Positions 1-63,659 of a DNA stretch of 63,659 nt are shown one piece after another. The first letter of the stretch is position 1. The number at the start of each line of letters is the position of its first letter. Under the pieces are notes generated by a model. It searched no databases and was not told where the DNA came from. It was given only the letters and a program-made list of their open reading frames with translations. This stretch comes from Lentihominibacter faecis (lineage in GTDB: Bacteria; Bacillota; Clostridia; Peptostreptococcales; Anaerovoracaceae). Location: assembly GCF_014306095.1 (NCBI RefSeq), contig NZ_JACRWC010000109.1, positions 1-63,659 of the forward strand, given 5' to 3'. The translations under genes were made by a program, and so were the position numbers.

Positions 1-122
1 ATGGTGAACGGCTTTTTATCGGGATCCACTTCCGCGTGGAATGCACCGTTCGACTCCCACATCTCATAAATGCGATCCTCAAAATCCTTCGGATCGTAAG
101 TCTTTGCTAAATTCTTCTCCAT
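1..122 (-). CDS. valS: Valyl-tRNA synthetase, N-terminal fragment
   Basis: Only the first 40 codons lie in the window; the gene runs off the left edge. The translation begins [20 protein letters not shown] and reaches a DPDKKPFTI segment, which is the conserved N-terminus of class I valyl-tRNA synthetase just before its nucleotide-binding HIGH region. The enzyme charges tRNA-Val in the cytoplasm. The start is supported by AAGGAGAG about 9 bases upstream. It starts 16 bases after the stop of the small membrane-protein gene upstream, so the two are probably co-transcribed. No T-box leader fits in that gap. Confidence 0.9.
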
Positions 123-137
123 GATTTATATCTCTCC

Positions 138-611
138 TTACTGGTTTTTATTCTTATTCCTTCGTCTCATATTCCAAAGACCATACAGCAGACTCGCTCC
201 CAGCAAAATCAGAAACGCCGCCAGATAGATCCGGTATACCCCCTGGTACGTCTCGATCTTCTTCTGCTGCGCTCCATCTGCCGTTACGTAATACTGGTAC
301 ACATCCCAGCCCGTGTCCAGCCGCACATCAATGTATTTCTCTCCGTTTCCAATGGTGCTCTCCTGGTAGCAGTACCGCTCTCCCATCCGGGAAAACACTG
401 CCGCCCCAAAATCACTGCCCGTCTGAAAACAGTACATCGCCTTGTTTCCGATTTCCTCCTCCAGCGTGACCCGGATATCATCCGTCTCCGTCTCCCTCTG
501 GATCACAGAAAGCACATCGTCCTTCGGCGTGCCGTTCATATAATCCAAGCAGACGGGAACCGCAATGACCCCGATCAGGATCAGCCAGAGAATGATCAAA
601 AGATTCCTCAA
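138..611 (-). CDS. Small membrane protein of unknown function
   Basis: 157 aa. A hydrophobic segment at residues 3-22 and another near 127-146 flank a polar loop of about 100 residues rich in acidic residues, Tyr and Gly. The C-terminus is basic (RRRNKNKNQ), the usual cytoplasmic end, so the loop is probably extracytoplasmic with both ends inside. The start is a TTG preceded by AGAGGG at 8 bases; no in-frame ATG lies near it. I do not recognise a family. It directly precedes valS and appears to share its promoter. Reality as a gene is supported by the ribosome site, the two-helix architecture and the tight spacing to valS. Confidence 0.65.
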   Translation of the reverse strand: MRNLLIILWLILIGVIAVPVCLDYMNGTPKDDVLSVIQRETETDDIRVTLEEEIGNKAMYCFQTGSDFGAAVFSRMGERYCYQESTIGNGEKYIDVRLDTGWDVYQYYVTADGAQQKKIETYQGVYRIYLAAFLILLGASLLYGLWNMRRRNKNKNQ

Positions 612-660
612 TCCATCATCCCTCTTTTACTCATACTCCATGCAATTTTATAGTAACTGC

Positions 661-689
661 ATAATATATCAATTTTACACGCAATGCAA
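661..689 (-). promoter_or_regulatory. Predicted sigma-A promoter for the membrane protein-valS pair
   Basis: On the minus strand TTGCAT and TATTAT are separated by 17 bases, about 50 bases upstream of the TTG start. It begins right at the U-tract of the folD terminator, as expected for the next transcription unit. Confidence 0.45.
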
Positions 690-722
690 AAAAAAGGCAA
701 GTGCCCGCAGACACTTTACCTT
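688..722 (-). terminator. Intrinsic terminator of the fhs-fchA-folD operon
   Basis: On the minus strand an imperfect stem (GGTAAAGTG against CACTTGCC) with a short GC-rich loop is followed by eight T residues, 13 bases after the folD stop codon. Confidence 0.7.
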
Positions 723-734
723 TTTCCATTCCTT

Positions 735-1595
735 TTATTTTTCCTGCAAAGCGCTTCGCGCTGCGGCCGTTACCACGTGATCCATGAGAACGGCGGTGGT
801 CACGCTGCCGACACCGCCCGGCACCGGGCTGGCCGCTGCCGCTGCGGATGCGGCTTGCGGATCTACGTCGCCGCATATGCCTCCGGCGCCATCATCGTTG
901 ATCCCCACATCCAGAATGATCTGATCCTCTCCTGTCAGATCCCGCGTCAAAAAATTCGCCCTGCCTACAGCTGTGATCAGCACATCTGCATTTTTCCCGG
1001 CTTCCCGCAGTATCTCCGGCGTCGTCCTGCTGTGACAGATGGTCACCGTGGCATTGCGATCCAGGGCCATTACCGTCACCGGTTTTCCGATCACCAGGCT
1101 TCTGCCAAACACCGTGACTTTCTTTCCCGTAAGATCATATCCATAATAGTCCAGCATACGGATGCAGGCTTCTGCCGTGCAGGGCGGAAACCCCTCGCCG
1201 CTGCCAGTGAACACCCCTGCCATAGAACCGGCCGTGATGCCGTCTACGTCCTTTCGGAAATCGAGAGCTTTGCAGATCGTCTTGTCGTCGAACTGCTTCG
1301 GCAGAGGCCGGAAGATCAGGACGCCGTGGATATCCTGGTCTTCGTTGTATGCTGCGATCTTTGCAAGAAGCCGCTCCTGCGAAATATCCCCTGCAAAAAC
1401 CTTTTGCTTGATATCGATCCCCATTTCTTCTGCCCGGCTGCAGATCCCGTGTTCGTAAGCGATATCACCCGGATCATCGCCCACCCGTATGGTCGCGATC
1501 TTTGGTATGATCCCCTGACTGCGAAGCTCTTCCACACGCTTGAACGCCCTCTCCTTGATGTCATCTGCTACCGGCTTCCCCTTCAGTTCTATCAT
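735..1595 (-). CDS. folD: Methylenetetrahydrofolate dehydrogenase (FolD family), atypical active site
   Basis: 286 aa, full length for FolD. The NAD(P)-binding signature (GRSLVIGKP near residue 165) and the C-terminal SPVPGGVGSVTTAVL motif are intact, as is the KDVDG aspartate near 118. In bifunctional FolD proteins a Tyr-x-x-x-Lys motif and a Gln (VQLPLP) form the cyclohydrolase centre. Here Tyr47 is kept but the Lys position is Ile51, and the Gln position is Phe95 (IFRPLP). The dehydrogenase half (methylene-THF to methenyl-THF) should be retained, while cyclohydrolase activity is doubtful. The adjacent fchA, whose stop overlaps this start by one base, would supply that activity. It is the last gene of a three-gene unit behind a ZTP riboswitch. 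Confidence 0.93.
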   Translation of the reverse strand: MIELKGKPVADDIKERAFKRVEELRSQGIIPKIATIRVGDDPGDIAYEHGICSRAEEMGIDIKQKVFAGDISQERLLAKIAAYNEDQDIHGVLIFRPLPKQFDDKTICKALDFRKDVDGITAGSMAGVFTGSGEGFPPCTAEACIRMLDYYGYDLTGKKVTVFGRSLVIGKPVTVMALDRNATVTICHSRTTPEILREAGKNADVLITAVGRANFLTRDLTGEDQIILDVGINDDGAGGICGDVDPQAASAAAAASPVPGGVGSVTTAVLMDHVVTAAARSALQEK

Positions 1596-2236
1596 TAATC
1601 ATTTCCCTTCTTTAATTGATTTGATACACATTCGAATACTTCATCTGCCAGCGATGTGTATTTCATCATCCTGATGGCACAGATCTCGTTCAGTTCCTCA
1701 GCTCTTGCCCGGTTCTGCATCATCCTGGTGTTGATGTAAACGTTGAGGCTGGCAGCCTGCAGGGCTGCTTTGCAGAGGATGGCACTGGATCCGGCATCGC
1801 TGACCGCGATCCTGCTGCCCCGCTTGGCGAAGGCTACCGAAAGCTCGATTGCCCGGCCGCATTTTTCCATGATCTGAAGAGGAACTGCACTGGCATTTTC
1901 CAGAGCCTCCTCCATCAGGCGCTCCTTCTCTGCGATCTCCTCGTCCGTTTCCGGTTTTAGAGAATACAGCTGAGACAGGGGCTCGAACATATCGATATCC
2001 GCCTGCACCAGATCCAGAAGCTCACGCTGCAGCTGCCGTCCTTCTTTCATCAGCTCCATCATCTCATCTTCCACATCGGCATATTTCTTCTTTCCTACCG
2101 TCAAAGCACCTACCATGTGCCCCAGGGAGGTCCCCAGCGCACCAGCCAGAGCCGCAACGCTCCCGCCACCGGGAACCGGCTCTTTGCTCGCTGCCGCTTC
2201 GATGAATTTCTTACAGGATTTCTCCGTATAAATCAT
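1595..2236 (-). CDS. fchA: Methenyltetrahydrofolate cyclohydrolase / cyclodeaminase family protein
   Basis: 213 aa of the formiminotransferase-cyclodeaminase C-terminal family, all helical. The N-terminal PVPGGGSVAALAGALG stretch is the family signature at the folate pocket. I chose the ATG at 2236 because AAAGGGTGA lies just upstream; the longer reading frame would overlap fhs. In anaerobic clostridia, stand-alone members between fhs and folD act as FchA, converting 5,10-methenyl-THF to 10-formyl-THF. A formimino-THF cyclodeaminase role is possible, but no histidine-degradation gene is nearby. It lies 19 bases after fhs and overlaps folD by one base, so the three are translationally linked. 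Confidence 0.9.
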   Translation of the reverse strand: MIYTEKSCKKFIEAAASKEPVPGGGSVAALAGALGTSLGHMVGALTVGKKKYADVEDEMMELMKEGRQLQRELLDLVQADIDMFEPLSQLYSLKPETDEEIAEKERLMEEALENASAVPLQIMEKCGRAIELSVAFAKRGSRIAVSDAGSSAILCKAALQAASLNVYINTRMMQNRARAEELNEICAIRMMKYTSLADEVFECVSNQLKKGND

Positions 2237-2255
2237 TTTTTTCACCCTTTCTATC

Positions 2256-3932
2256 TTAAAACAGGCCGGTGATCTTTCCCGATGCATCTACATCGATATT
2301 TTCTGCCGCCGGTTTCTTCGGCAGCCCCGGCATCGTCATGATATTTCCAGTCAAGGCCACGATAAAGCCTGCTCCTGCGGAGACTTTCAGGTTGCGCACT
2401 GTCAGATCGAATCCTCTCGGTGCTCCTAAAAGGCTCTGGTCGTCAGAAAAGCTGTACTGGGTCTTCGCCACACATATCGGCAGATTCCCAAATCCCAGGT
2501 CTTCCAGCTGCTTCATTTCCTTTTCTGCTGCCGGCAGGAATTTCACATCATCTGCGTGATAGATCTTCTGTGCGATCGCCTGCAGTTTTTCGCGGATGGA
2601 GCAGTCAAGCTCGTATGTGAAATGGAAATCATTCGGTTCTTCACAGAGGCGAACGACTTCTTCTGCCAGTGCGATACCGCCTTCTCCGCCTTTGCCCCAG
2701 ACTTCACTGAGAGCTACGTTGACGCCCAGCTGTCTGCACTTGTCTTCCACCAGTTTCAGCTCCGCTTCCGTATCGGTCGGGAACCGGTTGATCGCTACCA
2801 CAGCCGGAAGCCCGAAGCCCTTCGTGATGTTTTCCACATGCTGCAAAAGATTAGGCAGACCTTTTTCCAGTGCTGACAGGTTTTCTGTTCCCAGATCCAC
2901 CTTGGATACGCCTCCGTGATGTTTCAACGCTCTTACCGTTGCAACGACAACGACTGCAGACGGTCTGATATCCGCCATGCGGCATTTGATATCCAGGAAT
3001 TTTTCTGCTCCCAGATCCGCGCCAAATCCGGCTTCTGTCACCACATAATCCGCCATCTTCATCGCCATGCGCGTCGCCATTACCGAGTTGCATCCGTGAG
3101 CGATATTAGCGAAAGGGCCTCCGTGTATCAGCGCAGGTGTTTTTTCCAGCGTCTGAACGAGGTTCGGCTTGAGAGCATCCTTCAGCAGAGCCGCCATCGC
3201 TCCCTGTGCTTTCAGCTGACCCGCTGTGACCGGCTTCTCATCATAAGTGTATCCCACGACGATGCGGGAAACACGTTCTTTTAAATCCTCGATATTCCTG
3301 GAAAGACACAGGATCGCCATGATCTCGCTGGCTACCGTGATGTCAAATCCGTCTTCTCTAGGTGTTCCGTTGATTCTTCCGCCCAGGCCGTCGGTGATGA
3401 ACCGCAGCTGCCGGTCATTCATGTCCACGCAGCGCTTCCAGGTGATCCTTCTCGGGTCGATCCCCAGTTCATTTCCCTGCTGGATATGGTTGTCCAGCAT
3501 AGCCGCCAGCAGATTGTTGGCAGCTCCGATAGCGTGCATATCGCCGGTGAAGTGAAGGTTGATGTCCTCCATCGGCACCACCTGTGCGTAGCCACCGCCT
3601 GCGGCTCCGCCCTTGATGCCGAAGACCGGTCCTAAAGAAGGTTCTCTTAAAGCTACGATCACATCTTTATCGATCCGCTTCATGGCGTCTGCCAGACCAA
3701 CGGTAGTGGTCGTCTTGCCTTCGCCTGCCGGCGTCGGTGAAATCGCCGTCACCAGGATCACCTTGCCGTCCTTCCTGTCTTTTCTGTCCTGTAACAGGCG
3801 GTAGTCGATCTTGGCCTTGTAGTTACCGTAAAGTTCTACGTATTCCTCTGCAAGTCCTGCTTTCTCAGCGATCTGGCTGATGTGCGCCATCTCATTTTCC
3901 TGTGCGATCTGAATGTCTGTTTTGATTTCCAT
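2256..3932 (-). CDS. fhs: Formate-tetrahydrofolate ligase
   Basis: 558 aa, the normal length. It ligates formate to tetrahydrofolate with ATP, making 10-formyl-THF for purine synthesis, fMet-tRNA formation or a methyl branch. The P-loop [14 protein letters not shown] near residue 68 and the [20 protein letters not shown] stretch are hallmarks of the family. The start at 3932 has AGGAG about 8 bases upstream; upstream in-frame extensions run into the leader and are rejected. It is the first gene of fhs-fchA-folD and is preceded by a ZTP aptamer with an overlapping terminator, so it is probably induced when 10-formyl-THF is short and Z nucleotides accumulate. Confidence 0.96.
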
Positions 3933-3990
3933 CTCTTTTCTCCTCATGCTCTCTTGACTGTGAGCCGAATCTTTTTTCCCCTTAATATGC

Positions 3991-4035
3991 AAAAAGGGCC
4001 TGACGATCCGGACTTATGCAGCCCAGACGGTCGGC
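3991..4035 (-). terminator. Terminator/expression platform of the ZTP riboswitch
   Basis: On the minus strand GCCGACCGTCTGGGC can pair, through one bulge, one mismatch and a few wobbles, with GTCCGGATCGTCAGGC around a TGCATAA loop, followed by CCTTTTT. The 5' arm contains the conserved ligand-binding segment of the aptamer, so ligand binding and termination are mutually exclusive, as expected for an ON switch. Confidence 0.75.
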
Positions 4036-4097
4036 TCTCTTCTTCTCATTATACTCCACGTGGTCTGTTCCACTTTAAATACCGTCAGTCGTATAAC
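4018..4097 (-). ncRNA. ZTP/ZMP riboswitch (pfl motif)
   Basis: On the minus strand an outer stem GTTATAC/GTATAAT (4091-4097 with 4048-4054) encloses CGACTGACGG, then a second hairpin GTGG-AACAGA-CCAC (4060-4073), then GTGGAG. It is followed downstream by CCGTCTGGGC, matching the invariant CCGCCUGGGC-type segment of the class. The aptamer senses the purine-pathway intermediate AICAR (ZMP/ZTP), a signal of 10-formyl-THF shortage. Placement before fhs, a known target of this class, and the overlapping terminator support the call. Confidence 0.85.
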
Positions 4098-4103
4098 AAA
4101 TCC

Positions 4104-4132
4104 ATTTTACCACGCCGGGGTCTTCTGCGCAA
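4104..4132 (-). promoter_or_regulatory. Promoter of the riboswitch-fhs operon
   Basis: Minus-strand TTGCGC and TAAAAT are spaced by 17 bases and would start transcription close to the first base of the aptamer stem. Confidence 0.6.
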
Positions 4133-4169
4133 GGGGAAAAGAGACCCGGACCATCCCTGGCATGGGGCC

Positions 4170-4270
4170 GCTTTGGCATCGAACCCACTGGCTTGGCGCC
4201 GGTCTGCCGCCAGACTCCCTGGCGTGATGCTGAGCCCGCTGGCTTGATGCGAACCCACTGGCTTAGCACC
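4170..4270. repeat. Degenerate short tandem repeats between rnhB and the fhs promoter
   Basis: The plus strand shows GAACCCACTGGCTT at 4181 and 4251 and the variant GAGCCCGCTGGCTT at 4232, each near a GATGC or GGCATC, giving a loose unit of about 20 bases. No credible gene lies in the 200 bases between the rnhB stop and the fhs promoter. Confidence 0.6.
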
Positions 4271-4300
4271 GCTACGCCCCTGCTTCCGGGCTGGCTTCCC

Positions 4301-4978
4301 CTACTCCTGGGATGGATAAGATTTCCCCTTTAAAAACGTTCTTCGGTGGATAGGGCAGATCCCCTGCAGCCCCAGACCTTCGTAGTGAGCCTTCGTCCCG
4401 TAGCCTTTGTTTTTTTCAAAGGCATATCCCGGATAAACTTCCGCGTATTTCACCATCATTCTGTCTCTTGTGACCTTGGCTATGATAGATGCGGCTGCAA
4501 TGGCTAGCACCTTGGCATCCCCTTTTATGATGGACTGCTGCGGCAGATCCAGTTCCTCGATCTTGACTGCGTCAAACAGCAGATAATCCAAAGGATCTTT
4601 ACCGGCATCCGCAAGCTTCTGTTCCAGATCGTGGACCGCCCGGCGCATAGCCAGTTTGGTCGCCTGCAAAATATTGATCTCATCGATCACCTGATGGTCT
4701 GCCATACCGATGCCCCAGGCGACCGCGTGTTTTTTGATTTCGACGAAAAGCTCCTCCCGTCGCTTTTCTGAAAGTTTCTTGGAATCGTCTATTCCCAATA
4801 CGCTAAATTCCTCCGGAAGCACCACAGCCGCCGCAACCACCGGACCAGCCAGCGGTCCTCTGCCCACCTCGTCGATCCCGGCGATGCACCGGTAGCCCTG
4901 CTCATGCAGGTCTTCCTCCGGCACTTTCATTTCAATGAGCCGCTGCTTCTGTTTTTCAAGCCGTTCTTCCCTGGTCAT
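4301..4978 (-). CDS. rnhB: Ribonuclease HII
   Basis: 225 aa. It cleaves RNA in RNA-DNA hybrids and at single ribonucleotides in DNA. The motif [18 protein letters not shown] places the first catalytic residues at Asp36 and Glu37. [10 protein letters not shown] follows near 64, the LLFDAVK aspartate comes further on, and the SIIAKVTRD segment completes the fold. The N-terminal 30 residues form a charged helix often seen in Firmicute RNase HII. It overlaps the end of rbgA by four bases (ATGA), so the two are translationally coupled. Confidence 0.96.
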
Positions 4979-5907
4979 TCCTGTGCCTCCTTTGCAGGAG
5001 TTTCAGCCGGACTGTGACTGTCTGCAACAGCATTCTTTGCAGGAACCTGAGCAGCATTCTTTGCAGGAACCGGCGGAAGCTCCAGCGTGATCCGTCCGAT
5101 CTTGCCGCCGCGAAACTCATCCAGCGTCAGTTTGCCGATCCTCTCGTAATCGATCCGCTTGCCCGGCAGGATGCAGCCACGCTTCTGAGCCATCATCTCC
5201 ATGGTCTCGAGAGGAGTTTCCCCCGTTTCTTCCAACTTATACCGGTCCATGAGAAGCTGGGGATAATGCTCTGCCAGCACACCGATCAGCTCCATAGCCA
5301 GGGTCGGCACATCCAGGATCTCATCTTTGATAGAACCGCAAAAAGCCAGGTTCAGCCCCGCTTTAGGATCCTCGAATTTCGGCCATAATATCCCCGGCGT
5401 ATCGAGAAGCTGCATTCCGTTTTGCAGACGAAGCCACTGCTTGCCTCTCGTGACCCCCGGCCTGTCGCCTGTCTGAGCGCTTTTCTTTCCCGTCATGCGG
5501 TTTATGAGAGACGACTTACCCACATTCGGCACGCCGACGATCATCAGTCGATACGGCTTCTGCCGCACCTTGTCCTTGTTTTTTTCAGCCTCCATACTGC
5601 TTAAAAGACGGAACAGCTCCTTGCTGCCCGCCCCGCTCATACAGTTCATGGCCAGCGCCTTGTTTCCCTGTCGGCGAAAGGTTTCTGCCCAGTCTTTTAC
5701 CGCCTTGTCATCTGCCAGATCGCTCTTGTTTAGTACGATGATCCGTGGCTTGCTTTTCACCAGTTCATCTATAATAGGATTTCTGCTGGAAATCGGGATC
5801 CTCGCATCGATCACCTCGATGACAGCATCCACCATTTTCAAATTTTCCTGAATCAGCTCCCGGGTCTTCTTCATATGCCCCGGATACCAGTTGATATTGT
5901 CGATCAT
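4975..5907 (-). CDS. rbgA: 50S ribosome-assembly GTPase RbgA/YlqF
   Basis: 310 aa. This is a circularly permuted GTPase: NKSD (G4) near residue 60 precedes the P-loop GVPNVGKSS near 125 and DTPG (G3) near 172. The N-terminal NWYPGHMKK is typical of the family. RbgA acts late in 50S subunit maturation. The C-terminal 35 residues are a low-complexity tail with a repeated PAKNA unit and many Pro/Ala, not part of the fold. The order rbgA-rnhB matches ylqF-rnhB of B. subtilis. Confidence 0.95.
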
Positions 5908-5939
5908 AATGGAATCCTCCTCTCATACCAAATTAAAAT

Positions 5940-6479
5940 TTATGAAATCATAGGTCCCGGCTCCGGCACCAGAAGTTCCTTCCGGTTTCGAAGCAGGAAC
6001 AAAATAATCGATCTGGAAATTCCAGCAGTGAACACATTGGCCAAAGTCAACAGATCCGCCCACCGCGGCATCACCTTTTTCATGATCCTGTGAGAAAGGT
6101 AGATGTTTAAAATGAAAACGATCGGGAATGTGACCAGCCATAAGATAGAAATGATCGAATTCAGACTGGTATCTGCCATGGACTGCGGACCAAAACACAT
6201 TTCTGCAAAACAGGCAGTGCAGATGATATCCAGGATCGTCAACAAAATCCCCACATTCTTTTTACCTGCGATCTGTCCCAGCCGCAGCTTGTTTAGAAAC
6301 GGGATCCACGCCAGAAATCCATGAGAATAATTCCGGATCTGAGAAACCCGATACAGAAAAATACTTTCAAAAATATAATTCATCAATGCACAAATAGCGA
6401 TCACCGCCATGATAGCCATCGCTATGGCAGCCATCCACATGACAAAAGCAAACATGATCGAAAAAACAAATCCGCCCAT
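5940..6479 (-). CDS. Four-helix integral membrane protein, unknown function
   Basis: 179 aa. Hydrophobic segments lie near residues 3-35, 74-95, 107-130 and 145-163, with short polar connectors and a C-terminal tail ending in PEPGPMIS. GGGAGGTG about 5 bases before the ATG supports the start. The segment HGFLAWIPFLNKLRLGQI resembles the loop after the first helix in small uncharacterised Firmicute membrane proteins, but I cannot name a family. It ends about 30 bases before rbgA in the same direction, so it could be the first gene of a three-gene unit. Confidence 0.65.
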   Translation of the reverse strand: MGGFVFSIMFAFVMWMAAIAMAIMAVIAICALMNYIFESIFLYRVSQIRNYSHGFLAWIPFLNKLRLGQIAGKKNVGILLTILDIICTACFAEMCFGPQSMADTSLNSIISILWLVTFPIVFILNIYLSHRIMKKVMPRWADLLTLANVFTAGISRSIILFLLRNRKELLVPEPGPMIS

Positions 6480-6546
6480 ACTGCACCTCCCATTTCTCTC
6501 GTCCCATTATACGATATCGAGATGGCTGCCGCAAGCCTCGCACTTT

Positions 6547-6586
6547 GCAGAAATCCGCATTGCATAGCAGAAATCCGCATTGCATA
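6547..6586. repeat. Two perfect 20-bp tandem repeats
   Basis: GCAGAAATCCGCATTGCATA occurs twice head to tail. The 6480-6857 interval holds no convincing gene. Besides this tandem repeat it contains two copies of TCGTGAATTCCCA (about 6619 and 6693), which suggests scars next to the IS110-type element. Confidence 0.8.
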
Positions 6587-6857
6587 AATGTAAATGAAGC
6601 AGTTCTCTTAACTACACTCATCGTGAATTCCCAGATAGAAAATAATTTGACCTGTATCGGAACTCTCATCCGTTTTCCCGCCAGCTTGAAATTCGTGAAT
6701 TCCCAAATTTCTTTTTTAAGGGACGAGATGGGAACTGCAGCCTGCAAATAAAAAGTCAAGGGTAAATTATGGGATATTGAAAGTATTGTATAGATCGAAA
6801 ACTAGGTATCAAAACAAGACCGCCAGAAATGTCGGCCTGAAAAAGGACATAAAGTGA

Positions 6858-8078
6858 TCAATTTAATTCAGACAAGTTCAGAAGATATTCTTTTACTCTT
6901 CCATAGTAAATGCGTAGAAATTTATTGGCTCCTGCGGTCATGTAGACATAATAGGGTTTTCCCTGAGCACGTTTCTTGTCCATGAAAAGATATACGGCAT
7001 CATCAGGCTTGTTCTTGATCAGCACTTCCATGATCTGGAACAGAGTTTTTCGTAATACTGGTGAGCCGTGTTTCGAGGCATGTACGCTTTTCTGGGAATA
7101 CTCTCCAGATGCATTTACTCCAGGATCTACTCCAGCAAATGCTGTAATGGCGCCTTTATGAGTAAAACGCATCACATCACCGATTTCGGCCATAAGCTGT
7201 GGCCCCAGAGATGGACCTACTCCCTCCATTGCCATAACGACTGGATATTCTGGGAGCTTAGAAGCGGTTTCGTTCATAAGATTGCGCAGTTCTTCTACAG
7301 TCTTAGATGTAGTATTTAATTGTGCTATCGCCTGTTTGATGATCCGTTTGGTAAAGTTGTCCTTGGGAAGTACAGGAACAAGCTCCTTTGCTTTTCCATA
7401 GATTTCTTCAGCTTTTGACTTGCTGAAGATGTACCTCCTGCGGTGACACCATTTCTGATAGTGATTGATAAAAGCAGTCAATGACATCTTACGGACACAA
7501 TCCACATGCCAGTAGGTATCCACAAAATCCACCCATTTCTGGCAGCCGTCTTCACGGACAGGACTGTTAAAGTAGGTGTTGGCACCTGGATAAGTCTGAT
7601 CGATCAGCCCGATCAAATTGTTTTTCATAGCAGTTTTGTGCTTCGTGTAGAAGCTGAACTGACGATTCATAGTTTTGAGTTGAGAACGTAATTCATCCAT
7701 AAGAGTATACTGTTTCAAATTTCCCCAGCTGTCAAGAGTGTAGCGTGCGATTTTCACCGAATCCGCCTTGTCTGTTTTGACTTTGCGGAGAGGATTATCG
7801 TGGCCTTGAAAGTTACGGATGATATGAGGGTTTACAGCACTGACGAAGAAACCTGCCTGCGACAGTCTGCGGGCAATTGGCTCATAGTAGTGACCGGTGC
7901 ATTCCATAACGATGCGTGTTTCTCCATCAAGATCCTGGATCAACCGAGTAAGCGATCGAAAGTCAGAAGAAAGGTGCGGCACATCAAAAGGCTTCTTAAC
8001 TATCTCTCCGCCGGGACGGAGGATTGCAACTGTACTCTTCCTTTTGGAAACATCTATACCTACTGCGTTCATATTCAT
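6858..8078 (-). CDS. IS110-family transposase (DEDD recombinase)
   Basis: 406 aa. The N-terminal RuvC-like DEDD domain shows GIDVSKRKSTVAI (Asp9), MECTGHYYEP with its Glu near 59, and KTDKADSVKIA near 101. The C-terminal Tnp domain carries AMEGVGPSLGPQLMAEIGD and AFAGVDPGVNASG, with a serine-bearing segment around SGEYSQKSVHASKHGSP. The family inserts without terminal inverted repeats. Members are now known to be guided by a bridge RNA transcribed from a non-coding end. The gene is intact, so the element may still be active. No clear ribosome site was needed for the call. Confidence 0.93.
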   Translation of the reverse strand: MNMNAVGIDVSKRKSTVAILRPGGEIVKKPFDVPHLSSDFRSLTRLIQDLDGETRIVMECTGHYYEPIARRLSQAGFFVSAVNPHIIRNFQGHDNPLRKVKTDKADSVKIARYTLDSWGNLKQYTLMDELRSQLKTMNRQFSFYTKHKTAMKNNLIGLIDQTYPGANTYFNSPVREDGCQKWVDFVDTYWHVDCVRKMSLTAFINHYQKWCHRRRYIFSKSKAEEIYGKAKELVPVLPKDNFTKRIIKQAIAQLNTTSKTVEELRNLMNETASKLPEYPVVMAMEGVGPSLGPQLMAEIGDVMRFTHKGAITAFAGVDPGVNASGEYSQKSVHASKHGSPVLRKTLFQIMEVLIKNKPDDAVYLFMDKKRAQGKPYYVYMTAGANKFLRIYYGRVKEYLLNLSELN

Positions 8079-8362
8079 AAAATGTCACTCCCTGTTTCAA
8101 AGATTGCAATTGATCAGATCCAGCTTTACTCATTGCCCATTCAATCTACTGTGGTGTGACACGAACGCACCCTTAAGGTGGCTCAACCTGCATAAAACGA
8201 ATGCTGCGAATGAAGAGCTGGTTAGCAGACTGCGGTCCGGGCGCGAAGCCCAAGGATGAAATCGCTATACCGATTGCTCTTACATTTTAACAGCTTAAGC
8301 AACAAGATGGATAATTCCTTACTGGCTGCAAGGGATATTAACCATAAGTATATTGTAGTAGG
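8079..8362 (-). ncRNA. Candidate IS110 bridge-RNA region (non-coding 5' end of the element)
   Basis: About 280 non-coding bases lie upstream of the transposase, whereas the 3' side has little. IS110-group elements encode their bridge RNA on the upstream side. The stretch has compact hairpins, such as GGGCGCGAAGCCC (8239-8251) and CACCCTTAAGGTG (8168-8180). The outer boundary lies close to the polymerase remnant at 8363, but I cannot fix it to the base. Assignment rests on position and family knowledge, not on a covariance match. Confidence 0.45.
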
Positions 8363-8635
8363 ATGAACATTTCTGCGAATCGTGTGGTTGGCGAGTCGGA
8401 TGCTCCGGAGAAAAATGATGGATGTGAACAGCTTGATTTTTTTACAGATTATGACGCCAGACAGGAAGCGCAGCGTGAAGAAGCCGAACAGCTTGAACGG
8501 GAACGGAAACTGCAGGAGGCGGAGATCTCTATCAAAAAAAAGTTTGGTAAAAATGCTGTCCTTAAAGGGATGAATCTCGAGGAGGGAGCTACTGCAAAGA
8601 ACAGGAACAGACAGATCGGAGGGCATAAGGCATGA
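8363..8635 (+). pseudogene. 3' remnant of a Y-family DNA polymerase (UmuC/DinB-like)
   Basis: The 90-residue frame starts MNISANRVV and contains EQLDFFTDYDA, a charged helix, and KKFGKNAVLKGMNLEEGAT...QIGGHKA. That is the extreme C-terminus of the Firmicute UmuC-like polymerase, whose catalytic palm would lie upstream. The rest of the gene is absent and the IS110-type element sits directly against the break. The residues just before (KYIVV in another frame) look like the preceding polymerase segment with a frameshift. It overlaps the next gene by ATGA, the usual umuC-yolD arrangement. Confidence 0.8.
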
Positions 8636-9036
8636 AGGATTACAGCGATATCATCGATCATCCGCACCATGTATCACGGACGCATCTGCAGATGTCCATG
8701 CATGACCGCGCTGCACAGTTCTCGCCATTTGCAGCACTGACAGGATTTGATGCAGCAGTGGAGGAAGAGGCAAGAGTCACAGACAAGCGTATGGAACTGG
8801 AGGAAGATGAACGGCAGCGTTTGAATGAGAAACTTCGGATCCTTTCAGAGCATATAGAAGAGCAGCCGGAAGTCAGTATCACATATTTCGTGCCTGACGA
8901 GAGGAAAGACGGCGGAGGATATGTGACGAAAACCGGAGCACTGAAGAAGATAGATGAGTATGTGCATGTGCTGATCATGACGGACGGTGTGAAAATACCG
9001 ATCCGGGAGATAATTGAAGTAAGTTTGGAAATATGA
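8632..9036 (+). CDS. YolD-like protein
   Basis: 134 aa. The N-terminal region with DRAAQFSPFAALTGFDAAVEE is the YolD-like domain that accompanies UmuC-type polymerases in Firmicutes and mobile elements, followed by a charged helix and a small beta region. Its biochemical role is not established; a part in SOS mutagenesis is inferred from the constant pairing. The start overlaps the truncated polymerase stop. Because the partner is broken, this gene is probably an orphan. Confidence 0.85.
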   Translation: MKDYSDIIDHPHHVSRTHLQMSMHDRAAQFSPFAALTGFDAAVEEEARVTDKRMELEEDERQRLNEKLRILSEHIEEQPEVSITYFVPDERKDGGGYVTKTGALKKIDEYVHVLIMTDGVKIPIREIIEVSLEI

Positions 9037-9124
9037 CAGAAGTATTTTTTATTTATTTCCGATTTCACTCCGTTATAATAAAACCAGAGTTAATGTTTTG
9101 TAATAGTAAAGGAATGGTGACAGA

Positions 9125-9232
9125 TATGGCTGGGTGTTCCAGTTTGGCGGGAAGATTCGTATCATTGGGCCGGATGAGGCGATGCTGGGATTTCAGCGGT
9201 TGCTGGATTCCTTTACGCCAGCTCACAGCTAA
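9125..9232 (+). pseudogene. C-terminal remnant of a WYL-domain regulator
   Basis: The frame YGWVFQFGGKIRIIGPDEAM continues for about 15 residues to a stop. It matches the last beta strand and helix of WYL-domain transcriptional regulators. No upstream helix-turn-helix or WYL core is present, so only the tail survives. The rest of 9037-9265 has nothing I can identify. Confidence 0.6.
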
Positions 9233-9265
9233 ATTACAATAATCAATAACTTCAGAGGGTGAACT

Positions 9266-9889
9266 ATGTCTGAATTAAGTATATTTGTAATCATTGCCAT
9301 TGTGGTAATTATTATCGCAATCATAGCCATAATAGGAAACAGCATATCTGATCGTAGCTCGCAGGAGTATGAACGTCCGGAAGAGCGTGCGGGTCGTGAG
9401 GGAGAATATATTGCAATGAACATAATCAGGAGAGTTCTGCGTAATGGGGACGTTCTTCTGACAAATGTTGATATTTCTTATGATGGGAGAAAAGCTGAGC
9501 TTGATAATGTCATCATAAACAAGTATGGAGTTTTCATCATTGAAGTGAAAAACTACGCGGGCACAATCTATGGCAAGACAGATGATTATACTTGGATAAA
9601 ATGCAAAACCGATCCTTATGGCAACACTTTTACCAAAACGGTAAGAAATCCGATCAAGCAGGTAAATCGGCAGGTATATTTGCTTGCAAGGCATCTTGAG
9701 GAATATGGATTTTATGTATGGGTAGAGGGGTATGCATTTTTTGTTCAAGGAAATAGTCCTGTCTGGTGCAAAGAAGTTCTTGGCAGTTCCAACGATATTG
9801 ATAAGGCGGTACATACATTTAATAAGAATCGATTGAGTGTTAGTGATATAGAATCTATCAAAGCGATTCTTTTGGACCCTTGTAGATAA
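9266..9889 (+). CDS. Membrane-anchored NERD-domain protein
   Basis: 207 aa. A single hydrophobic segment (residues 5-25) precedes a NERD (nuclease-related) domain. GREGEY is near 46, and ELDNVIINKYGVFIIEVKNY near 77-96 carries the Asp and Glu-x-Lys of a PD-(D/E)XK fold. The final 60 residues complete the fold. AGAGGGTGA before the ATG supports the start. NERD proteins are predicted nucleases or DNA-binding proteins; the substrate is unknown. It stands alone between gene remnants. Confidence 0.85.
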   Translation: MSELSIFVIIAIVVIIIAIIAIIGNSISDRSSQEYERPEERAGREGEYIAMNIIRRVLRNGDVLLTNVDISYDGRKAELDNVIINKYGVFIIEVKNYAGTIYGKTDDYTWIKCKTDPYGNTFTKTVRNPIKQVNRQVYLLARHLEEYGFYVWVEGYAFFVQGNSPVWCKEVLGSSNDIDKAVHTFNKNRLSVSDIESIKAILLDPCR

Positions 9890-9891
9890 AA

Positions 9892-10185
9892 ATGCAGGGA
9901 GAAAACAGGGCCGAGTATGTTCCAGATGCAGTGTTCTTTATCAAATATTTGAGAACGCTTGGCTTTTCTGCAACCAATGATATTTTTGCAGAAAATGCCT
10001 AGTATTTCAGAAATGCGCTTGTTCGAGCGAATTATACGGATTTACAGAGAGGTATCCATGAAACCACAGAATATCTTGAGATATTTCTCAGAAATCTGCT
10101 TCTGGACGAGAAACACGAGCTCCACAACCAGGATCTTCACATAATAATGAAAAAAGTGCGATTTTGCAGTAAAATGAGGATATAA
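9892..10185 (+). pseudogene. C-terminal remnant of a Fic-family protein with an in-frame stop
   Basis: After 36 codons a TAG interrupts the frame. Beyond it, YFRNALVRANYTDLQRG followed by TEYLEIFLRNLL matches the C-terminal helices of Fic/DOC-family proteins (AMP transferases, often toxins). The catalytic HPFxxGNGR motif lies upstream in the family and is missing. The frame ends in the 33-bp tandem repeats. Confidence 0.65.
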
Positions 10186-10235
10186 AAATAGCGATTTTGT
10201 GGTAAAATGAAAATATAAAAAGTGCGATTTTGCGA
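10151..10235 (+). repeat. 33-bp tandem repeats upstream of the AAA/DUF4143 ATPase
   Basis: Two and a half units with exact 33-base spacing start at 10151, 10184 and 10217. Each begins AAAAA(GTG/TAG)CGATTTTG and the full units continue to GTAAAATGA. The last partial copy runs into the ATPase ribosome site, so the array could act as an operator or leader for that gene. Confidence 0.85.
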
Positions 10236-10249
10236 TGGGGGCTGATTTT

Positions 10250-11578
10250 ATGTTCAGAAGAAAGATATATGACAAGCTTTTAGAGTGGAAAACTGAGTCT
10301 GATGGAAGGACTGCTTTACTGATAGAAGGAGCAAGACGAGTTGGAAAATCGACAGTTGTTGAAGAATTCGCTAAAAAGGAATATGAAAGTTACATCCTTA
10401 TTGATTTTTCGAGAGCATCTAAAGCCGTAAAAGAACTTTTTGAAGATATATCTGATCTGGATTATCTGTTTCTCCAACTGCAATTGCAGTATAAGGTCGA
10501 TCTGCATGAGAGAAGATCATTGATTATATTTGACGAAGTACAACAGTGTCCTCTTGCGAGGCAGGCAATCAAAGCATTGGTGGCAGATCACAGATATGAT
10601 TACGTGGAGACCGGTTCGTTGATTTCGATCAAACGTAACGTGAAGGATATACTTATCCCAAGTGAGGAACGAAAAATCAGTATGTATCCTATGGATCATG
10701 AAGAATTTCTATGGGCTGTCGGAGATCTCACAACTATTCCATTGCTGAAGAAGGTATTTGATTCCGGGAAACCTGTCGGAGTTCAGATCCATAGAAAACT
10801 GATGAGAGACTTCCGCTTGTATATGCTTGTAGGAGGTATGCCACAGGCTGTAAATGAATATATAGAAACGAACAATTTCAGAAAAGTAGACCAGATAAAA
10901 AGGGATATTCTCAATCTGTATGAAGATGACTTTAAAAAAATAGATCCAACAGGGAAGTTGTCAAGTCTGTTTGATGCGATCCCGGCACAGCTTAATAAAA
11001 ATGCTTCAAGATATCAGGTTTCGAGTGTTTTGAACGGTGAGAGAGCAGAAAATATTCTGGAATCGATTGCAGAACTGAAAGATTCAAAAACAGTACTGGT
11101 ATCGTATCATACCAATGATCCCAATGCAGGAATGTCGAACAATAAAGCCCCGGGGAAATTCAAATTATTTTTAAGTGATACCGGATTGTTCACTACGTTG
11201 ATGTTCAAAGACAGAGATTTCACAGAGAACATCATTTATGAAAAACTGCTGAATGATAAACTGAGTGCGAATCTTGGATATCTATATGAAAATGCAGTAG
11301 CTCAAATACTTACTGCTAATGGGAATGCATTATTTTATCATACTTTCATGAATGAAAGCACTCGCAGAAACTATGAGATAGATTTCATCCTGGCCAGAAA
11401 AAACAAAGTATGTCCGATAGAGGTGAAATCTTCCGGATACAAGACACATGCTTCCTTAGATGCGTTTTCCAGAAAATTCTCAGACAGGATACTAGATAAA
11501 TACCTTATTTATACAAAGGACTTTGCAAAGGATGAGGATATATTCTGTCTGCCGATATACTTGGTGCAGTTTCTGTAA
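10250..11578 (+). CDS. AAA ATPase with C-terminal DUF4143/nuclease-like domain
   Basis: 442 aa from the ATG at 10250, which has GGGGG about 9 bases upstream. The Walker A motif is GARRVGKST near residue 32 and Walker B is LIIFDEVQ near 95. A DUF4143 region follows, ending in EIDFILARKNKVCPIEVKSS near 385, a PD-(D/E)XK-like strand pattern. Such ATPases are very common in gut anaerobes, usually solitary and patchily distributed; function is unknown, with a mobile-element or defence role often suspected. The gene is flanked on both sides by Fic remnants. Confidence 0.88.
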   Translation: MFRRKIYDKLLEWKTESDGRTALLIEGARRVGKSTVVEEFAKKEYESYILIDFSRASKAVKELFEDISDLDYLFLQLQLQYKVDLHERRSLIIFDEVQQCPLARQAIKALVADHRYDYVETGSLISIKRNVKDILIPSEERKISMYPMDHEEFLWAVGDLTTIPLLKKVFDSGKPVGVQIHRKLMRDFRLYMLVGGMPQAVNEYIETNNFRKVDQIKRDILNLYEDDFKKIDPTGKLSSLFDAIPAQLNKNASRYQVSSVLNGERAENILESIAELKDSKTVLVSYHTNDPNAGMSNNKAPGKFKLFLSDTGLFTTLMFKDRDFTENIIYEKLLNDKLSANLGYLYENAVAQILTANGNALFYHTFMNESTRRNYEIDFILARKNKVCPIEVKSSGYKTHASLDAFSRKFSDRILDKYLIYTKDFAKDEDIFCLPIYLVQFL

Positions 11579-11623
11579 AAGAATATCAAAAGTATCAACT
11601 ATGTATTCGGCAGGAGTGCTGTC

Positions 11624-11701
11624 ATGGAGCTTTTGGGATTGAAAAGTTCAATGGGAGAATACAAACCGCCTTTTACGATAACCAATAAGATATTTATGTG
11701 A
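11624..11701 (+). pseudogene. N-terminal remnant of a Fic-family protein
   Basis: The 25-codon frame MELLGLKSSMGEYKPPFTIT continues NKIFM and stops. The YKPPFTITNK segment is the typical N-terminal motif of one Fic subgroup, after which a helix and the Fic core should follow. The rest is lost. The remainder of 11579-11751 is unassigned apart from the ribosome site of the next gene. Confidence 0.5.
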
Positions 11702-11751
11702 GAAGATGACGGGAATTATCCTGGATGCCCATAATATAAGGAGGAAAGTGA

Positions 11752-12666
11752 ATGAGCAATATTATTCAAATCGATAATCTTAATAAAAGTTTTGGAAGTG
11801 TAAATGCTGTCCGGAATTTGAGTTTTCGTGTGAAAAAAGGGGAATTATTTGCCTTCCTTGGGATCAATGGTGCAGGAAAGTCGACTACAATCAATATTAT
11901 GTGCGGACAACTGACGAAAGACAGTGGAAGCGTCGTTATTGATAAACACGATTTAGATGAGGATATGGACTATATCAAGCGTGAACTGGGCGTGGTTTTT
12001 CAGTCATCTGTTTTGGATTCGGCCCTTTCTGTCTATGATAATCTGGAAAGTAGAGCCGCTTTATATGGCATTACTGGAATGGCATTTAAGAACCGGCTTG
12101 AGGAACTGGCGAAAATATTAGATTTTAAAGACTTATTGAAACGCACAGTTGGTAAATTATCAGGAGGACAACGCCGAAGAATCGATATTGCAAGGGCTTT
12201 GTTTCATAAGCCTAAAATCCTTATTCTTGATGAGCCGACAACAGGGCTTGACCCGCAGACACGCCAACTTATCTGGACTGTTATATCCGGTTTTCGCAAA
12301 GCTGAAGATATGACCGTATTTTTAACTACGCATTATATGGAAGAAGCTGCGGAAGCTGATTATGTCGTGATCATTGATGATGGAAAAATATCCGCAGAGG
12401 GGACTCCGCTTGAATTAAAAAATATTTATACTGGAGATTACATCACGATTTACGGTGTAGAGGAAAAGGATATTAAAGCACTTAATATAGAATATGAGCG
12501 AATCCGAAACGGGTATCGTCTTTCTGTACCGAATACAAAGGCTGCAACTGAATTGATCATTCGTAATCCGCAGCTGTTTGATGATTACGAAATAACAAAA
12601 GGAAAAATGGACGATGTTTTTCTTGTTGTTACAGGAAAAACGTTAGTAGGAGGTGCAGAAAAATGA
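11752..12666 (+). CDS. ABC exporter ATP-binding subunit (DrrA/NodI type)
   Basis: 304 aa. Walker A is GINGAGKST near residue 38, the Q-loop is VVFQSS, the signature is LSGGQRRR, Walker B is ILILDEPTTGLDP and the switch histidine is in LTTHYMEEA. A C-terminal extension of about 80 residues is typical of the drug/lipid-exporter ABC-2 subfamily. It probably powers export through the adjacent permease, whose ATG overlaps this stop (ATGA). The substrate is unknown. AAGGAGG precedes the start. Confidence 0.95.
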   Translation: MSNIIQIDNLNKSFGSVNAVRNLSFRVKKGELFAFLGINGAGKSTTINIMCGQLTKDSGSVVIDKHDLDEDMDYIKRELGVVFQSSVLDSALSVYDNLESRAALYGITGMAFKNRLEELAKILDFKDLLKRTVGKLSGGQRRRIDIARALFHKPKILILDEPTTGLDPQTRQLIWTVISGFRKAEDMTVFLTTHYMEEAAEADYVVIIDDGKISAEGTPLELKNIYTGDYITIYGVEEKDIKALNIEYERIRNGYRLSVPNTKAATELIIRNPQLFDDYEITKGKMDDVFLVVTGKTLVGGAEK

Positions 12667-13583
12667 GTACAGCTTTCATTCTTATCAAAAGAAATATCAA
12701 ATTGTTTTTTAAAGATAAGGGGATGTTCTTTACCTCTTTGATAACACCGGCTATATTGCTTGTGCTTTATGTAACGTTTCTTGGAAATGTGTATCGGGAT
12801 AGTTTTACATCTAATTTACCTGATTCTTTAAAACTATCAGAAGACATAATAGAGGGACTGGTAGGCGGTCAGCTGATCTCCTCGATTCTTGCTGTTTCGT
12901 GCGTAACGGTTGCTTTTTGTTCTAATTTTTTAATGGTGCAAGATAAAGCAAATGGTACGATAAGAGATTTACGAATCTCTCCTGTAAAGGCGGCGACGCT
13001 TTCGCTGAGTTATTATATTGCAACCTTGTTTTCAACACTTATTATTTGCTTTGTTGCAACGGGGATCTGTCTTGCTTACGTGGCTATTGTCGGTTGGTAT
13101 ATGTCGCTTTCAGATATATTCTTTTTGTTTCTTGACATTTTACTTCTTGTTTTGTTTGGAACAGCATTATCTTCGATTATCAATCTTTTCTTATCAACAC
13201 AAGGACAAATTTCAGCGGTAGGTACAATCATCAGTGCGGGGTATGGTTTCATCTGTGGTGCATATATGCCTATTTCTTCTTTTAGCGAAGGTCTTCAAAA
13301 ACTAATCTCATTTTTGCCAGGCACTTACGGGACATCACTGATCCGAAATCATACAATGCAGGGTGTATTTGCTGAAATGCAAAATCAAGGCATTCCAACA
13401 AAGGTCGTTGAAAAACTAAAAGATTCCATTGATTGCAATGTTTATTTTTTTGGAAGTCAAGTGAATATCGGAGCGATGTATATGATACTTGGCATCACTA
13501 TTTTGGTGTTGATTGTAAGTTATATTTTGTTAAACAAAGCAAGAACAGGAAAAGCTGCCCTTGTTAAAGGATCTGGAGCTTAG
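12663..13583 (+). CDS. ABC-2 type exporter permease
   Basis: 306 aa with six predicted membrane segments (about 24-44, 72-95, 117-146, 150-175, 183-203 and 274-294) and a cytoplasmic N-terminus. This is the ABC-2 permease layout. The segment GTIRDLRISPVKAATLSLSY after the second helix is the usual coupling region, and the loop with FLPGTYGTSLIRNH near 220 is typical of the ABC-2 family. Translationally coupled to the ATPase. Together they form a two-component exporter; no dedicated regulator is adjacent. Confidence 0.92.
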   Translation: MSTAFILIKRNIKLFFKDKGMFFTSLITPAILLVLYVTFLGNVYRDSFTSNLPDSLKLSEDIIEGLVGGQLISSILAVSCVTVAFCSNFLMVQDKANGTIRDLRISPVKAATLSLSYYIATLFSTLIICFVATGICLAYVAIVGWYMSLSDIFFLFLDILLLVLFGTALSSIINLFLSTQGQISAVGTIISAGYGFICGAYMPISSFSEGLQKLISFLPGTYGTSLIRNHTMQGVFAEMQNQGIPTKVVEKLKDSIDCNVYFFGSQVNIGAMYMILGITILVLIVSYILLNKARTGKAALVKGSGA

Positions 13584-13611
13584 AACAAGCTAAAATCCTA
13601 AAATCTTATTT

Positions 13612-13640
13612 ATGACAAACCTTCTCACATGAGGTATAAT
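13612..13640 (+). promoter_or_regulatory. Promoter of the DUF1275 gene
   Basis: ATGACA and a consensus TATAAT are separated by 17 bases. Transcription would begin near 13647, which favours one of the inner start codons of the following gene. Confidence 0.65.
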
Positions 13641-13687
13641 ACTAAGCAGAGTGTTTTGTTTTGCTCATTACGAAATACAGAGAGATT

Positions 13688-14401
13688 ATGATAAAGCAAT
13701 TTACAAAAAAGAAGGTGCAGATGTCTGAATCTGCAGTGGTCAATTTAGTCCTGGCTCTTTCCGGAGGGTGCATGGACGCCTATTCTTATCTATACAGGGG
13801 CGAGGTTTTTGCAAATGCGCAGACCGGGAACATGCTCCTGTTCGGAGTGAACGCCGCCGGCGGAGATTTTGCAGAAGCTATGAAATACTTCTGGCCGGTG
13901 ATCACATTCACAGTGGGGATCATTTTAGCGGACTTTATCCGGAGCAGGATACAGGATGTGCACGTGCACTGGCGGCAGATCGTTTTAGTGGGAGAAATCT
14001 TGCTTTTGTTCGCTGTGTGCTGGATCCCTCAGTCGCAGAACGATCTGGCGAATATGCTGATTTCGCTGGCGTGTGGTATGCAGGTAGAGACGTTCCGATC
14101 TTTCCGGGGTAACGGTATCGCAACCACCATGTGCATCGGTAATCTGCGAAGTGGTACATATAATTTCGATAAATACATGCAGACTCACCAGAAACAATAT
14201 ATGAAAAAAGCCATCGTATATTTCGGCGTGATTTTCTTCTTTATGCTAGGGGCGGTCATTGAGAGTATTTTCATCAAGCATTTTGACAAACATGCACTAT
14301 ATTTTTCCGTGTTCCTGCTGATTGTTGCATGCATTTTAATGATCATTCGACAGGAGGATGAAGCAGAAGAAGATAAGGAATACGACTTCACAGGAGATTA
14401 A
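13688..14401 (+). CDS. DUF1275 (YoaK-like) membrane protein
   Basis: About 237 aa from the ATG at 13688; an ATG at 13721 with GAAGG before it is equally plausible, whereas 13661 would leave almost no leader. Six or so hydrophobic helices. The segment ALSGGCMDAYSYLYRGEVFANAQTGN is shared across DUF1275 (given here as landmarks: SGGCMDAYSY and NAQTGN near the N-terminus). The charged tail is EEDKEYDFTGD. YoaK-like proteins are inner-membrane proteins of unknown transport function. Monocistronic, ending at a bidirectional terminator. Confidence 0.88.
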   Translation: MIKQFTKKKVQMSESAVVNLVLALSGGCMDAYSYLYRGEVFANAQTGNMLLFGVNAAGGDFAEAMKYFWPVITFTVGIILADFIRSRIQDVHVHWRQIVLVGEILLLFAVCWIPQSQNDLANMLISLACGMQVETFRSFRGNGIATTMCIGNLRSGTYNFDKYMQTHQKQYMKKAIVYFGVIFFFMLGAVIESIFIKHFDKHALYFSVFLLIVACILMIIRQEDEAEEDKEYDFTGD

Positions 14402-14428
14402 GAATATACACTGCCGGCTCTCATGGGA

Positions 14429-14456
14429 AAGGAAGACTTTTCAGTCTTCCTTTTTT
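14429..14456. terminator. Bidirectional terminator between convergent genes
   Basis: AAGGAAGAC-TTTTCA-GTCTTCCTTTTTT. It follows the DUF1275 gene on the plus strand and includes the last codon of the convergent minus-strand gene. Confidence 0.8.
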
Positions 14457-15103
14457 GCTGATCCGAAAAAGGACATGAGGGCTTCCATGCTCTCTGCCTG
14501 GGACATATCAGGGAAGGGATTTCCGGCTGAAGCCGGGGCTGGCTGCTGACCGAGTGGCTGCGGAGCGTTATCTGGCTGTGGGGACAGTGGCATGACGAAA
14601 GCCGCAGGCTTTGCAGCCATCAGCTGATCCCAGTAATCCGGGGCGATATCGTCGTGGGGCAGGGTCTTCAGATATTCCGTGCCGCCGTAGATCTCAAGTG
14701 CTCCTGCCATTTCAGTAAAATAGGAATCACCTGTCAGAGGGGTTCCGGTGCGGCTTTGTTTTTCCTGCAAAAGTTTCTCCGCATCGTGGAGGATGGCCAT
14801 GGCTTTTGTCGGCATTTTGGCAGGTTTTTCGCCGCGCAGCTGGCTGAACACGTCCACGATCAGGGCGTCGATGTTCAGATCGTCCGGCAGGGCTTCCGTC
14901 ACGATGACGCTTTCAAGATCATCTTCGGCTTCTTTTGTTAAGATCACAGCGTATTTATTGTTGTACTTCACGACCCGGTACGTCTTGGACAGGATGGGCA
15001 GCGGGATGTATTCCACGTTGTTTTTTTCTAAGATCATCTCATAGCGGCTGCGGTTTCCAGCCAGCAGCACTTTTTGTCCGTAGTGGGTAAATTCTTTTTT
15101 CAT
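14441..15103 (-). CDS. Cytoplasmic protein of unknown function
   Basis: 220 aa with no signal peptide or membrane segment. The N-terminal 70 residues look like a small alpha/beta unit (a YGQKVLLAG strand, YIPLPILSKTYRVVKYNNKY). A helical middle follows, then a Pro/Gln/Ala-rich linker (residues 174-195) and a short C-terminal helix SMEALMSFFGSAKK. I recognise no family. The linker plus terminal helix suggests a tethered interaction motif. It is transcribed alone, convergent with the DUF1275 gene and divergent from the PC4-like gene. Confidence 0.6.
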   Translation of the reverse strand: MKKEFTHYGQKVLLAGNRSRYEMILEKNNVEYIPLPILSKTYRVVKYNNKYAVILTKEAEDDLESVIVTEALPDDLNIDALIVDVFSQLRGEKPAKMPTKAMAILHDAEKLLQEKQSRTGTPLTGDSYFTEMAGALEIYGGTEYLKTLPHDDIAPDYWDQLMAAKPAAFVMPLSPQPDNAPQPLGQQPAPASAGNPFPDMSQAESMEALMSFFGSAKKED

Positions 15104-15179
15104 CTTAGTCTCCTTTTTCGCTTTCTGCTGGTGTTATTATAGCGGCTTTCTTGCGGCATGACAAGGGTGATGCACTGTA

Positions 15180-15208
15180 TTGAAGCAGGCTGCAGGCTGT
15201 GGTATAAT
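15180..15208 (+). promoter_or_regulatory. Promoter of the ydbC-macro gene group
   Basis: TTGAAG and TATAAT are separated by 17 bases, about 90 bases before the PC4-like start codon. Confidence 0.6.
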
Positions 15209-15231
15209 CAGAATCGTAAGACGAACAACAT

Positions 15232-15289
15232 ATAAAGGAGTACCCCGGGGCACGTCAATGTCGCACCTGTGGTGCGACAAATAAAGGAG
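15232..15289 (+). repeat. 40-bp palindromic insert flanked by duplicated ribosome-binding sites
   Basis: ATAAAGGAG occurs at 15232-15240 and again at 15281-15289. Between them lie 40 bases containing CCCCGGGG and the perfect hairpin GTCGCACC-TGT-GGTGCGAC (15260-15278). The arrangement looks like a small palindromic element inserted with a 9-base target duplication that copied the ribosome site. Only the second copy is correctly spaced for the next gene. Confidence 0.6.
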
Positions 15290-15298
15290 ATTGACAAT

Positions 15299-15505
15299 AT
15301 GGCAGATTTTAAATATGAGATCGTAGAAGAAATCGGAGTGCTTTCAGAAAATGCCAGAGGCTGGACCAAGGAGCTGAACAAAGTGTCCTGGAACGGCGGA
15401 GCACCTAAGTACGATCTGCGCGACTGGGCGCCGGATCATGAGAAAATGGGCAAGGGGATCACTTTGACGGAAGAAGAGGCGAAGAAACTGAAGGAACTGC
15501 TGTAA
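15299..15505 (+). CDS. ydbC: PC4/YdbC-like ssDNA-binding protein
   Basis: 68 aa, the normal length of the Firmicute YdbC family. The sequence contains FKYEIVEEIGVLSENARGW, then KELNKVSWNGGAPKYDLRDW and WAPDHEKMGKGITLT. This is the PC4-like fold known to bind single-stranded nucleic acid. The start at 15299 follows ATAAAGGAG by 9 bases; an in-frame ATG farther upstream lies inside the hairpin and is unlikely. It leads a group of short genes on the plus strand. Confidence 0.93.
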   Translation: MADFKYEIVEEIGVLSENARGWTKELNKVSWNGGAPKYDLRDWAPDHEKMGKGITLTEEEAKKLKELL

Positions 15506-15526
15506 GCAGGAGGGAGACTGGAAAAC

Positions 15527-16564
15527 ATGAACGATAAATATGCAACCGCTCTTGAGCGGGCTTTATATAACTGGTATTACGGGGAGAACGGCGCCGATCC
15601 GGAACCGGTCTTCAACGCCATGAGCCAGGGAGCGGAGATGGGTATGCAGTGCCTGATCCCCATCGAAACTCCGCAGGAGCTTTTGCAGCAGCTGCTTGAG
15701 GCGGAATCTTTGCAGGATGGCGCGAGTTTCACCATTAATGAGGAGCTGCCGATCAGTTTTCAGCATCTGGTAGTGGATGAAGAGGGGCATTATTTGATCC
15801 CGATTTTCACAAGCAGCGAGCAGCTGAACATCGGTGGAGAAGGAAGTGCGACCATCAATCAGTCCTTTGGTGAACTCCTGGACTCTCTGGATCAGTGGCC
15901 GGACTGCCTTGGCTATGTGGTGAACCCGTTTACCAACAAGATCATGGTAGATCGCAATATCCGTGATAAAGTCCGGAATTTCCAGCCGAAATCTCATGTG
16001 GCGTTCGTGCAGGGAAGCGTGCTGGATCTTCATGTGGATGCGGTGGTCAATTCGGCTCATAAGACCCTTCTGGGCGGCGTGGAAGTGGACGAAGTGCTGC
16101 TGGCCGAAGCAGAGGGCATCATGGACGAAGCGATGCTCTGCGGCGGCGGGCTCAACGGAGCGATCCATGCGGCGGCAGGTCAGGCGCTTTTTGATGAATG
16201 TAAGACTTTAGGCGGCTGTATGCCAGGTGATGCAAAGATCACGAAGGCGTATGGCATCGAGTATGACGATTACATCATCCATACGGTAGGTCCGTTTTTC
16301 CAGAACAATGAAGAAGAGGAAGAAGTGCTGGCGTCATGCTATACAAAAGCACTGGATCTGGCGGTGGAGCATGGATGCACCAGCATTGCATTCCCGAGCA
16401 TTTCGGCGGGAGCCAACGGATTCCCGATGGGCAAGGTGGCGCCGGTGGCAGTGATTTCTGTAGTGGAGTGGTTTGAAGCACATCCGGATGTGGTGATGAA
16501 CGTATATCTTTGTGCAAATACGCCGAATGAGTATAAGGCGTATCTGCGTATGATCAAGCGATAG
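15527..16564 (+). CDS. SseB-like domain fused to a macro domain
   Basis: 345 aa. Residues 1-145 resemble the SseB N-terminal domain (LERALYNWYYGENG at the start, HYLIPIFTSSEQL near 85, GYVVNPFT near 130). Residues 155-345 form a macro domain: VDAVVNSAHKTLLGG in place of the usual VDAIVNAAN, CGGGLNGAIHAAAG near 205, and SISAGANGFP near 287 for the phosphate loop. Macro domains bind or remove ADP-ribose or its derivatives. The macro domain carries an acidic insert (VEVDEVLLAEAEGIMDEAM). Located 21 bases after ydbC. Confidence 0.88.
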   Translation: MNDKYATALERALYNWYYGENGADPEPVFNAMSQGAEMGMQCLIPIETPQELLQQLLEAESLQDGASFTINEELPISFQHLVVDEEGHYLIPIFTSSEQLNIGGEGSATINQSFGELLDSLDQWPDCLGYVVNPFTNKIMVDRNIRDKVRNFQPKSHVAFVQGSVLDLHVDAVVNSAHKTLLGGVEVDEVLLAEAEGIMDEAMLCGGGLNGAIHAAAGQALFDECKTLGGCMPGDAKITKAYGIEYDDYIIHTVGPFFQNNEEEEEVLASCYTKALDLAVEHGCTSIAFPSISAGANGFPMGKVAPVAVISVVEWFEAHPDVVMNVYLCANTPNEYKAYLRMIKR

Positions 16565-16591
16565 TCGGCAAGAGAAAAGGGGGCGACTGAT

Positions 16592-17179
16592 ATGAGTACC
16601 ATTGATTACTATGATCAGAATGCACAGGAGTATTATGAGAGAACGGTAGATGCGGATCTTGCGGAGATCCGGGAGTATTTTCTGGGATTCTTGCGAAGAG
16701 ATGCCAGGATCCTGGATTTCGGGTGCGGCAGCGGGCGTGATGCAAAGGCTTTTGCTGAAGCGGGAAGGATCGTCGAGGCACTGGACGGCTCGCAGGAGCT
16801 TTGCAGGATCGCATCAGAATATCTGGGAATGGATGTCCGTAATATGATGTTTCAGGATTTTGAAGAAACGGAAGCTTATGACGGGCTGTGGGCATGCGCT
16901 TCGATCCTGCACCTTACTTATGAGGAAATCATGGATGTGATGAAGCGGATCCATGGCGCGTTAAAACCACAGGGCGTGTTCTATACGACGTTCAAATACG
17001 GGACCTTCGAGGGAGAACGCGACGGACGGTATTATACGGATTTCGAAGAAAAGAAAATGGAAAGACTTCTGGCGGAACTGAATTGTTTTGATCTGGAGCG
17101 GATGTGGCTTACGGGCGATGCGCTTCCAGGCAGACATGAGGGACAGTGGATCAACGTGATTTTGAGGAGGAAACGATGA
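16592..17179 (+). CDS. Class I SAM-dependent methyltransferase
   Basis: 195 aa. Motif I is ILDFGCGSGRDAKAF near residue 40, the acidic residue ending the second strand is in VEALDGSQEL, and the later strands appear as LWACASILHL and GVFYTTFKYG. The layout resembles the small TehB/UbiE-like cytoplasmic methyltransferases; the acceptor cannot be read from sequence. The stop overlaps the flavin-reductase start (ATGA), suggesting coupled translation. Confidence 0.88.
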   Translation: MSTIDYYDQNAQEYYERTVDADLAEIREYFLGFLRRDARILDFGCGSGRDAKAFAEAGRIVEALDGSQELCRIASEYLGMDVRNMMFQDFEETEAYDGLWACASILHLTYEEIMDVMKRIHGALKPQGVFYTTFKYGTFEGERDGRYYTDFEEKKMERLLAELNCFDLERMWLTGDALPGRHEGQWINVILRRKR

Positions 17180-17718
17180 ACAGAAAAAAGATAGATGTAT
17201 ACGATAATCTGACGGGGATCGTGAAAGAATTGAAGGAAGGTGTGCTTTTGACGGCGAAGGCGGATGATCAGGTCAACTCCATGACCATTTCCTGGGGTAT
17301 GCTGGGGATCGAATGGGGCAGGCCGGTCTTCGTAACGTTCCTGCGTGAGCACAGGTTCACCAAAGAGCTGATCGATAAGAACGGTGAATTTACAGTGAAT
17401 ATTCCTTATGGTCAGGATGCAAAGGATATCCTGAATTTCTGCGGAACGAAATCCGGACGCGACGTGGACAAATTCCAGGAGCTGGGGCTGACTCCGGTAG
17501 AAGCAGAGAAGATCTCCGTTCCGGCGATCAGGGAGCTTCCATTGACCCTGGAGTGCAAAGTGGTTTACAAGCAGGAGCAGGATCCGGATCAGATCAGTGA
17601 AAAGCGAAAGAAAATTTTTTATCCGGCAGATGTTGATGGATCGTTCCATGGGGCAAATCGCGATTACCATACAGCCTATTACGGACAGATCCTCAGCGCT
17701 TATATCCTGGAGGATTAG
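17176..17718 (+). CDS. Flavin reductase-like protein
   Basis: 180 aa from the ATG at 17176. It has the flavin-reductase split-barrel pattern: VLLTAKADDQVNSMTISWG at the N-terminus (FMN phosphate region), GRPVFVTFLREHRFT, and FTVNIPYG before the C-terminal strand. Members are FMN-binding reductases or FMN storage/oxidoreductase proteins. GAGGAAACG precedes the start inside the methyltransferase gene. Confidence 0.9.
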   Translation: MNRKKIDVYDNLTGIVKELKEGVLLTAKADDQVNSMTISWGMLGIEWGRPVFVTFLREHRFTKELIDKNGEFTVNIPYGQDAKDILNFCGTKSGRDVDKFQELGLTPVEAEKISVPAIRELPLTLECKVVYKQEQDPDQISEKRKKIFYPADVDGSFHGANRDYHTAYYGQILSAYILED

Positions 17719-17772
17719 AAGGAATTAGACTCGCAGCAGCAATTTTACAGCAGAAGGAGAACGAGAAAGAGA

Positions 17773-18231
17773 ATGACAGAACAAAACAGCTTAGATAAAT
17801 TCAGATCAAAGGAAGTGGAGGAGCGCTTTCAGGAACTTATCAGCGGCGTTGTGAATGAAGAATTTGAGAATATGAATACAGCGCTGGATCCTCAACCAGT
17901 GGGATGCAGCAAAGACGGCACAGAGTGCCGAATCCGCTTTATCAAAAAAGACTGGGAACGGAATCAGCGGATGCAGGTGCATGGCGGAGCAGTATCCGGT
18001 ATGATGGATACTGCTATGGGAATGAGCATCATGGCCAAAAGCGGAAGACCGGTAACGACAGCGGAGCTTAATGTCAGCTTTATTCGGCCGTTTCTGGGAG
18101 AGAGCTTTCTGATCGATACAGAGATCCTCTACATGGGAAGAAATCTCATCAGAACAAGATCCACTGCTTACGATGAAGAATCAGGAAAGCTTCTTGCTTC
18201 AGCGACGGCAAATTTTGCTTATGTAGGATAG
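17773..18231 (+). CDS. PaaI-type hotdog thioesterase
   Basis: 152 aa. The hotdog signature MQVHGGAVSGMMDTAMGM near residue 77 includes the catalytic-region His-Gly-Gly and the Asp of the central helix; TTAELNVSFIRPFLG follows. These enzymes hydrolyse acyl- or phenylacyl-CoA. The upstream 50 residues are a helical extension longer than in minimal PaaI proteins. Last plus-strand gene before a strong bidirectional terminator. Confidence 0.88.
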   Translation: MTEQNSLDKFRSKEVEERFQELISGVVNEEFENMNTALDPQPVGCSKDGTECRIRFIKKDWERNQRMQVHGGAVSGMMDTAMGMSIMAKSGRPVTTAELNVSFIRPFLGESFLIDTEILYMGRNLIRTRSTAYDEESGKLLASATANFAYVG

Positions 18232-18261
18232 AAGCGGCGCATCCCGCAACAGAAAAAACAA

Positions 18262-18305
18262 CCCCGATCCGGACGAAAACTTTTCGACCTGGATCGGGGT
18301 TTTTC
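18262..18305. terminator. Bidirectional terminator
   Basis: CCCCGATCC and GGATCGGGG form a strong stem flanked by A residues on the left and T residues on the right, between the thioesterase gene and the convergent lipoprotein gene. Confidence 0.88.
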
Positions 18306-18311
18306 ATGCAT

Positions 18312-19709
18312 TTAGTTTGTTGTATCAACAAGACTCTCCATGAAGTGGAGCGTGTTCAGCAGTGCTGCCTCTCTGTTTTCGGAATTGAACCGGTATGAAA
18401 TGATATTCAGACCGGGCACCTTAGATGCGAAGATGTCGCATTCTGAACTGTTGAGGGTGTTCAGCGGCTTGGAATCATCGATGCTCAACGCATCTGCAAA
18501 GAAGCCGGCCAGAGGTTTATCCTTGTTTGCAGACCAGGTCATGCTCTGCTCGGATGCGGAATATCCGATATCGCAAAGCCCTGATGTTGTGGAGAACGAT
18601 GTGTTCATTTCATCGATCACGCTCTTTTGCAGGCTGCGGGAACCGATGGTCAGCTGCAGTTTGTTTCCTGCTGTACTGATGGAAGAAATGTATGCTTCTG
18701 AAATGATATCGCCGGAATCCTCATCCTGAAGGAAAATACCTGTCTGGAGTGTGTACATAAGGCTGATGATGTTATCGCTGGACTGAGACGCGATCACCTG
18801 ATCCGGCGTGGAAGTCTCCGTCATGGTGTATACGAAGTGATCTTCCAGCTTGTCAAATTTTTTCTTCATGCTTTCGTTGGATTTGTCGAATTTTTTTGTA
18901 AAGCTTTCTACATCATTATCGTCGATCACGACCACAGCAGTGGCAGAACCAGGTGTATACCCATTGTCTACCTTGCAGTCAAAGGATACCAGCTGGAACA
19001 GATTGCCGGAACTTTTTTCTGTGGCCAACAGGCTTCCTATGGTCTCCACTGGATTCGGGTAGTGGGTGTCAAAATCAAACGGATCCGCATATGCCGATGT
19101 GGACATTGTAATGGTATATGTCCTGGAATAAGATGGCGATGCGGTCTGTAAATCCGCGGACATAGTGGAAGTAAAGGTATGAGAGCCGGACGTCAATAGC
19201 TGGATATCTTTCGAATATTCCATATTGATAAAGTTGTCACACTCATAATATTTCGGATCGACTGAAGCCGCGCCGATCATATTGCCGTCGTTGTTTTCGG
19301 TGACGATCAGTGTGATCTTGCCGTGGGATTCCGGTCCCAGCAGAGCAGTCATGGAAACGGCCAGCGGCTGCATAGAGTTGTCGAAGTCACCTGTTTTGAC
19401 AGCGCATTCCAGGACAGTGGATTCTTTTTTTCCGCATCCTTTTGTTGCCGGGTTGACGATCACCATATAATGTTCGGCATTCTCTTTTACGGTCAGGTCG
19501 TTGGATTTGGCCCATGAAGTCAGATATTCAGCGACCAGTGGATATTTCCCGGTGTTTCCAGAGAATGTGGAATTCAATTCACTGTAGGTATCAGATAATG
19601 TGTCTTTGAGTTCTGTTTCCCGATCAGGAGTGCCCAGAGAACAGCCGCTCAAAAAAACTGCGGAAGTCATGAGCACCACAGTTACCATTGCTATGAAAAA
19701 ACGTCTCAT
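18312..19709 (-). CDS. Lipoprotein resembling a metal-less PepD/M20 peptidase
   Basis: 465 aa. A lipoprotein signal peptide ends in FLSGC (Cys23). Residues 55-190 follow the PepD pattern for aminoacyl-His dipeptidases: NPATKG, a strand TVLECAV, ITLIVTENNDGNMIGAASVD and FINMEYSKDIQLLTSGS. In active PepD these positions carry HxD, TEEAGM and INxDSEE metal ligands; here they read AVK, ENN and MEY. The C-terminal half (300-465) returns to a catalytic-domain-like pattern. I infer an extracytoplasmic, probably catalytically dead, peptide-binding lipoprotein. It is transcribed alone, divergent from the acetyltransferase gene. Confidence 0.75.
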   Translation of the reverse strand: MRRFFIAMVTVVLMTSAVFLSGCSLGTPDRETELKDTLSDTYSELNSTFSGNTGKYPLVAEYLTSWAKSNDLTVKENAEHYMVIVNPATKGCGKKESTVLECAVKTGDFDNSMQPLAVSMTALLGPESHGKITLIVTENNDGNMIGAASVDPKYYECDNFINMEYSKDIQLLTSGSHTFTSTMSADLQTASPSYSRTYTITMSTSAYADPFDFDTHYPNPVETIGSLLATEKSSGNLFQLVSFDCKVDNGYTPGSATAVVVIDDNDVESFTKKFDKSNESMKKKFDKLEDHFVYTMTETSTPDQVIASQSSDNIISLMYTLQTGIFLQDEDSGDIISEAYISSISTAGNKLQLTIGSRSLQKSVIDEMNTSFSTTSGLCDIGYSASEQSMTWSANKDKPLAGFFADALSIDDSKPLNTLNSSECDIFASKVPGLNIISYRFNSENREAALLNTLHFMESLVDTTN

Positions 19710-19829
19710 AATGTGAGATTCTCCTTGTTAAATATTAATTTTGCGAATATAATAATATCATACTATAAAATAATCATAAAGTGTAAAGATTCTGTGAAGA
19801 AGAGTAAAAAATATAAGAGGAGAACATTC

Positions 19830-20360
19830 ATGGAGACACAAAACTTTGTTATACGGGAAACTAGATTTTCAGATTATGAATATTTTACAAAGTGGGAATG
19901 TGATGAGAATATCACGAAGTACATGAGCTTCGATGAAAACAGAAGCTATGAGGATGTGGTCACGGAAGCCCTTTACAGCAAGAAGGATCCGACGAAACTG
20001 GATTATACCATCGTTGCAAGGGAAAACGGCAAGCCGGTGGGAAGGATCTATATCACAAGGATCGACAGGAACTTTGACTCCCTGGATATTACCCGGTTCT
20101 ATATTGGAGAATCCTCCCTGTGGGGAAACGGGCTGGGCAGAGAAATCATGCACGAGCTGCTGGAGTATTGCTTTACCTTCCTGCACATGGAGCGTGTGAC
20201 GCTGGATCATTATGCCGGCAACAGACGCGGCGCGGCACTGTATGAGCGCCTTGGCTTTAAAGATGAAGGAACAGCAAGAAATGCAGCGAAGAAGGACGGC
20301 AAGTATTATGATCTGCACTTGATGTCCATCCTGCGCTCTGAATTTTTCGACGAAAATTAA
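19830..20360 (+). CDS. GNAT acetyltransferase (RimJ/RimL type)
   Basis: 176 aa from the ATG at 19830, which has AAGAGGAGA at the right spacing; the longer upstream frame is AT-rich leader. The acetyl-CoA loop is in LWGNGLGREIMHELLEYCF near residue 108, followed by RVTLDHYAGNRRGAALYERL and GFKDEGTAR, the standard RimJ/RimL motifs. Substrate unknown. A promoter must lie in the AT-rich 120 bases after the divergent lipoprotein start. Confidence 0.92.
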   Translation: METQNFVIRETRFSDYEYFTKWECDENITKYMSFDENRSYEDVVTEALYSKKDPTKLDYTIVARENGKPVGRIYITRIDRNFDSLDITRFYIGESSLWGNGLGREIMHELLEYCFTFLHMERVTLDHYAGNRRGAALYERLGFKDEGTARNAAKKDGKYYDLHLMSILRSEFFDEN

Positions 20361-20405
20361 GTACAGAAGCGAGGAAAAAAGAGCAGGAACGAAGAAAAAA
20401 TATAC

Positions 20406-20434
20406 TTGTATTAGGGGATGCTCTGTGCTATAAT
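20406..20434 (+). promoter_or_regulatory. Promoter of rpmB
   Basis: TTGTAT and TATAAT are separated by 17 bases. The leader to rpmB is about 115 bases and holds no gene. Confidence 0.65.
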
Positions 20435-20555
20435 GCTATATGTTCGAGTCTGAAACTGTAATTTTTGATGTGGACAGAAACGGCAGTGGAGGATAAATTG
20501 AAACGGAAGAATTGCGAAAGCTTTTAAATACTACAGGTACAAGGAGGTGCGGCAG

Positions 20556-20747
20556 ATGTCAAGAAAGTGTGAAATTTGTGGTAAAGGTCAGGTTTCCGGG
20601 AACAATGTATCCCATTCCAACAGACACACAAGAAGAAAATGGAATGCTAACATTCAGTCTGTAAGAGTTGAAGAAAACGGAACTGTTAGAAAAGCCAAAG
20701 TATGCACAAGATGCATCCGGTCAGGCAAAGTTAACCGTGCCATCTAA
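20556..20747 (+). CDS. rpmB: 50S ribosomal protein L28
   Basis: 63 aa, the normal length. It begins [11 protein letters not shown] and ends in [13 protein letters not shown], so it is the zinc-ribbon (C+) form with two Cys pairs. AAGGAGGTG precedes the ATG at 20556, which is preferred over the ATG nine bases upstream. Followed at once by a strong terminator. Confidence 0.97.
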
Positions 20748-20762
20748 GAACCTCGCAAACCA

Positions 20763-20814
20763 GGGGCTGTCGCATTAACGATTTAAGATCGTTAGGGTGA
20801 CAGCCCTTTTTTTC
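20763..20814 (+). terminator. rpmB terminator
   Basis: GGGGCTGTCGC...GTGACAGCCC with an inner stem TAACGAT/ATCGTTA, followed by seven T residues. Confidence 0.88.
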
Positions 20815-20834
20815 TTCTGCCAAAGACAGCGCGC

Positions 20835-21032
20835 CTACCCGCGCAGCAGCAGAATCCCGCAGACGATGATCGAGACGCATAGCAAAACAATCCAGCCTTT
20901 TAGCGGCAGCAGGAGCGCCATGGCTGTCAACAGCCCAAGCAGCAGCATGACCAGTCCCAGTTTCCTGTTTTGCGAGGGGCGTTTACATTTTTTCTTTTTA
21001 GGAGGACAGCAGCCATAACGGGTTCTCTTCAT
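20835..21032 (-). CDS. Small membrane protein with Cys/Lys-rich head
   Basis: 65 aa. A head with CCPPKKKKCKR precedes two closely spaced hydrophobic segments (about residues 26-43 and 46-63). GAGGTGA before the ATG supports expression. Short Cys-Pro-rich heads joined to two helices recur in clostridial hypothetical proteins near rpmB; function unknown. It sits opposite to its neighbours, downstream of the rpmB terminator. Confidence 0.55.
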   Translation of the reverse strand: MKRTRYGCCPPKKKKCKRPSQNRKLGLVMLLLGLLTAMALLLPLKGWIVLLCVSIIVCGILLLRG

Positions 21033-21163
21033 GTCATGTCACCTCAGGTTAGTATATGAGATCTGATGTGAAGGTGTGCCAAAAAAGATTCTGCTTGTCA
21101 AATGACCTGATAAAAGCTAAAATTTAAAAAGAAACGTGTAAAGAATAAAACGAGGAGCAGAGC

Positions 21164-21565
21164 ATGTTTGACATAGAAACGAAACTGGGAGAGATCCATT
21201 TTCCGGCAAGTACCATCAACCGTATCGTGATGGAAGCAGTGGAATCCTGCGGCGACAAAGTGGATATCCTGAACTATAAAGGGAAATATAAAAATATGAT
21301 GCCGTGGCTGGCATCCCGCATGAACATCTATAAAGAGGAAGCCGGAGGGATCCAGGTGGAAGAGACGGAAGAGGGTATGATCCTTACCGTGTATGTAGTC
21401 ATCCACTTTGGAACCAGCATCAAACGAGTGACAGAAAAACTTATCGATGGGATCTATGAAAATCTGGAACGGGTGATGAAGATCAAACCGAAGACGGTGA
21501 AGATCGTTGTGACCGGAACTCTTTCGAAAAATATCGTCAAGCGGCATATCGAAGTGAGTCGCTGA
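21164..21565 (+). CDS. Asp23/Gls24 family protein
   Basis: 133 aa. The central MILTVYVVIHFGTSIKRVTE segment and the helix that follows (KLIDGIYENLERVM) are typical of Asp23/Gls24 proteins, cytoplasmic proteins linked to envelope stress and amphipathic-membrane association. In many Firmicutes the order is rpmB, asp23, a DAK-type YloV gene, recG. Here asp23 is followed directly by recG and the YloV gene is absent, while rpmB, asp23 and recG stay in order. Confidence 0.88.
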   Translation: MFDIETKLGEIHFPASTINRIVMEAVESCGDKVDILNYKGKYKNMMPWLASRMNIYKEEAGGIQVEETEEGMILTVYVVIHFGTSIKRVTEKLIDGIYENLERVMKIKPKTVKIVVTGTLSKNIVKRHIEVSR

Positions 21566-21598
21566 TGACCGGGGCGAAACAGAAAGGATGGGAGAGGG

Positions 21599-23644
21599 AT
21601 GGAGCTTTTTGACGTCATTACAGATCTGAGAGGCGTTGGACCGAAAAAAGCGGCGGCTCTGAAAAAATTAAATATCCATACTCTGGAGGATCTGTTGTTC
21701 TTTTTCCCGAGAGACTATGAAGACAGAAGGGCATGTTCCGCGATCGGGGATCTGAAAGAAGGAAGTGCTTTTCTGATACGGGGAACTGTGGATCTGGTGG
21801 TCAAGGATAAATACCGCTACGGAGGAAAACAGCGGCTGCGAGTGCTCGTGAGCGATGATACGGGTTCTCTGGAAGTCGTTTTTTTTCATGCAGTGTATTT
21901 GAAAGATAAATTTCGCACTGGAAGTGAGTGGGTGTTTTATGGGAAGGTGTCACGAAATTTCGGAAAGTTGCAAATGCTTCAGCCGGAGTTTTGCGACATA
22001 GAAGAAGAGTCGGGATTTCGAGGGATCTTCCCCGTCTATCCGTTGTCTCAGGGATTGTCACAGAAAGATATGAGAAAGTGGCAGCAGCAGATCCGCAGCC
22101 TTTGCAGGGAAGCGAAGGATGCGATCCCGCAGAAGCTGATCAAAGAAAATCGCCTGTGCAGCATGGAATATGCTTTGCAGAATATCCATTTTCCGGAGGA
22201 AAAACAGAAACTGCTGGAGGCAAAGTACCGGCTGATATTCGATGAGCTGCTGATTTTACAGACGGGATTGTTTGCGGTGCGGCAAAACATCAAAACTGGA
22301 GAAAAGGGCATTCGGATCTCGAAAAAGGTGGATATCCAGCCATATCTTGGCAGCTTTTCTTATGAGCTGACAGGGGCGCAGAGACGATGCATAGAAGAAA
22401 TCGAGGGCGATCTGGAAAGCAGCAGGGCGATGAACCGGCTGGTGCAGGGAGATGTAGGATCCGGCAAGACCGCTGTTGCTGAAGCGGCCATGTATAAAGC
22501 GGTGCGTGGCGGTTGTCAGGCGGTCATGATGGCTCCGACAGAGATCCTGGCGCATCAGCATTTTGAGGGCTTGCGAAAAAGCTTTGCAGCGCATGGGATC
22601 AGAGTAGGGTTCCTGTCGGGATCGCTGAAGGCCTCAGAAAAGCGTGAGATACTGGAACAGCTTAAAGACGGGCAGATCGATATCCTTGTAGGCACCCATG
22701 CCGTGATACAGCCGGAAGTGGAGTTTGCCAGACTGGGGCTTGTGATCACTGATGAGCAGCATCGTTTTGGAGTCAATCAGCGGATACGATTAAAAGAAAA
22801 AGGGCAAAATCCTAATGTGCTGGTAATGACGGCGACGCCGATCCCGCGAACGCTGGCAGTGGTGCTGTATGGAGATCTGGATGTGTCAGTACTGGATGAG
22901 ATGCCGCCGGGCAGACAAGTGATCAAGACGCGAAATGTGACCGGCGAAAAACGGGAAGCATGTTACGACTTCGTAGAAAAACAGCTGCAGCAGGGAAGAC
23001 AGGCTTACGTTGTGACTCCGCTCATCGAAGATTCCGACACGCTGGATCTGAAATCGGTGCAGACGGTGTATGAAGAACTGGCAAAACGCTTTGCAGAGTA
23101 TAAAGTGGCTTTGATCCACGGGAGCATGAAACAGGTGGAAAAAGATCAGGTGATGCAGGAGTTTTACCTGGGAGAAATCGATGTGCTGGTAGCGACGGTC
23201 GTGATCGAAGTCGGGATCAACGTGCCGAATGCTTCTGTGATCGTCATCGAAAATGCGGAGCGGTTCGGTCTTGCACAGCTGCATCAGCTGCGAGGTCGCG
23301 TCGGCAGAGGCAGATGGCAGTCCTACTGTTTCCTTATTACGCAGAGCCAGTCGGAACTGGCTCAGAAACGAGGTGAGATCATGCAAAGCTCTTCTGACGG
23401 ATTTTTCATCGCAGAAGAGGATATGAAGCTGCGTGGCCCGGGAGATATCTTTGGCACCAGACAGCATGGGATCCCGGAACTGAATGTGGCTGATCTTGCA
23501 AAGCATCTGAAGATCATGGAGCATGCCCGGCAGGAGGCAAAGAAGATCCTTGCGGAGGATCCGCTTTTGCAGAAAGAAGAAAACGCAGAATTGAAGCGGC
23601 GGATCACGAAGCTGTTTGGTGAAGATATGAGCCTGAATCTCTAG
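21599..23644 (+). CDS. recG: ATP-dependent DNA helicase RecG
   Basis: 681 aa, full length. The N-terminal wedge/OB domain comes first (GVGPKKAAALKKLNI at the start). Walker A is GDVGSGKTAVAEAA near residue 285, motif II is DEQH near 385, motif III is MTATPIPRT, and motif VI is QLRGRVGRG near 560. The TRG-like C-terminus follows. It remodels stalled forks and Holliday junctions. The start follows GGATGGGAGAGGG and lies 33 bases after asp23, so the two are probably co-transcribed. Confidence 0.97.
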   Translation: MELFDVITDLRGVGPKKAAALKKLNIHTLEDLLFFFPRDYEDRRACSAIGDLKEGSAFLIRGTVDLVVKDKYRYGGKQRLRVLVSDDTGSLEVVFFHAVYLKDKFRTGSEWVFYGKVSRNFGKLQMLQPEFCDIEEESGFRGIFPVYPLSQGLSQKDMRKWQQQIRSLCREAKDAIPQKLIKENRLCSMEYALQNIHFPEEKQKLLEAKYRLIFDELLILQTGLFAVRQNIKTGEKGIRISKKVDIQPYLGSFSYELTGAQRRCIEEIEGDLESSRAMNRLVQGDVGSGKTAVAEAAMYKAVRGGCQAVMMAPTEILAHQHFEGLRKSFAAHGIRVGFLSGSLKASEKREILEQLKDGQIDILVGTHAVIQPEVEFARLGLVITDEQHRFGVNQRIRLKEKGQNPNVLVMTATPIPRTLAVVLYGDLDVSVLDEMPPGRQVIKTRNVTGEKREACYDFVEKQLQQGRQAYVVTPLIEDSDTLDLKSVQTVYEELAKRFAEYKVALIHGSMKQVEKDQVMQEFYLGEIDVLVATVVIEVGINVPNASVIVIENAERFGLAQLHQLRGRVGRGRWQSYCFLITQSQSELAQKRGEIMQSSSDGFFIAEEDMKLRGPGDIFGTRQHGIPELNVADLAKHLKIMEHARQEAKKILAEDPLLQKEENAELKRRITKLFGEDMSLNL

Positions 23645-23709
23645 GAAATAATTGCATATCATACTTTTCACTGCCCTGGTTAAATTATTAGTACAGGAGG
23701 TGAGAAGAT

Positions 23710-23910
23710 ATGTCTTTACAGGATAAGATGAATGTAAGCGCAAAGCCTGCATTAAAGAGTCTGAAGACGGAAGTAGCCAACGAGCTGGGCCTGGCCAATT
23801 ATGAACAGGCAGATAAGGGAAACCTTACGGCTCGTCAGAATGGCTACGTGGGCGGTTATATGACCAAGAAACTGGTCGAAATGGCCGAACAGCAGATGTC
23901 CGGAAAATAA
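23710..23910 (+). CDS. Alpha/beta-type small acid-soluble spore protein
   Basis: 66 aa. The two conserved SASP blocks are present: KTEVANELGL (containing the GPR protease cleavage site) and LTARQNGYVGGYMTKKLVE. These proteins coat spore DNA and protect it from UV and heat. AGGAGGTGAGA precedes the ATG. Expression should depend on the forespore factor sigma-G, although I cannot pick its promoter out with confidence in the 65-base gap after recG. The gene shows that the organism is, or descends from, a spore former. Confidence 0.96.
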   Translation: MSLQDKMNVSAKPALKSLKTEVANELGLANYEQADKGNLTARQNGYVGGYMTKKLVEMAEQQMSGK

Positions 23911-23955
23911 ACTCGTTATTGCTGGTGTAAGCTTGTAACAAAACAAGTGTGAAAA

Positions 23956-23996
23956 GAGAGATGTTTCCCCTGCACAAGGGCGAATATCTCTTTTTC
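23956..23996 (+). terminator. SASP gene terminator
   Basis: AGAGAT and ATCTCT enclose an inner CCCT/AGGG pair, followed by a run of T residues. Confidence 0.7.
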
Positions 23997-24088
23997 ATTT
24001 TGTTGTGGATATTTCTGGTCATGGGTGCTAGAATGGATAGCAGAATATAGAAAATATAATGGCAGCCGAAGCTGCAGGAGGATATAAA

Positions 24089-24631
24089 ATGAGGATCATT
24101 GCCGGAGATTATAAAGGCAGAAGACTGCAGTCGCCGCAGGATTATTCCATTCGGCCGACTACAGATAAAGTGAAGGAAGCACTATTCAGTATTTTGACGG
24201 AGAAGATCTGGGGCAGCCGTGTGCTGGATCTGTTTGCCGGGACAGGAAATCTGGGGATCGAGGCGCTTAGCCGGGGCGCGGAGACATGCGTCTTTGCAGA
24301 CAGCTCCAGAGAAAGCCTGAGACTGATCAGAGAAAACATCGCTCACTGCAAAGCGGAAGAAGGCGCGCGCGTGGAAGCGGGAGACTACCGAAAGATCCTG
24401 GGAAATCAGACAGAACCTTTTGACATCATCCTGCTGGATCCGCCTTACAATAAGGGGCTTCTGGATGAATGCTTCCGCCTGATAGCAGAAAACGAACTGC
24501 TGGCAGAAGACGGTGTGATCGTAGCGGAGCATCGCAGAGAAGAAAAGATGCCGGAAGAACTGCACGGATTTCAGAAACAAAAAGAACGAAGATACGGGAT
24601 CGTCATGCTTTCCATTTATGCAAATGGTTGA
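24089..24631 (+). CDS. rsmD: 16S rRNA (guanine-966-N2) methyltransferase
   Basis: 180 aa from the ATG at 24089 preceded by GGAGG. It begins MRIIAGDYKGRRL, typical of RsmD. It has the RPTTDKVKEALFSIL segment, motif I LDLFAGTGNLGIEALSRGA and the catalytic ILLDPPY near residue 116. It methylates G966 of 16S rRNA in assembled 30S subunits. The pair rsmD-coaD is widely conserved. Confidence 0.96.
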   Translation: MRIIAGDYKGRRLQSPQDYSIRPTTDKVKEALFSILTEKIWGSRVLDLFAGTGNLGIEALSRGAETCVFADSSRESLRLIRENIAHCKAEEGARVEAGDYRKILGNQTEPFDIILLDPPYNKGLLDECFRLIAENELLAEDGVIVAEHRREEKMPEELHGFQKQKERRYGIVMLSIYANG

Positions 24632-24685
24632 ATCCCGCGTATAATCATGCTATAATTTTAATCAGTATTAGCAGGAGGATCAGGC

Positions 24686-25183
24686 ATGAAAACAAAGGCT
24701 CTTTATACAGGCTCTTTCGATCCGTTGACCAATGGACATTATAATATCATAGAAAGGGCTTCCAAGCTTTATGACGAGCTTACGGTGGGGATCATCATGA
24801 ATCCTGCCAAGAAATCTCTTTTCTCGCTGCAGGAGCGGAAGGAGATGATCGAAGAGACCATGAAACCGCTGGGGAATGTACGGGTAGACAGCTTTTCCGG
24901 ATTGCTGGCGGATTATGTGAATAAGAACGGCTTTAACGTTGTCGTGCGGGGGCTGCGGTCTTCCATGGATTTTGAGTATGAGATCCAGATGGCCCAGATG
25001 AATGCCCGTCTGTTTAACGAGGCGGTGGAAACCGTGTTCCTGATGACGGATCCGCAGTCTTCTTTTATCAGTTCCAGCATGGTGAAGGAAGTCCATTCAC
25101 TTGGCGGCAGTATAGAAGGACTGGTTCCGGATGAAATTTTGAGAAGTATGAAGGCTTTGACCGAAGACAGGAGGATGTTATGA
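24686..25183 (+). CDS. coaD: Phosphopantetheine adenylyltransferase
   Basis: 165 aa. The nucleotidyltransferase T/HxGH motif is TGSFDPLTNGHYNII near residue 8, and the KMSKS-like motif is SSFISSSMVKEV near 127. VVVRGLRSSMDFEYE is also diagnostic. It makes dephospho-CoA from phosphopantetheine, the penultimate CoA step. GCAGGAGG precedes the ATG. The stop overlaps the next gene by four bases. Confidence 0.97.
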   Translation: MKTKALYTGSFDPLTNGHYNIIERASKLYDELTVGIIMNPAKKSLFSLQERKEMIEETMKPLGNVRVDSFSGLLADYVNKNGFNVVVRGLRSSMDFEYEIQMAQMNARLFNEAVETVFLMTDPQSSFISSSMVKEVHSLGGSIEGLVPDEILRSMKALTEDRRML

Positions 25184-25764
25184 GAGTTTTAGAACTTTTA
25201 GAAGAAATCGAAGAAATCGTTGATACAGCTGCAGGTTTTCCTCTGACAGGAAAGATCATGGTAGATTCTCAGGAGCTTCTCGAAATCGTGCGAGAAATCC
25301 GTGCGGAGCTTCCGGACGAGATCCAGCAGGCACAGTGGATCAAAAATGAAAGGGAACGGATCATTGCAGAGGCAAAGACCCAGTACGAGGCAGTGATCGA
25401 CGATGCGCAGAAGCAGGCAGACGCTCTGGTAGAAAACAACGATATCACCGTAAGAGCCAAGATGCGTGCTGACGAGCTGATGCAGGTAACAGAAAGTACG
25501 GCCAAGCAGCTGAAAATCGGTACATATGATTATCTGGACAGTATTTTATATAGCTTTCAGGGCAAGATGGAGCATCTGAGTTCCATTTATTTTGGTGAAA
25601 TGTTCACCAGCATCGAGAAAGCCTTTGATGACATCAATTCCGCTTTGGCTGCCAACCGGGAGGAATTAAAAGACATGTCCTACCGGACGCAGATCAATGC
25701 AGAAGAAATGCCGGAGCCGTCATCTGCTCTAGGCCCTGAGCAGGCTCCGCGGGAAGAAGAGTAA
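25180..25764 (+). CDS. Coiled-coil protein coupled to coaD
   Basis: 194 aa. Residues 55-125 form a long charged heptad-rich helix (ERERIIAEAKTQYEAVIDDA and onward), like the stalk subunits of rotary ATPases, and the C-terminus is acidic and disordered (REEE). No membrane segment. Similar proteins follow coaD in many clostridia and are annotated only as ATPase-like; I do not assign a function. The ATGA overlap indicates translational coupling to coaD. Confidence 0.8.
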   Translation: MRVLELLEEIEEIVDTAAGFPLTGKIMVDSQELLEIVREIRAELPDEIQQAQWIKNERERIIAEAKTQYEAVIDDAQKQADALVENNDITVRAKMRADELMQVTESTAKQLKIGTYDYLDSILYSFQGKMEHLSSIYFGEMFTSIEKAFDDINSALAANREELKDMSYRTQINAEEMPEPSSALGPEQAPREEE

Positions 25765-25811
25765 CAGGATCCCGGGCAGAGAGACGGGAGACATAAAAGA
25801 ACAGTTCTATC

Positions 25812-25852
25812 GATCCATGGTTCGTGAATACAATGAACCATGGATATTTTTT
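25812..25852 (+). terminator. Perfect 11-bp stem terminator-like hairpin overlapping the ylbJ start
   Basis: ATCCATGGTTC and GAACCATGGAT are separated by 12 bases and followed by ATTTTTT. It would end the coaD transcript. The first possible ylbJ start codon (25840) lies inside the 3' arm. Confidence 0.75.
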
Positions 25853-26760
25853 ATGGCAAAAGAAAACGAATGATCATGGCGGGGCTGATGAGCGGGGGAT
25901 GCTGCATCCTGATGGTCATATTCCCGCAGGTAGCCATGGATTCAGCCAGAAAAGGGATCTCTCTTTGGGCGTCCAGCGTTCTGCCGGCACTGCTGCCTTT
26001 TTTTATTTGTGCGAATTTTTTGCAGAACATCGGCGTGATACGGTATTTGAAATCGGGTACATTCCCGTTTTTGATGAGTGTGCTTTCGGGTTATCCCATG
26101 GGTGCAAAGATCGTGGGGGATCTGCGCCGCAGCAGCGAGATCTCAGTGGGAGAAGCAAAGCGTCTCATGAGCTTTTGCAGCACGTCAGGTCCGGCATTTC
26201 TCATAGGTGCAGTTGGAACCGGTATGCTGGGATCTGGTTTTCTGGGCGGTATCATTGCGGCGGCTCATTATCTGGGAGCTGCTGTCAACGGCATGGTATA
26301 TACGGCAGTTTTAGGAAAGGAGTGTGGCTTTGCAGGGAGCATGCGTATCGAAGAAGAGAAAGGAATGCAGGAATCGCTGACAGAGGCTATGCTGTCAGCG
26401 TTCAAATCACTGGGGATAATCCTGGCCTATATTGTGCTGTTTACTTTTGCTACGGATATGATGCATCTTTGCGGGGTGTTTTCGCTGGTCGGATGCACCT
26501 GGCTGCGGGCGATCGTCAAAGGATTTTTTGAAATGACCGTGGGCTGCGGAGCGGTAGCGGAGTGCGTGGGGATTTCGGATGCTCTGCGGTGCATTCTTTG
26601 TGCGGGGATATTGTCATGGGGCGGGCTTTCGGTCCTGGGACAGTCTATGAGCATGCTTGCCGGCTCAGGCATATCGCTGCGATATCTGTTTCTCAGCAAA
26701 ATGACTCACAGCTTGTTTTCTGCGATCATTGCTTTTCTTCTGGCGGCTCTTATGGTATGA
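25840..26760 (+). CDS. ylbJ: Sporulation integral membrane protein YlbJ-like
   Basis: Up to 306 aa with about eight hydrophobic segments. SVLPALLPFFICANFLQ and LSGYPMGAKIVGDLRR near residues 50-100 are hallmarks of YlbJ, a nucleoside-transporter-gate (NupG/SpmA-like) protein needed for normal spore cortex formation in B. subtilis. A KxMSFCSTSGPAFLIGAVG segment follows (landmark SGPAFLIGAVG). The start at 25840 is inside the hairpin; ATG codons at 25870 and 25876 are credible alternatives, none with a strong ribosome site. It lies 7 bases before tmcAL. Confidence 0.85.
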   Translation: MDIFYGKRKRMIMAGLMSGGCCILMVIFPQVAMDSARKGISLWASSVLPALLPFFICANFLQNIGVIRYLKSGTFPFLMSVLSGYPMGAKIVGDLRRSSEISVGEAKRLMSFCSTSGPAFLIGAVGTGMLGSGFLGGIIAAAHYLGAAVNGMVYTAVLGKECGFAGSMRIEEEKGMQESLTEAMLSAFKSLGIILAYIVLFTFATDMMHLCGVFSLVGCTWLRAIVKGFFEMTVGCGAVAECVGISDALRCILCAGILSWGGLSVLGQSMSMLAGSGISLRYLFLSKMTHSLFSAIIAFLLAALMV

Positions 26761-26767
26761 TGAAACC

Positions 26768-27991
26768 ATGAAAATAGCAGGGATCACAGCGGAGTACAAT
26801 CCGTTTCACAAAGGACATCGTTATCATATTGAAAAGACACGGGAAGCGTTGGAAGCAGACTGCATCATCGCAGTCATGAGCGGGAATTTCACCCAGAGAG
26901 GTGAAGCTGCCGTCATGGACAAGTGGACCAGAAGCAGGATCGCGACGGAAGAAGGCGTAGATCTTGTGGTGGAGCTGCCTTTTTTGTATGCCTGTAACCG
27001 GGCGGAATTCTTCGCGCAGGGCGCTGTAGATATTTTGCAGAGCCTGGGCGTTTCTCATATCTCTTTCGGAAGTGAAAGCGGAGATCTGGAAGCTTTGCAG
27101 GCACTTGCGGAAGATATGGTCAGGCATCGGGAAACCCTGGCGGAAGACCGGATGCATTTCATGAAAAAAGGCTTTTCTTTTGCAAAGAGCCTTCAGCTGG
27201 CGTCGGAGCATATTTTTGGAACGGCGAGAACGAAGCTGATGGCAGAGCCGAACAACATTCTGGCTTTGGAATATCTGAAGCGGATGGTGTACTGGAGAGA
27301 GCAGGGACATCCGATGAAAGCCGTGACAGTCAAGCGGTACGGATCCGGATATTTCGAGAAAAACGGGGCGAGCGGTTATGCGGGAGCTTCTGCTATCCGG
27401 CGGATGATCGAGCACGATGCAGCGGGGACGAAGAATTACGTTCCGGAGTCGGTTCATGCAAAGCTTGCTGCAGCTCACGTTCCGGCTGCCATGGAGAAGG
27501 AGATGTTCCGGCTTTTGCGGTATGAACTGATCAGAAGCCCGCACGAAGAGCTTTCCGAAATTTACTGTATGGGCGAGGGCCTGGAAAACAAGTTGAAAAA
27601 GGAGATCGTTTCGGCTGACAGCATGCAGAGATTTTTATCCATGATGGTGTCGAAGCGCTATACAGAGGCGACGATCCGCAGGCTGCTCCTTTATGTGCTC
27701 CTGGGGGTGAAGGGCTCTGATCCGCTTGGGAAACCTTATGCGAGGGTGCTGGCAGCGGGGGAGATGGGACGAAAACTTCTGCGACATTTAAAAAAAGAGA
27801 AAGATCTGTCGATCCCGATTATCACCAATATCAATAAAGATGGACAAGCAGTCCTGGAGGCCGGAAAAATGCTGGAATATGACTGTCTGGCATCGGATTT
27901 TTACAATTTGATCAGCGGGCGGAGTCTATATCGTTTTTCGGACAAGGTAATGCATCCGTATATCAAAGGTGAGCATTCCATGAAAAGTTAG
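26768..27991 (+). CDS. tmcAL: tRNA(Met) cytidine acetate ligase
   Basis: 407 aa from the ATG at 26768. The nucleotidyltransferase motif is ITAEYNPFHKGHRYHI near residue 5. VMSGNFTQRGEAAVMDKW and the LVVELPFLYACNRAEFFAQG region identify the YlbM/TmcAL family. The enzyme forms N4-acetylcytidine at the wobble position of elongator tRNA-Met using acetate and ATP. Being next to ackA, it sits beside another acetate-using enzyme, though with a separate promoter. The pair ylbJ-ylbM is conserved in Firmicutes. Confidence 0.94.
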   Translation: MKIAGITAEYNPFHKGHRYHIEKTREALEADCIIAVMSGNFTQRGEAAVMDKWTRSRIATEEGVDLVVELPFLYACNRAEFFAQGAVDILQSLGVSHISFGSESGDLEALQALAEDMVRHRETLAEDRMHFMKKGFSFAKSLQLASEHIFGTARTKLMAEPNNILALEYLKRMVYWREQGHPMKAVTVKRYGSGYFEKNGASGYAGASAIRRMIEHDAAGTKNYVPESVHAKLAAAHVPAAMEKEMFRLLRYELIRSPHEELSEIYCMGEGLENKLKKEIVSADSMQRFLSMMVSKRYTEATIRRLLLYVLLGVKGSDPLGKPYARVLAAGEMGRKLLRHLKKEKDLSIPIITNINKDGQAVLEAGKMLEYDCLASDFYNLISGRSLYRFSDKVMHPYIKGEHSMKS

Positions 27992-28000
27992 TTAAATCCC

Positions 28001-28029
28001 TTGAATGAAAGCGGGTTACACGGTATAAT
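28001..28029 (+). promoter_or_regulatory. Promoter of ackA
   Basis: TTGAAT and TATAAT are separated by exactly 17 bases, about 50 bases before the ackA start. Confidence 0.75.
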
Positions 28030-28083
28030 ATTATAGTTGCTTATAAATAGAAACCAATTAAAATAACATGGAGGAAATCGTAA

Positions 28084-29289
28084 ATGAAAGTTTTAGTAAT
28101 TAACTGCGGAAGCTCTTCCTTAAAGTATCAGGTTCTCGATATGACAAACGAATCTCTGCTTTGTAAGGGTTTAGTTGAAAGAATCGGAATGGAAGGTTCT
28201 GTGATTACACACGAAAAAACAGGATGCGACAAGTTCCAGCTGATCGTACCGATGGAAGACCACAAGGATGCGATCTCGCATGTTCTGATGGCGATCCAGG
28301 ATGCTGATCACGGCGTTGTGAAAGATATGAGCGAAATCGGAGCAGTAGGACATCGTGTCGTACATGCCGGAGAAAAGTTCGCTCACTCTGTACTGATCGA
28401 TGATGCTGTGATCAAGGCTCTGGAAGAATGTATCGAACTGGCTCCGCTCCACAATCCACCAAACCTTCTGGGTATCGCAGCTTGTCAGGAACTGATGCCG
28501 GATACTCCGATGGTAGGCGTATTTGATACAGCGTTCCATCAGACGATGCCTCCTGAATCTTATATTTACGCTCTGCCTTACGAATACTATGAAAAGTATG
28601 GCGTAAGAAGATACGGATTCCACGGAACAAGCCACAAGTACGTATCAGAAAGAGCTGCTGACATGCTGAACGTAAATCTGGATGACCTGAAGCTGATCAC
28701 ATGCCACCTGGGCAATGGTGCATCTGTATCTGCCATCAAGAGAGGCAAGTGCATCGACACTTCCATGGGCTTCACTCCGCTGGAAGGTCTTGTAATGGGA
28801 ACGAGATCCGGTGATATCGACCCGGCGATCGTTACGTTCATCAGAGAAAAAGAAGGTCTCGAACCGGGTGTTGCCAACGAGATCCTGAATAAGAAATCCG
28901 GCGTTTTAGGTATCTCCGGTGTATCCAGTGACTTCAGAGACATCGAAGCTGCTGCAGAAGAAGGTAACGAAAGAGCTATGCTGGCGCTGAAGGTGTTCGC
29001 TCACAAAGTAAGATTTTACATCGGCGCATACATTGCAGAAATGAACGGTGTGGATGCGATCGTATTCACTGCAGGTGTTGGTGAAAACGATATCTCCATG
29101 AGAGACATTATCTGTAATGACCTGGGCAACCTGGGAATCAAGCTGGACGTTGTGAAGAACAAGGTAAGAGGCAAGGAAATGATCATTTCCAGAGAAGATT
29201 CCAAGGTGAAGGTTCTCCTGATCCCGACAAACGAAGAGCTGATGATCGCAAGAGATACTTTCAACATCGTAACGAAGGGTCAGGCGTAG
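28084..29289 (+). CDS. ackA: Acetate kinase
   Basis: 401 aa, full length. It begins [19 protein letters not shown] with the phosphate-binding loop. [34 protein letters not shown] and FTAGVGEND are the family signatures in order. It interconverts acetyl phosphate plus ADP with acetate plus ATP, the final energy-conserving step of acetate fermentation. No pta gene is adjacent. Codon use is typical of a highly expressed gene. GGAGGAAATC precedes the ATG. Confidence 0.98.
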
Positions 29290-29331
29290 ACTGTATTTTG
29301 GGGACTTGTCAAAAATAGTGGTTGACAAGTA

Positions 29332-29351
29332 CTACCCAGGAACGGTATACT
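29332..29351 (+). promoter_or_regulatory. Promoter of rpmF (partial -35 to start of -10 shown)
   Basis: A perfect TTGACA is followed 8 bases beyond optimal phase by TATACT at 29346-29351; spacing measured from the sequence is short, so the working -10 may instead be the TATACT read with the upstream TTGTCA at 29326. About 85 bases of leader follow. Confidence 0.4.
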
Positions 29352-29434
29352 TTAGGAGTTGCAAATTAAATCACAGGATATTTGTGATTTCTGGTAATAT
29401 AATTATCACACATTGGAGCGAGGAGGTGTAAAAC

Positions 29435-29611
29435 ATGGCAGTACCTAAGAGAAAAACTTCAAAAGCAAGAAGAGATAAGAGAAGATCTCCGAATATGAAG
29501 ATGAAAGCACCGGGACTTTCTATTTGTCCGCAGTGCCACGAGCCAAAGCTTCCGCACAGAGTTTGCCCGAACTGCAATTACTATGACGGTAAAGATGTTA
29601 TGGAGTCCTAG
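29435..29611 (+). CDS. rpmF: 50S ribosomal protein L32
   Basis: 58 aa, the normal length. It begins [18 protein letters not shown] and contains a zinc ribbon, [26 protein letters not shown] precedes the ATG. In many Firmicutes a DUF177/YceD gene lies between ackA and rpmF; here it is absent and rpmF has its own promoter region and terminator. Confidence 0.97.
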
Positions 29612-29652
29612 GATCGTGCAGGAACGCAGAATCTGAATTTCAAATGAATGAG

Positions 29653-29679
29653 AAACGGCATCCGATGGATGCCGTTTTT
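29653..29679 (+). terminator. rpmF terminator
   Basis: AAACGGCATCC-GAT-GGATGCCGTTTTT. Confidence 0.88.
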
Positions 29680-29712
29680 GCGGTAGTACGGAAAGAATAT
29701 CTGAAAAAATGG

Positions 29713-29741
29713 TTGACTTTTTTGGCTGAAAAGGATAATAT
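29713..29741 (+). promoter_or_regulatory. Promoter of the Mn riboswitch-ATPase unit
   Basis: TTGACT and TAATAT are separated by 17 bases and would start transcription at about the first base of the riboswitch. Confidence 0.7.
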
Positions 29742-29750
29742 TATTCCAAC

Positions 29751-29844
29751 GATGAAAGGGAGTAACAGACGCAGATTGCGTTTACGATATCGTCAGCGCG
29801 ATGGGGAACCATCCGGTACGTAATGAAATTGTGAGACTTTTATC
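29751..29844 (+). ncRNA. yybP-ykoY manganese riboswitch
   Basis: The closing stem pairs GATGAAAG (29751-29758) with CTTTTATC (29837-29844). The 5' loop is AAAGGGAGTAAC, matching the class's GGGGAGUAG loop, and the second metal-site loop is in GATATCGTCAGCG. The 3' side of the closing stem is also the 5' arm of a terminator, giving a switch that turns on when Mn2+ stabilises the aptamer. A P-type cation ATPase downstream is a well-known target of this class. Confidence 0.85.
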
Positions 29845-29882
29845 GCATTGTTTTTTACAGTGCGTTAAAGTCTCTTTTTTAA
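29833..29882 (+). terminator. Terminator of the Mn riboswitch
   Basis: GAGACTTTTATCGCATTG pairs with CAGTGCGTTAAAGTCTC and is followed by six T residues; its 5' arm overlaps the aptamer closing stem. Confidence 0.85.
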
Positions 29883-29918
29883 TTATGGGAGAGTTTAGCA
29901 GGAAGAAAGGAATGAGGT

Positions 29919-32603
29919 ATGAAGGAATTTTATCAGATGACGTCGCAGGAAGCCAAGATCGCAATAAATGGCAGCGAGGCTCCATTGACCGAGGAACAGG
30001 TGGCAGCAAATCGGGAACGATACGGTCCTAATGCACTGGCAGAGGGAAAGAAAAAATCCGTTGCGCAGATTTTTTTAGAACAGTTCAAGGATTTTCTTGT
30101 TGTGATCCTGATCATCGCTGCGATCGTCTCCGGGGTACTTGGGGATTTTGAAAGTGCTGCAGTTATTTTGATCGTAATCACGCTCAATGCTGTTTTAGGA
30201 ACGGTGCAGACGGTCAAGGCGGAACAGTCTCTGGACAGTCTGAAGAAAATGTCGGCTCCGGAAGCTAAAGTGCTTCGAAACGGGCAGTTTGTAAAGATCC
30301 CTTCTGCGGAAATCACGGTAGGTGATCTGGTGAGCCTGGAAGCGGGAGATTTTGTTCCGGCAGACGGACGCATCGTGGAAAATGCCGGTCTTAAGGTGGA
30401 TGAGAGTGCGCTTACAGGAGAAAGCCTGGGAGTGGACAAGGACAGCAGGGCTATTGAAGGCGAAGCACCTCTTGGCGATCGTCTCTGCATGGTGTATTCG
30501 GGAAGTTTCGTTACTTACGGGCGTGGTGAGTTCCTGGTTACTTCGATCGGAATGGAAACAGAAGTAGGAAAGATCGCAACACTGCTCAGCACGACAAAAG
30601 AAAAGCGGACACCTTTGCAGATGAATCTTGATAACTTCGGGAAAAAGCTGTCAATACTGATACTCGTGTTTTGTGGGATATTGTTCGGTATCAGCGTTTT
30701 GCGGGGAGAGGCGATAGGAGATGCGTTCCTGTTTGCCATAGCGCTGGCTGTTGCGGCTATTCCGGAGGCGTTGAGTTCTATCGTCACCATCGTGCTTTCA
30801 TTCGGGACGCAGAAAATGGCCAGAGAACACGCTATCATACGCAAGCTGCAGGCGGTGGAAGGTCTGGGAAGTGTCTCTGTGATCTGTTCGGATAAAACAG
30901 GTACGCTGACGCAGAATAAGATGACGGTAGAAGATTATTATGTACATGGACGTAAGATCAAGGCGGATGATATCGATCTGAACAATCCGGAGGAAATGCA
31001 GCTGCTGCTGACCAGTATGCTTTGTAATGATTCCTCTATCGCAGAAGGCAAGGAACTGGGTGACCCAACGGAAACGGCACTGATCAATATTGGATCGAAG
31101 CTGGGTGTTTCGTACGAAACGGAACGTGCAGCGTGTAGCCGTGTCGGTGAGATCCCGTTTGACAGCGATCGGAAACTGATGTCTACGTGCAACAGGATCT
31201 CAGGAGAGCGGGCTGCGTTTTTTGAACGTGCAGAAAAGTCGGATGTGGCTGAAGGGCGGGACTGGATGCTTACGAAGGGTGCGGTAGATGTGCTGCTTGA
31301 TCGTGTGACGAAGATCCAGACTTCCGGCGGAGTCCGTGAGATAACAGAACGGGATAAGGCGGAGATCGCTGCCTGCAACCAGAGTTTTTCAGAGAATGGG
31401 TTGCGTGTTCTGGCATTCGCGTATAAGAAGATCGAAGAGGGGCTGATCCCGCAGCTTGACGATGAGCAGGATCTTGTATTTCTGGGGTTGATCTCCATGA
31501 TGGATCCACCGAGAGAAGAATCAAAGGCGGCGGTGGCAGAGTGTATCAGAGCGGGTATCAAACCGGTGATGATCACGGGAGATCACAAGGTGACAGCAGC
31601 TGCTATTGCGAAGAAAATCGGAATTTTAAAGGATGAGTCTGAGGCGTGTGAAGGAGCTTCGATCGATGGTATGACCGACGAAGAACTGCGGGAGCATGTG
31701 GATCATATTTCTGTATATGCCCGTGTATCTCCGGAGCACAAGATCAGGATCGTTCGTGCCTGGCAGGATAAGGGCAATATCGTTGCCATGACAGGGGATG
31801 GTGTTAATGATGCTCCGGCGCTGAAACAGGCTGACATTGGAGTGGCAATGGGGATCACAGGAACTGAGGTGTCTAAGGATGCATCATCTATGATCCTGAC
31901 AGATGATAATTTCGCAACGATTGTAAAGGCTGTAGAAAACGGGAGAAATCTGTATAAGAATATCAAATATGCGATCCAGTTCCTGCTTTCGGGGAACTTC
32001 GGAGCGATCCTGGTAGTTCTGTTTGCTTCTGTTTTCGCGCTGCCGGTACCGTTCGCGCCGGTTCATCTGCTGTTTATCAATTTACTGACTGACAGCCTTC
32101 CGGCGATCGCACTGGGGCTGGAACCGCACAGGAGGGAGCTTATGAATGAGAAGCCGCGTCCGGCAGACGAGTCGATTCTGACTGGTGAATTTCTGGCCAG
32201 GATCGGTGCAGGGGGCGTGTCTATATGCGTGATGACGACAGTGGCATTTCTGATCGGATATCATGGATGGTTCACAGCTGCTGATCTGGGCGGCAGTGCG
32301 CTTTTGGGCAGCACCATGGCATTCGGGACTTTGTGCGTAAGCCGTCTGTTCCATGGATTCAACTGCAAATCCGACAGACCTGTCGTGTTTACTCGCAAAG
32401 TCTGGAACAACAAATGGCTCATCGGAGCATTTGTGCTGGGCATGATCCTTATTACGTTGGCGATAGCTTGTCCTGGTCTTGATCATGTTTTCAAAGTACA
32501 GACTCTGGGACTGCCGCAGCTGATGACGGTATACGGGCTGGCATTTCTGAATATTCCTGTGATCCAGCTGGTGAAGGCGATCAGGGAAAAACTATGCAGA
32601 TAA
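29919..32603 (+). CDS. P2-type cation-transporting ATPase (probable Mn2+/Ca2+ export)
   Basis: 894 aa, full length. The N-terminal cation-ATPase domain is followed by DESALTGES (actuator), the TM4 motif IPEALSSIVTIVLSFG, the phosphorylation site SDKTGTLTQNKM, KGAVDVLLDR (nucleotide domain), TGDGVNDAPALKQADIGVAMG (hinge), and the TM6 motif LLTDSLPAIALGLEPH. This is the SERCA/PMR1-like P2A group. The Mn riboswitch upstream argues for Mn2+ export, while sequence alone would also allow Ca2+. AAAGG lies about 9 bases before the ATG. Single-gene unit. Confidence 0.95.
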   Translation: MKEFYQMTSQEAKIAINGSEAPLTEEQVAANRERYGPNALAEGKKKSVAQIFLEQFKDFLVVILIIAAIVSGVLGDFESAAVILIVITLNAVLGTVQTVKAEQSLDSLKKMSAPEAKVLRNGQFVKIPSAEITVGDLVSLEAGDFVPADGRIVENAGLKVDESALTGESLGVDKDSRAIEGEAPLGDRLCMVYSGSFVTYGRGEFLVTSIGMETEVGKIATLLSTTKEKRTPLQMNLDNFGKKLSILILVFCGILFGISVLRGEAIGDAFLFAIALAVAAIPEALSSIVTIVLSFGTQKMAREHAIIRKLQAVEGLGSVSVICSDKTGTLTQNKMTVEDYYVHGRKIKADDIDLNNPEEMQLLLTSMLCNDSSIAEGKELGDPTETALINIGSKLGVSYETERAACSRVGEIPFDSDRKLMSTCNRISGERAAFFERAEKSDVAEGRDWMLTKGAVDVLLDRVTKIQTSGGVREITERDKAEIAACNQSFSENGLRVLAFAYKKIEEGLIPQLDDEQDLVFLGLISMMDPPREESKAAVAECIRAGIKPVMITGDHKVTAAAIAKKIGILKDESEACEGASIDGMTDEELREHVDHISVYARVSPEHKIRIVRAWQDKGNIVAMTGDGVNDAPALKQADIGVAMGITGTEVSKDASSMILTDDNFATIVKAVENGRNLYKNIKYAIQFLLSGNFGAILVVLFASVFALPVPFAPVHLLFINLLTDSLPAIALGLEPHRRELMNEKPRPADESILTGEFLARIGAGGVSICVMTTVAFLIGYHGWFTAADLGGSALLGSTMAFGTLCVSRLFHGFNCKSDRPVVFTRKVWNNKWLIGAFVLGMILITLAIACPGLDHVFKVQTLGLPQLMTVYGLAFLNIPVIQLVKAIREKLCR

Positions 32604-32687
32604 AGACGAGCTGTAAAATTATAGATTGATAAATATTGTCATGCAAAATATAATGGAGGTATCGAAGGAAAAGGAGGAAATCATCAT

Positions 32688-33028
32688 ATGCTTTTTATAG
32701 AAATCCGAAGTGTTCGACGTGCAAGAAGGCTAAGAAGTATCTGGAGGAGCACGGGATCGAATTTGAGGATCGTCATATCGTAGAGGAAAATCCGACGAAG
32801 GAAGAATTGACGCAGTGGATCCGCATCAGCGGCAAGTCGGTCAAGAAATTTTTTAATACCAGCGGGATGAAGTACCGGGAACTGGGACTGAAGGATAAAC
32901 TGCCTCAGATGAGCGAGGAGGAGCAGATCGAACTGCTGGCTTCCGACGGTATGCTGGTGAAGCGTCCGCTGCTGATCGACGGCGAGATGGTGCTGATGGG
33001 ATTTAAGGAAGCGGAGTGGCCGGAATAG
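32688..33028 (+). pseudogene. ArsC/Spx-like thioredoxin-fold protein with an N-terminal frameshift
   Basis: The ATG at 32688 has AAAGGAGG before it and reads MLF, but the CSTC-containing frame (YRNPKCSTCKKAKKYLEEHG and onward to the stop at 33028) is offset by one base. Adding one T to the T5 run at 32692-32696 would give a continuous 113-residue protein of normal ArsC/Spx length, ending DGEMVLMGFKEAEWPE. The CxxC motif, KKFFNTSGMKYRELGL and VKRPLLID segments are typical. Either a real inactivating deletion or a sequence error in the homopolymer. Confidence 0.8.
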
Positions 33029-33034
33029 AGGGTG

Positions 33035-33073
33035 GGCTGCTGTACTAAGTGATTAGTATGGCAGCCTTTTTTT
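33035..33073 (+). terminator. Terminator after the ArsC/Spx-like gene
   Basis: GGCTGCTGTACTAA-GTGA-TTAGTATGGCAGCC followed by seven T residues. It marks the left edge of the tail-particle island. Confidence 0.85.
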
Positions 33074-33076
33074 ATT

Positions 33077-33633
33077 GCCCGAGCTGCAGCTCGGGCAGGA
33101 AACGGCAGCAACTCGTCGCACCTATCTAAACACCATTATATTCCCCGGTATTTTTAGGGAGGATTGCAATATGAAAACATTGCAATCTCCCTTTTTTTAT
33201 TCTTTTTTTCAAAAAATCTCAAATTCTTTCAGGCGAATCTGTCAGTAATCCTATTTACAAAGATGAAGGACAAAGGAACACCGTTTCAAGAAGCCTTCGA
33301 GAAACAGAACTTTGACAATTTCATAGCGAGGATGGGTACGTTCCCTGCACATGGAGCCGCCGTACAAGTGCGCTTTGCGAGAAAGGCAGCCGTGGAGTTA
33401 ATAGCATTGACGGGCTGCAACACTACTGTGCGAAATAGAGACCGTGGCGGTTTTTATGGCGACGATCTGCGCCGGGTAATCATGATACTTGCGTCTTGAA
33501 CGCTTCACAGCATTGGGCGCCTCGGACGGGGTCGGAGAAGGAGCTTCCGCAGGAAACACGGATCAAAGCCTTATGGAGCAGCCAGCCACTGCCGCCCATC
33601 CACGCATTATAACTAGCGAAAAAGGAGGAAACG
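33077..33633 (+). other. Non-coding leader of the tail-particle island
   Basis: No convincing gene in 550 bases. It starts with a perfect palindrome GCCCGAGCTGCAGCTCGGGC (33077-33096). A strong terminator follows at 33157-33198, with 13 paired bases (GGGAGGATTGCAAT against ATTGCAATCTCCC) and seven T residues. From 33199 to 33633 I see no protein homology, no obvious TATAAT promoter and no RNA family I recognise, only the AAAGGAGG ribosome site of the next gene. It may hold the promoter or an attachment/control region. Confidence 0.6.
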
Positions 33634-33825
33634 ATGGTAGAAACAAAATGTATTTACGGAGATTGCGAGTACGTGGAAGAACAGCTGAATCAGTATCTCA
33701 ACGATGGCTGGAATGTTCTGGATATGAAGACCACTCTGTACGACAGCACGGCCGGTATACGCCGGGACACGACCGTATATCTCATTAAAACAGATCAGAA
33801 CATCGAACTTACAGAACTTGCATAA
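33634..33825 (+). CDS. Small protein at the head of the tail island (DUF4177-like shape)
   Basis: 63 aa. EEQLNQYLNDGWNVLDMK followed by strands resembles the short DUF1737/DUF4177-type proteins (helix then GW and a strand). AAAAAGGAGG precedes the ATG. Function unknown. It is the first gene of the island. Confidence 0.6.
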   Translation: MVETKCIYGDCEYVEEQLNQYLNDGWNVLDMKTTLYDSTAGIRRDTTVYLIKTDQNIELTELA

Positions 33826-33919
33826 AAAAGCTGGGCCGCCAGCAAGGCTGCGCAGCCCAAGACTTTTTTAGATCTCACACCTGACAGACAGGGAGAACAA
33901 ATGAAGGGAGGATACAGAC

Positions 33920-34219
33920 TTGAACGAAGAAAGTACAGAAATCCTGATCCCGAAAAAGCGCTTTGATGAAGTCAATGAAAAGCTAAAAGCGCTGCGGGAG
34001 GAAAACAAGGCTTTAACAGAAGCCAATCAACGCTTACAGAAATTCGAGTCGGACTTTGCAGAGGCGAAAACCACGCTGGATTTAAAAGAGATTTTTGTAG
34101 AAGCAGGATTCCGGAAAAAAGAATACGAGGGAATCGTCTGCAGGATCTCATGTCCCAGCAGGGAAGAAAAAATCGCTTTGGCGAAGGAAATCGTAAAAAT
34201 CAAACAACAGGAAATTTAG
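33920..34219 (+). CDS. Coiled-coil protein resembling a phage scaffold/GP20-like protein
   Basis: 99 aa starting at a TTG with GGGAGG 8 bases upstream. Residues 12-50 form a charged coiled coil (FDEVNEKLKALREENKALTE). The C-terminal part (DLKEIFVEAGFRKKEYEGIV) resembles the end of phage scaffolding/minor structural GP20-like proteins. No capsid gene is present for it to scaffold, so it is either a relic or has a tail-related role. It lies 12 bases before the tail-tube gene. Confidence 0.6.
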   Translation: MNEESTEILIPKKRFDEVNEKLKALREENKALTEANQRLQKFESDFAEAKTTLDLKEIFVEAGFRKKEYEGIVCRISCPSREEKIALAKEIVKIKQQEI

Positions 34220-34231
34220 GAGGAAAAAACA

Positions 34232-34615
34232 ATGGCAATTAGCACAAAAGGAACCGTTTTAACAGTTAAGAAGAGCGACAACAAGGAAATCGAAGTAAAA
34301 ATCAAGTCTTTCCCGGATCTGGGAGTAGCACCGGCAGCGATCGACGTAACATCTCTGGCAGATGATGTACAGAAGTTCATCCCTGGCGTTAAGGGCATGG
34401 GCGCTATGGAATTTGTTGCTAACTACGATGAAGCACAGTTCGCAGAACTGACAGCTTGCGAAAACGAAGAGCTGACTTATGTGATCAAGATCAACGGCGT
34501 GAACTACTCCATGACTGGTCAGCACAGCGCTCTGATCGCAGCAGGCGCAGTAAACGCAGCTGTAGACATGAAGATCGTTGTTACACCGTCTTCCAAGATC
34601 GAAAAGACTGCATAA
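34232..34615 (+). CDS. Tail tube protein (siphophage type)
   Basis: 127 aa. VKIKSFPDLGVAPAAIDVTS near residue 24, MEFVANYDEAQF near 60, then YVIKINGVNYSMTGQ and a C-terminal beta region, are the layout of small long-tail tube proteins. It would polymerise as hexameric rings around the tape measure. AGGAGG precedes the ATG and codon use suggests high expression. A terminator-like hairpin follows, as expected for a structural protein needed in excess. Confidence 0.85.
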   Translation: MAISTKGTVLTVKKSDNKEIEVKIKSFPDLGVAPAAIDVTSLADDVQKFIPGVKGMGAMEFVANYDEAQFAELTACENEELTYVIKINGVNYSMTGQHSALIAAGAVNAAVDMKIVVTPSSKIEKTA

Positions 34616-34644
34616 TCCAGGCAAAGGTAATGCCTGACATTTCC

Positions 34645-34673
34645 GGGGAAAAGGGCCTTGCGCCCTTTTTCCC
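34645..34673 (+). terminator. Attenuator-type hairpin between tail tube and chaperone genes
   Basis: GGGGAAAAGGGC-CTTG-CGCCCTTTTTCCC. The stem is long but the T run is inside the 3' arm, so partial termination is likely, which would set a tube-to-chaperone ratio. Confidence 0.55.
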
Positions 34674-34736
34674 GTTATAACGTTAAAAAACTGCTGCCGG
34701 GCTGGCGGCGGTGAAGGAGAACAATCGGAGGAAATT

Positions 34737-35063
34737 ATGAAAATCAACGGAACTGAATATACGATGCCTGAACTGAATTTTAACACCATGTGCAAGCTGG
34801 AGGACATGGGTGTGTCCTTAACGGAAATGGATCAGAAAGTCTTAACGACGGTCAGAGGATTCTTAGCCCTCGCCATGGATGATGACATGGAAAAGGCAGG
34901 TATGGAAATTGAACAGCATTTGGCTTCCGGAGGCAGTCTGGACCCTCTCATGGAAAGCATCAATAAGGCGGTAAATGAGAGCGGTTTTTTTCGCGCTCTC
35001 TCCCAGAGCCAGGAGAAGGGGAATGCTGCGAGCACGGAAACGAGCGGAGAAAAAACGGTATAA
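34737..35063 (+). CDS. Tail assembly chaperone G
   Basis: 108 aa. MPELNFNTMCKLEDMGVSL and a helical body followed by a Ser/Glu-rich tail are typical of small siphophage G-type chaperones, which sit between tail tube and tape measure and keep the tape measure soluble during assembly. Located correctly after the tail tube. Its C-terminal codons contain the A6 slippery run used for the GT fusion. GGAGG precedes the ATG. Confidence 0.8.
   Translation: MKINGTEYTMPELNFNTMCKLEDMGVSLTEMDQKVLTTVRGFLALAMDDDMEKAGMEIEQHLASGGSLDPLMESINKAVNESGFFRALSQSQEKGNAASTETSGEKTV
35049..35056 (+). promoter_or_regulatory. Candidate programmed -1 frameshift site
   Basis: The zero frame reads GAA AAA ACG over an A6 run (35050-35055), three codons before the G stop codon. 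The -1 frame is open across this point and continues to 35464. A P-site AAA can re-pair with AAA one base back, giving AAC next. G/GT frameshifting is conserved in long-tailed phages, but this A-AAA-ACG site is weaker than the classic X-XXY-YYZ heptamer. Confidence 0.65.
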
Positions 35064-35464
35064 CAGTATGTGAAAGCATCAGGGAGCTGATTTATGAGGT
35101 GTATTTACCGGGCGCACTGCAGATAGGGGTAGACTATGGGCTTTTCTGGCGGCTTACGCCGAAAAAGCTGGAGCCGTTTTTAAAGGCGTATGAAAGCAAG
35201 CAGAAAGAGCAGCTGGAGTTTATCAATATCGCAGGCTGGGTCAATGGGATGTACGCAGGTTACAGCCTGGGGGCAGCCTTCGGGGAAAACGTGCAGTACC
35301 CTGAGAAACCGGTTCAGATCTTCCGATCGGAGGAGGAGATACAGGAAAACACTGACTGGGAAGCCGAATATTTCAGCGCCTATGCAGCTATGTTCAATAA
35401 ACAGTTCGAAGAAAAAGGAGGAACCTCATCATGCAGCGATGTAAATATCCCACAAAAACCATGA
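35054..35464 (+). CDS. Tail assembly chaperone T domain (expressed as a G-T fusion)
   Basis: The -1 frame after the slippery site encodes about 136 aa. After a short linker (ITVCESIRELIYEVYLP) comes GLFWRLTPKKLEPFLKAY, then INIAGWVNGMYAGYSLGAAF and an acidic end, matching the T half of gpGT chaperones (FW-x-LTP then an alpha-helical array). The combined G-T product would be about 242 aa. A GTG at 35099 exists but has no ribosome site, supporting expression by frameshifting. It overlaps the lysin gene by 34 bases. Confidence 0.75.
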   Translation, partial: NGITVCESIRELIYEVYLPGALQIGVDYGLFWRLTPKKLEPFLKAYESKQKEQLEFINIAGWVNGMYAGYSLGAAFGENVQYPEKPVQIFRSEEEIQENTDWEAEYFSAYAAMFNKQFEEKGGTSSCSDVNIPQKP

Positions 35465-36291
35465 ACATTACGCAAAGTTATACCGGTACCTACAGCCACA
35501 GCAAGAACTATAACGGTAGTCCCCGGGATTATCCGATCGACGATAACTCCGGTACTACGGGCAGAAGTTATTTTTATGCGCCGTTTGACTGCAGCATCAA
35601 GCGTATTTATGGAGTTGGTGCAAAGGGCACGAATACCATATGGATCCAGTCCCAGGCGCCTGTGCAGACGCCCAGCTTTACGGATTATGTGACGATCATG
35701 GTGATCCATCCCAACGATGATACGCTGAGCAAGCTGAAAGTGGGACAGGTATTCCGGCAGGGAGCGGCCATGTTCCTGGAGGGAAACGACGGCAGGGCTA
35801 CCGGGTATCACTTCCATATTTCTGCGGGGCGCGGCAGAGCGCAGGGCAACGGATGGAAGCAGAACACCAGAGGAGCCTGGGTCCTGGCGACTTCAGGAGG
35901 AAATTATCCGCCAGAAAAGATCTTCTATATCGATCCGGCGTTTACAAAGGTGCAGGGAACGAAGGGGCTGCAGTTCGTTCGTTCCGGCGTGGCACAGGCA
36001 GGAAATACAGGATCATCCTCTTCCTCAGGGAATTATCGTGCTGGAGCCACGCTGACCTTACGGGCAGATATGAATGTTCGCACCGGCCCGGGGACAAGCT
36101 ACCGGAGAAAAAAGCGCAGTGAACTTACAGCTGACGGCAGAAAGCATGCTTTGAGTGGGACTTATGCTGTGCTGACACAGGGAACGCGGGTTACCGTGCA
36201 GAAGGTACAGGTGTCCGGCAGTCAGATCTGGATCCAGATTCCATCTGGATGGATCTGTGCGAAGCTGGGAAGCAAAGTATATGTAAGCTAG
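35431..36291 (+). CDS. M23-like peptidase with SH3 domain (probable lysin)
   Basis: 286 aa. The N-terminal half looks like an M23/LytM fold: DYPIDDNSGTTGRSYFYAPF with the first metal-site Asp, VTIMVIHPND, and GYHFHISAG with an HxH pair near residue 127. The C-terminal half (200-286) is an SH3-like domain (ADMNVRTGPGTSYRRKKRS). No signal peptide, so it would need a holin, which lies at the island's far end. AAAGGAGG precedes the ATG. The position between the chaperone and the tape measure is unusual; lysins normally sit next to the holin. Confidence 0.8.
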   Translation: MQRCKYPTKTMNITQSYTGTYSHSKNYNGSPRDYPIDDNSGTTGRSYFYAPFDCSIKRIYGVGAKGTNTIWIQSQAPVQTPSFTDYVTIMVIHPNDDTLSKLKVGQVFRQGAAMFLEGNDGRATGYHFHISAGRGRAQGNGWKQNTRGAWVLATSGGNYPPEKIFYIDPAFTKVQGTKGLQFVRSGVAQAGNTGSSSSSGNYRAGATLTLRADMNVRTGPGTSYRRKKRSELTADGRKHALSGTYAVLTQGTRVTVQKVQVSGSQIWIQIPSGWICAKLGSKVYVS

Positions 36292-36342
36292 ATGCAGCTG
36301 ATCACAAGATATGCTCCTGATTTGGAATGAGGGTGGATTTAC

Positions 36343-36720
36343 ATGGAAAAGAAACGATATATTCCGGTGAAAGGCCGTAAGATCTACGTTGAGAAAGAAC
36401 TGTTCGATGAATATAACAGGATTCGCAGCAGGCAATGCTATCACAACAACAAATATGCAGCAGCTACCTGCGAGCTGAAAGAAACTGATCAGGATCGTCA
36501 CTGTGAAAGCGTAGAGGAGACAGTGATGCGGGATTTTGATAAAAGCCAGCTGATGCGGGCGATCAGAACGCTTCCGTTGAAAGAACAGGAAATCCTGTAC
36601 TGGATCTATGTGGAAAATCTCAGTGAAGTAAAAGCAGGCAGGAAGCTGGGTGTAAACAGCAAGACTCTGCATTCACAGAAACAGCGGATTTTGAAAAAAT
36701 TGAGGCTGATGCTTACATAG
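36343..36720 (+). CDS. Sigma-70 region 4-like transcription factor
   Basis: 125 aa. After a basic N-terminus (KKRYIPVKGRKIYVEKE), residues 70-120 read MRAIRTLPLKEQEILYWIYV then LSEVKAGRKLGVNSKTLHSQ, a region-4-type helix-turn-helix. A short region-2-like helix may lie at 20-45. Such small sigma-like proteins control late genes in phages or mobile elements. Likely a regulator of the tail genes, but no cognate promoter is identified. It is followed by a terminator. Confidence 0.75.
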   Translation: MEKKRYIPVKGRKIYVEKELFDEYNRIRSRQCYHNNKYAAATCELKETDQDRHCESVEETVMRDFDKSQLMRAIRTLPLKEQEILYWIYVENLSEVKAGRKLGVNSKTLHSQKQRILKKLRLMLT

Positions 36721-36730
36721 GAAATTTAAG

Positions 36731-36783
36731 AAAAACGGGTGGTGATTCATAACAAAAAAACATGAGAAAACTGCCCGTTTTTT
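36731..36783 (+). terminator. Terminator after the sigma-like gene
   Basis: AACGGGTGGT and ACTGCCCGTT can pair across an A-rich loop and are followed by six T residues. The first block of island genes ends here. Confidence 0.6.
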
Positions 36784-36810
36784 ATGCGAAAATCCATGAA
36801 AATCCCTTCT

Positions 36811-36819
36811 GGGGGGGGG
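36811..36819 (+). repeat. G9 homopolymer within a short direct repeat
   Basis: Nine G residues are flanked by AAAATCCCTT on the left and AAAATCCCTT on the right, about 45 bases upstream of the -35 box of the HTH gene. Tracts of this type can vary in length by slippage. Confidence 0.75.
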
Positions 36820-36861
36820 TAAAAATCCCTTATAAGTACTGAAGTTTCAACGTTTGCCGTG

Positions 36862-36890
36862 TTGAGTCAGTAGAAAATTCAGGATATAAT
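36862..36890 (+). promoter_or_regulatory. Promoter of the HTH gene
   Basis: TTGAGT and TATAAT are separated by 17 bases, about 40 bases before the start codon. Confidence 0.7.
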
Positions 36891-36928
36891 ACGACGTGCT
36901 CAGTTAAAATATATCAGGAGGAAAAAAC

Positions 36929-37372
36929 ATGGCAAACAACAAGTTAAAAACGGAAGAACTGGACAAGGTGTTAGACAGTGTATCGTCAGAAGAACAGCTG
37001 CAGGAATATCTCGATCGCTATACCAATAAAGAAGGATATGGATTCTGTCAGTATTTTAATGAATATCTGGCAGAACATGATATAGTTCATGCACAGGTGA
37101 TCGCTGACTGCAATCTCGATAAAGACTATGCCACTCAGATCACCAATGGAACGAAACGGAATCCCGGAAGAGACAAAGCTCTGGCACTGTGCATCGCGGC
37201 AGGAATGAAGAAAGATGAAATCAACAGAGCAATGAAGCTGCTGAAGGTATCACCGCTGTATTCCCGAAACAAGAGAGATTCCGTATTGCTGATGCATATC
37301 AATAAAGGAATCCGCAAGGTCATCTATATCAATCTGGAACTGGACCGGCTGGGACTTCCGATCCTGAAATAA
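36929..37372 (+). CDS. XRE-like helix-turn-helix protein
   Basis: 147 aa. A helical N-terminal part (residues 1-45) is followed by an HTH-like unit (EHDIVHAQVIADCNLDKDYA, then ITNGTKRNPGRDKALALCIA) in which NGTKRNPGRD is the turn before the recognition-support helices. The C-terminal helices end RLGLPILK. AGGAGG precedes the ATG, and the gene has its own promoter. It is convergent with the kinase gene, the stop codons three bases apart; such HTH/kinase neighbours suggest a shared signalling unit. The repressor target is unknown. Confidence 0.7.
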   Translation: MANNKLKTEELDKVLDSVSSEEQLQEYLDRYTNKEGYGFCQYFNEYLAEHDIVHAQVIADCNLDKDYATQITNGTKRNPGRDKALALCIAAGMKKDEINRAMKLLKVSPLYSRNKRDSVLLMHINKGIRKVIYINLELDRLGLPILK

Positions 37373-37375
37373 GGA

Positions 37376-38374
37376 TTAAAAAAGATACAGAAGGCGCAGC
37401 AGTCCTGCAGCCAGAAACCCGGAGAACAACATCCAGAACAGGAAGCCGGAGACGGTCGACCTGCGGAGAATCGGCAGCTTATCGGAGATCCCACCGATGT
37501 TGCACAGGAGCATCACGAGAAACAGCAGCCAGAGGGTAACGCAGATATGATCCTGCATCAGGTGCTGTGTGGAAGTCTTCGTGGGAATGGAGAGTGAACT
37601 TCCGATCATAATGGCTGCAATAGACAGCAGGAATGCCAGGATCGGATGGGATTTGCGGACAGGGCACGGAGGTAAGCTTTTAGAAGAACGGGAAATCAGA
37701 GCTGATTTCAATTCCTCTACGGAAGCGTACCGTTGCTCTGGAAGCAATGCTGTGCAGCGTGTGATGATTTCGCCGAGAGATTCTGCTGGGCGTTCATATC
37801 TGGGATAAGTGCCGGTGAGCATCTTGTTGAGCAGAACGCCCAGTGCATAGATATCAGAGCGAGCGTCCGATTGCCCGAAGCCGTACTGCTCCGGAGCGGC
37901 ATATTCTCTTGTGCCAAGGAGAACGGTATCTTCTGGTTTCCCGGCATCAAATTCACGGGATGCATCGAAGTCGATGAGAATCACATGGTCGGAGGGAGTC
38001 AGAAGGATATTGGACGGTTTGATATCGCGATGGATGATGGGCGGATCACAGCGATGGAGAGGCGAGAGAATATCACATAACTGGCATACGATATCGACGG
38101 CGGCATCCTCTGGAAGATTAAAAGATTCATTTAAAACGGTCTGCAGCGTCTGGCCGGAGATGTAGTCTTCGTACAGAAAAAGACCCTCTTCGGTTTCACA
38201 GAACTCATGGATCTGTGGAATGCCGGAGAAGGAGAATACCTGCAGTTTGTTATACAGCTCTCTGTTGTGTGCAGGAATGGGCTTCTTCACATACATCTTG
38301 CGGGTGTCAGTGTCCTGCACCAGAAGAATTGGTTTCGTTTCATCTAGCACATCGATTTCGCGATAAGATGACAT
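37376..38374 (-). CDS. Membrane-anchored Hanks-type Ser/Thr protein kinase
   Basis: 332 aa from the ATG at 38374 with AAAGGTGAG upstream (a GTG 15 bases earlier has no ribosome site). The kinase lobe holds the ATP-site Lys (MYVKKPI, about 30), the catalytic loop IIHRDIKPSNILL, LIDFDAS in place of DFG, and GTREYAAPEQYG in the activation segment. Three hydrophobic segments fill the last 95 residues, and no extracytoplasmic sensor domain is present. The key catalytic residues are kept, although DFD is unusual. It is divergent from the 349-aa gene and convergent with the HTH gene. Confidence 0.88.
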   Translation of the reverse strand: MSSYREIDVLDETKPILLVQDTDTRKMYVKKPIPAHNRELYNKLQVFSFSGIPQIHEFCETEEGLFLYEDYISGQTLQTVLNESFNLPEDAAVDIVCQLCDILSPLHRCDPPIIHRDIKPSNILLTPSDHVILIDFDASREFDAGKPEDTVLLGTREYAAPEQYGFGQSDARSDIYALGVLLNKMLTGTYPRYERPAESLGEIITRCTALLPEQRYASVEELKSALISRSSKSLPPCPVRKSHPILAFLLSIAAIMIGSSLSIPTKTSTQHLMQDHICVTLWLLFLVMLLCNIGGISDKLPILRRSTVSGFLFWMLFSGFLAAGLLRLLYLF

Positions 38375-38521
38375 AGGGATGTTTCTCACCTTTCATATTT
38401 TAGTGATTTCAGTATACCATAGAATATCGTGCGCCGGGCACGATATTTAAAATGTAATTCCCAATTAGCATCATATAGTGTACAATAAAACCAGTAAAGA
38501 AACCCATGCAGGAGGTGCGTA

Positions 38522-39571
38522 ATGGCGAACGAGAAGAAAATCGCGAAAAATCAAAAACTTTTTCTTAGTTGGTTAGAACATGTTATAGAAGTTGAAAATC
38601 AATTACAAAATGCAGAAGATAATAAAAAAATAGAAAAGTTGCAGAAAAAGTTGAAAAAAAATAAGGACATGGTAGTCTATAATGGTAAACTTATAGGTCA
38701 AGAGGGCGGCACAATACAGAGTATATGGGATCAGTTGACTGAACGGCAGCAACAAATTGTACAAGAGTTGTTTCCATATGGTCTGGCGGCAGAGAATCTT
38801 AAACAGCAGGAAGGTCGCCTTCATATTATTAAGTTCTATAAAAAGGATATTCAAAAGGTCCTAGAGGCTGAAAAAAAATACCCGCCTTATGATCCGAGTC
38901 TTCCGGTCAAGGAAAAATTAAAAAATAAGCGATATAAGGCGGAAATCAATCTGGGCTGGTATATGTATTTAAGATCAAAAAAAGATAAAAGTACCTATGA
39001 ACCTGTGTGGAATTATGAGGAGCATTTTGCAAATACCGTGGAATTTTCTGAAGAAGAACGGCAGATTGTAGAACGCTGCTATCAAATTGGAAAAGAATAT
39101 GATGAATACAACAACCAGAAATTTGCATTTGTAGTTAATCTGGGAACTTCTATGGTGGATAAAACAGATGAAATGAGTAAGTGGGGAGATCGTACACAGT
39201 CGAAAGTATGGTGTAGGAATATGTATACAAAAACCTTTCCTAAGTTTATTAAGCAACTGAATCCCAGTCGAAAATATACAGCTACAGAATTAGAATATGA
39301 ATCGAAAGAGATGATGAAGCGTTTTATCGAATTTGCCAGAGATGAAGATGGTAGATTGGCGTTAATGAAGGAATGGCATGATCTGCTTCAAAAGGAGGAA
39401 CTGGCTGGGCTGAGTAAAGATCAGAGGGAAGAAATCGTGATGAACATGGTAAGCCAGAAAATTGGAGAAGAAATGACCGTGTTTTTGTATGTATATGATA
39501 CTGAAGATTCGGTGGTAGAGGCTATGGAACTGATCAAGAAACACAGTTTCGAGGAACTGGGATTGGAATAG
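38522..39571 (+). CDS. AT-rich cytoplasmic protein of unknown function (island cargo)
   Basis: 349 aa, with no signal peptide or membrane segment. The first 60 residues are charged and probably coiled (QLQNAEDNKKIEKLQKKLKK). Later parts are helical with aromatic patches (EINLGWYMYLRSKKDK, VWCRNMYTKTFPKFIKQL). Lys/Glu-rich, with AT-rich codons unlike the kinase and tail genes. AGGAGGTG precedes the ATG and a terminator follows, so it is a self-contained unit. I recognise no family. Options include an immunity, defence or regulatory cargo gene; nothing in sequence decides. Confidence 0.75.
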   Translation: MANEKKIAKNQKLFLSWLEHVIEVENQLQNAEDNKKIEKLQKKLKKNKDMVVYNGKLIGQEGGTIQSIWDQLTERQQQIVQELFPYGLAAENLKQQEGRLHIIKFYKKDIQKVLEAEKKYPPYDPSLPVKEKLKNKRYKAEINLGWYMYLRSKKDKSTYEPVWNYEEHFANTVEFSEEERQIVERCYQIGKEYDEYNNQKFAFVVNLGTSMVDKTDEMSKWGDRTQSKVWCRNMYTKTFPKFIKQLNPSRKYTATELEYESKEMMKRFIEFARDEDGRLALMKEWHDLLQKEELAGLSKDQREEIVMNMVSQKIGEEMTVFLYVYDTEDSVVEAMELIKKHSFEELGLE

Positions 39572-39594
39572 TTAGAAATAAAGATATGCAGTAA

Positions 39595-39631
39595 AAAACT
39601 GTTCATGAGTGTGAATCATGAGCAGTTTTTT
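39595..39631 (+). terminator. Terminator after the 349-aa gene
   Basis: AAAACTGTTCATGA and TCATGAGCAGTTTT form a long stem with a T run. A strong ribosome site follows at 39646 before a six-codon frame (MREKNL, 39661-39681), possibly a relic; the tape-measure gene has its own AAAGGAGAG. Confidence 0.8.
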
Positions 39632-39714
39632 ATTGCATATAACAAAGGAGGTGATGCCTATGAGGGAGAAGAATTTATAAAAATACATTATAAGACGATG
39701 AAAGGAGAGAATTT

Positions 39715-41856
39715 ATGGAAGAAAAAAAAGAAACAAAGCTGGATCTAAAAAGCATAGGCAAGGCGGCTTCATCAGTGAAAGCTTTAAGTGATTCTTTAAA
39801 AGATTGTCAGGAACAAATGAAGCAGATGAAAGAAGGAAATGTTTCGGCGATAGAAGGAATTTTGAATATTGCTGTTGCAGCAGGAGGCGCATATGAAGCT
39901 TTTGGGTCATTAAAAGATATGGCAAAAACTGTCCAAAAAAGCTTGGCAAAAAATGTGGACAGTAAATTTATAAAAAAATTTGAGGAATCTGTAACAGAAA
40001 GTGTCAAGAAAATAGGGGCGGGTTTGCAGAAGTGTCCCGATGCTGTTAATAAATTCAAGGACAGCATTAAGGCTTTGCCTGAAAAAGTTGCATCGGCTTT
40101 TGGAATTGTTGCCAAGAAAGCTTCTAATATGGTTGAGGACATTAAAACCGGCTTCTCCACCATGAAAGAGCATATCAAAAACTTCGATTTCAAGGAGTTT
40201 ATGGAGAAGGTCAAGCAGCTTCCGTCTAAGGTGAGCAGTTCGTTTAAATCACTGGTATCCAGTGCGACGACTGCGTTAAAAGAACTTCCGGGGAAGGCGA
40301 AAGCTTCCGTGAAGCAGATCCCTTCGATACTGGAGGGGGGATTTAAAGGAGCAGGCGAAAAGCTGTCTGCTTCAGCATCCTCAATCGGCGCGGTGGCAGG
40401 CAAAATGATGACAGTCGGACTTGTTGGCGGTGTTGCTCTGGCAGCAGTCGCAATCGTAGGATTCGTCGCATTGTTTCAGAAGCTGATGGATAGCAACGAG
40501 GCTTTCCGGGAGAAGATCACAGCAGCCTGGGCGCAGGTAAAGGAGGCATTCCAGCCTGCCATAGATGCATTCAATACCTTTAAGGAATCCATCATGGGAA
40601 TCACGAAAACGGATGCCTTTGATTCTTTCGTGGAGAGTTTCGGTGACGGTATCGTAGGGCTGATCGACATCATTTCAGAAGTAGTCGGTATCGTAGCAGA
40701 TCTTTTATCTGGTATTTTCGGATTCCTGACGGAGCTGTGGGAAGAGCACGGAGAAGGTCTCATCGAAAAAGTTCAGGAAGTCTGGGAAGGCATTGTAGAA
40801 TTCCTTCAGACGCTGGGAGAAGGGATCCTGGAAATCTTCTCAGCGATCTTCGAGGTATTCAAAGAACTGTGGGACAAGCATGGATCTTCACTGATGGATG
40901 CAGCCTCTTCTCTGTGGAACTCGATTCTGGATATCGTCTCTGTCGTGTGGGATGCCATCAAGGCGGTGATCGGCACGGTAGTGGATATCGTGAAAGCTAT
41001 CTGGAACAACTTCGGAGAAGAGATCATGATGGTAGTGACTGCGGTCTGGGAGTTCATAATGGGAATTGCAGAAGGCGCTATGAATTTTATCTCCGGTATC
41101 ATCGACGTGATCGTCGGTATCTTCACCCTTAACGGAGATAAGATCCTGGAAGGCTTCGGAAAGATGTGGGAAGGAGTCAAAGGACTCTTTGATGCAGGAC
41201 TTGGATTCGTAACGGGCATCTTCTCAGCAATATGGAGCGTGATCAATAAGATCTTCGACAAGGTGGCAGACTGGTTCGGCGAAAAGTTCAGCGGAGCATG
41301 GAAGGCGATCAAGAATGCCTTCTCAAGCGTAGGCTCGTTCTTCAGCGGAATCTGGGATAAGATCTGCAGCATCTTCAAGAACATCGGCGTTAAGATCGGT
41401 TCTGCAGTAGGCGGTGCATTTAAGAGCGCTGTCAACACCGTAATAAGATTCGCACAGGGCATTATCAATGGCTTTATCGGAGGTCTCAACAAGGTAGTCA
41501 AGATCATCAACAAGATCCCGGGAGTCAGCATCAGTCTGATCCCGAAGGCGAGTCTTCCGAAGCTGGCAGATGGCGGGATCCTGGAAGCAGGGCAGATGTT
41601 TATAGCCAGAGAGAGGGGACCGGAGCTGGTAGGATCCTTCGGAAGCCGAAGCGGAGTTATGAACAACGGACAGATCGTGGAAGCCGTGTCCCGGGGCGTA
41701 TTCGAAGCAGTGAAGAGCGCCATGAGCGGAGGCGATGGAGGAAACTTCACATTCCATATCAACAACCATCTGGATGGAAAAGAGATCGGAAAACAGGTGA
41801 TCCGTTATCACAATGGTATCGTGAAGCAGACGGGTATGAGCCCGCTGCATGTGTAA
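39715..41856 (+). CDS. Tail tape-measure protein
   Basis: 713 aa. Long amphipathic helices, a central hydrophobic stretch near residues 235-255 (MTVGLVGGVALAAVAIVGF), repeated Trp-containing helices with a period of about 45 residues (LWEEHGEG, LWDKHGSS, IWNNFGEE), and a C-terminal PKASLPKLADGGILEAGQ segment typical of tape measures. At roughly 1.5 angstrom per residue the tail would be near 100 nm. The first 140 codons are clearly AT-richer than the rest, implying a recombination joint near 40150. It is separated from the chaperones by the cargo genes, which is unusual. Confidence 0.9.
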   Translation: MEEKKETKLDLKSIGKAASSVKALSDSLKDCQEQMKQMKEGNVSAIEGILNIAVAAGGAYEAFGSLKDMAKTVQKSLAKNVDSKFIKKFEESVTESVKKIGAGLQKCPDAVNKFKDSIKALPEKVASAFGIVAKKASNMVEDIKTGFSTMKEHIKNFDFKEFMEKVKQLPSKVSSSFKSLVSSATTALKELPGKAKASVKQIPSILEGGFKGAGEKLSASASSIGAVAGKMMTVGLVGGVALAAVAIVGFVALFQKLMDSNEAFREKITAAWAQVKEAFQPAIDAFNTFKESIMGITKTDAFDSFVESFGDGIVGLIDIISEVVGIVADLLSGIFGFLTELWEEHGEGLIEKVQEVWEGIVEFLQTLGEGILEIFSAIFEVFKELWDKHGSSLMDAASSLWNSILDIVSVVWDAIKAVIGTVVDIVKAIWNNFGEEIMMVVTAVWEFIMGIAEGAMNFISGIIDVIVGIFTLNGDKILEGFGKMWEGVKGLFDAGLGFVTGIFSAIWSVINKIFDKVADWFGEKFSGAWKAIKNAFSSVGSFFSGIWDKICSIFKNIGVKIGSAVGGAFKSAVNTVIRFAQGIINGFIGGLNKVVKIINKIPGVSISLIPKASLPKLADGGILEAGQMFIARERGPELVGSFGSRSGVMNNGQIVEAVSRGVFEAVKSAMSGGDGGNFTFHINNHLDGKEIGKQVIRYHNGIVKQTGMSPLHV

Positions 41857-41883
41857 GAATAAAGACGAGGAGGATATATTACA

Positions 41884-42456
41884 ATGAGTATATTAAGACG
41901 GATTCAGCAGATGAGAGCTTCCTTGAGCGGAGGCTCTTTTTTATTAGAAGCAAGCGGTGATCTGGCAGCAGGTGATACTCTGCTGATCGTCAAAACTTCC
42001 GGTGCACATCAGGAACTGCCGGAAGAAGTGACGGTAACAGAGAGAGGAGACGGCAGTTTTAAGCTGGCGGATGAGATCATGGCTTTGTTTCATGAAGGGG
42101 AGATGGTAGTCTTCGGATATTTTACAGATTTGAAAGATCCACAGAGCCTGCAGTGGGATATCTCCGATCTTGACGGAGGAACCGGAAGAAATCAGATGGG
42201 ACAGTATTTTCGGGACCGTATGACCAGTAAACGGACGCTGACCTGCTCCTGGGGAGCTCTGAGCGGAGATGATATGGCTGGCCTTCTGTGCATGATGGAG
42301 GATGTTTTCTTCCTGTTGGAGTATCCGGACGCTCTCACAGGAGAAAGAAAGCGCAGTGAATTTTATGTAGGAAACCGGACGACCCCAATGCTTCGTCAGA
42401 AGCCGGACGGCAGCTGGATGTGGCAGAACCTGTCGGCTACATTTACAGAAAGGTAG
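41884..42456 (+). CDS. Tail protein at the distal-tail position (DUF6711-like)
   Basis: 190 aa. The C-terminal half has DGGTGRNQMGQYFRDRMT, TLTCSWGALSGDDMAGLL and SEFYVGNRTTPML, matching the small siphophage protein usually coded between tape measure and tail-tip protein. The N-terminal half is beta-rich. Probably part of the tail tip or a distal-tail adaptor. Its stop is followed within 10 bases by the tail-tip start. Confidence 0.65.
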   Translation: MSILRRIQQMRASLSGGSFLLEASGDLAAGDTLLIVKTSGAHQELPEEVTVTERGDGSFKLADEIMALFHEGEMVVFGYFTDLKDPQSLQWDISDLDGGTGRNQMGQYFRDRMTSKRTLTCSWGALSGDDMAGLLCMMEDVFFLLEYPDALTGERKRSEFYVGNRTTPMLRQKPDGSWMWQNLSATFTER

Positions 42457-42465
42457 GTGAGAGGA

Positions 42466-45120
42466 ATGCTGCAAGTAAGTGAAAAGTATGAGAAACAGAT
42501 TCTGGCAGATAACAGGAGCCTTCGACTGAAGGTTGAATGTCTGTATTCTCTGCAGGGTGAGGTGATCCACACCCTGCAGGGAGACGACTGCATTATCAGC
42601 ATGGAACTGGAGGAAATGGTAAATTCCGAGGATGTGATCACCATGGGGAGTGCCTGCTGCGGGAAACTGACCTTAAAGCTGATCCAGGCCCCATCAGGTC
42701 TGGATTACGACCACATGATCCTGCGGGCGTTCAGCGGACTTTCACTGGATGATGGTCAGATCGAATATGTACCGCTGGGTATATTTTATCCCAGCGAAGT
42801 CAAGAGCGACGGCAGCTGCGGCAGCATGACTATCACGGCATATGACTCCATGTGCCTGCTGGAACAGCCATATGCAGCAGATCACGTGGGATTCCCGGTG
42901 AAGATGGAAGTGATCGCGCTGGAAATCGCAGCACTGGCAGATGTGACATTCGCAGAAGATGTGAAATTCGCAGACTATGAGATCGACGCGCTGCCGCAGG
43001 AGTTGACTCTGCGTCAGATGATCGGATATCTGGCCGGACTCATGGGATGTTTCGCTCGTTTCAATCGAGAAAATAAGCTGGAGTTCAGCTGGTATGAAGA
43101 TACGGATGTAGAAATCACACCGAAGGAACAGTATCTCAATGGATTTGTGAGGACGCTGGATTCTCCTCTGACGGTGACCGGGATCATTTCCGGTACGGAA
43201 GAAACTTCTTATTCTCAGGGGAGAGGAGGTTTCGGTGTGATCGTGAATTTCACCAACCCGTTTATGAAAAAGACCTATCTGGACGATATCTGGGAAGATA
43301 AAATCGCAGAAGTGACACCGGTGAATTTTACAGCTGTTTACAGCGGGCAGCTGGAGGAATCAGGGTTTGAAGCAGAATACCAGGGGGATGGTATCTGGAA
43401 GGCAGCACGCGATGTGGATCTGTGCAGAGGTGATATCCTGCGGGTAAGTGACCTATCTGGATGGAATCTGGCAACGGATCGCGTCGTGGTGACTTCTGCT
43501 GGAAGCAGAGATTTTCAGCTGTCTGACGCCAGTGGAATACCGCTGCAGCCGGATGTTGAAGGAGAAGGAGAAACACAGACCCCGTCGGCTGTATTTACAC
43601 GGCTGGTCCAGTGGGTCTGTGAAGAACCACAGTCTTTCTCAGAAGAAGATATTCTGACACAGGATGGAGAGCAGTATGTTGTTTCGGGAATCAAAAAACA
43701 TGATTTTGTACTCCTTAAAGCAGATCAGTCGATGCTGACAGATCCTGCAGCAGGGCTTACCTGGTCGCTGCAGTATCGCACGGCGATCAACTACCGCATG
43801 AGTTATCAGCCTGCTGAGCTGCAGTGGCGCGGAAATCCGGCATTACAGGCGGGTGATGTGATCACAGCTGTGGATACGGAAGGGAATTCGTATCGTATTC
43901 CGATCATGAGCCAGACCTTGATCTTCGATGGCGGGATCGTATCCAAGATCACAGCGAAGGGAGAGACGACATCTGATGCCAGCTTCTCCAGTGCATCGCC
44001 GACGGTGCAGCGTATCACAAAACTGTACAGCGATATGCAGGAGGCAATCAGGGATGTTACCGGTAAACTGACTGGAAAAAACGGAGGGACGGTATCCTTC
44101 GCCTATGATGATGATGGACTGCCATCGGAAATCTACATTTCCAATACGAAAAAGATCCAGCCTGACAGTCATGTATGGAGATGGAATCAAAACGGACTGG
44201 GATTCAGTGCCAATGGTCTGGAAGGACCGTTTGAAACAGCCATGACCAGCGATGGCAAGATCGTAGCTGGTATGATACGGTCAGGAAGCGTGGCAGCGGA
44301 TGTCATTGATATCGAAGGTGTGATCGAGACCATCAATGCCAGCGACGGCACCAGGATCGACGGCACGCGGGTAGCACTGAAAGGCAAGCCGCTGGACAGG
44401 ATGATCGAAGCGTCTGTCAGTTCGACGGGCGGAACAAATCTGATATACAATTCCACCGGACATTTAGTGGATAATAAGTTTGACGGCTGGATAACGAAGG
44501 AAGGTGCTGAGCCGATCATAGAGATAGACAGTACCAATCTGATTTCTCAGAGAGCCTTCTGCATAACAGGTCCAAGCTATCTGAAGACGACAGTGCCGGT
44601 TACCGCTGGACAGATGCACACGTTCTCCTGCCGTGTGAAAAAGCCTGCTGCACATTCTTTGCAGATCTCGCTGGGAAAAGATATGGTGTTTGAGAGCCGG
44701 GAAATCATCGGGGACTGGGAGCTGATACATTATGAGTTCGTACCGGATGATAAAGAGATGAAGCTGGATATCGCAGTGGAAGCCGGCAAGGCTTATGTCG
44801 GGGATCTGATGCTGTGCGTGGGAGCAGGGACGACGTGGAATCAGGCGTCTAACGAAGTATTCGGTACCAATGTGAAACTGACGAAGGATATGCTGATCAT
44901 TGCACCGGAAGATGATCGTGACCAGGGTGTGAAGACTACTATAGATCCATCGGGCATGAAGATCACCGACAACAGACCGGGACAGAATCGTATCGTGGAA
45001 TACGATGTGAACGGAGTAAGTGTCCGGAGGGTGATCTCAGATGGACAGGTGTCTTCTGGAAAAACCAGCATGATCCCTATCGATCAGCGTAATGCATGTA
45101 TGTGGATCATCAGGGAATAG
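42466..45120 (+). CDS. Tail-tip / minor structural protein (Tal-like)
   Basis: About 884 aa. The start at ATG 42466 follows GGTGAGAG; a GTG at 42457 is less likely. The first 400 residues look like the phage tail-tip hub family (LGIFYPSEVKSDGSCGSMTI, GYLAGLMGCFARFNRENKLEF). The middle carries TVQRITKLYSDMQEAIRDV, a coiled region, and the C-terminal 200 residues a carbohydrate-binding-like beta domain (LQISLGKDMVFESREIIGDW). No cell-wall hydrolase motif seen. It would close the tube and initiate contact with the target. Confidence 0.8.
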   Translation: MLQVSEKYEKQILADNRSLRLKVECLYSLQGEVIHTLQGDDCIISMELEEMVNSEDVITMGSACCGKLTLKLIQAPSGLDYDHMILRAFSGLSLDDGQIEYVPLGIFYPSEVKSDGSCGSMTITAYDSMCLLEQPYAADHVGFPVKMEVIALEIAALADVTFAEDVKFADYEIDALPQELTLRQMIGYLAGLMGCFARFNRENKLEFSWYEDTDVEITPKEQYLNGFVRTLDSPLTVTGIISGTEETSYSQGRGGFGVIVNFTNPFMKKTYLDDIWEDKIAEVTPVNFTAVYSGQLEESGFEAEYQGDGIWKAARDVDLCRGDILRVSDLSGWNLATDRVVVTSAGSRDFQLSDASGIPLQPDVEGEGETQTPSAVFTRLVQWVCEEPQSFSEEDILTQDGEQYVVSGIKKHDFVLLKADQSMLTDPAAGLTWSLQYRTAINYRMSYQPAELQWRGNPALQAGDVITAVDTEGNSYRIPIMSQTLIFDGGIVSKITAKGETTSDASFSSASPTVQRITKLYSDMQEAIRDVTGKLTGKNGGTVSFAYDDDGLPSEIYISNTKKIQPDSHVWRWNQNGLGFSANGLEGPFETAMTSDGKIVAGMIRSGSVAADVIDIEGVIETINASDGTRIDGTRVALKGKPLDRMIEASVSSTGGTNLIYNSTGHLVDNKFDGWITKEGAEPIIEIDSTNLISQRAFCITGPSYLKTTVPVTAGQMHTFSCRVKKPAAHSLQISLGKDMVFESREIIGDWELIHYEFVPDDKEMKLDIAVEAGKAYVGDLMLCVGAGTTWNQASNEVFGTNVKLTKDMLIIAPEDDRDQGVKTTIDPSGMKITDNRPGQNRIVEYDVNGVSVRRVISDGQVSSGKTSMIPIDQRNACMWIIRE

Positions 45121-45155
45121 GAAAGTAGTTTTATGAACAGATTGGAGGAATCAAT

Positions 45156-47546
45156 ATGGCAAGTGGCACAATAAGTATTTCATCGCCGTCCAAATCGGCA
45201 GCGACTTATCTGGCGTGGAGCTCCAGCTCCAATGGATCGGAGAAAAACTCGTCTGTAGTTTCGGCAACGGCTTATTTTAGAAAAACCAATGGATATACGA
45301 CGACCGGTACGTTCTCAGGAACTATAACCATTGATGGAACGGCATATTCCATCAAACGGTATGGCACGTGGCAGAGCAGCTATATCGCCATCGGCAGTGC
45401 GTCGAAAACGGTGGCGCACAATGCGGATGGAACACGGTCGGTGGGGATCAGCGTAAAGTATTCCAATTCGGGAACGAACCAGGCGGGGACGTATTCTGGA
45501 AGCGGCACGGTTACGCTGGACCGGATCCCGCGGGCATCAGGGATCTCAACGGCAGCATCATTTACAGCGGGAGAGCCTTTTACCGTGGGGATCAGTCGAA
45601 ATTCCAGCTCGTTTACCCATACTGTATCGGTGAAGGTAAACGGAGTTGAGGTGGCAAGTAAAACCGGCGTAGGGACCAGTGTTACATTTTCAGGGGATGT
45701 GTTTTACTATGCGGTCTACTCGGCACTTGGGGGGAAGTCCAGTGCGGCAGTGGTGGTGACAGTCACTACTTATACGGGCAGTGGATCTTCCGGAAGCAAC
45801 ATCGGAAGCAAGACGGCTTCAGGAACGGTATTGATCGTAGAGCCGAATGGACTGAGCTGCGCGGATGCTGTAAATGTAGGGGAGCAGCTTGCGATCACGA
45901 CATCTCGCAAAGGAGGATATGTGCATACACTGGCATATTCTTTTCGCGGTGAGTCCGATTCGGGAGCATTGAGCGGTTATCTTCTGGGAGCAGCGGGAGC
46001 ACCAGTCAGCGATGAATCTGTTCGCTGGGAGATACCGGCAGCATTCTATGAACGGATGACGACCTTGACGAAAGCAGACTGTCAGCTGACGTTGACTTCG
46101 TATTATGATGGCGGAGCGATGGGAATCTGCCAGGTGGGCGCGACCGTATCTAAAACGGTGAGTATTCAGGTGACCGGGAGTGAGCCGGTGTTCTCAGACT
46201 TTACGTGGAAGGATGGAAATCAGCAGGCGCGGGCACTGACGGGAAGCGACGGGATCCTGATAGAAGGATATTCGAAGCTTGAGGTGACTGTACCGGCAGC
46301 CAGCCGGGCGGCAGCACGTAACAGTGCACAGATGGTGTCCTATCTTCTGGAAAGCGGCGGTACCAGCGTGCAGGCTGCGTATGCAGCAGACAGAGATGTT
46401 GATCTTGTTTTAGATCCGGCATGGGGAAACACCATCGACGTTACGGCATATGATACGCGTGGCCTTTACACTACCGTGCGGAAGGAAGTGACGCTGAAAT
46501 CATATAGACCGATCGTGATCCAGAGCGCAGATGCAGAGCGTAAAAACGGCGTGGAAAAGGAAACCAATCTGAAGATGTCAGTATGGTTGTGGAATGAAAG
46601 TTTCGGTCAGGTGATGAATGGGATCAAAACGTGCAGCTACCGGTACCGGGACAAGTCTTCGGAAGGATGGGTGACAGGTACCAAGGCTGTTTTAGCATCG
46701 GATTTCAGGTATGAGGAAGGTCTGTATCAGCTGGAGATCCCGGTGATCGGGGATGATCCGGAAGGCTTTTCTCTGGCCGGCAGCTTTGAACTGGAAGTGA
46801 CCGTTACAGATGAGCTTTCTTCAGATACCGTAAGTTTGGAGCTGGACAGTGGATGTCCGGGGATCTACATGAGAAAGCTTGCTGATGAGGATGGGACACC
46901 GGCGTATCAGATCGGTATCAACTGCGTGCCGGAGGAATCGTTGGGAAGCGGTCTTCATATAGAAGGAAGTGATTTGACGGTGAACGGTATGTCGGTATTC
47001 GGATCGACCCCGGTCGGTGCAGTGATGGGATGGTTCAGCGATGCGATCCCGGCTGGATGGCTGCTGCTTGACGGAAGTACAGTGTCGTGCGAGACATATC
47101 CGAGGCTGTATGAAGTTTTGACGGGAGAAGCTGCTGGATCCGGCGGAACTGATGCCACATTTCAGCTGCCGGATCTGAGAGGCCGGATCCCGGTTGGAAA
47201 GAACGGATCGGATACTGCGTTTAACACGTTGGGGAAAACCGGCGGTGAGAAGGCGCATACATTGACGACTGCAGAGATGGCGAGTCATAGTCATTCTGTA
47301 TCGGGTACAGCTGCGTCCGGCGGGGCGCACACTCATGCGCTGGGTGGTATCGCATCGAGAAAATCTGGAAGCTGGAATGGTTGTGTGGCTTCCACCGGAT
47401 GTACGGATCTAACATGGAATTCCGTGCGTTCAGGAGGCTCTCATTCTCACAGTGTTTCCGGTACGGCAGCAGCTGTGGGAAGCGGCAGTGCACATAACAA
47501 CCTGCAGCCGTATATCGTTATGAACTATATTATTAAAGCTGGCTGA
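45156..47546 (+). CDS. Receptor-binding/collar-type tail protein
   Basis: 796 aa. The N-terminus (GTISISSPSKSAATYLAWSS, GTWQSSYIAIGSASKTVAHN) matches the DUF859-type siphophage baseplate proteins. The middle is a string of beta-sandwich-like repeats. The C-terminal 130 residues form a phage tail collar domain (PVGAVMGWFSDAIPAGWLLL, LPDLRGRIPVGKNG, a His-rich SHSHSVSG repeat and NLQPYIVMNYII). This is the likely target-binding protein. AGGAGG precedes the ATG. Confidence 0.85.
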   Translation: MASGTISISSPSKSAATYLAWSSSSNGSEKNSSVVSATAYFRKTNGYTTTGTFSGTITIDGTAYSIKRYGTWQSSYIAIGSASKTVAHNADGTRSVGISVKYSNSGTNQAGTYSGSGTVTLDRIPRASGISTAASFTAGEPFTVGISRNSSSFTHTVSVKVNGVEVASKTGVGTSVTFSGDVFYYAVYSALGGKSSAAVVVTVTTYTGSGSSGSNIGSKTASGTVLIVEPNGLSCADAVNVGEQLAITTSRKGGYVHTLAYSFRGESDSGALSGYLLGAAGAPVSDESVRWEIPAAFYERMTTLTKADCQLTLTSYYDGGAMGICQVGATVSKTVSIQVTGSEPVFSDFTWKDGNQQARALTGSDGILIEGYSKLEVTVPAASRAAARNSAQMVSYLLESGGTSVQAAYAADRDVDLVLDPAWGNTIDVTAYDTRGLYTTVRKEVTLKSYRPIVIQSADAERKNGVEKETNLKMSVWLWNESFGQVMNGIKTCSYRYRDKSSEGWVTGTKAVLASDFRYEEGLYQLEIPVIGDDPEGFSLAGSFELEVTVTDELSSDTVSLELDSGCPGIYMRKLADEDGTPAYQIGINCVPEESLGSGLHIEGSDLTVNGMSVFGSTPVGAVMGWFSDAIPAGWLLLDGSTVSCETYPRLYEVLTGEAAGSGGTDATFQLPDLRGRIPVGKNGSDTAFNTLGKTGGEKAHTLTTAEMASHSHSVSGTAASGGAHTHALGGIASRKSGSWNGCVASTGCTDLTWNSVRSGGSHSHSVSGTAAAVGSGSAHNNLQPYIVMNYIIKAG

Positions 47547-47571
47547 TGTTTGTTGGAAAGGAGGTATTGAT

Positions 47572-47874
47572 ATGAGAAGAATGCGAAGGCTGGAAAAGGT
47601 CGTAACGCGGAGAGTGCGGATATCGTCTGCGGATGCTTTGCAGGAATCTGTGATGCCGGATCGAGAGACGATCCTCAGAAGTATTACACTGGCGGCGGTT
47701 CTTGTGAATCAGCTGATCGCAGCATCGGGTCGCACCCCGCTGCCCTATACAGAGGAAGAGTTTTATCAGGGGCTGTCGGCAGTGGTGACGGTGGTGGTCA
47801 GCCTGTGGAGCTGGTGGAAAAATAATTCGTTTACTGCGAAGGCTATTCGTGCGGATCATGCCCGGAGGAAGTAG
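47572..47874 (+). CDS. Phage holin (SPP1-type)
   Basis: 100 aa. SITLAAVLVNQLIAASGRTP, then an EEEFYQGLSAVVTVVVSLWS helix and WWKNNSFTAKAIRAD at the end are the SPP1-type holin signatures, with two membrane segments. It would permeabilise the membrane for the island's lysin. AAGGAGG precedes the ATG. It is the last island gene and is followed directly by pyk, with no lysin next to it. Confidence 0.85.
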   Translation: MRRMRRLEKVVTRRVRISSADALQESVMPDRETILRSITLAAVLVNQLIAASGRTPLPYTEEEFYQGLSAVVTVVVSLWSWWKNNSFTAKAIRADHARRK

Positions 47875-47971
47875 GCGGAAGCTGACACTGCGCGTGCAGC
47901 GGCACGATTGCACCTCGCATTATTTGGTGATATAATAACAGAAATTATGGATGATAATACGAGGTGATAAT

Positions 47972-49396
47972 ATGCTGAAAAAAACTAAGATCGTATGCAC
48001 GATCGGCCCGGCGAGCCGGGATGCAGATACGATGCGTGAAATGCTGGAAGCCGGCATGAATGTAGCGCGGCTCAACTTTTCTCACGGAACACACGAGGAA
48101 CATCGTAAGACTATAGAAACTTTTCGTCGCGTGCGGGATGAACAGGATCGTCCTGCAGCGATACTGCTTGATACGAAGGGCCCTGAGATCCGTCTTGGAG
48201 ATTTCGAAAATGGAAGCGAGATCCTGGAAGAGGGCGATGAATTCACACTGACATCGGAAGAATGCCCGGGCACAAAAGAAAGAGTAAGCACGACATACAA
48301 GGCGCTTCCGTCGCAGGTAAGTCTGGGAACATCCATCCTGATCGATGATGGACGGGTGCGGCTCAGAGTGGCAGGCACTACAGAAGATGAAGTGCGCTGC
48401 ATTGTTGTAAACAGCGGCAAGGTCAGCAACCGCAAGGGTGTGAACATTCCGAACCAGTCGCTGGATCTTGAATATATCAGTGAAGCTGATCGGCAGGATA
48501 TCCTGTTTGGTATCGAAATGGACGTGGATTATGTTGCTGCCTCCTTTGTGAGAAGCGGAGCAGACGTAAAAGTCCTCAGATCACTTCTCAATGAAAATGG
48601 CGGAGACCGTATCAAAATCATTTCCAAGATCGAGAATACGGAAGGGATCGAAAACTTCAAGGAGATCCTGGCGCTTTCTGACGGGATCATGATCGCCCGC
48701 GGTGACATGGGCGTGGAAGTGGATTTTGAAAAACTTCCGGGCATCCAGAAAAAATTCATAAAAGAATGCTGCAAAGCAGGAAAAACCGTCATTACTGCGA
48801 CGCAGATGCTGGAATCCATGACACATTCTCCAGCGCCGACACGTGCAGAGATAACGGACGTGGCTAATGCGGTGTTTGATGGAACATCGGCCGTGATGCT
48901 GTCTGGAGAAAGTGCTGCAGGGGATTATCCGGTGGAAACCGTCAAAGCGATGGCGAAGATCGTCAGCCAGGCGGAAGAAGATGCAGAAGAAGTAAATCAG
49001 TATAAGTTCCTGGAAGTAGAAACAAACGATCGTGACGTGTCAAACGCTATGGGGCATGCTGCCTGCACGACGGCACATGATATCAAGGCCAGTGCGATCG
49101 TTGCGATCACGACCTCCGGTTATACGGCAGAGATGATGGCTAAATACAAGCCGGTGGAACCGATCATTGCTGCCACGCCGGATTCCAAGACATATCATCA
49201 GCAGGCCCTGACACGTGGGGTGTATCCGGTTCTGACTCAGCGGAGCAGCAACTGGAATGATCTGATGGAAAAAGCGATCGAGGGGGCGGAGCGGATGAAG
49301 TTCGTCAAGAAAGGCGACTGTATCGTTCTCAGTGCGGGCATGCCGCTGCAGGTGCCTGGCACAACAAATCTGATCCGTGTCAAAACCATAGAATAG
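47972..49396 (+). CDS. pyk: Pyruvate kinase
   Basis: 474 aa from the ATG at 47972 with GAGGTGAT upstream. TKIVCTIGPASRDAD and NVARLNFSHGTHEEH are at the N-terminus. LDTKGPEIRLG, the active-site IENTEGIENF with IARGDMGVEV, and TATQMLESM identify the enzyme. It makes pyruvate and ATP from PEP. It lacks the extra C-terminal PEP-utiliser-like domain of Bacillus pyruvate kinases. It is the first housekeeping gene right of the tail island. Confidence 0.98.
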   Translation: MLKKTKIVCTIGPASRDADTMREMLEAGMNVARLNFSHGTHEEHRKTIETFRRVRDEQDRPAAILLDTKGPEIRLGDFENGSEILEEGDEFTLTSEECPGTKERVSTTYKALPSQVSLGTSILIDDGRVRLRVAGTTEDEVRCIVVNSGKVSNRKGVNIPNQSLDLEYISEADRQDILFGIEMDVDYVAASFVRSGADVKVLRSLLNENGGDRIKIISKIENTEGIENFKEILALSDGIMIARGDMGVEVDFEKLPGIQKKFIKECCKAGKTVITATQMLESMTHSPAPTRAEITDVANAVFDGTSAVMLSGESAAGDYPVETVKAMAKIVSQAEEDAEEVNQYKFLEVETNDRDVSNAMGHAACTTAHDIKASAIVAITTSGYTAEMMAKYKPVEPIIAATPDSKTYHQQALTRGVYPVLTQRSSNWNDLMEKAIEGAERMKFVKKGDCIVLSAGMPLQVPGTTNLIRVKTIE

Positions 49397-49421
49397 AAAA
49401 ATACTCACAAAAGTGCGCAAA

Positions 49422-49452
49422 AAAAGAGCCGTCTCTTCATGATGGCTCTTTT
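49422..49452. terminator. Bidirectional terminator between pyk and spoVG
   Basis: AAAAGAGCC and GGCTCTTTT flank a 13-base loop between the convergent genes. Confidence 0.8.
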
Positions 49453-49461
49453 GCTATCCGA

Positions 49462-49755
49462 TTATTGTTCTGTGATGGTTTCACCTTCTGCTGCTTTCTG
49501 TGCAAGGACTTTCTCGTATTCTGCAAAGATCGCATCTCTGATCTTGTTTCTTGTCTCGGAAACCAGTGGATGAGCGATGTCTCGGAAGTCCCCTTCACCC
49601 ATCTTTCTGCTAGGCATAGCGATGAATAAACCGTTCTGTCCTTCAATGATCTTGATGTCGTGTACAACGAACTCATCATCGAAGGTGATGGAAACAACGG
49701 CTTTCATTTTGCCCTCATCGTTAACCTTGCGAATTCTTACATCAGTAATATTCAT
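49462..49755 (-). CDS. spoVG: SpoVG, RNA/DNA-binding regulator
   Basis: 97 aa. It begins [20 protein letters not shown] and has the [11 protein letters not shown] and FRDIAHPL motifs. SpoVG is a small dimeric nucleic-acid-binding protein affecting sporulation, septation and virulence genes. In B. subtilis it lies in the purR-yabJ-spoVG-glmU-prs cluster, which is largely retained here but with spoVG and purR on the opposite strand. Confidence 0.97.
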
Positions 49756-49838
49756 TTGTAGTACCGCCTTTCGTGCCGCAATGCTTCATTAGTGATGTAA
49801 GTATTATACAACAGAATAGTTTTGCAAACAAGTAAATT

Positions 49839-50648
49839 TTAAAAAATCTGACAATTTGGTATGACTTCGACGGATTTTGCGGTTTCATCCACTTCTCCCA
49901 GATGAACGATCGGGAAATAGTTCTGTACCTTCTTCTTCTCCGGTTCGATATTTACGATGGCGACTCCTATCCCTACGATGCTGATGTCTACTTCGGAGAA
50001 GATCTCAACCAGTCCTTTGATGCTCCCGCCGCCCCGCATAAAGTCATCGATGATCAGGACTTTAGATCCGGGTGCTGCTGCACGCTTGGAAATGGACATT
50101 TTCTGCAAACGTTCCGACGAGCCGGGGAAATAGTTGATGCTGACCGTTGCACCTTCTGAAATCTTGGTTTCTCTTCGGATCACGATGACAGGAATATTGA
50201 GAAGCTGCGCGGTCATAAAGGCGACAGGGATCCCTTTGGTTTCGATGGTAGCGACGTAATCGGCTCCGGCATCACGGAATTTTTTTGCAAAGATCTGAGC
50301 CATGCCTTTGACGATGTCGGGGTTGTACATGATATCGGACGTGTAAAGAAAGCCGCCTCCCAGGATCCGGCTTTCCTCCTGCAGCAGGGTGCAAAGATTC
50401 TCCTGTACTTCTTTGGCCTTTTCCGGGGAAATGTCCGTGACGTATTTTACACCTCCGGACGCACCGGGAATCGTTTCGATATATCCGTATCCGGCTATGC
50501 GAACAGCCTCCTTTGCAGCACTGATGTCCTCACTGATACTGGACTTGGCCGCGGAGAATTTTTCGCAGAAATAGCTGAGACTGAAAATCTTCCCGGGTGA
50601 TTCGGTTAAAATCTGGCAGATGGCGCCAACTCTTTGACTTCGCTTCAT
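49839..50648 (-). CDS. purR: Pur operon repressor PurR (PRTase-type)
   Basis: 269 aa from the ATG at 50648 with GGAGAG upstream. The N-terminus is a winged-helix DNA-binding domain (SQRVGAICQILTESPGKIFS). The C-terminus is a type I phosphoribosyltransferase domain with the PRPP loop VLIIDDFMRGGGS near residue 200 and GADYVATIETKGIP. It senses PRPP as the purine signal in Firmicutes. Divergent from murC; prs, which makes PRPP, is three genes away. Confidence 0.96.
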   Translation of the reverse strand: MKRSQRVGAICQILTESPGKIFSLSYFCEKFSAAKSSISEDISAAKEAVRIAGYGYIETIPGASGGVKYVTDISPEKAKEVQENLCTLLQEESRILGGGFLYTSDIMYNPDIVKGMAQIFAKKFRDAGADYVATIETKGIPVAFMTAQLLNIPVIVIRRETKISEGATVSINYFPGSSERLQKMSISKRAAAPGSKVLIIDDFMRGGGSIKGLVEIFSEVDISIVGIGVAIVNIEPEKKKVQNYFPIVHLGEVDETAKSVEVIPNCQIF

Positions 50649-50786
50649 GATGATACTCTCCTGTGTAATAACTTTACAACCATCATAACAGGCTTGTGAG
50701 CAAAAAACAATTTTTTTCATATTAGACCGCATTTTTCGTGTTAAATATGGTATAATCTCAATATCTATGATTAGGGAGGCGTGATT

Positions 50787-52175
50787 ATGATTAATTTACC
50801 GGATTATAAAAAAATCCATTGTATCGGCATCGGCGGAATCGGGCTGTCTGCAGTGGCAGAGATTTTGATGGCGAGAGGATATGATATTTCCGGATCGGAT
50901 ATGAGAGAAAGCGACATGACTGCCAAGCTTGCGCATGACGGTGCACAGATTTATATAGGTCACAAGGCGGAGAACGTAGAGGGCAAAGATCTTATTATCT
51001 ACTCCTCTGCGATCAGCATGGAAAACCCGGAACTGGCGAAAGCAAAAGAGCTGGGGATCCCGGCTGTAACACGGGCGCAGGCTCTGGGTGCTTTGATGGC
51101 AGAGTATGACAGCAGTATTGCGATTTCAGGAACTCATGGGAAAACGACAACGACATCCATGGTTTCGCTGATCTTAAAAAATGCACACAAGGAGCCAACG
51201 ATCCTGGTCGGTGGCAATCTGCCGGAAATCAACGGAAATGTTTATGTAGGGCAGAATGACTATTTTGTAACGGAAGCATGCGAGTACATGGACAGCTTCC
51301 TGAATCTCAAGCCAAAAATCGAGATCATTCTGAATATCGATTCCGACCACCTTGATTATTTCAAGGATGTGGAACATATTGCCAAATCTTTTGACAAGTT
51401 TGCGAAACTGGTTCCGCAAAACGGTGCCGTGATCGCATACGATGCCAATCCTTTCGTAAAGAGCGTCATCAGCGGACTGCCGAATGCCATTACATTCGGG
51501 CTTAGTGAAAGCTGTGACTACTATGCATCTGATATCAACTTCAACAATGACGGAATGCCGCAATTCCATGTAAATCACGGCGGCAAAGCACTTTGCCAGA
51601 TCGAACTTGCTGTGCCGGGCGAGCATAATATCCTGAATGCGCTCGCAGCGTTTGCATGCTGCCACATCCAGGGAGTATCCGTGGAGGATATCGTGAAGAC
51701 GCTGGACGGTTATACAGGAACGCAGCGCCGTTTTGATCTGCTGGGCGAGACGTCTACCGGGATCCGCATCGTCGATGACTATGCACATCATCCGACAGAA
51801 ATCAAGGCGACGCTGGCAGCGGTACGCAACATGAAACACAACACTCTGTGGTGCCTGTTCCAGCCGCATACGTATACGAGAACAATGGCACTGCTGGATG
51901 ATTTCGCAACAGCCTTTGATGAGGCGGATAAAGTCGTGCTGGCGGAGATCTACGCAGCGCGTGAAAAGAACATCCATAAGATCAGCTCCAAGACACTTAT
52001 GAACAAGATCAAGGAACATGATCCGGGCAAGGATGTATACTTCTTCGAAGATTTTGAGGAGATAGCAAGCTTCGTATATAATAATGCACAGGAAGGTGAT
52101 CTTGTCATTACGATGGGAGCTGGCGATATTTATAAAGTTGGTGAAATGATTCTGGATAAAGATAAGAATCGGTAA
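50787..52175 (+). CDS. murC: UDP-N-acetylmuramate-L-alanine ligase
   Basis: 462 aa from the ATG at 50787 with GGGAGG 7 bases upstream (the GTG six bases earlier is less likely). IGIGGIGLSAVAEIL is the N-terminal nucleotide loop, GTHGKTTTTSMVSLI the ATP P-loop, and DDYAHHPTEIKATLAA the Mur-ligase motif. It adds L-Ala to UDP-MurNAc in peptidoglycan synthesis. First gene of a probable murC-glmU-prs-pth-mfd transcription unit. Confidence 0.97.
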   Translation: MINLPDYKKIHCIGIGGIGLSAVAEILMARGYDISGSDMRESDMTAKLAHDGAQIYIGHKAENVEGKDLIIYSSAISMENPELAKAKELGIPAVTRAQALGALMAEYDSSIAISGTHGKTTTTSMVSLILKNAHKEPTILVGGNLPEINGNVYVGQNDYFVTEACEYMDSFLNLKPKIEIILNIDSDHLDYFKDVEHIAKSFDKFAKLVPQNGAVIAYDANPFVKSVISGLPNAITFGLSESCDYYASDINFNNDGMPQFHVNHGGKALCQIELAVPGEHNILNALAAFACCHIQGVSVEDIVKTLDGYTGTQRRFDLLGETSTGIRIVDDYAHHPTEIKATLAAVRNMKHNTLWCLFQPHTYTRTMALLDDFATAFDEADKVVLAEIYAAREKNIHKISSKTLMNKIKEHDPGKDVYFFEDFEEIASFVYNNAQEGDLVITMGAGDIYKVGEMILDKDKNR

Positions 52176-52185
52176 GGAGTTCCGT

Positions 52186-52878
52186 ATGAACAGAGCAGAA
52201 TATGAAGAAATGGAAGCCAGACGAATCGAGCGCAACCTGGAATATCTGGACGCCGGGGTGGTGTTTATCGATCTGAAAGCAGTATATATTGATGAAGGAG
52301 TCAGGATCGGCAAGGGCACGGTCATCTATCCGTGTGTCGTACTGGAAGGCGATGTGGAGATCGGTGAAAACTGCACGATCGGACAGAATACCAGGATCAA
52401 GGATTCGATCATCGGAAACGACACATCGATCCAGAGTTCCGTTATTCTGGAAAGCAAGGTGGGCAACGAGACCAGTGTGGGACCGTTCGCATACCTGAGA
52501 CCGAACAGTGAGGTCGGCAGCCACTGCAAAGTCGGTGACTTTGTGGAAATCAAGAATTCCAGGCTCGATGACGGAGCCAAGGCAGCGCATCTGACTTACG
52601 TGGGAGATTCCGACGTGGGCAAGAAGGTCAATCTGGGATGCGGCGTGGTATTCGTCAACTACGATGGCAGTAAAAAGTATCGTTCGGTGGTAGAAGACGG
52701 TGCATTCATCGGGTGTAACGTCAATCTGGTATCACCGGTGCATGTCGGCAAAGATGCGTATATTGCTGCGGGAAGCACCATTACAAATGACGTAGAGGAC
52801 GGAGCCCTTTACGTAGCAAGATCAAAAGGGAAATCTATCGAAGGATGGGTTGAAAAAAGAGGTATTTTAAAGAAGTAG
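52186..52878 (+). CDS. Stand-alone GlmU C-terminal (acetyltransferase) domain
   Basis: 230 aa that align with only the C-terminal half of GlmU. An arm-like N-terminal helix (EYEEMEARRIERNLEYLDAG) is followed by the left-handed beta helix with VGPFAYLRPNSEVGSHCKVG, AAHLTYVGDSDVG with the catalytic His, and the NYDGSKKYR and AGSTITNDV segments. These are the glucosamine-1-phosphate acetyltransferase residues. The N-terminal uridylyltransferase domain is absent, and the gap to murC (10 bases) leaves no room for it. UDP-GlcNAc synthesis would need a separate uridylyltransferase elsewhere. Confidence 0.9.
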   Translation: MNRAEYEEMEARRIERNLEYLDAGVVFIDLKAVYIDEGVRIGKGTVIYPCVVLEGDVEIGENCTIGQNTRIKDSIIGNDTSIQSSVILESKVGNETSVGPFAYLRPNSEVGSHCKVGDFVEIKNSRLDDGAKAAHLTYVGDSDVGKKVNLGCGVVFVNYDGSKKYRSVVEDGAFIGCNVNLVSPVHVGKDAYIAAGSTITNDVEDGALYVARSKGKSIEGWVEKRGILKK

Positions 52879-52916
52879 CACACAGTTTAAACAGAAAGCA
52901 GAGGTAGGAGAAACAA

Positions 52917-53867
52917 ATGAAAAATAGTGTATTTTCAAACTACAAGGTATTTACAGGAAATTCACACCCTGAACTGGCGGAAGAAATTGCGTCTATTATG
53001 GGCAAACCGCTGGGAAAAGCCACTGTAAACAAGTTCAGTGATGGTGAGATTTCCGTGAATCTGTGGGAGACAGTAAGAGGAACAGACTGCTATATCGTAC
53101 AGTCTACATGTGATCCGGTAAATGACAATCTCATGGAACTGCTGATCATGATCGATGCCATGAAGAGAGCATCTGCAGGAAGGATCAATGCGGTCATCCC
53201 TTATTACGGATATGCACGTCAGGACAGAAAAGCCAAGGCAAGAGATCCGATCACAGCCAAGCTGGTAGCAGATCTGCTGGTGGCAGCAGGAGCCGACAGA
53301 GTTGTTACGATGGATCTTCATGCAGCACAGATTCAGGGATATTTTGATATTCCGGTAGATCACCTGGTTGGCATGCCGATCCTGTCCAAATATTTTGTGG
53401 CAAAGGGACTGGAAGATGTGGTCATTGTTTCTCCTGACCACGGAAGCGTAACCAGAGCCAGAAACATGGCACAGCCTCTGAATGCACCGATCGCCATCGT
53501 GGATAAGAGAAGACCGGAGCCAAACAAGAGCGAGATCATGAACATCATCGGGGATATCGAAGGCAAGAACTGCATCCTGGTGGACGATATGATCGATACA
53601 GCAGGAACGATCACCAATGCTGCCAATGCACTGAAGGATCTGGGTGCTGTCAGTGTAAGAGCATGTGCGACACATGCTGTACTTTCCGGACCTGCAATCG
53701 AGAGAATCGAAAATTCTGCTATTGAAGAACTGGTTCTTCTGAATACACTGCCGATCCCGGAAGAAAAGAGAATCGAAAAAATGCGGATCGTATCCGTTGC
53801 TCCGCTGTTTGCAGAAGCCATGACACGGATCTTCACAAATGGATCGATCAGTAAACTTTTTGACTAG
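52917..53867 (+). CDS. prs: Ribose-phosphate pyrophosphokinase
   Basis: 316 aa. It has [20 protein letters not shown], the [13 protein letters not shown] region and the PRPP loop [11 protein letters not shown] near residue 222. It makes PRPP from ribose-5-phosphate and ATP, feeding purines, pyrimidines, His and Trp synthesis. Located after the GlmU-like gene as in B. subtilis. GGTAGGAG precedes the ATG. Confidence 0.98.
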
Positions 53868-53900
53868 AATTCACGGAAAAGCGAGTAGAAAGCAGGACAG

Positions 53901-54509
53901 ATGTTTGTAATCGTGGGTCTCGGAAACCCGGGGAAAAAATACGAAAAGACAAGACATAATATGGGGTTTTTAGCCATCGATAAGCTGGCGGAAAAGCACG
54001 ATATCAAGGTCAATAAACTGAAACACAAGGCGCTGACCGGAGATGGTTTCATCTTCGGTCAGAAAGCTTTGCTGGTAAAGCCTCAGACGTATATGAACCT
54101 CAGTGGTGAATCTGTGAGGGAAATCGTCAGCTATTATGATATCGACCTGGAAGATCTGATCGTGATCTATGATGATTTTGATCTGGAAATCGGAACGATC
54201 CGTATCAGAAAAAAAGGAAGCGCAGGCAGTCACAACGGGATGAAGTCCATTATCGGACAGATCCAGTCGAAGGATTTCCCGCGGATCAGGATCGGAATCG
54301 GTAAAAGCGGTGGAGGTGCCGAATGGAAGGATTTTGTTCTTGGTAAAACCTCAAAGCAGGACGAGAAGCTGATCGAGGATGCTGTGGATCGTGCAGCAGA
54401 TGCAGTAGGATGTATTTTAGAAAAGGGTATTGATAAGGCTATGAATGAATATAATGTAAAACCTAGATTATCGGGAAGGGAAGATCGTGACAAAACAAGG
54501 AATGATTAA
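53901..54509 (+). CDS. pth: Peptidyl-tRNA hydrolase
   Basis: 202 aa. VGLGNPGKKYEKTRHNMGF with the catalytic His near residue 20, the PQTYMNLSGESV segment and KGSAGSHNGMKSII are all present. It recycles peptidyl-tRNA. The C-terminal end is basic. It overlaps mfd by 23 bases. Confidence 0.97.
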   Translation: MFVIVGLGNPGKKYEKTRHNMGFLAIDKLAEKHDIKVNKLKHKALTGDGFIFGQKALLVKPQTYMNLSGESVREIVSYYDIDLEDLIVIYDDFDLEIGTIRIRKKGSAGSHNGMKSIIGQIQSKDFPRIRIGIGKSGGGAEWKDFVLGKTSKQDEKLIEDAVDRAADAVGCILEKGIDKAMNEYNVKPRLSGREDRDKTRND

Positions 54510-57500
54510 CATAGCAGGTGCGTCGGAAGGTCGGATCGCACCGATCATAGCAAATCTCCGAAAAGATAAAAAAGGTCAGAGCTTGATCGTCGTTTCTACG
54601 CTCAACAGAGCGAAGCGGCTGGCATCGGACCTTTCTTTTTTTAGTGGAGAGAATATCTATATTCTGCCTCCGGAGGAAGAATCTCTGATACAGTTTGAAG
54701 CACGCAGCAACGATGATCTGCTGAAACGGATGAGCGTGCTCCGTGCTGTGAGCCGGGGAGAAGACTGTATCGTGATCGCTCCCGTGACCGGCGCGATCAA
54801 AAAACTTCCGCCAAAAGAAATCTTTGCAGAAAACGTGATAGAAATCACGAGAGGAGAAGATATCGAGCTGGATAAGATCCGGGAAAAGCTGACATTACAG
54901 GGATATGAAAGAGTTTCCATGGTAGAAGGAAGAGGCGAATACAGTGTCCGCGGCGGGATCCTGGATGTGTTTACACCGGATAGCGACAATCCATACCGTA
55001 TCGAACTGTTCGATACGGAGGTGGACTCCATTCGTACCTTTGATCTGAATACGCAGCGTTCGGAGGAGCACCTGAAATCCGTGAGCATTTATCCGTGCTC
55101 CCAGATCCCTCGGGAGCACCAGCTTTTTGCAGAGGCAGAAAAAAATATACGTGCAGCTTATGAGAAACAGATTCGAAAGCTGGAAAAGAAAGAACCTGGA
55201 ACGGAGCTGATCCATCAGCTGAAACAGAGGGAAGGGCAGCTGCTGGAATATGCCGGGAACATGATCAATATTCAGTATCTGGAAAAATTCCTCCATTATT
55301 TCTACGAGGAAACTATGTATATCTGGGATTATATGCATGCTCCGGAGGTTTTTATCGATGATCCGGCTCGCATTCTGGAGACGCTGGAAGTCTGGGACAA
55401 GGAGCGTGGCGAAGATATTGAGACGATTTTAAGTTCAGGACGAGGGATCGGCGAGGATTTCAAGGGACTTTCCGGGGAAAAAGATTATTTTCTGCTTTAC
55501 GAAAAGCCGGGCTATATTTTTACTCCCTTTACAGGAACCATCAAAAATGCGCCTTTCCTGAAAGAACTGATCAGCGTCAACTGCAGACAGACGCCGGCGT
55601 TTAACGGACGGATGGACCTGCTCAAAAGCGAGCTGGACAGTTATGTGCGGAGAAATTTTGACGTTACCATCGTATGCAGCAGTCAGGAACGTGAGAAAAA
55701 CCTGCGGGAATTTCTGATCCGGGAAAAGCTGGACGGCAGGATCGCCATGAAGCAGGGAACCCTTACAGCAGGCATGGAATTCACAGATGAAAAGAAGGTC
55801 TGGATATGGGAGGGCGATATCTTTGGCGGCAATCGGAAAAGCCGGAGAAAACGCAGGAAAACGCGTGGAGAGCAGATCAAGAGTTTTGCGGATGTGCAGG
55901 CGGGCGATTATGTGGTCCATGAAAGTCACGGAATCGGTAAATTCGTGGGTATCGAACAGCTGACTGTGCAGGGGGTGCGTAAGGACTATCTGAAAGTCAA
56001 GTACGCGGGAGAGGATTCTCTCTACATTCCGGTGGATCAGCTGGGAATGCTTCAGAAATACATTGGAGGAGACGGTGTGGCGCCGCGACTCAACAAACTT
56101 TCCGGTGGCGAGTGGAAAGCGACCAAGGCGAGAGCCCGTGCAGCAGTCGATGATATGGCGCAGGAACTGATCCGGGTATCAGCGGCCAGGATGCATGAGA
56201 AAGGTTATGCTTTTTCGGAAGATACCGTATGGCAGAGTGAGTTTGAAGACAGCTTTCCTTATACCGAAACGGAAGATCAGCTGCGATGCATTGAAGAGAT
56301 CAAGCAGGACATGGAACGTGATGTGCCTATGGACCGGCTGCTGTGTGGTGATGTGGGATTTGGCAAGACGGAAGTGGCGGCCAGAGCATTGTTTAAATGT
56401 GTGGCGGACGGCAAACAGGCGGCTGTGTTAGTGCCGACGACTCTGCTGGCTAATCAGCATTATTATACGATGAAGGATCGATTCGAAAAGTTTCCGTTTA
56501 AAGTGGAAATGCTGTCCCGTTTTCGTACCGCAGCGCAGCAGAAGGCTATTCTGGAAGGTGTGGAGAATGGGAGCATCGATCTGCTGATCGGAACTCACAG
56601 GCTGCTTTCTTCTGATGTAAAGTTCAAGGATCTGGGACTTCTGGTCATCGACGAGGAACAGCGGTTTGGCGTCAAGCATAAAGAAAAAATAAAACAGCTG
56701 AAAGAGAATGTAGATGTGCTGACTCTTTCGGCAACGCCGATCCCGAGAACTTTGCATATGTCTCTTTCCGGGATCAAAGATATGAGTACTATTGAAGAAC
56801 CGCCGGAAGACCGATATCCGGTGCAGACATACGTTATGGAAATGGATGATTTTGTGATCCGGGAGGCCATCGAAAAGGAGCTGGCGCGTGGAGGTCAGGT
56901 TTATGTGCTGTACAACCGGGTGGATTCCATCAATCGGGTCGCCAGCGAGATAGAGAGGCTGGTTCCGGAGGCATCGGTGGCTGTGGGACATGGCAAGATG
57001 CGGGAGCACCAGCTGGAAGATATCATCATGGACTTTTCCAATGGGGAATACAATGTGCTGGTTTCTACCACGATCATCGAGTCCGGCATGGATATCCCTA
57101 ACGTCAACACCATGATCGTGCTGGATGCTGATCATTTTGGTCTGGCGCAGCTCTATCAGCTTCGCGGGCGGGTAGGTCGCTCGGATCGGATGGCATATGC
57201 GTATTTAATGTATAAAAAAGATAAGACGCTTACTGAGATCTCGGAAAAAAGGCTGCGAGCCATCAAGGAATTTACGGAGTTTGGCTCCGGCTTCAAGATC
57301 GCCATGCGTGATCTGGAGCTTCGTGGCGCCGGGAATCTTCTGGGAACGGAGCAGTCGGGCCATATGTTGAATATAGGATATGAGCTGTACTGCAAAATGC
57401 TGGAAGAGGCTGTCGACAAAGCCCGCGGGATCGAGGAGATCCCGGAAGCGGAAGAAACGGCATTCAATCTGCCGATCCCTGCGATCCTTTCGGAACGTTA

Positions 57501-57900
57501 CATTGAAAACGAAATGCTCAGGCTGCAGATGTATAAAAAGATCGCCATGATCACCAGTGACGAAGATGAATCGGAGATCATAGATGAACTGCTGGATCGG
57601 TTTGGCGATATTCCGAAAGCGACCATGAACCTTATCAAAATATCCAAGATACGGGCCATGGCAGGCAAACTGGGGATCTCGGAGATCTCTCAGCAGGGGT
57701 ACAAGATCATATTCAAACTTTTAGAAAATGTCAAGCTTACGGAGCGGATCATGGCAGGCCTGATATCCACATATGGAGGCAGGATGATGATAAACGGCGG
57801 AAGAGAACCGTACATTAGATTGACCATCGGCAAGGATGACCCTTTGCAGGCCATCGAGAAGTTTTTGCAGATCGCAGTAGGAGAAAGGAAACCGAACTAG
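54487..57900 (+). CDS. mfd: Transcription-repair coupling factor
   Basis: 1137 aa, full length. UvrB-homology region first, then the RNA polymerase interaction domain (QAGDYVVHESHGIGKFVGIE near residue 475). The RecG-like motor has Walker A GDVGFGKTEVAARA, DEEQRFGVKHKEKIK, LSATPIPRTLHMSLSG and QLYQLRGRVGRSDRMAY. Mfd displaces stalled RNA polymerase and recruits UvrA. The start is a GTG with GGGAAGG upstream; an ATG 15 bases later is possible. The overlap with pth implies coupling. Confidence 0.97.
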   Translation: MTKQGMINIAGASEGRIAPIIANLRKDKKGQSLIVVSTLNRAKRLASDLSFFSGENIYILPPEEESLIQFEARSNDDLLKRMSVLRAVSRGEDCIVIAPVTGAIKKLPPKEIFAENVIEITRGEDIELDKIREKLTLQGYERVSMVEGRGEYSVRGGILDVFTPDSDNPYRIELFDTEVDSIRTFDLNTQRSEEHLKSVSIYPCSQIPREHQLFAEAEKNIRAAYEKQIRKLEKKEPGTELIHQLKQREGQLLEYAGNMINIQYLEKFLHYFYEETMYIWDYMHAPEVFIDDPARILETLEVWDKERGEDIETILSSGRGIGEDFKGLSGEKDYFLLYEKPGYIFTPFTGTIKNAPFLKELISVNCRQTPAFNGRMDLLKSELDSYVRRNFDVTIVCSSQEREKNLREFLIREKLDGRIAMKQGTLTAGMEFTDEKKVWIWEGDIFGGNRKSRRKRRKTRGEQIKSFADVQAGDYVVHESHGIGKFVGIEQLTVQGVRKDYLKVKYAGEDSLYIPVDQLGMLQKYIGGDGVAPRLNKLSGGEWKATKARARAAVDDMAQELIRVSAARMHEKGYAFSEDTVWQSEFEDSFPYTETEDQLRCIEEIKQDMERDVPMDRLLCGDVGFGKTEVAARALFKCVADGKQAAVLVPTTLLANQHYYTMKDRFEKFPFKVEMLSRFRTAAQQKAILEGVENGSIDLLIGTHRLLSSDVKFKDLGLLVIDEEQRFGVKHKEKIKQLKENVDVLTLSATPIPRTLHMSLSGIKDMSTIEEPPEDRYPVQTYVMEMDDFVIREAIEKELARGGQVYVLYNRVDSINRVASEIERLVPEASVAVGHGKMREHQLEDIIMDFSNGEYNVLVSTTIIESGMDIPNVNTMIVLDADHFGLAQLYQLRGRVGRSDRMAYAYLMYKKDKTLTEISEKRLRAIKEFTEFGSGFKIAMRDLELRGAGNLLGTEQSGHMLNIGYELYCKMLEEAVDKARGIEEIPEAEETAFNLPIPAILSERYIENEMLRLQMYKKIAMITSDEDESEIIDELLDRFGDIPKATMNLIKISKIRAMAGKLGISEISQQGYKIIFKLLENVKLTERIMAGLISTYGGRMMINGGREPYIRLTIGKDDPLQAIEKFLQIAVGERKPN

Positions 57901-58866
57901 ATGAGACAGGAACTGCTTGAGATCCTGGAAGCTGTCCGGGAGGAAGAACGCGAGATTCTGGAAGAAGGTGCAGGGATTCGCAAGGATTTGTACACAGAAG
58001 GAGATCCCTTTATTGTGACCGCGCGCAAGATGATGGGAAACGACCAGAAGCTGATCCAGATCAGGACGCATACGAGATTTATAGCATTCCCGCGCCACCG
58101 CCACGATTTTATTGAGATGATGTACGTCTGCAAAGGTTCCTGCACACATATCATCGATGGGCAGGAGATCACGGTGCAGGCGGGGGAGTTTTTACTTCTA
58201 AATCAGTATTCATGGCACGAGATCAAGAAAGCGGAAAAGGATGATATTTCGGTGAACTTCGTGATCAGACCGGAGTTCTTTGACAAACCGTACACGATGC
58301 TGAGTTTCAACAATGTTATTACGGATTTTCTGATCAATGTTTTGAGAAAGAACAGCAGTCAGGGAGAGTTTCTGTATTTTCAAGTGGCAGACGTGGTGCC
58401 GGTGCAGAATCTGATCGAGAATATGGTGTCTATGCTGATCCATGACCAGGAGAACGATACGATCCTGCAGACTACAATGGGACTTTTATGTATGCATCTT
58501 GCTTATTATACGGATCGTTTGAACCGTGGCGTGCAGGAAAAATTCGATGATATGCTGGTCAAAGAGAGCATGGAGTACATAGACAGTCATTTTCAGCATG
58601 CCAGTCTGACGGAGCTGGCGGACAAGCTGCATCAGTCACAGTATTCGCTGTCAAGGCTCTTAAAAGAAAAGACCGGCGAGACGTTTCGGGAGATGGTGCT
58701 GAACAAGAGGTTTTATCGGGCGCAGGAACTATTGACAGAGTCGGATCTTCCGATCAACGATGTGATCCTCAGTGTGGGCTATGAAAATACCAGCTATTTC
58801 CACCGTAAATTCAAGGAGAAATACAATATGACGCCGCGCAGATATCGGGAGCTGTTTCGACGCTAG
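57901..58866 (+). CDS. AraC-family transcriptional regulator with cupin sensor domain
   Basis: 321 aa. A cupin-like domain (PRHRHDFIEMMYVCKGSCTH, HIIDGQEITVQAGEFLLLN) precedes a double HTH at the C-terminus (TELADKLHQSQYSLSRLL and LPINDVILSVGYENTSYFHR, KFKEKYNMTPRRYREL). The His pairs suggest metal or sugar sensing. The start abuts the mfd stop. It is likely to act on the alcohol-dehydrogenase gene just downstream, whose upstream region carries repeats that could be its operator. Confidence 0.93.
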   Translation: MRQELLEILEAVREEEREILEEGAGIRKDLYTEGDPFIVTARKMMGNDQKLIQIRTHTRFIAFPRHRHDFIEMMYVCKGSCTHIIDGQEITVQAGEFLLLNQYSWHEIKKAEKDDISVNFVIRPEFFDKPYTMLSFNNVITDFLINVLRKNSSQGEFLYFQVADVVPVQNLIENMVSMLIHDQENDTILQTTMGLLCMHLAYYTDRLNRGVQEKFDDMLVKESMEYIDSHFQHASLTELADKLHQSQYSLSRLLKEKTGETFREMVLNKRFYRAQELLTESDLPINDVILSVGYENTSYFHRKFKEKYNMTPRRYRELFRR

Positions 58867-58874
58867 CGGCGCTC

Positions 58875-58929
58875 TTTGCAGAAAACCGGACAGGGCTTCT
58901 GCAAAGACCTTTGCAAATATTCTGCAAAT
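58875..58929 (+). promoter_or_regulatory. Repeated TTCTGCAAA-type motifs upstream of the alcohol dehydrogenase
   Basis: TTTGCAG (58875-58881), TTCTGCAAAG (58897-58906), CTTTGCAAAT (58909-58918) and TTCTGCAAAT (58920-58929) form direct and inverted copies of one element. They lie between the AraC-type gene and the dehydrogenase promoter region (TATAAT at 58981). A plausible operator for the AraC protein. Confidence 0.55.
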
Positions 58930-59068
58930 AAGGACACTTTTTTTCGCAAGGGTCGTCCTTATTTTTTTTGCAGAAAAACGTATAATGACAATAGGGAACA
59001 AAAAAGGGGTTTTATATAAAAATAAAACAATGAATAACAGGGAACGAAACGCTAAGGAGGTACAAACG

Positions 59069-60220
59069 ATGGTAAACAGATTTATGCTCAATGAAACAAG
59101 TTATCATGGTGCAGGTGCGATCCAGGAAATCTTGACGGAAGTGAAGGCCAGAGGTTTTAAGAAGGCTCTGATCGTTACAGACAAGGATCTCGTAAAGTTC
59201 CAGGTGGTAAAGAAAGTGACAGATCTTCTGGACGGAGCGGGCTATGCATATGCGATTTATGATGAAGTAAAGGCAAATCCGTCTGTAGAAGTTGTGAAAA
59301 AAGGGGTAGAGGCTTTTAAGAAGGCTGGAGCTGATTATCTGATTGCCATCGGTGGCGGATCTCCGCAGGATACCGGAAAGGCCATCGGTATCATCATCAA
59401 CAATCCGGAATTTAGCGATGTGGTTTCGCTGGAAGGTGTTGCACCGACGAAGAACAAGGCTGTACCGATGATCGCGGTGGCTACGACTGCGGGAACGGCA
59501 GCAGAGACGACGATCAACTACGTTATTACTGATGAAGAAAAGAAGAGAAAGTTCGTATGTGTAGATCCGCATGATATCCCGGTCGTAGCGGTAGTTGATC
59601 CGGAAATGATGTCCAGCATGCCGAAGGGATTGACGGCGTCCACAGGTATGGATGCTTTGACACATGCGATCGAAGGATATACGACGCAGGCTGCATGGGA
59701 ACTGGCAGATACGCTGAATCTGAAAGCGATCGAGCTGATTTCAAGATCTCTGCGTGCGGCTGTAGAAAACGACCCGAAGGGCAGAGAAGATATGGCTCTC
59801 GGTCAGTATGTGACCGGCATGGCGTTCTCTAATGTAGGGCTTGGCGTGGTACATGGCATGGCTCATCCTCTGGGAGCATTTTACGGAACGCCGCATGGCG
59901 TGGCTAATGCAGTGCTGCTGCCTTACGTTATGGAATTTAACAAGGATTACACTGGTGAGAAGTATCGTGAGATCGCTCGGGCTATGGGCGTAGAAGGGGT
60001 AGACGATATGAGCCAGGAAGAATACAGAGACGCAGCGATCAATGCGGTTCGCAAGCTTTCGCTGGATGTCAATATTCCGCAGAATCTGGGCGAGATCGGC
60101 GTGCTGAAGAAGGATCTTCCGGATCTGGCTAAAGCTGCTATGGCAGATGTTTGCACAGGCGGAAATCCACGCCCTTGCACCGAAGAACTGGTGCTGGGTG
60201 TTTATGAAAAAGCATTTTAA
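59069..60220 (+). CDS. Iron-containing alcohol dehydrogenase (FucO-like)
   Basis: 383 aa from the ATG at 59069 with AAGGAGG upstream. Group III Fe-ADH: GGGSPQDTGKAIGIIINNP for NAD binding near residue 95, then STGMDALTHAIEGY and GVVHGMAHPLGAFYGTPHGV with the metal-binding His residues. The closest look is lactaldehyde reductase/1,2-propanediol oxidoreductase. The role could be in fucose/rhamnose use or in general alcohol formation; no sugar genes are nearby. Probably controlled by the upstream AraC-type protein. Confidence 0.92.
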   Translation: MVNRFMLNETSYHGAGAIQEILTEVKARGFKKALIVTDKDLVKFQVVKKVTDLLDGAGYAYAIYDEVKANPSVEVVKKGVEAFKKAGADYLIAIGGGSPQDTGKAIGIIINNPEFSDVVSLEGVAPTKNKAVPMIAVATTAGTAAETTINYVITDEEKKRKFVCVDPHDIPVVAVVDPEMMSSMPKGLTASTGMDALTHAIEGYTTQAAWELADTLNLKAIELISRSLRAAVENDPKGREDMALGQYVTGMAFSNVGLGVVHGMAHPLGAFYGTPHGVANAVLLPYVMEFNKDYTGEKYREIARAMGVEGVDDMSQEEYRDAAINAVRKLSLDVNIPQNLGEIGVLKKDLPDLAKAAMADVCTGGNPRPCTEELVLGVYEKAF

Positions 60221-60900
60221 CTAATTCAACCAATCATGTTAGTGCAGAGCCTCTCGTGGTTCTGCGAAGGCAAACTCCTTCATGGATCATGTGTACAGAC
60301 GGCAGGCTCTCTGCCTGCCGTCCTCATGAAGAGTTGCTGTTTAAAAGACCTCCATACAAGTACGTGCGGTCCTCGCCGACTGTACTGTTCATGATACTGG
60401 CTCGGAAGCGATTCCGGGCTTTTTTTTTACAGAATAGTTACAGGTGGGTTAGGATGCCAGATATTTCAAATGTGCAGAAATCGCCTTTTTTGAAGACAAA
60501 AACAGAAAAAGGACGGGGGAAACAACAAAAGGAAGGGCGTGCGAACCGATAAATGTATGATATTTACATTACAGTTTATAAGATACAGAAATATATTTGA
60601 AAATATCCTTATATCTGGCAATGGGCGGCGGATGGATTTGGCGTTTCTGGCTTCATTCTGAAAAGCGTCCGTATAAAAGCGAGTATGCAGAAACGTTTTC
60701 TGCATATTGCTATCAGAAAATATGATTTCGTAGAAAAACGTGCCAGAAAAGCGCGAGAGTGGAAGCCAGAAAAGTGCGAGAGCGGGAAAAAGAAAAACCT
60801 GTCAACCGTTTTTGAAAATGTCTTAAAAATAGTTCAACATTAGCACCGGTCAATCGGTGCTTTTGTCTATGTAATCAATGAAATGTTATTCCACGGTGCA
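60221..60900. other. Gene-poor, repeat-rich intergenic stretch
   Basis: No convincing gene. It holds a nested hairpin at 60273-60335 (AACTCCTTCATG against CATGAAGAGTT outside, ACGGCAGGC against GCCTGCCGT inside). A perfect palindrome TATGCAGAAA-CGT-TTTCTGCATA is at 60684-60706, two 23-base repeats at 60742 and 60765 (GCCAGAAAAG(C/T)GCGAGAG), and a small terminator AGCACCG/CGGTGCTTTT near 60842-60865. Confidence 0.65.
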
Positions 60901-61006
60901 TTTGACAACGAGGCTCCTGCGACATGAGCCTGGGAGGCGGGAGGCAGCAGCATATCACTTTGGCCTCCCGGCAGATAAGCCTCTCATGTCGCAGCTCATT
61001 GTCAAA
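60901..61006. repeat. 106-bp imperfect inverted repeat
   Basis: TTTGACAA (60901) and TTGTCAAA (60999) are the outer arms; CTGCGACATGAG (60917) and CTCATGTCGCAG (60983) the inner arms; GGGAGGC and GCCTCCC pair within. It lies just downstream of the transposase remnant. It could be an insertion-element end or a large hairpin terminator. Confidence 0.75.
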
Positions 61007-61049
61007 CGCCTTTCGCGGCATAAACATTTCAGGGATATGATCAGCAGGC

Positions 61050-61620
61050 CTACGGCTCTTCTTTACCTGCCATGGCATACACATAGAGTTTACCGGAAAG
61101 TGTTCGGATGACGATTGCAGCTGTCCCTTTGTAGAAATCCGCCTGACATCCCTGTTCATCCGTCAGAGCGTAGTATTTGCTGCGGAATCGTATACAGTGA
61201 CCTGCATCGATTTTCCTGGGCGTCAGGACTGCAAGAAACTGGGTGATTTTATCGGCATCCGGTTGTTTTTCAAAAACAGATCTAGTACAATCCATATCAA
61301 GAGTAAACTGTGCATTGAATTCTTTGAGGCAGGATGCTAAGAACTCATTTGTCTGCTCGAGATTGGATATGCCTGCCAGCCGTAATTCGACCAGCAGGCG
61401 TGACTGTAGTGTTTGAAACAGTCGCTCTATCCGGCCTTTAGCCTGAGGGATGCTGGTGGTTTTGGATCTTCCGAACCATGGATGAAGGGAAGCGTCCATC
61501 TGGATCATTTCCCCGCAGTACTGATATCTTGGGCGGCACAGATGTGGCTCGTCAGCAAAAAGCAGTTTTTCAGCAGGATGTGCACGTACAGTTCCTTCAC
61601 ATAAAGTGATGCCGTCATTT
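61050..61620 (-). pseudogene. Internally deleted DDE transposase remnant (ISNCY-like)
   Basis: The minus-strand frame reads from about LCEGTVRAHPAEKLLFADEP through MIQMDASLHPWFG, then jumps to SIPQAKGRIERLFQTLQSRL and LLVELRLAGI, then a C-terminal domain ending AMAGKEEP. In full-length relatives about 80 residues, including the second catalytic Asp, lie between the DASLHPW and PQAKGR segments. The N-terminal HTH is also missing. The element cannot encode active transposase. Confidence 0.75.
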
Positions 61621-61728
61621 GATATATATTAAGACATTATCATATGCGAAACATAAGGTCTCGTGCTGTAGATGTAAAAAAAGATCTTTTAAATGTAATG
61701 AATAAGCAGCGTGTTCTTTCAAAAAAAC

Positions 61729-61757
61729 TTGTATCTAGGGGGGTGGAGTGCTATAAT
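61729..61757 (+). promoter_or_regulatory. Promoter of the surface-protein gene
   Basis: TTGTAT and TATAAT are separated by 17 bases; the same pair and spacing as the rpmB promoter. The start codon is about 55 bases downstream. Confidence 0.7.
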
Positions 61758-61813
61758 TGAAGAAACGTTTTATATTTATAACGGCTCGACGAAAAGAATT
61801 AAGAGGTGGAAAC

Positions 61814-63487
61814 ATGAAAAAGAGAAGACTTATGCTGTGCAGCATCATCTCCCTCATCATGGTGTTTGTGATGGCGGTGCCGATGACGGTAAGCGCAGAT
61901 ACAGTAAGAGTTGCTGGTGATGCAACAGCTTTAGCTAATGAAATTAAAGCTGCTCAAAAGGGTGACACTATTAAGTTAACAGCATCTTTTGCAGCCAGCA
62001 TCACGATTCCAGCTGACAAGAACATTACGTTGGATCTGAATGGGCAGACGTTGACAAACGAAGCTGGTAACCACACTATCACTAATGAAGGAACACTGAC
62101 TATCAAAGGTGATGGAACTGTGGATAATGTGTCTCATGCAAAAGCGGCTGTATATAATAAGCAGGGAGCGACAGCGACTTTGAGTGGGGGAAAGTTTACT
62201 CGTTCTAAGGAAACTGGTAAGAGTGATTCTGTTAGTGGTGGAAACTCCTACTACAATATTTTGAACCAGGGTGAGATGACGATCAATAGTGGCGTTGAAG
62301 TGTCTCAGACAGGACATTTTTCCAGCTTGATTGATAATGGCTGGTATAATGGAAGCGAAAACACTGCAAAAATTAATGCCAAATTAACTATTAATGGCGG
62401 AACCTTCAGTGGCGGTTTAAATACTATTAAAAATGATGATTTCGGCGATTTGACTATTAAGGATGGAAAATTCAGCAATACTTCCGGAGCAGTTGTACTT
62501 AACTGGAATATTGCTAATATTTCAGGAGGTTCTTTTGAAGTCGCAGACAGTGCGAAATCTGTTATTGCAAATGGATATGGCAACGCTGAGATGGATAAAG
62601 GTGAACTGACTATTACAGGTGGTACATTTACAGCTAGTAACGATGGTGCAGGTAATATTTTTGGCTATACAGGTAGTAATGGCGGATTTGTTAAAATCTC
62701 CGGAGGAACTTTTGATGGGGATTTAAACACAACGGGATATCCTTATACCCCGGAAATTTCTGGCGGAGAATTTACTGATGATCCTGGACAGTATGTTGTA
62801 AATGACAAAGCTGTTTTAGTTCTTGATAAAGATGAATATCTCGTTATTTATAATGATGATGACTATGCATGTGTTTTGGGGGCTACACATAAGGCTGTCA
62901 GGGGGGATCGTCCTTACTACTATTTAGATAAGGAAGATGCTGGACAGGTTGAACTGGAACCGCTTGGGCACAGTGTGGATTTCTATGCTATGCAGCCAGA
63001 AGGATCTATTGATTATGAACAAGGTGATTCCATCACAGTTCCAGACGGAAAAAGTGTTAAAGAGTTTCTGGCTATAGTTAATGAAGAATATGAGTTCGAC
63101 GGAAAAGCTTATGCTATCACTGATCCAAAAGCTGTTGATGGTTATAAGTTCTTAGGATGGTACAACGGAACGGCAAAGTGGAATGAGAACGATGATACTA
63201 AATTAGATTCTTTTGCATATGGTGAAAAATTTGATTTTGATCAGAAAATCACAAAAGACACTGAAGTATTCGCTGCATGGGAAAAGGTTGGATCTGGCTC
63301 TAATGAGCCGACACAGCCTGGAAACTTAGATAAACCATCAAAGGATAATGGTGCAGTTGCTAAGGCAGACAAGAGCGCTAAGACTGGCGATGACTTCAAT
63401 CTGTTCGCAGTAGGCGGAGTTGCACTGGCAGCGATCATCGCGATGGCAGCAGTTGCAATCACAGGAAGAAGACACAGACAGAGATAA
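61814..63487 (+). CDS. Sortase-type surface protein with beta-helix repeats
   Basis: 557 aa from the ATG at 61814 with GAGGTGG upstream. A signal peptide (to about VSADT) is followed by a right-handed beta-helix-like repeat region with recurrent (I/L)(S/N)GG(T/S)F motifs. Then come an acidic region, a bacterial repeat of the InlB/Flg_new type (YKFLGWYNGTAKWNENDD ... VFAAWE), a linker, and a wall-anchor end: SAKTGDDFN, a hydrophobic helix and GRRHRQR. The sorting motif is not LPxTG, so a class-B/variant sortase would be needed. Ligand unknown; probably an adhesin. Confidence 0.85.
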   Translation: MKKRRLMLCSIISLIMVFVMAVPMTVSADTVRVAGDATALANEIKAAQKGDTIKLTASFAASITIPADKNITLDLNGQTLTNEAGNHTITNEGTLTIKGDGTVDNVSHAKAAVYNKQGATATLSGGKFTRSKETGKSDSVSGGNSYYNILNQGEMTINSGVEVSQTGHFSSLIDNGWYNGSENTAKINAKLTINGGTFSGGLNTIKNDDFGDLTIKDGKFSNTSGAVVLNWNIANISGGSFEVADSAKSVIANGYGNAEMDKGELTITGGTFTASNDGAGNIFGYTGSNGGFVKISGGTFDGDLNTTGYPYTPEISGGEFTDDPGQYVVNDKAVLVLDKDEYLVIYNDDDYACVLGATHKAVRGDRPYYYLDKEDAGQVELEPLGHSVDFYAMQPEGSIDYEQGDSITVPDGKSVKEFLAIVNEEYEFDGKAYAITDPKAVDGYKFLGWYNGTAKWNENDDTKLDSFAYGEKFDFDQKITKDTEVFAAWEKVGSGSNEPTQPGNLDKPSKDNGAVAKADKSAKTGDDFNLFAVGGVALAAIIAMAAVAITGRRHRQR

Positions 63488-63512
63488 CAAACTTTTAAAT
63501 TGAGTCGTTTGA

Positions 63513-63539
63513 AGATCCGGGATTATTCCCGGATCTTTC
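63513..63539 (+). terminator. Terminator of the surface-protein gene
   Basis: GATCCGGG-ATTATT-CCCGGATC followed by TTTCT. Confidence 0.8.
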
Positions 63540-63549
63540 TATTTTTAGG

Positions 63550-63659
63550 GCTATAAGCCCGTGCTGAGCACGCATAGCGTGCGAAGTATCAACCACCCGC
63601 TATGCGGGTGCGCAGTAGAGGTTATACCAAAAAATCACCTATTTCAGTATAATGTGGTT
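63550..63659 (+). mobile_element. Possible insertion-sequence end (paired hairpins at the window edge)
   Basis: Two hairpins, GCACGC-ATA-GCGTGC (63568-63582) and CACCCGC-TAT-GCGGGTG (63594-63610), precede GAGGTTATACC and a TATAAT-containing segment at the edge. Sub-terminal hairpins of this sort are typical of IS200/IS605-type left ends, but no transposase is visible. Confidence 0.35.

Follow-up and report, generated by a model that had tools for sequence, protein, structure and literature searches.

F-type tailocins are headless, flexible phage tails. The part of the rhizoviticin paper at hand names only the F-type pyocin and monocin as other flexible tailocins, and it describes rhizoviticin as encoded by tail and lysis genes with no head genes (PMC10811719). 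Rhizoviticin (Allorhizobium) and the F-type pyocin (Pseudomonas) resemble the locus analyzed here in being flexible and headless, but their hosts are Gram negative. The Listeria monocin (ftb cluster) is closer in kind, an F-type tailocin that likewise combines a Gram-positive host, a headless siphophage-type tail, and a holin-lysin cassette (PMC7076858, in part). Tail-derived particles are also produced within the Clostridia, as the R-type diffocins of Clostridioides difficile (PMC6088184, in part). However, diffocins are contractile, whereas the 17 ORFs examined from our locus gave no match to a sheath protein; its tail genes are of the noncontractile siphophage type.

We analyzed 63,659 nucleotides from Lentihominibacter faecis (GCF_014306095.1, contig NZ_JACRWC010000109.1, positions 1 to 63,659, forward strand), referred to as the window. 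An AF2 model of its tube protein (mean pLDDT, 69.5) had the tube proteins of phages YDC107 and lambda as its best PDB matches (E 1.8e-4), and the monocin tube (8qhs) was a weak fold match (E 0.011, rank 16). Queries with the tube, distal, tip, fiber, orf99, and p349 proteins found no sequence match among monocin PDB chains. To our knowledge, neither a scaffold-derived ORF nor p349 is known from monocins. The portion of the rhizoviticin account at hand does not mention p349, a kinase, or a scaffold remnant, unlike what is found in the window (PMC10811719). Two siphophage records (L008 and L129) have related TTP, G, T, or distal-tail genes and a scaffold matching orf99 but, unlike the islands described below, their portal, scaffold, and major head genes are present, as is a tail terminator in L008.

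Gene content of the tail island

The island spans positions 33634 to 47874 and encodes a tube protein, G/GT chaperones, a tape measure, a protein in the distal-tail position, a tip, a collar-type fiber, a holin, and a lysin (Table 1). Apart from the distal-tail-position protein, these were the components named in the original prediction, and all of them were found. That prediction had set the start at 33077, which is too early, coding beginning near 33634. ORFs at 33164 to 33788 are probably not genes; they overlap a pemK-like RNA that scores below the gathering cut-off in the window and has a 55.6-bit counterpart in L124.

Table 1. Features of the window's tail island and the basis for each assignment
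Feature	Position	Strand	Basis
pemK-like RNA upstream of tail operon	33479..33576	+	Rfam RF02913, 29.6 bits (gathering 34.8), E 0.0021 (601 bases)
63-aa ORF	33634..33825	+	similar small ORF, same place, in L124, G094, G349 (by eye)
orf99, scaffold-derived coiled-coil protein, 99 aa	33920..34219	+	43% to L001 orf120
Tail tube protein	34232..34615	+	phrog_158 major tail 1.9e-9; lambda tube fold
Tail assembly chaperone G	34737..35063	+	phrog_183 tail chaperone 3.5e-5
T part of GT	34979..35464 (open frame; ATG/GTG ORF 35099-35464)	+	53% to L001 T
Slippery heptamer T_TTT_TTT, -1 frameshift giving GT of 242 aa	34985..34991	+	same heptamer elsewhere
Endolysin-like protein, SH3-like end	35431..36291	+	phrog_9066 1.2e-12; SH3_3 0.0023
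Sigma-region-4 regulator	36343..36720	+	PF08281 5.6e-9
147-aa ORF, perhaps a regulator	36929..37372	+	no Pfam, PHROG, or PADLOC match
Ser/Thr kinase, three C-terminal hydrophobic segments	37376..38389	-	Pkinase 1e-28; hydropathy
p349, 349 aa, new all-helical mosaic family	38522..39571	+	151 homologues; mosaic; structure model
Perfect-fold hairpin after p349	39584..39640	+	
Tape measure protein, 713 aa	39715..41856	+	phrog_58 1.1e-50
Protein in distal-tail position	41884..42456	+	DUF6711 2.3e-6; phrog_1194 1.3e-24 (unknown function)
Tail tip protein	42457..45120	+	phrog_6616 9.9e-48
Collar-type fiber/binding protein	45156..47546	+	DUF859 2.6e-20, Collar 6.5e-13, Gp10_C; phrog_372 6.6e-73
SPP1-type holin	47572..47874	+	Holin_SPP1 PF04688 2.6e-23

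We compared the 17 island ORFs between 32807 and 47874, a set that excludes the 63-aa ORF, with Pfam and PHROGs. As had been predicted for terminase, portal, capsid, integrase, and replication genes, none is convincingly a head, packaging, integration, or replication gene, with the exception of the scaffold-derived 99-aa ORF. No tail terminator gene was recognized in the window's island. The tip also matched phrog_1067, "minor head protein" (1.4e-21), a label that we regard as a quirk of naming, given that the families the tip matches best are tail families. In the flanks (18.3 to 32.6 and 49.5 to 63.5 kb), 15 of 20 tested ORFs matched host families, and the other 5 had no match at E 1e-5. Capsid, portal, and terminase genes were absent from both the 17 island and the 20 flanking ORFs, and the stretches tested did not contain the head, packaging, and integration genes of a complete prophage. 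The host had also been called spore forming, for which SpoVG is the sole basis.

The ORF of 99 aa that precedes the tube gene scored below the cut-off against Pfam Phage_scaffold (0.0044), and an HMM of it reaches scaffold ORFs of phages. Judged by these profile comparisons, it is derived from a capsid scaffolding protein, and it is retained in three of four headless islands. A lysis cassette for release is present as predicted holin and endolysin-like ORFs. The kinase and sigma-like factor that had been placed inside the island are both real, but the kinase has no counterpart in the other headless islands; its match to the PADLOC PD-T4-6 model (5e-37) covers only residues 57 to 196, the kinase domain. 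There were no matches to the form of SOS box searched.

Related islands and selection

Three further headless islands have the same core in the same order: one in L001 and G349 (a single species), one in L124, and one in G094. The T_TTT_TTT heptamer at the G/T overlap was identical in all five loci examined, from four lineages. Chaperone G has 105 homologues, and in a tree the four island G proteins fell together with 20 of 21 database rows in a group (95/92) that left out 9 of the 10 phage rows. Portal family phrog_64 was found in neither of two headless virus records versus all three phage records; these two headless records were also all that a pattern-limited search of viral contigs for TTP recovered. 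From sequence comparison, we conclude that the locus is a siphophage tail and lysis cassette without head genes, with a core common to the three other islands and a conserved G/GT frameshift site. The predicted headless flexible tail is supported, and the further islands, with purifying selection in one, strengthen the claim.

That selection was measured between L001 and G349, from a species related to that of the window, where pN/pS was 0.11 over nine genes (the tape measure not among them) with no internal stops. Conserved, intact tail genes had been expected. Furthermore, orf120 and TTP had no amino acid change although synonymous sites differ. Therefore, these islands are a maintained class and not a decaying prophage. 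The opposite view, that a prophage recently lost its head genes and its intact tail is transient, would account for the scaffold fragment left behind, for the rearranged site in relatives, and for the scarcity of carriers. The same island had been expected at the same site in relatives, but the tip was found in one of the eight nearest genomes (two distant matches only), the G protein in 2 of 349 family genomes, both at other sites, and the island in 1 of 393 genomes of a further set; there is no conserved site. Even so, four lineages share the headless core and the slippery heptamer is kept, which together with the low pN/pS make such decay improbable.

It is more doubtful still that the system is split, with the head supplied by another prophage, a satellite, or a gene transfer agent of the same cell. 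The origin of orf99 would suit this arrangement, and the absence of head genes from the window applies to the stretches tested. Contig C8 of G349 also carries a portal along with further ORFs of head type. However, these belong to a separate complete prophage in which a tape measure, a tail, and lysis ORFs of its own can be recognized by eye. Also, in G094 neither of the two families searched, phrog_64 (portal) and phrog_38 (terminase), had a match, and the islands have no tail-to-head connector.

p349 and the start of the tape measure

p349 matched no family in Pfam, PHROGs, or PADLOC. It is found in one to three tandem copies, and in the G349 genome it is confined to the island. The original prediction anticipated a variable binding protein, but the fiber is 99% identical between L001 and G349. 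Instead, strong divergence is confined to a single block, made up of the final p349 copy and the initial ~150 residues of the tape measure, which vary as a unit between strains.

That p349 is cargo put into a target cell by a flexible-tail delivery device is no more probable than a split system: p349 directly precedes the tape measure gene, lacks a hydrophobic segment, is mosaic and variable in copy number, and has a conserved C terminus (114 of 120 by the strict form of the test), but it is absent from G094 and was not seen in L124, no enzyme or toxin domain was detected in it, and a promoter-like site and the hairpin suggest that in the window it has its own transcript.

We regard as rather unlikely a further idea, that p349 proteins are cytosolic immunity proteins against a strain-variable, active tape-measure end (the first ~150 residues) and that a repurposed capsid scaffold protein forms the tail at its head-side end. 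The last p349 copy would then match the producer's own tape measure, earlier copies would protect against those of neighbors, and the array, resembling that of polymorphic toxins, would be diversified by mosaic recombination. We know of no tailocins that carry immunity genes.

A candidate flexible tailocin of Clostridia

The domesticated tail bacteriocin of the original prediction is plausible. The account we consider probable is that the locus encodes a domesticated flexible tail without a head, most likely a weapon of the F-type tailocin kind that would kill its targets. The ancestral phage would have lost the whole stretch that starts inside the scaffold gene and runs to the tail terminator, and the retained scaffold piece may serve as a cap or nucleation point for the tube at its head-side end. 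The sigma-like factor would switch the operon on. G and GT would load the short tape measure, giving a tail of ~90 to 107 nm (the tape-measure rule is 0.15 nm per residue). Holin and lysin would free the particles, the fiber would attach to a related cell, whose membrane the tape measure would enter to form a pore. p349 may work with the tape-measure N terminus, as a cytosolic partner in assembly or as protection against the tape measure.

Flexible tailocins have rarely been described, and a conserved class in the Clostridia would widen the group. It would also illustrate how a phage can turn into a tail-only machine, with the genes from capsid to terminator lost and a piece of the scaffold kept. 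p349 represents a new family of proteins, varying in step with the start of the tape measure, and it may protect the producer or modulate the weapon. The headless islands are a family that probably makes competitor-killing particles.

Gene content and chromosomal setting

The original prediction of a tail module was borne out, with a tail gene set from tube to holin present in the window; island coding begins about 550 bases further downstream than had been proposed. All ORFs are on the plus strand except the kinase. The order is a 63-aa ORF, a 99-aa ORF (orf99), the tail tube protein (TTP), tail assembly chaperone parts G and T (T in the -1 frame), endolysin-like, sigma-region-4, and 147-aa ORFs, the minus-strand Ser/Thr kinase, p349 (a 349-aa ORF of a new family), a 713-aa tape measure, a DUF6711 protein in the distal-tail position, an 887-aa tip, a 796-aa collar-type fibre, and an SPP1-type holin. 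Both flanks are chromosomal. To the left are acetate kinase, P-type ATPase, and ArsC/Spx-type genes; to the right are pyk, SpoVG, PurR, MurC, PRPP synthetase, peptidyl-tRNA hydrolase, and Mfd-type genes, of which pyk and MurC were assigned by eye. There are no tRNA genes in the whole window. The likely ATG of the ArsC/Spx-type gene is out of frame with its conserved reading frame, which reflects either a natural frameshift or a sequence error.

Coordinates of the island and of associated features
Feature	Locus	Position	Strand
Island	window	33634-47874	+ (kinase -)
ArsC/Spx-type gene, left of island	window	32688-33028	
Nine-G run between sigma-like and 147-aa ORFs	window	36811-36819	
ZMP/ZTP riboswitch	window	4014-4102	-
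Conserved RNA-like stretch, 5' of island	window	33230-33630	
Conserved RNA-like stretch, 5' of island	L124	843-1056	
Conserved RNA-like stretch, 5' of island	L122	17136-17340	
HNH and ATPase ORFs left of pyk (genome G195)	L141	4906-6812	
Stand-alone lysin relative (Clostridiales strain 16)	L054	5315-6079	
Orphan G gene in 50-kb prophage record	L125	10001-10291	

The kinase and sigma-like factor that had been predicted inside the island are both there. The viral record L124 opens with a similar sigma-like ORF (by eye), and the kinase was not seen in the other islands. In L124 and genome G094, the slot between T and the tape measure holds an ORF on the opposite strand, low in GC (0.215 and 0.28, respectively) and with a single hydrophobic segment. 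These slot ORFs are not similar by BLAST; at a guess, their products could act in regulation or shield the producer. A conserved RNA-like stretch lies ahead of three of the islands. It starts about 120 bases before a match to the Rfam pemK RNA, which forms its last part (55.6 bits in L124; 29.6 bits, under the gathering score, in the window). Inspection by eye did not show it ahead of the island in genome G349.

The nearest species by pyk are seven genomes with 76-79% identity. Right-flank synteny was kept in L049, L052, L061, L058, and, up to the end of its stretch, G195; L060 and L053 did not show it. Relatives differ in the gene to the left of pyk, and no island-free site was demonstrable among those compared. 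By eye, the ORF pair in G195 resembles a Septu-like defence pair. The stand-alone lysin relative (44% to the window lysin) lies 4 kb from pyk and has no adjoining tail genes.

Headless relatives and their conservation

Distal-tail alignment found 48 viral loci, one of which, the 12.7-kb record L001, has the window gene order. Its identities to the window are 43% (orf120, its orf99 counterpart), 67% (TTP), 63% (G), 53% (T), 26-27% (three p349 relatives), 45% (tape measure, residues 344-713), 50% (distal protein), 32% (tip), and 31% (fibre). We then used a 32-row G alignment on family genomes, an order sample, and viral contigs. It matched 2 of 349 family genomes, 1 of 393 in the order sample (G094 again), and 16 viral loci, among them L124, the fourth headless island. 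One database G homologue carries the name "Anaerovoracaceae bacterium." G349 is the same species as L001 (97-100% protein identity, nine genes); its island terminates in a lysin and has host-like ORFs on both sides (by eye). In both G094 and L124, the series TTP, G, T is followed, directly in L124 and after a holin-like ORF in G094, by the opposite-strand membrane ORF and then by tape measure, distal protein, tip, and fibre. The G094 island closes with two small ORFs and a lysin-like ORF. L124 has orf121 ahead of TTP and, after the fibre, a holin, a lysin, and, where the record stops, a 550-aa ORF. The tip had weak matches (22-34% identity) in 9 of 247 family genomes. Two were looked into: the G217 tail is adjoined by head-type ORFs (by eye), and the G005 contig runs out within the tail region.

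The portal family phrog_64 was absent from both headless viral records, L001 and L124, and present in all three phage records searched alongside (L125 weakly, 6.7e-5). Scanning viral contigs for TTP with two peptide patterns matched the two headless records only. G094 had no match to phrog_64 or to phrog_38 (terminase). G349 also had no phrog_38 match, and its portal (3.2e-37) is on contig C8. By eye, the surroundings of that portal appear to form an entire prophage that carries a head, a 758-aa tape measure, fibres, holin, and lysin of its own, and so has no need of the island tail.

The slippery heptamer T_TTT_TTT is in the frame of G at the G/T overlap in all five loci (four lineages), with one additional candidate heptamer in G349. 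Between L001 and G349, nine genes (tape measure excluded) had pS 0.058, pN 0.006, a ratio of 0.11, and no internal stops; orf120 and TTP had no amino acid changes. This purifying-type signal is selection in a relative, and the window itself shows intact frames only. Overall, we regard the island as a genuine and maintained locus of the headless, flexible-tail type.

The G tree covers 35 proteins, namely those of the 4 islands, those of 10 viral loci out of the 16, and 21 of 105 database proteins. It split with support 95/92 into 25 rows (4 islands, 20 database proteins, and the L125 orphan) and 10 rows (9 phage and 1 database). The orphan keeps both labels from being monophyletic (2 changes each); its closest relative is the L124 island G (98/75). 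The shared number in their names suggests that L125 and L124 come from one IMG genome. The orphan is remote from the tail genes of L125 and has no T frame, and its SGFF codons include TTC TTT, which removes the slippery site. It might disturb tail assembly of the island.

A possible scaffold remnant

An HMM from three island orf99 copies was searched against 13,243 ORFs of the compared loci. Beyond its own family (four rows), it matched six ORFs at E < 0.001: L008 (2e-9), L129 and L134 (2.3e-5), L132 (2.7e-4), L018 (4.3e-4), and L044 (7e-4); the next two rows were at 0.38 and 0.52. The L008 and L129 ORFs sit between the portal and major head protein, L132 has the gene order of L129, and the L044 ORF is upstream of a 355-aa head-gene-like ORF. 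The L008 and L018 ORFs matched head scaffolding families; those of L129 and L044 had no PHROG match. The non-coiled C-terminal part of orf99 alone gave 5.9e-6 for L008 and just 0.26-0.27 for the L129 group, and PDB matches to the profile were mostly coiled coils. Therefore, part of the scaffold signal may be coil. In L008 a tail terminator precedes TTP, and none was recognised in the islands. A single deletion, from inside the scaffold gene through the terminator, might have produced the headless state, with the scaffold piece retained, perhaps as a cap. G094 has no orf99-type piece.

The variable block and the likely role of the island

Database searching matched p349 to 151 proteins. Among the 120 listed, 113 had sufficient length for alignment with the window, and these are mosaics of four segments in 21 combinations of segment types. 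One relative, P0051, shares 51-69% identity with the window p349 up to column 175 and 94-100% beyond. Window-type patterns and alignment found no p349 in the GTDB contig scan, the 247-genome family sample (without G349), or viral contigs. A repeat with the L001 copies added matched only L001, so these negative results do not prove that p349 is absent. G094 has no copies, G349 has two in its genome (both inside the island), and L001 has three. The third L001 copy shares 95-100% DNA identity with the first in its C-terminal half (last block 78%), and its N-terminal part is closer to the second. The predicted p349 structure consists of helices only (mean pLDDT 87.6, pTM 0.51); Foldseek gave no match at E <= 0.001. 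The p349 gene has a GC of 0.366 in the window, versus 0.43-0.53 in other island genes, although among 1,050-base segments with GC <= 0.37, 14 out of 33 fall elsewhere in the 63.7 kb.

Between L001 and G349, the tape measures are 20-27% identical over the first 90 residues, about 60% over the following 60, and 93-100% from about residue 150 onward. In p349b, upstream of the tape measure, DNA identity is 80-88% over the last 120 bases and 88-100% in the remainder. The fibres are 99% identical; the change in this single strain pair thus falls in p349 and the tape-measure start and spares the binding protein. The p349/tape-measure covariation could be pairing or chance exchange of adjacent DNA; one pair fits both. 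Our search of the open literature found no publication on this island class. Most likely, the island encodes a tailocin-type weapon with putative killing activity.
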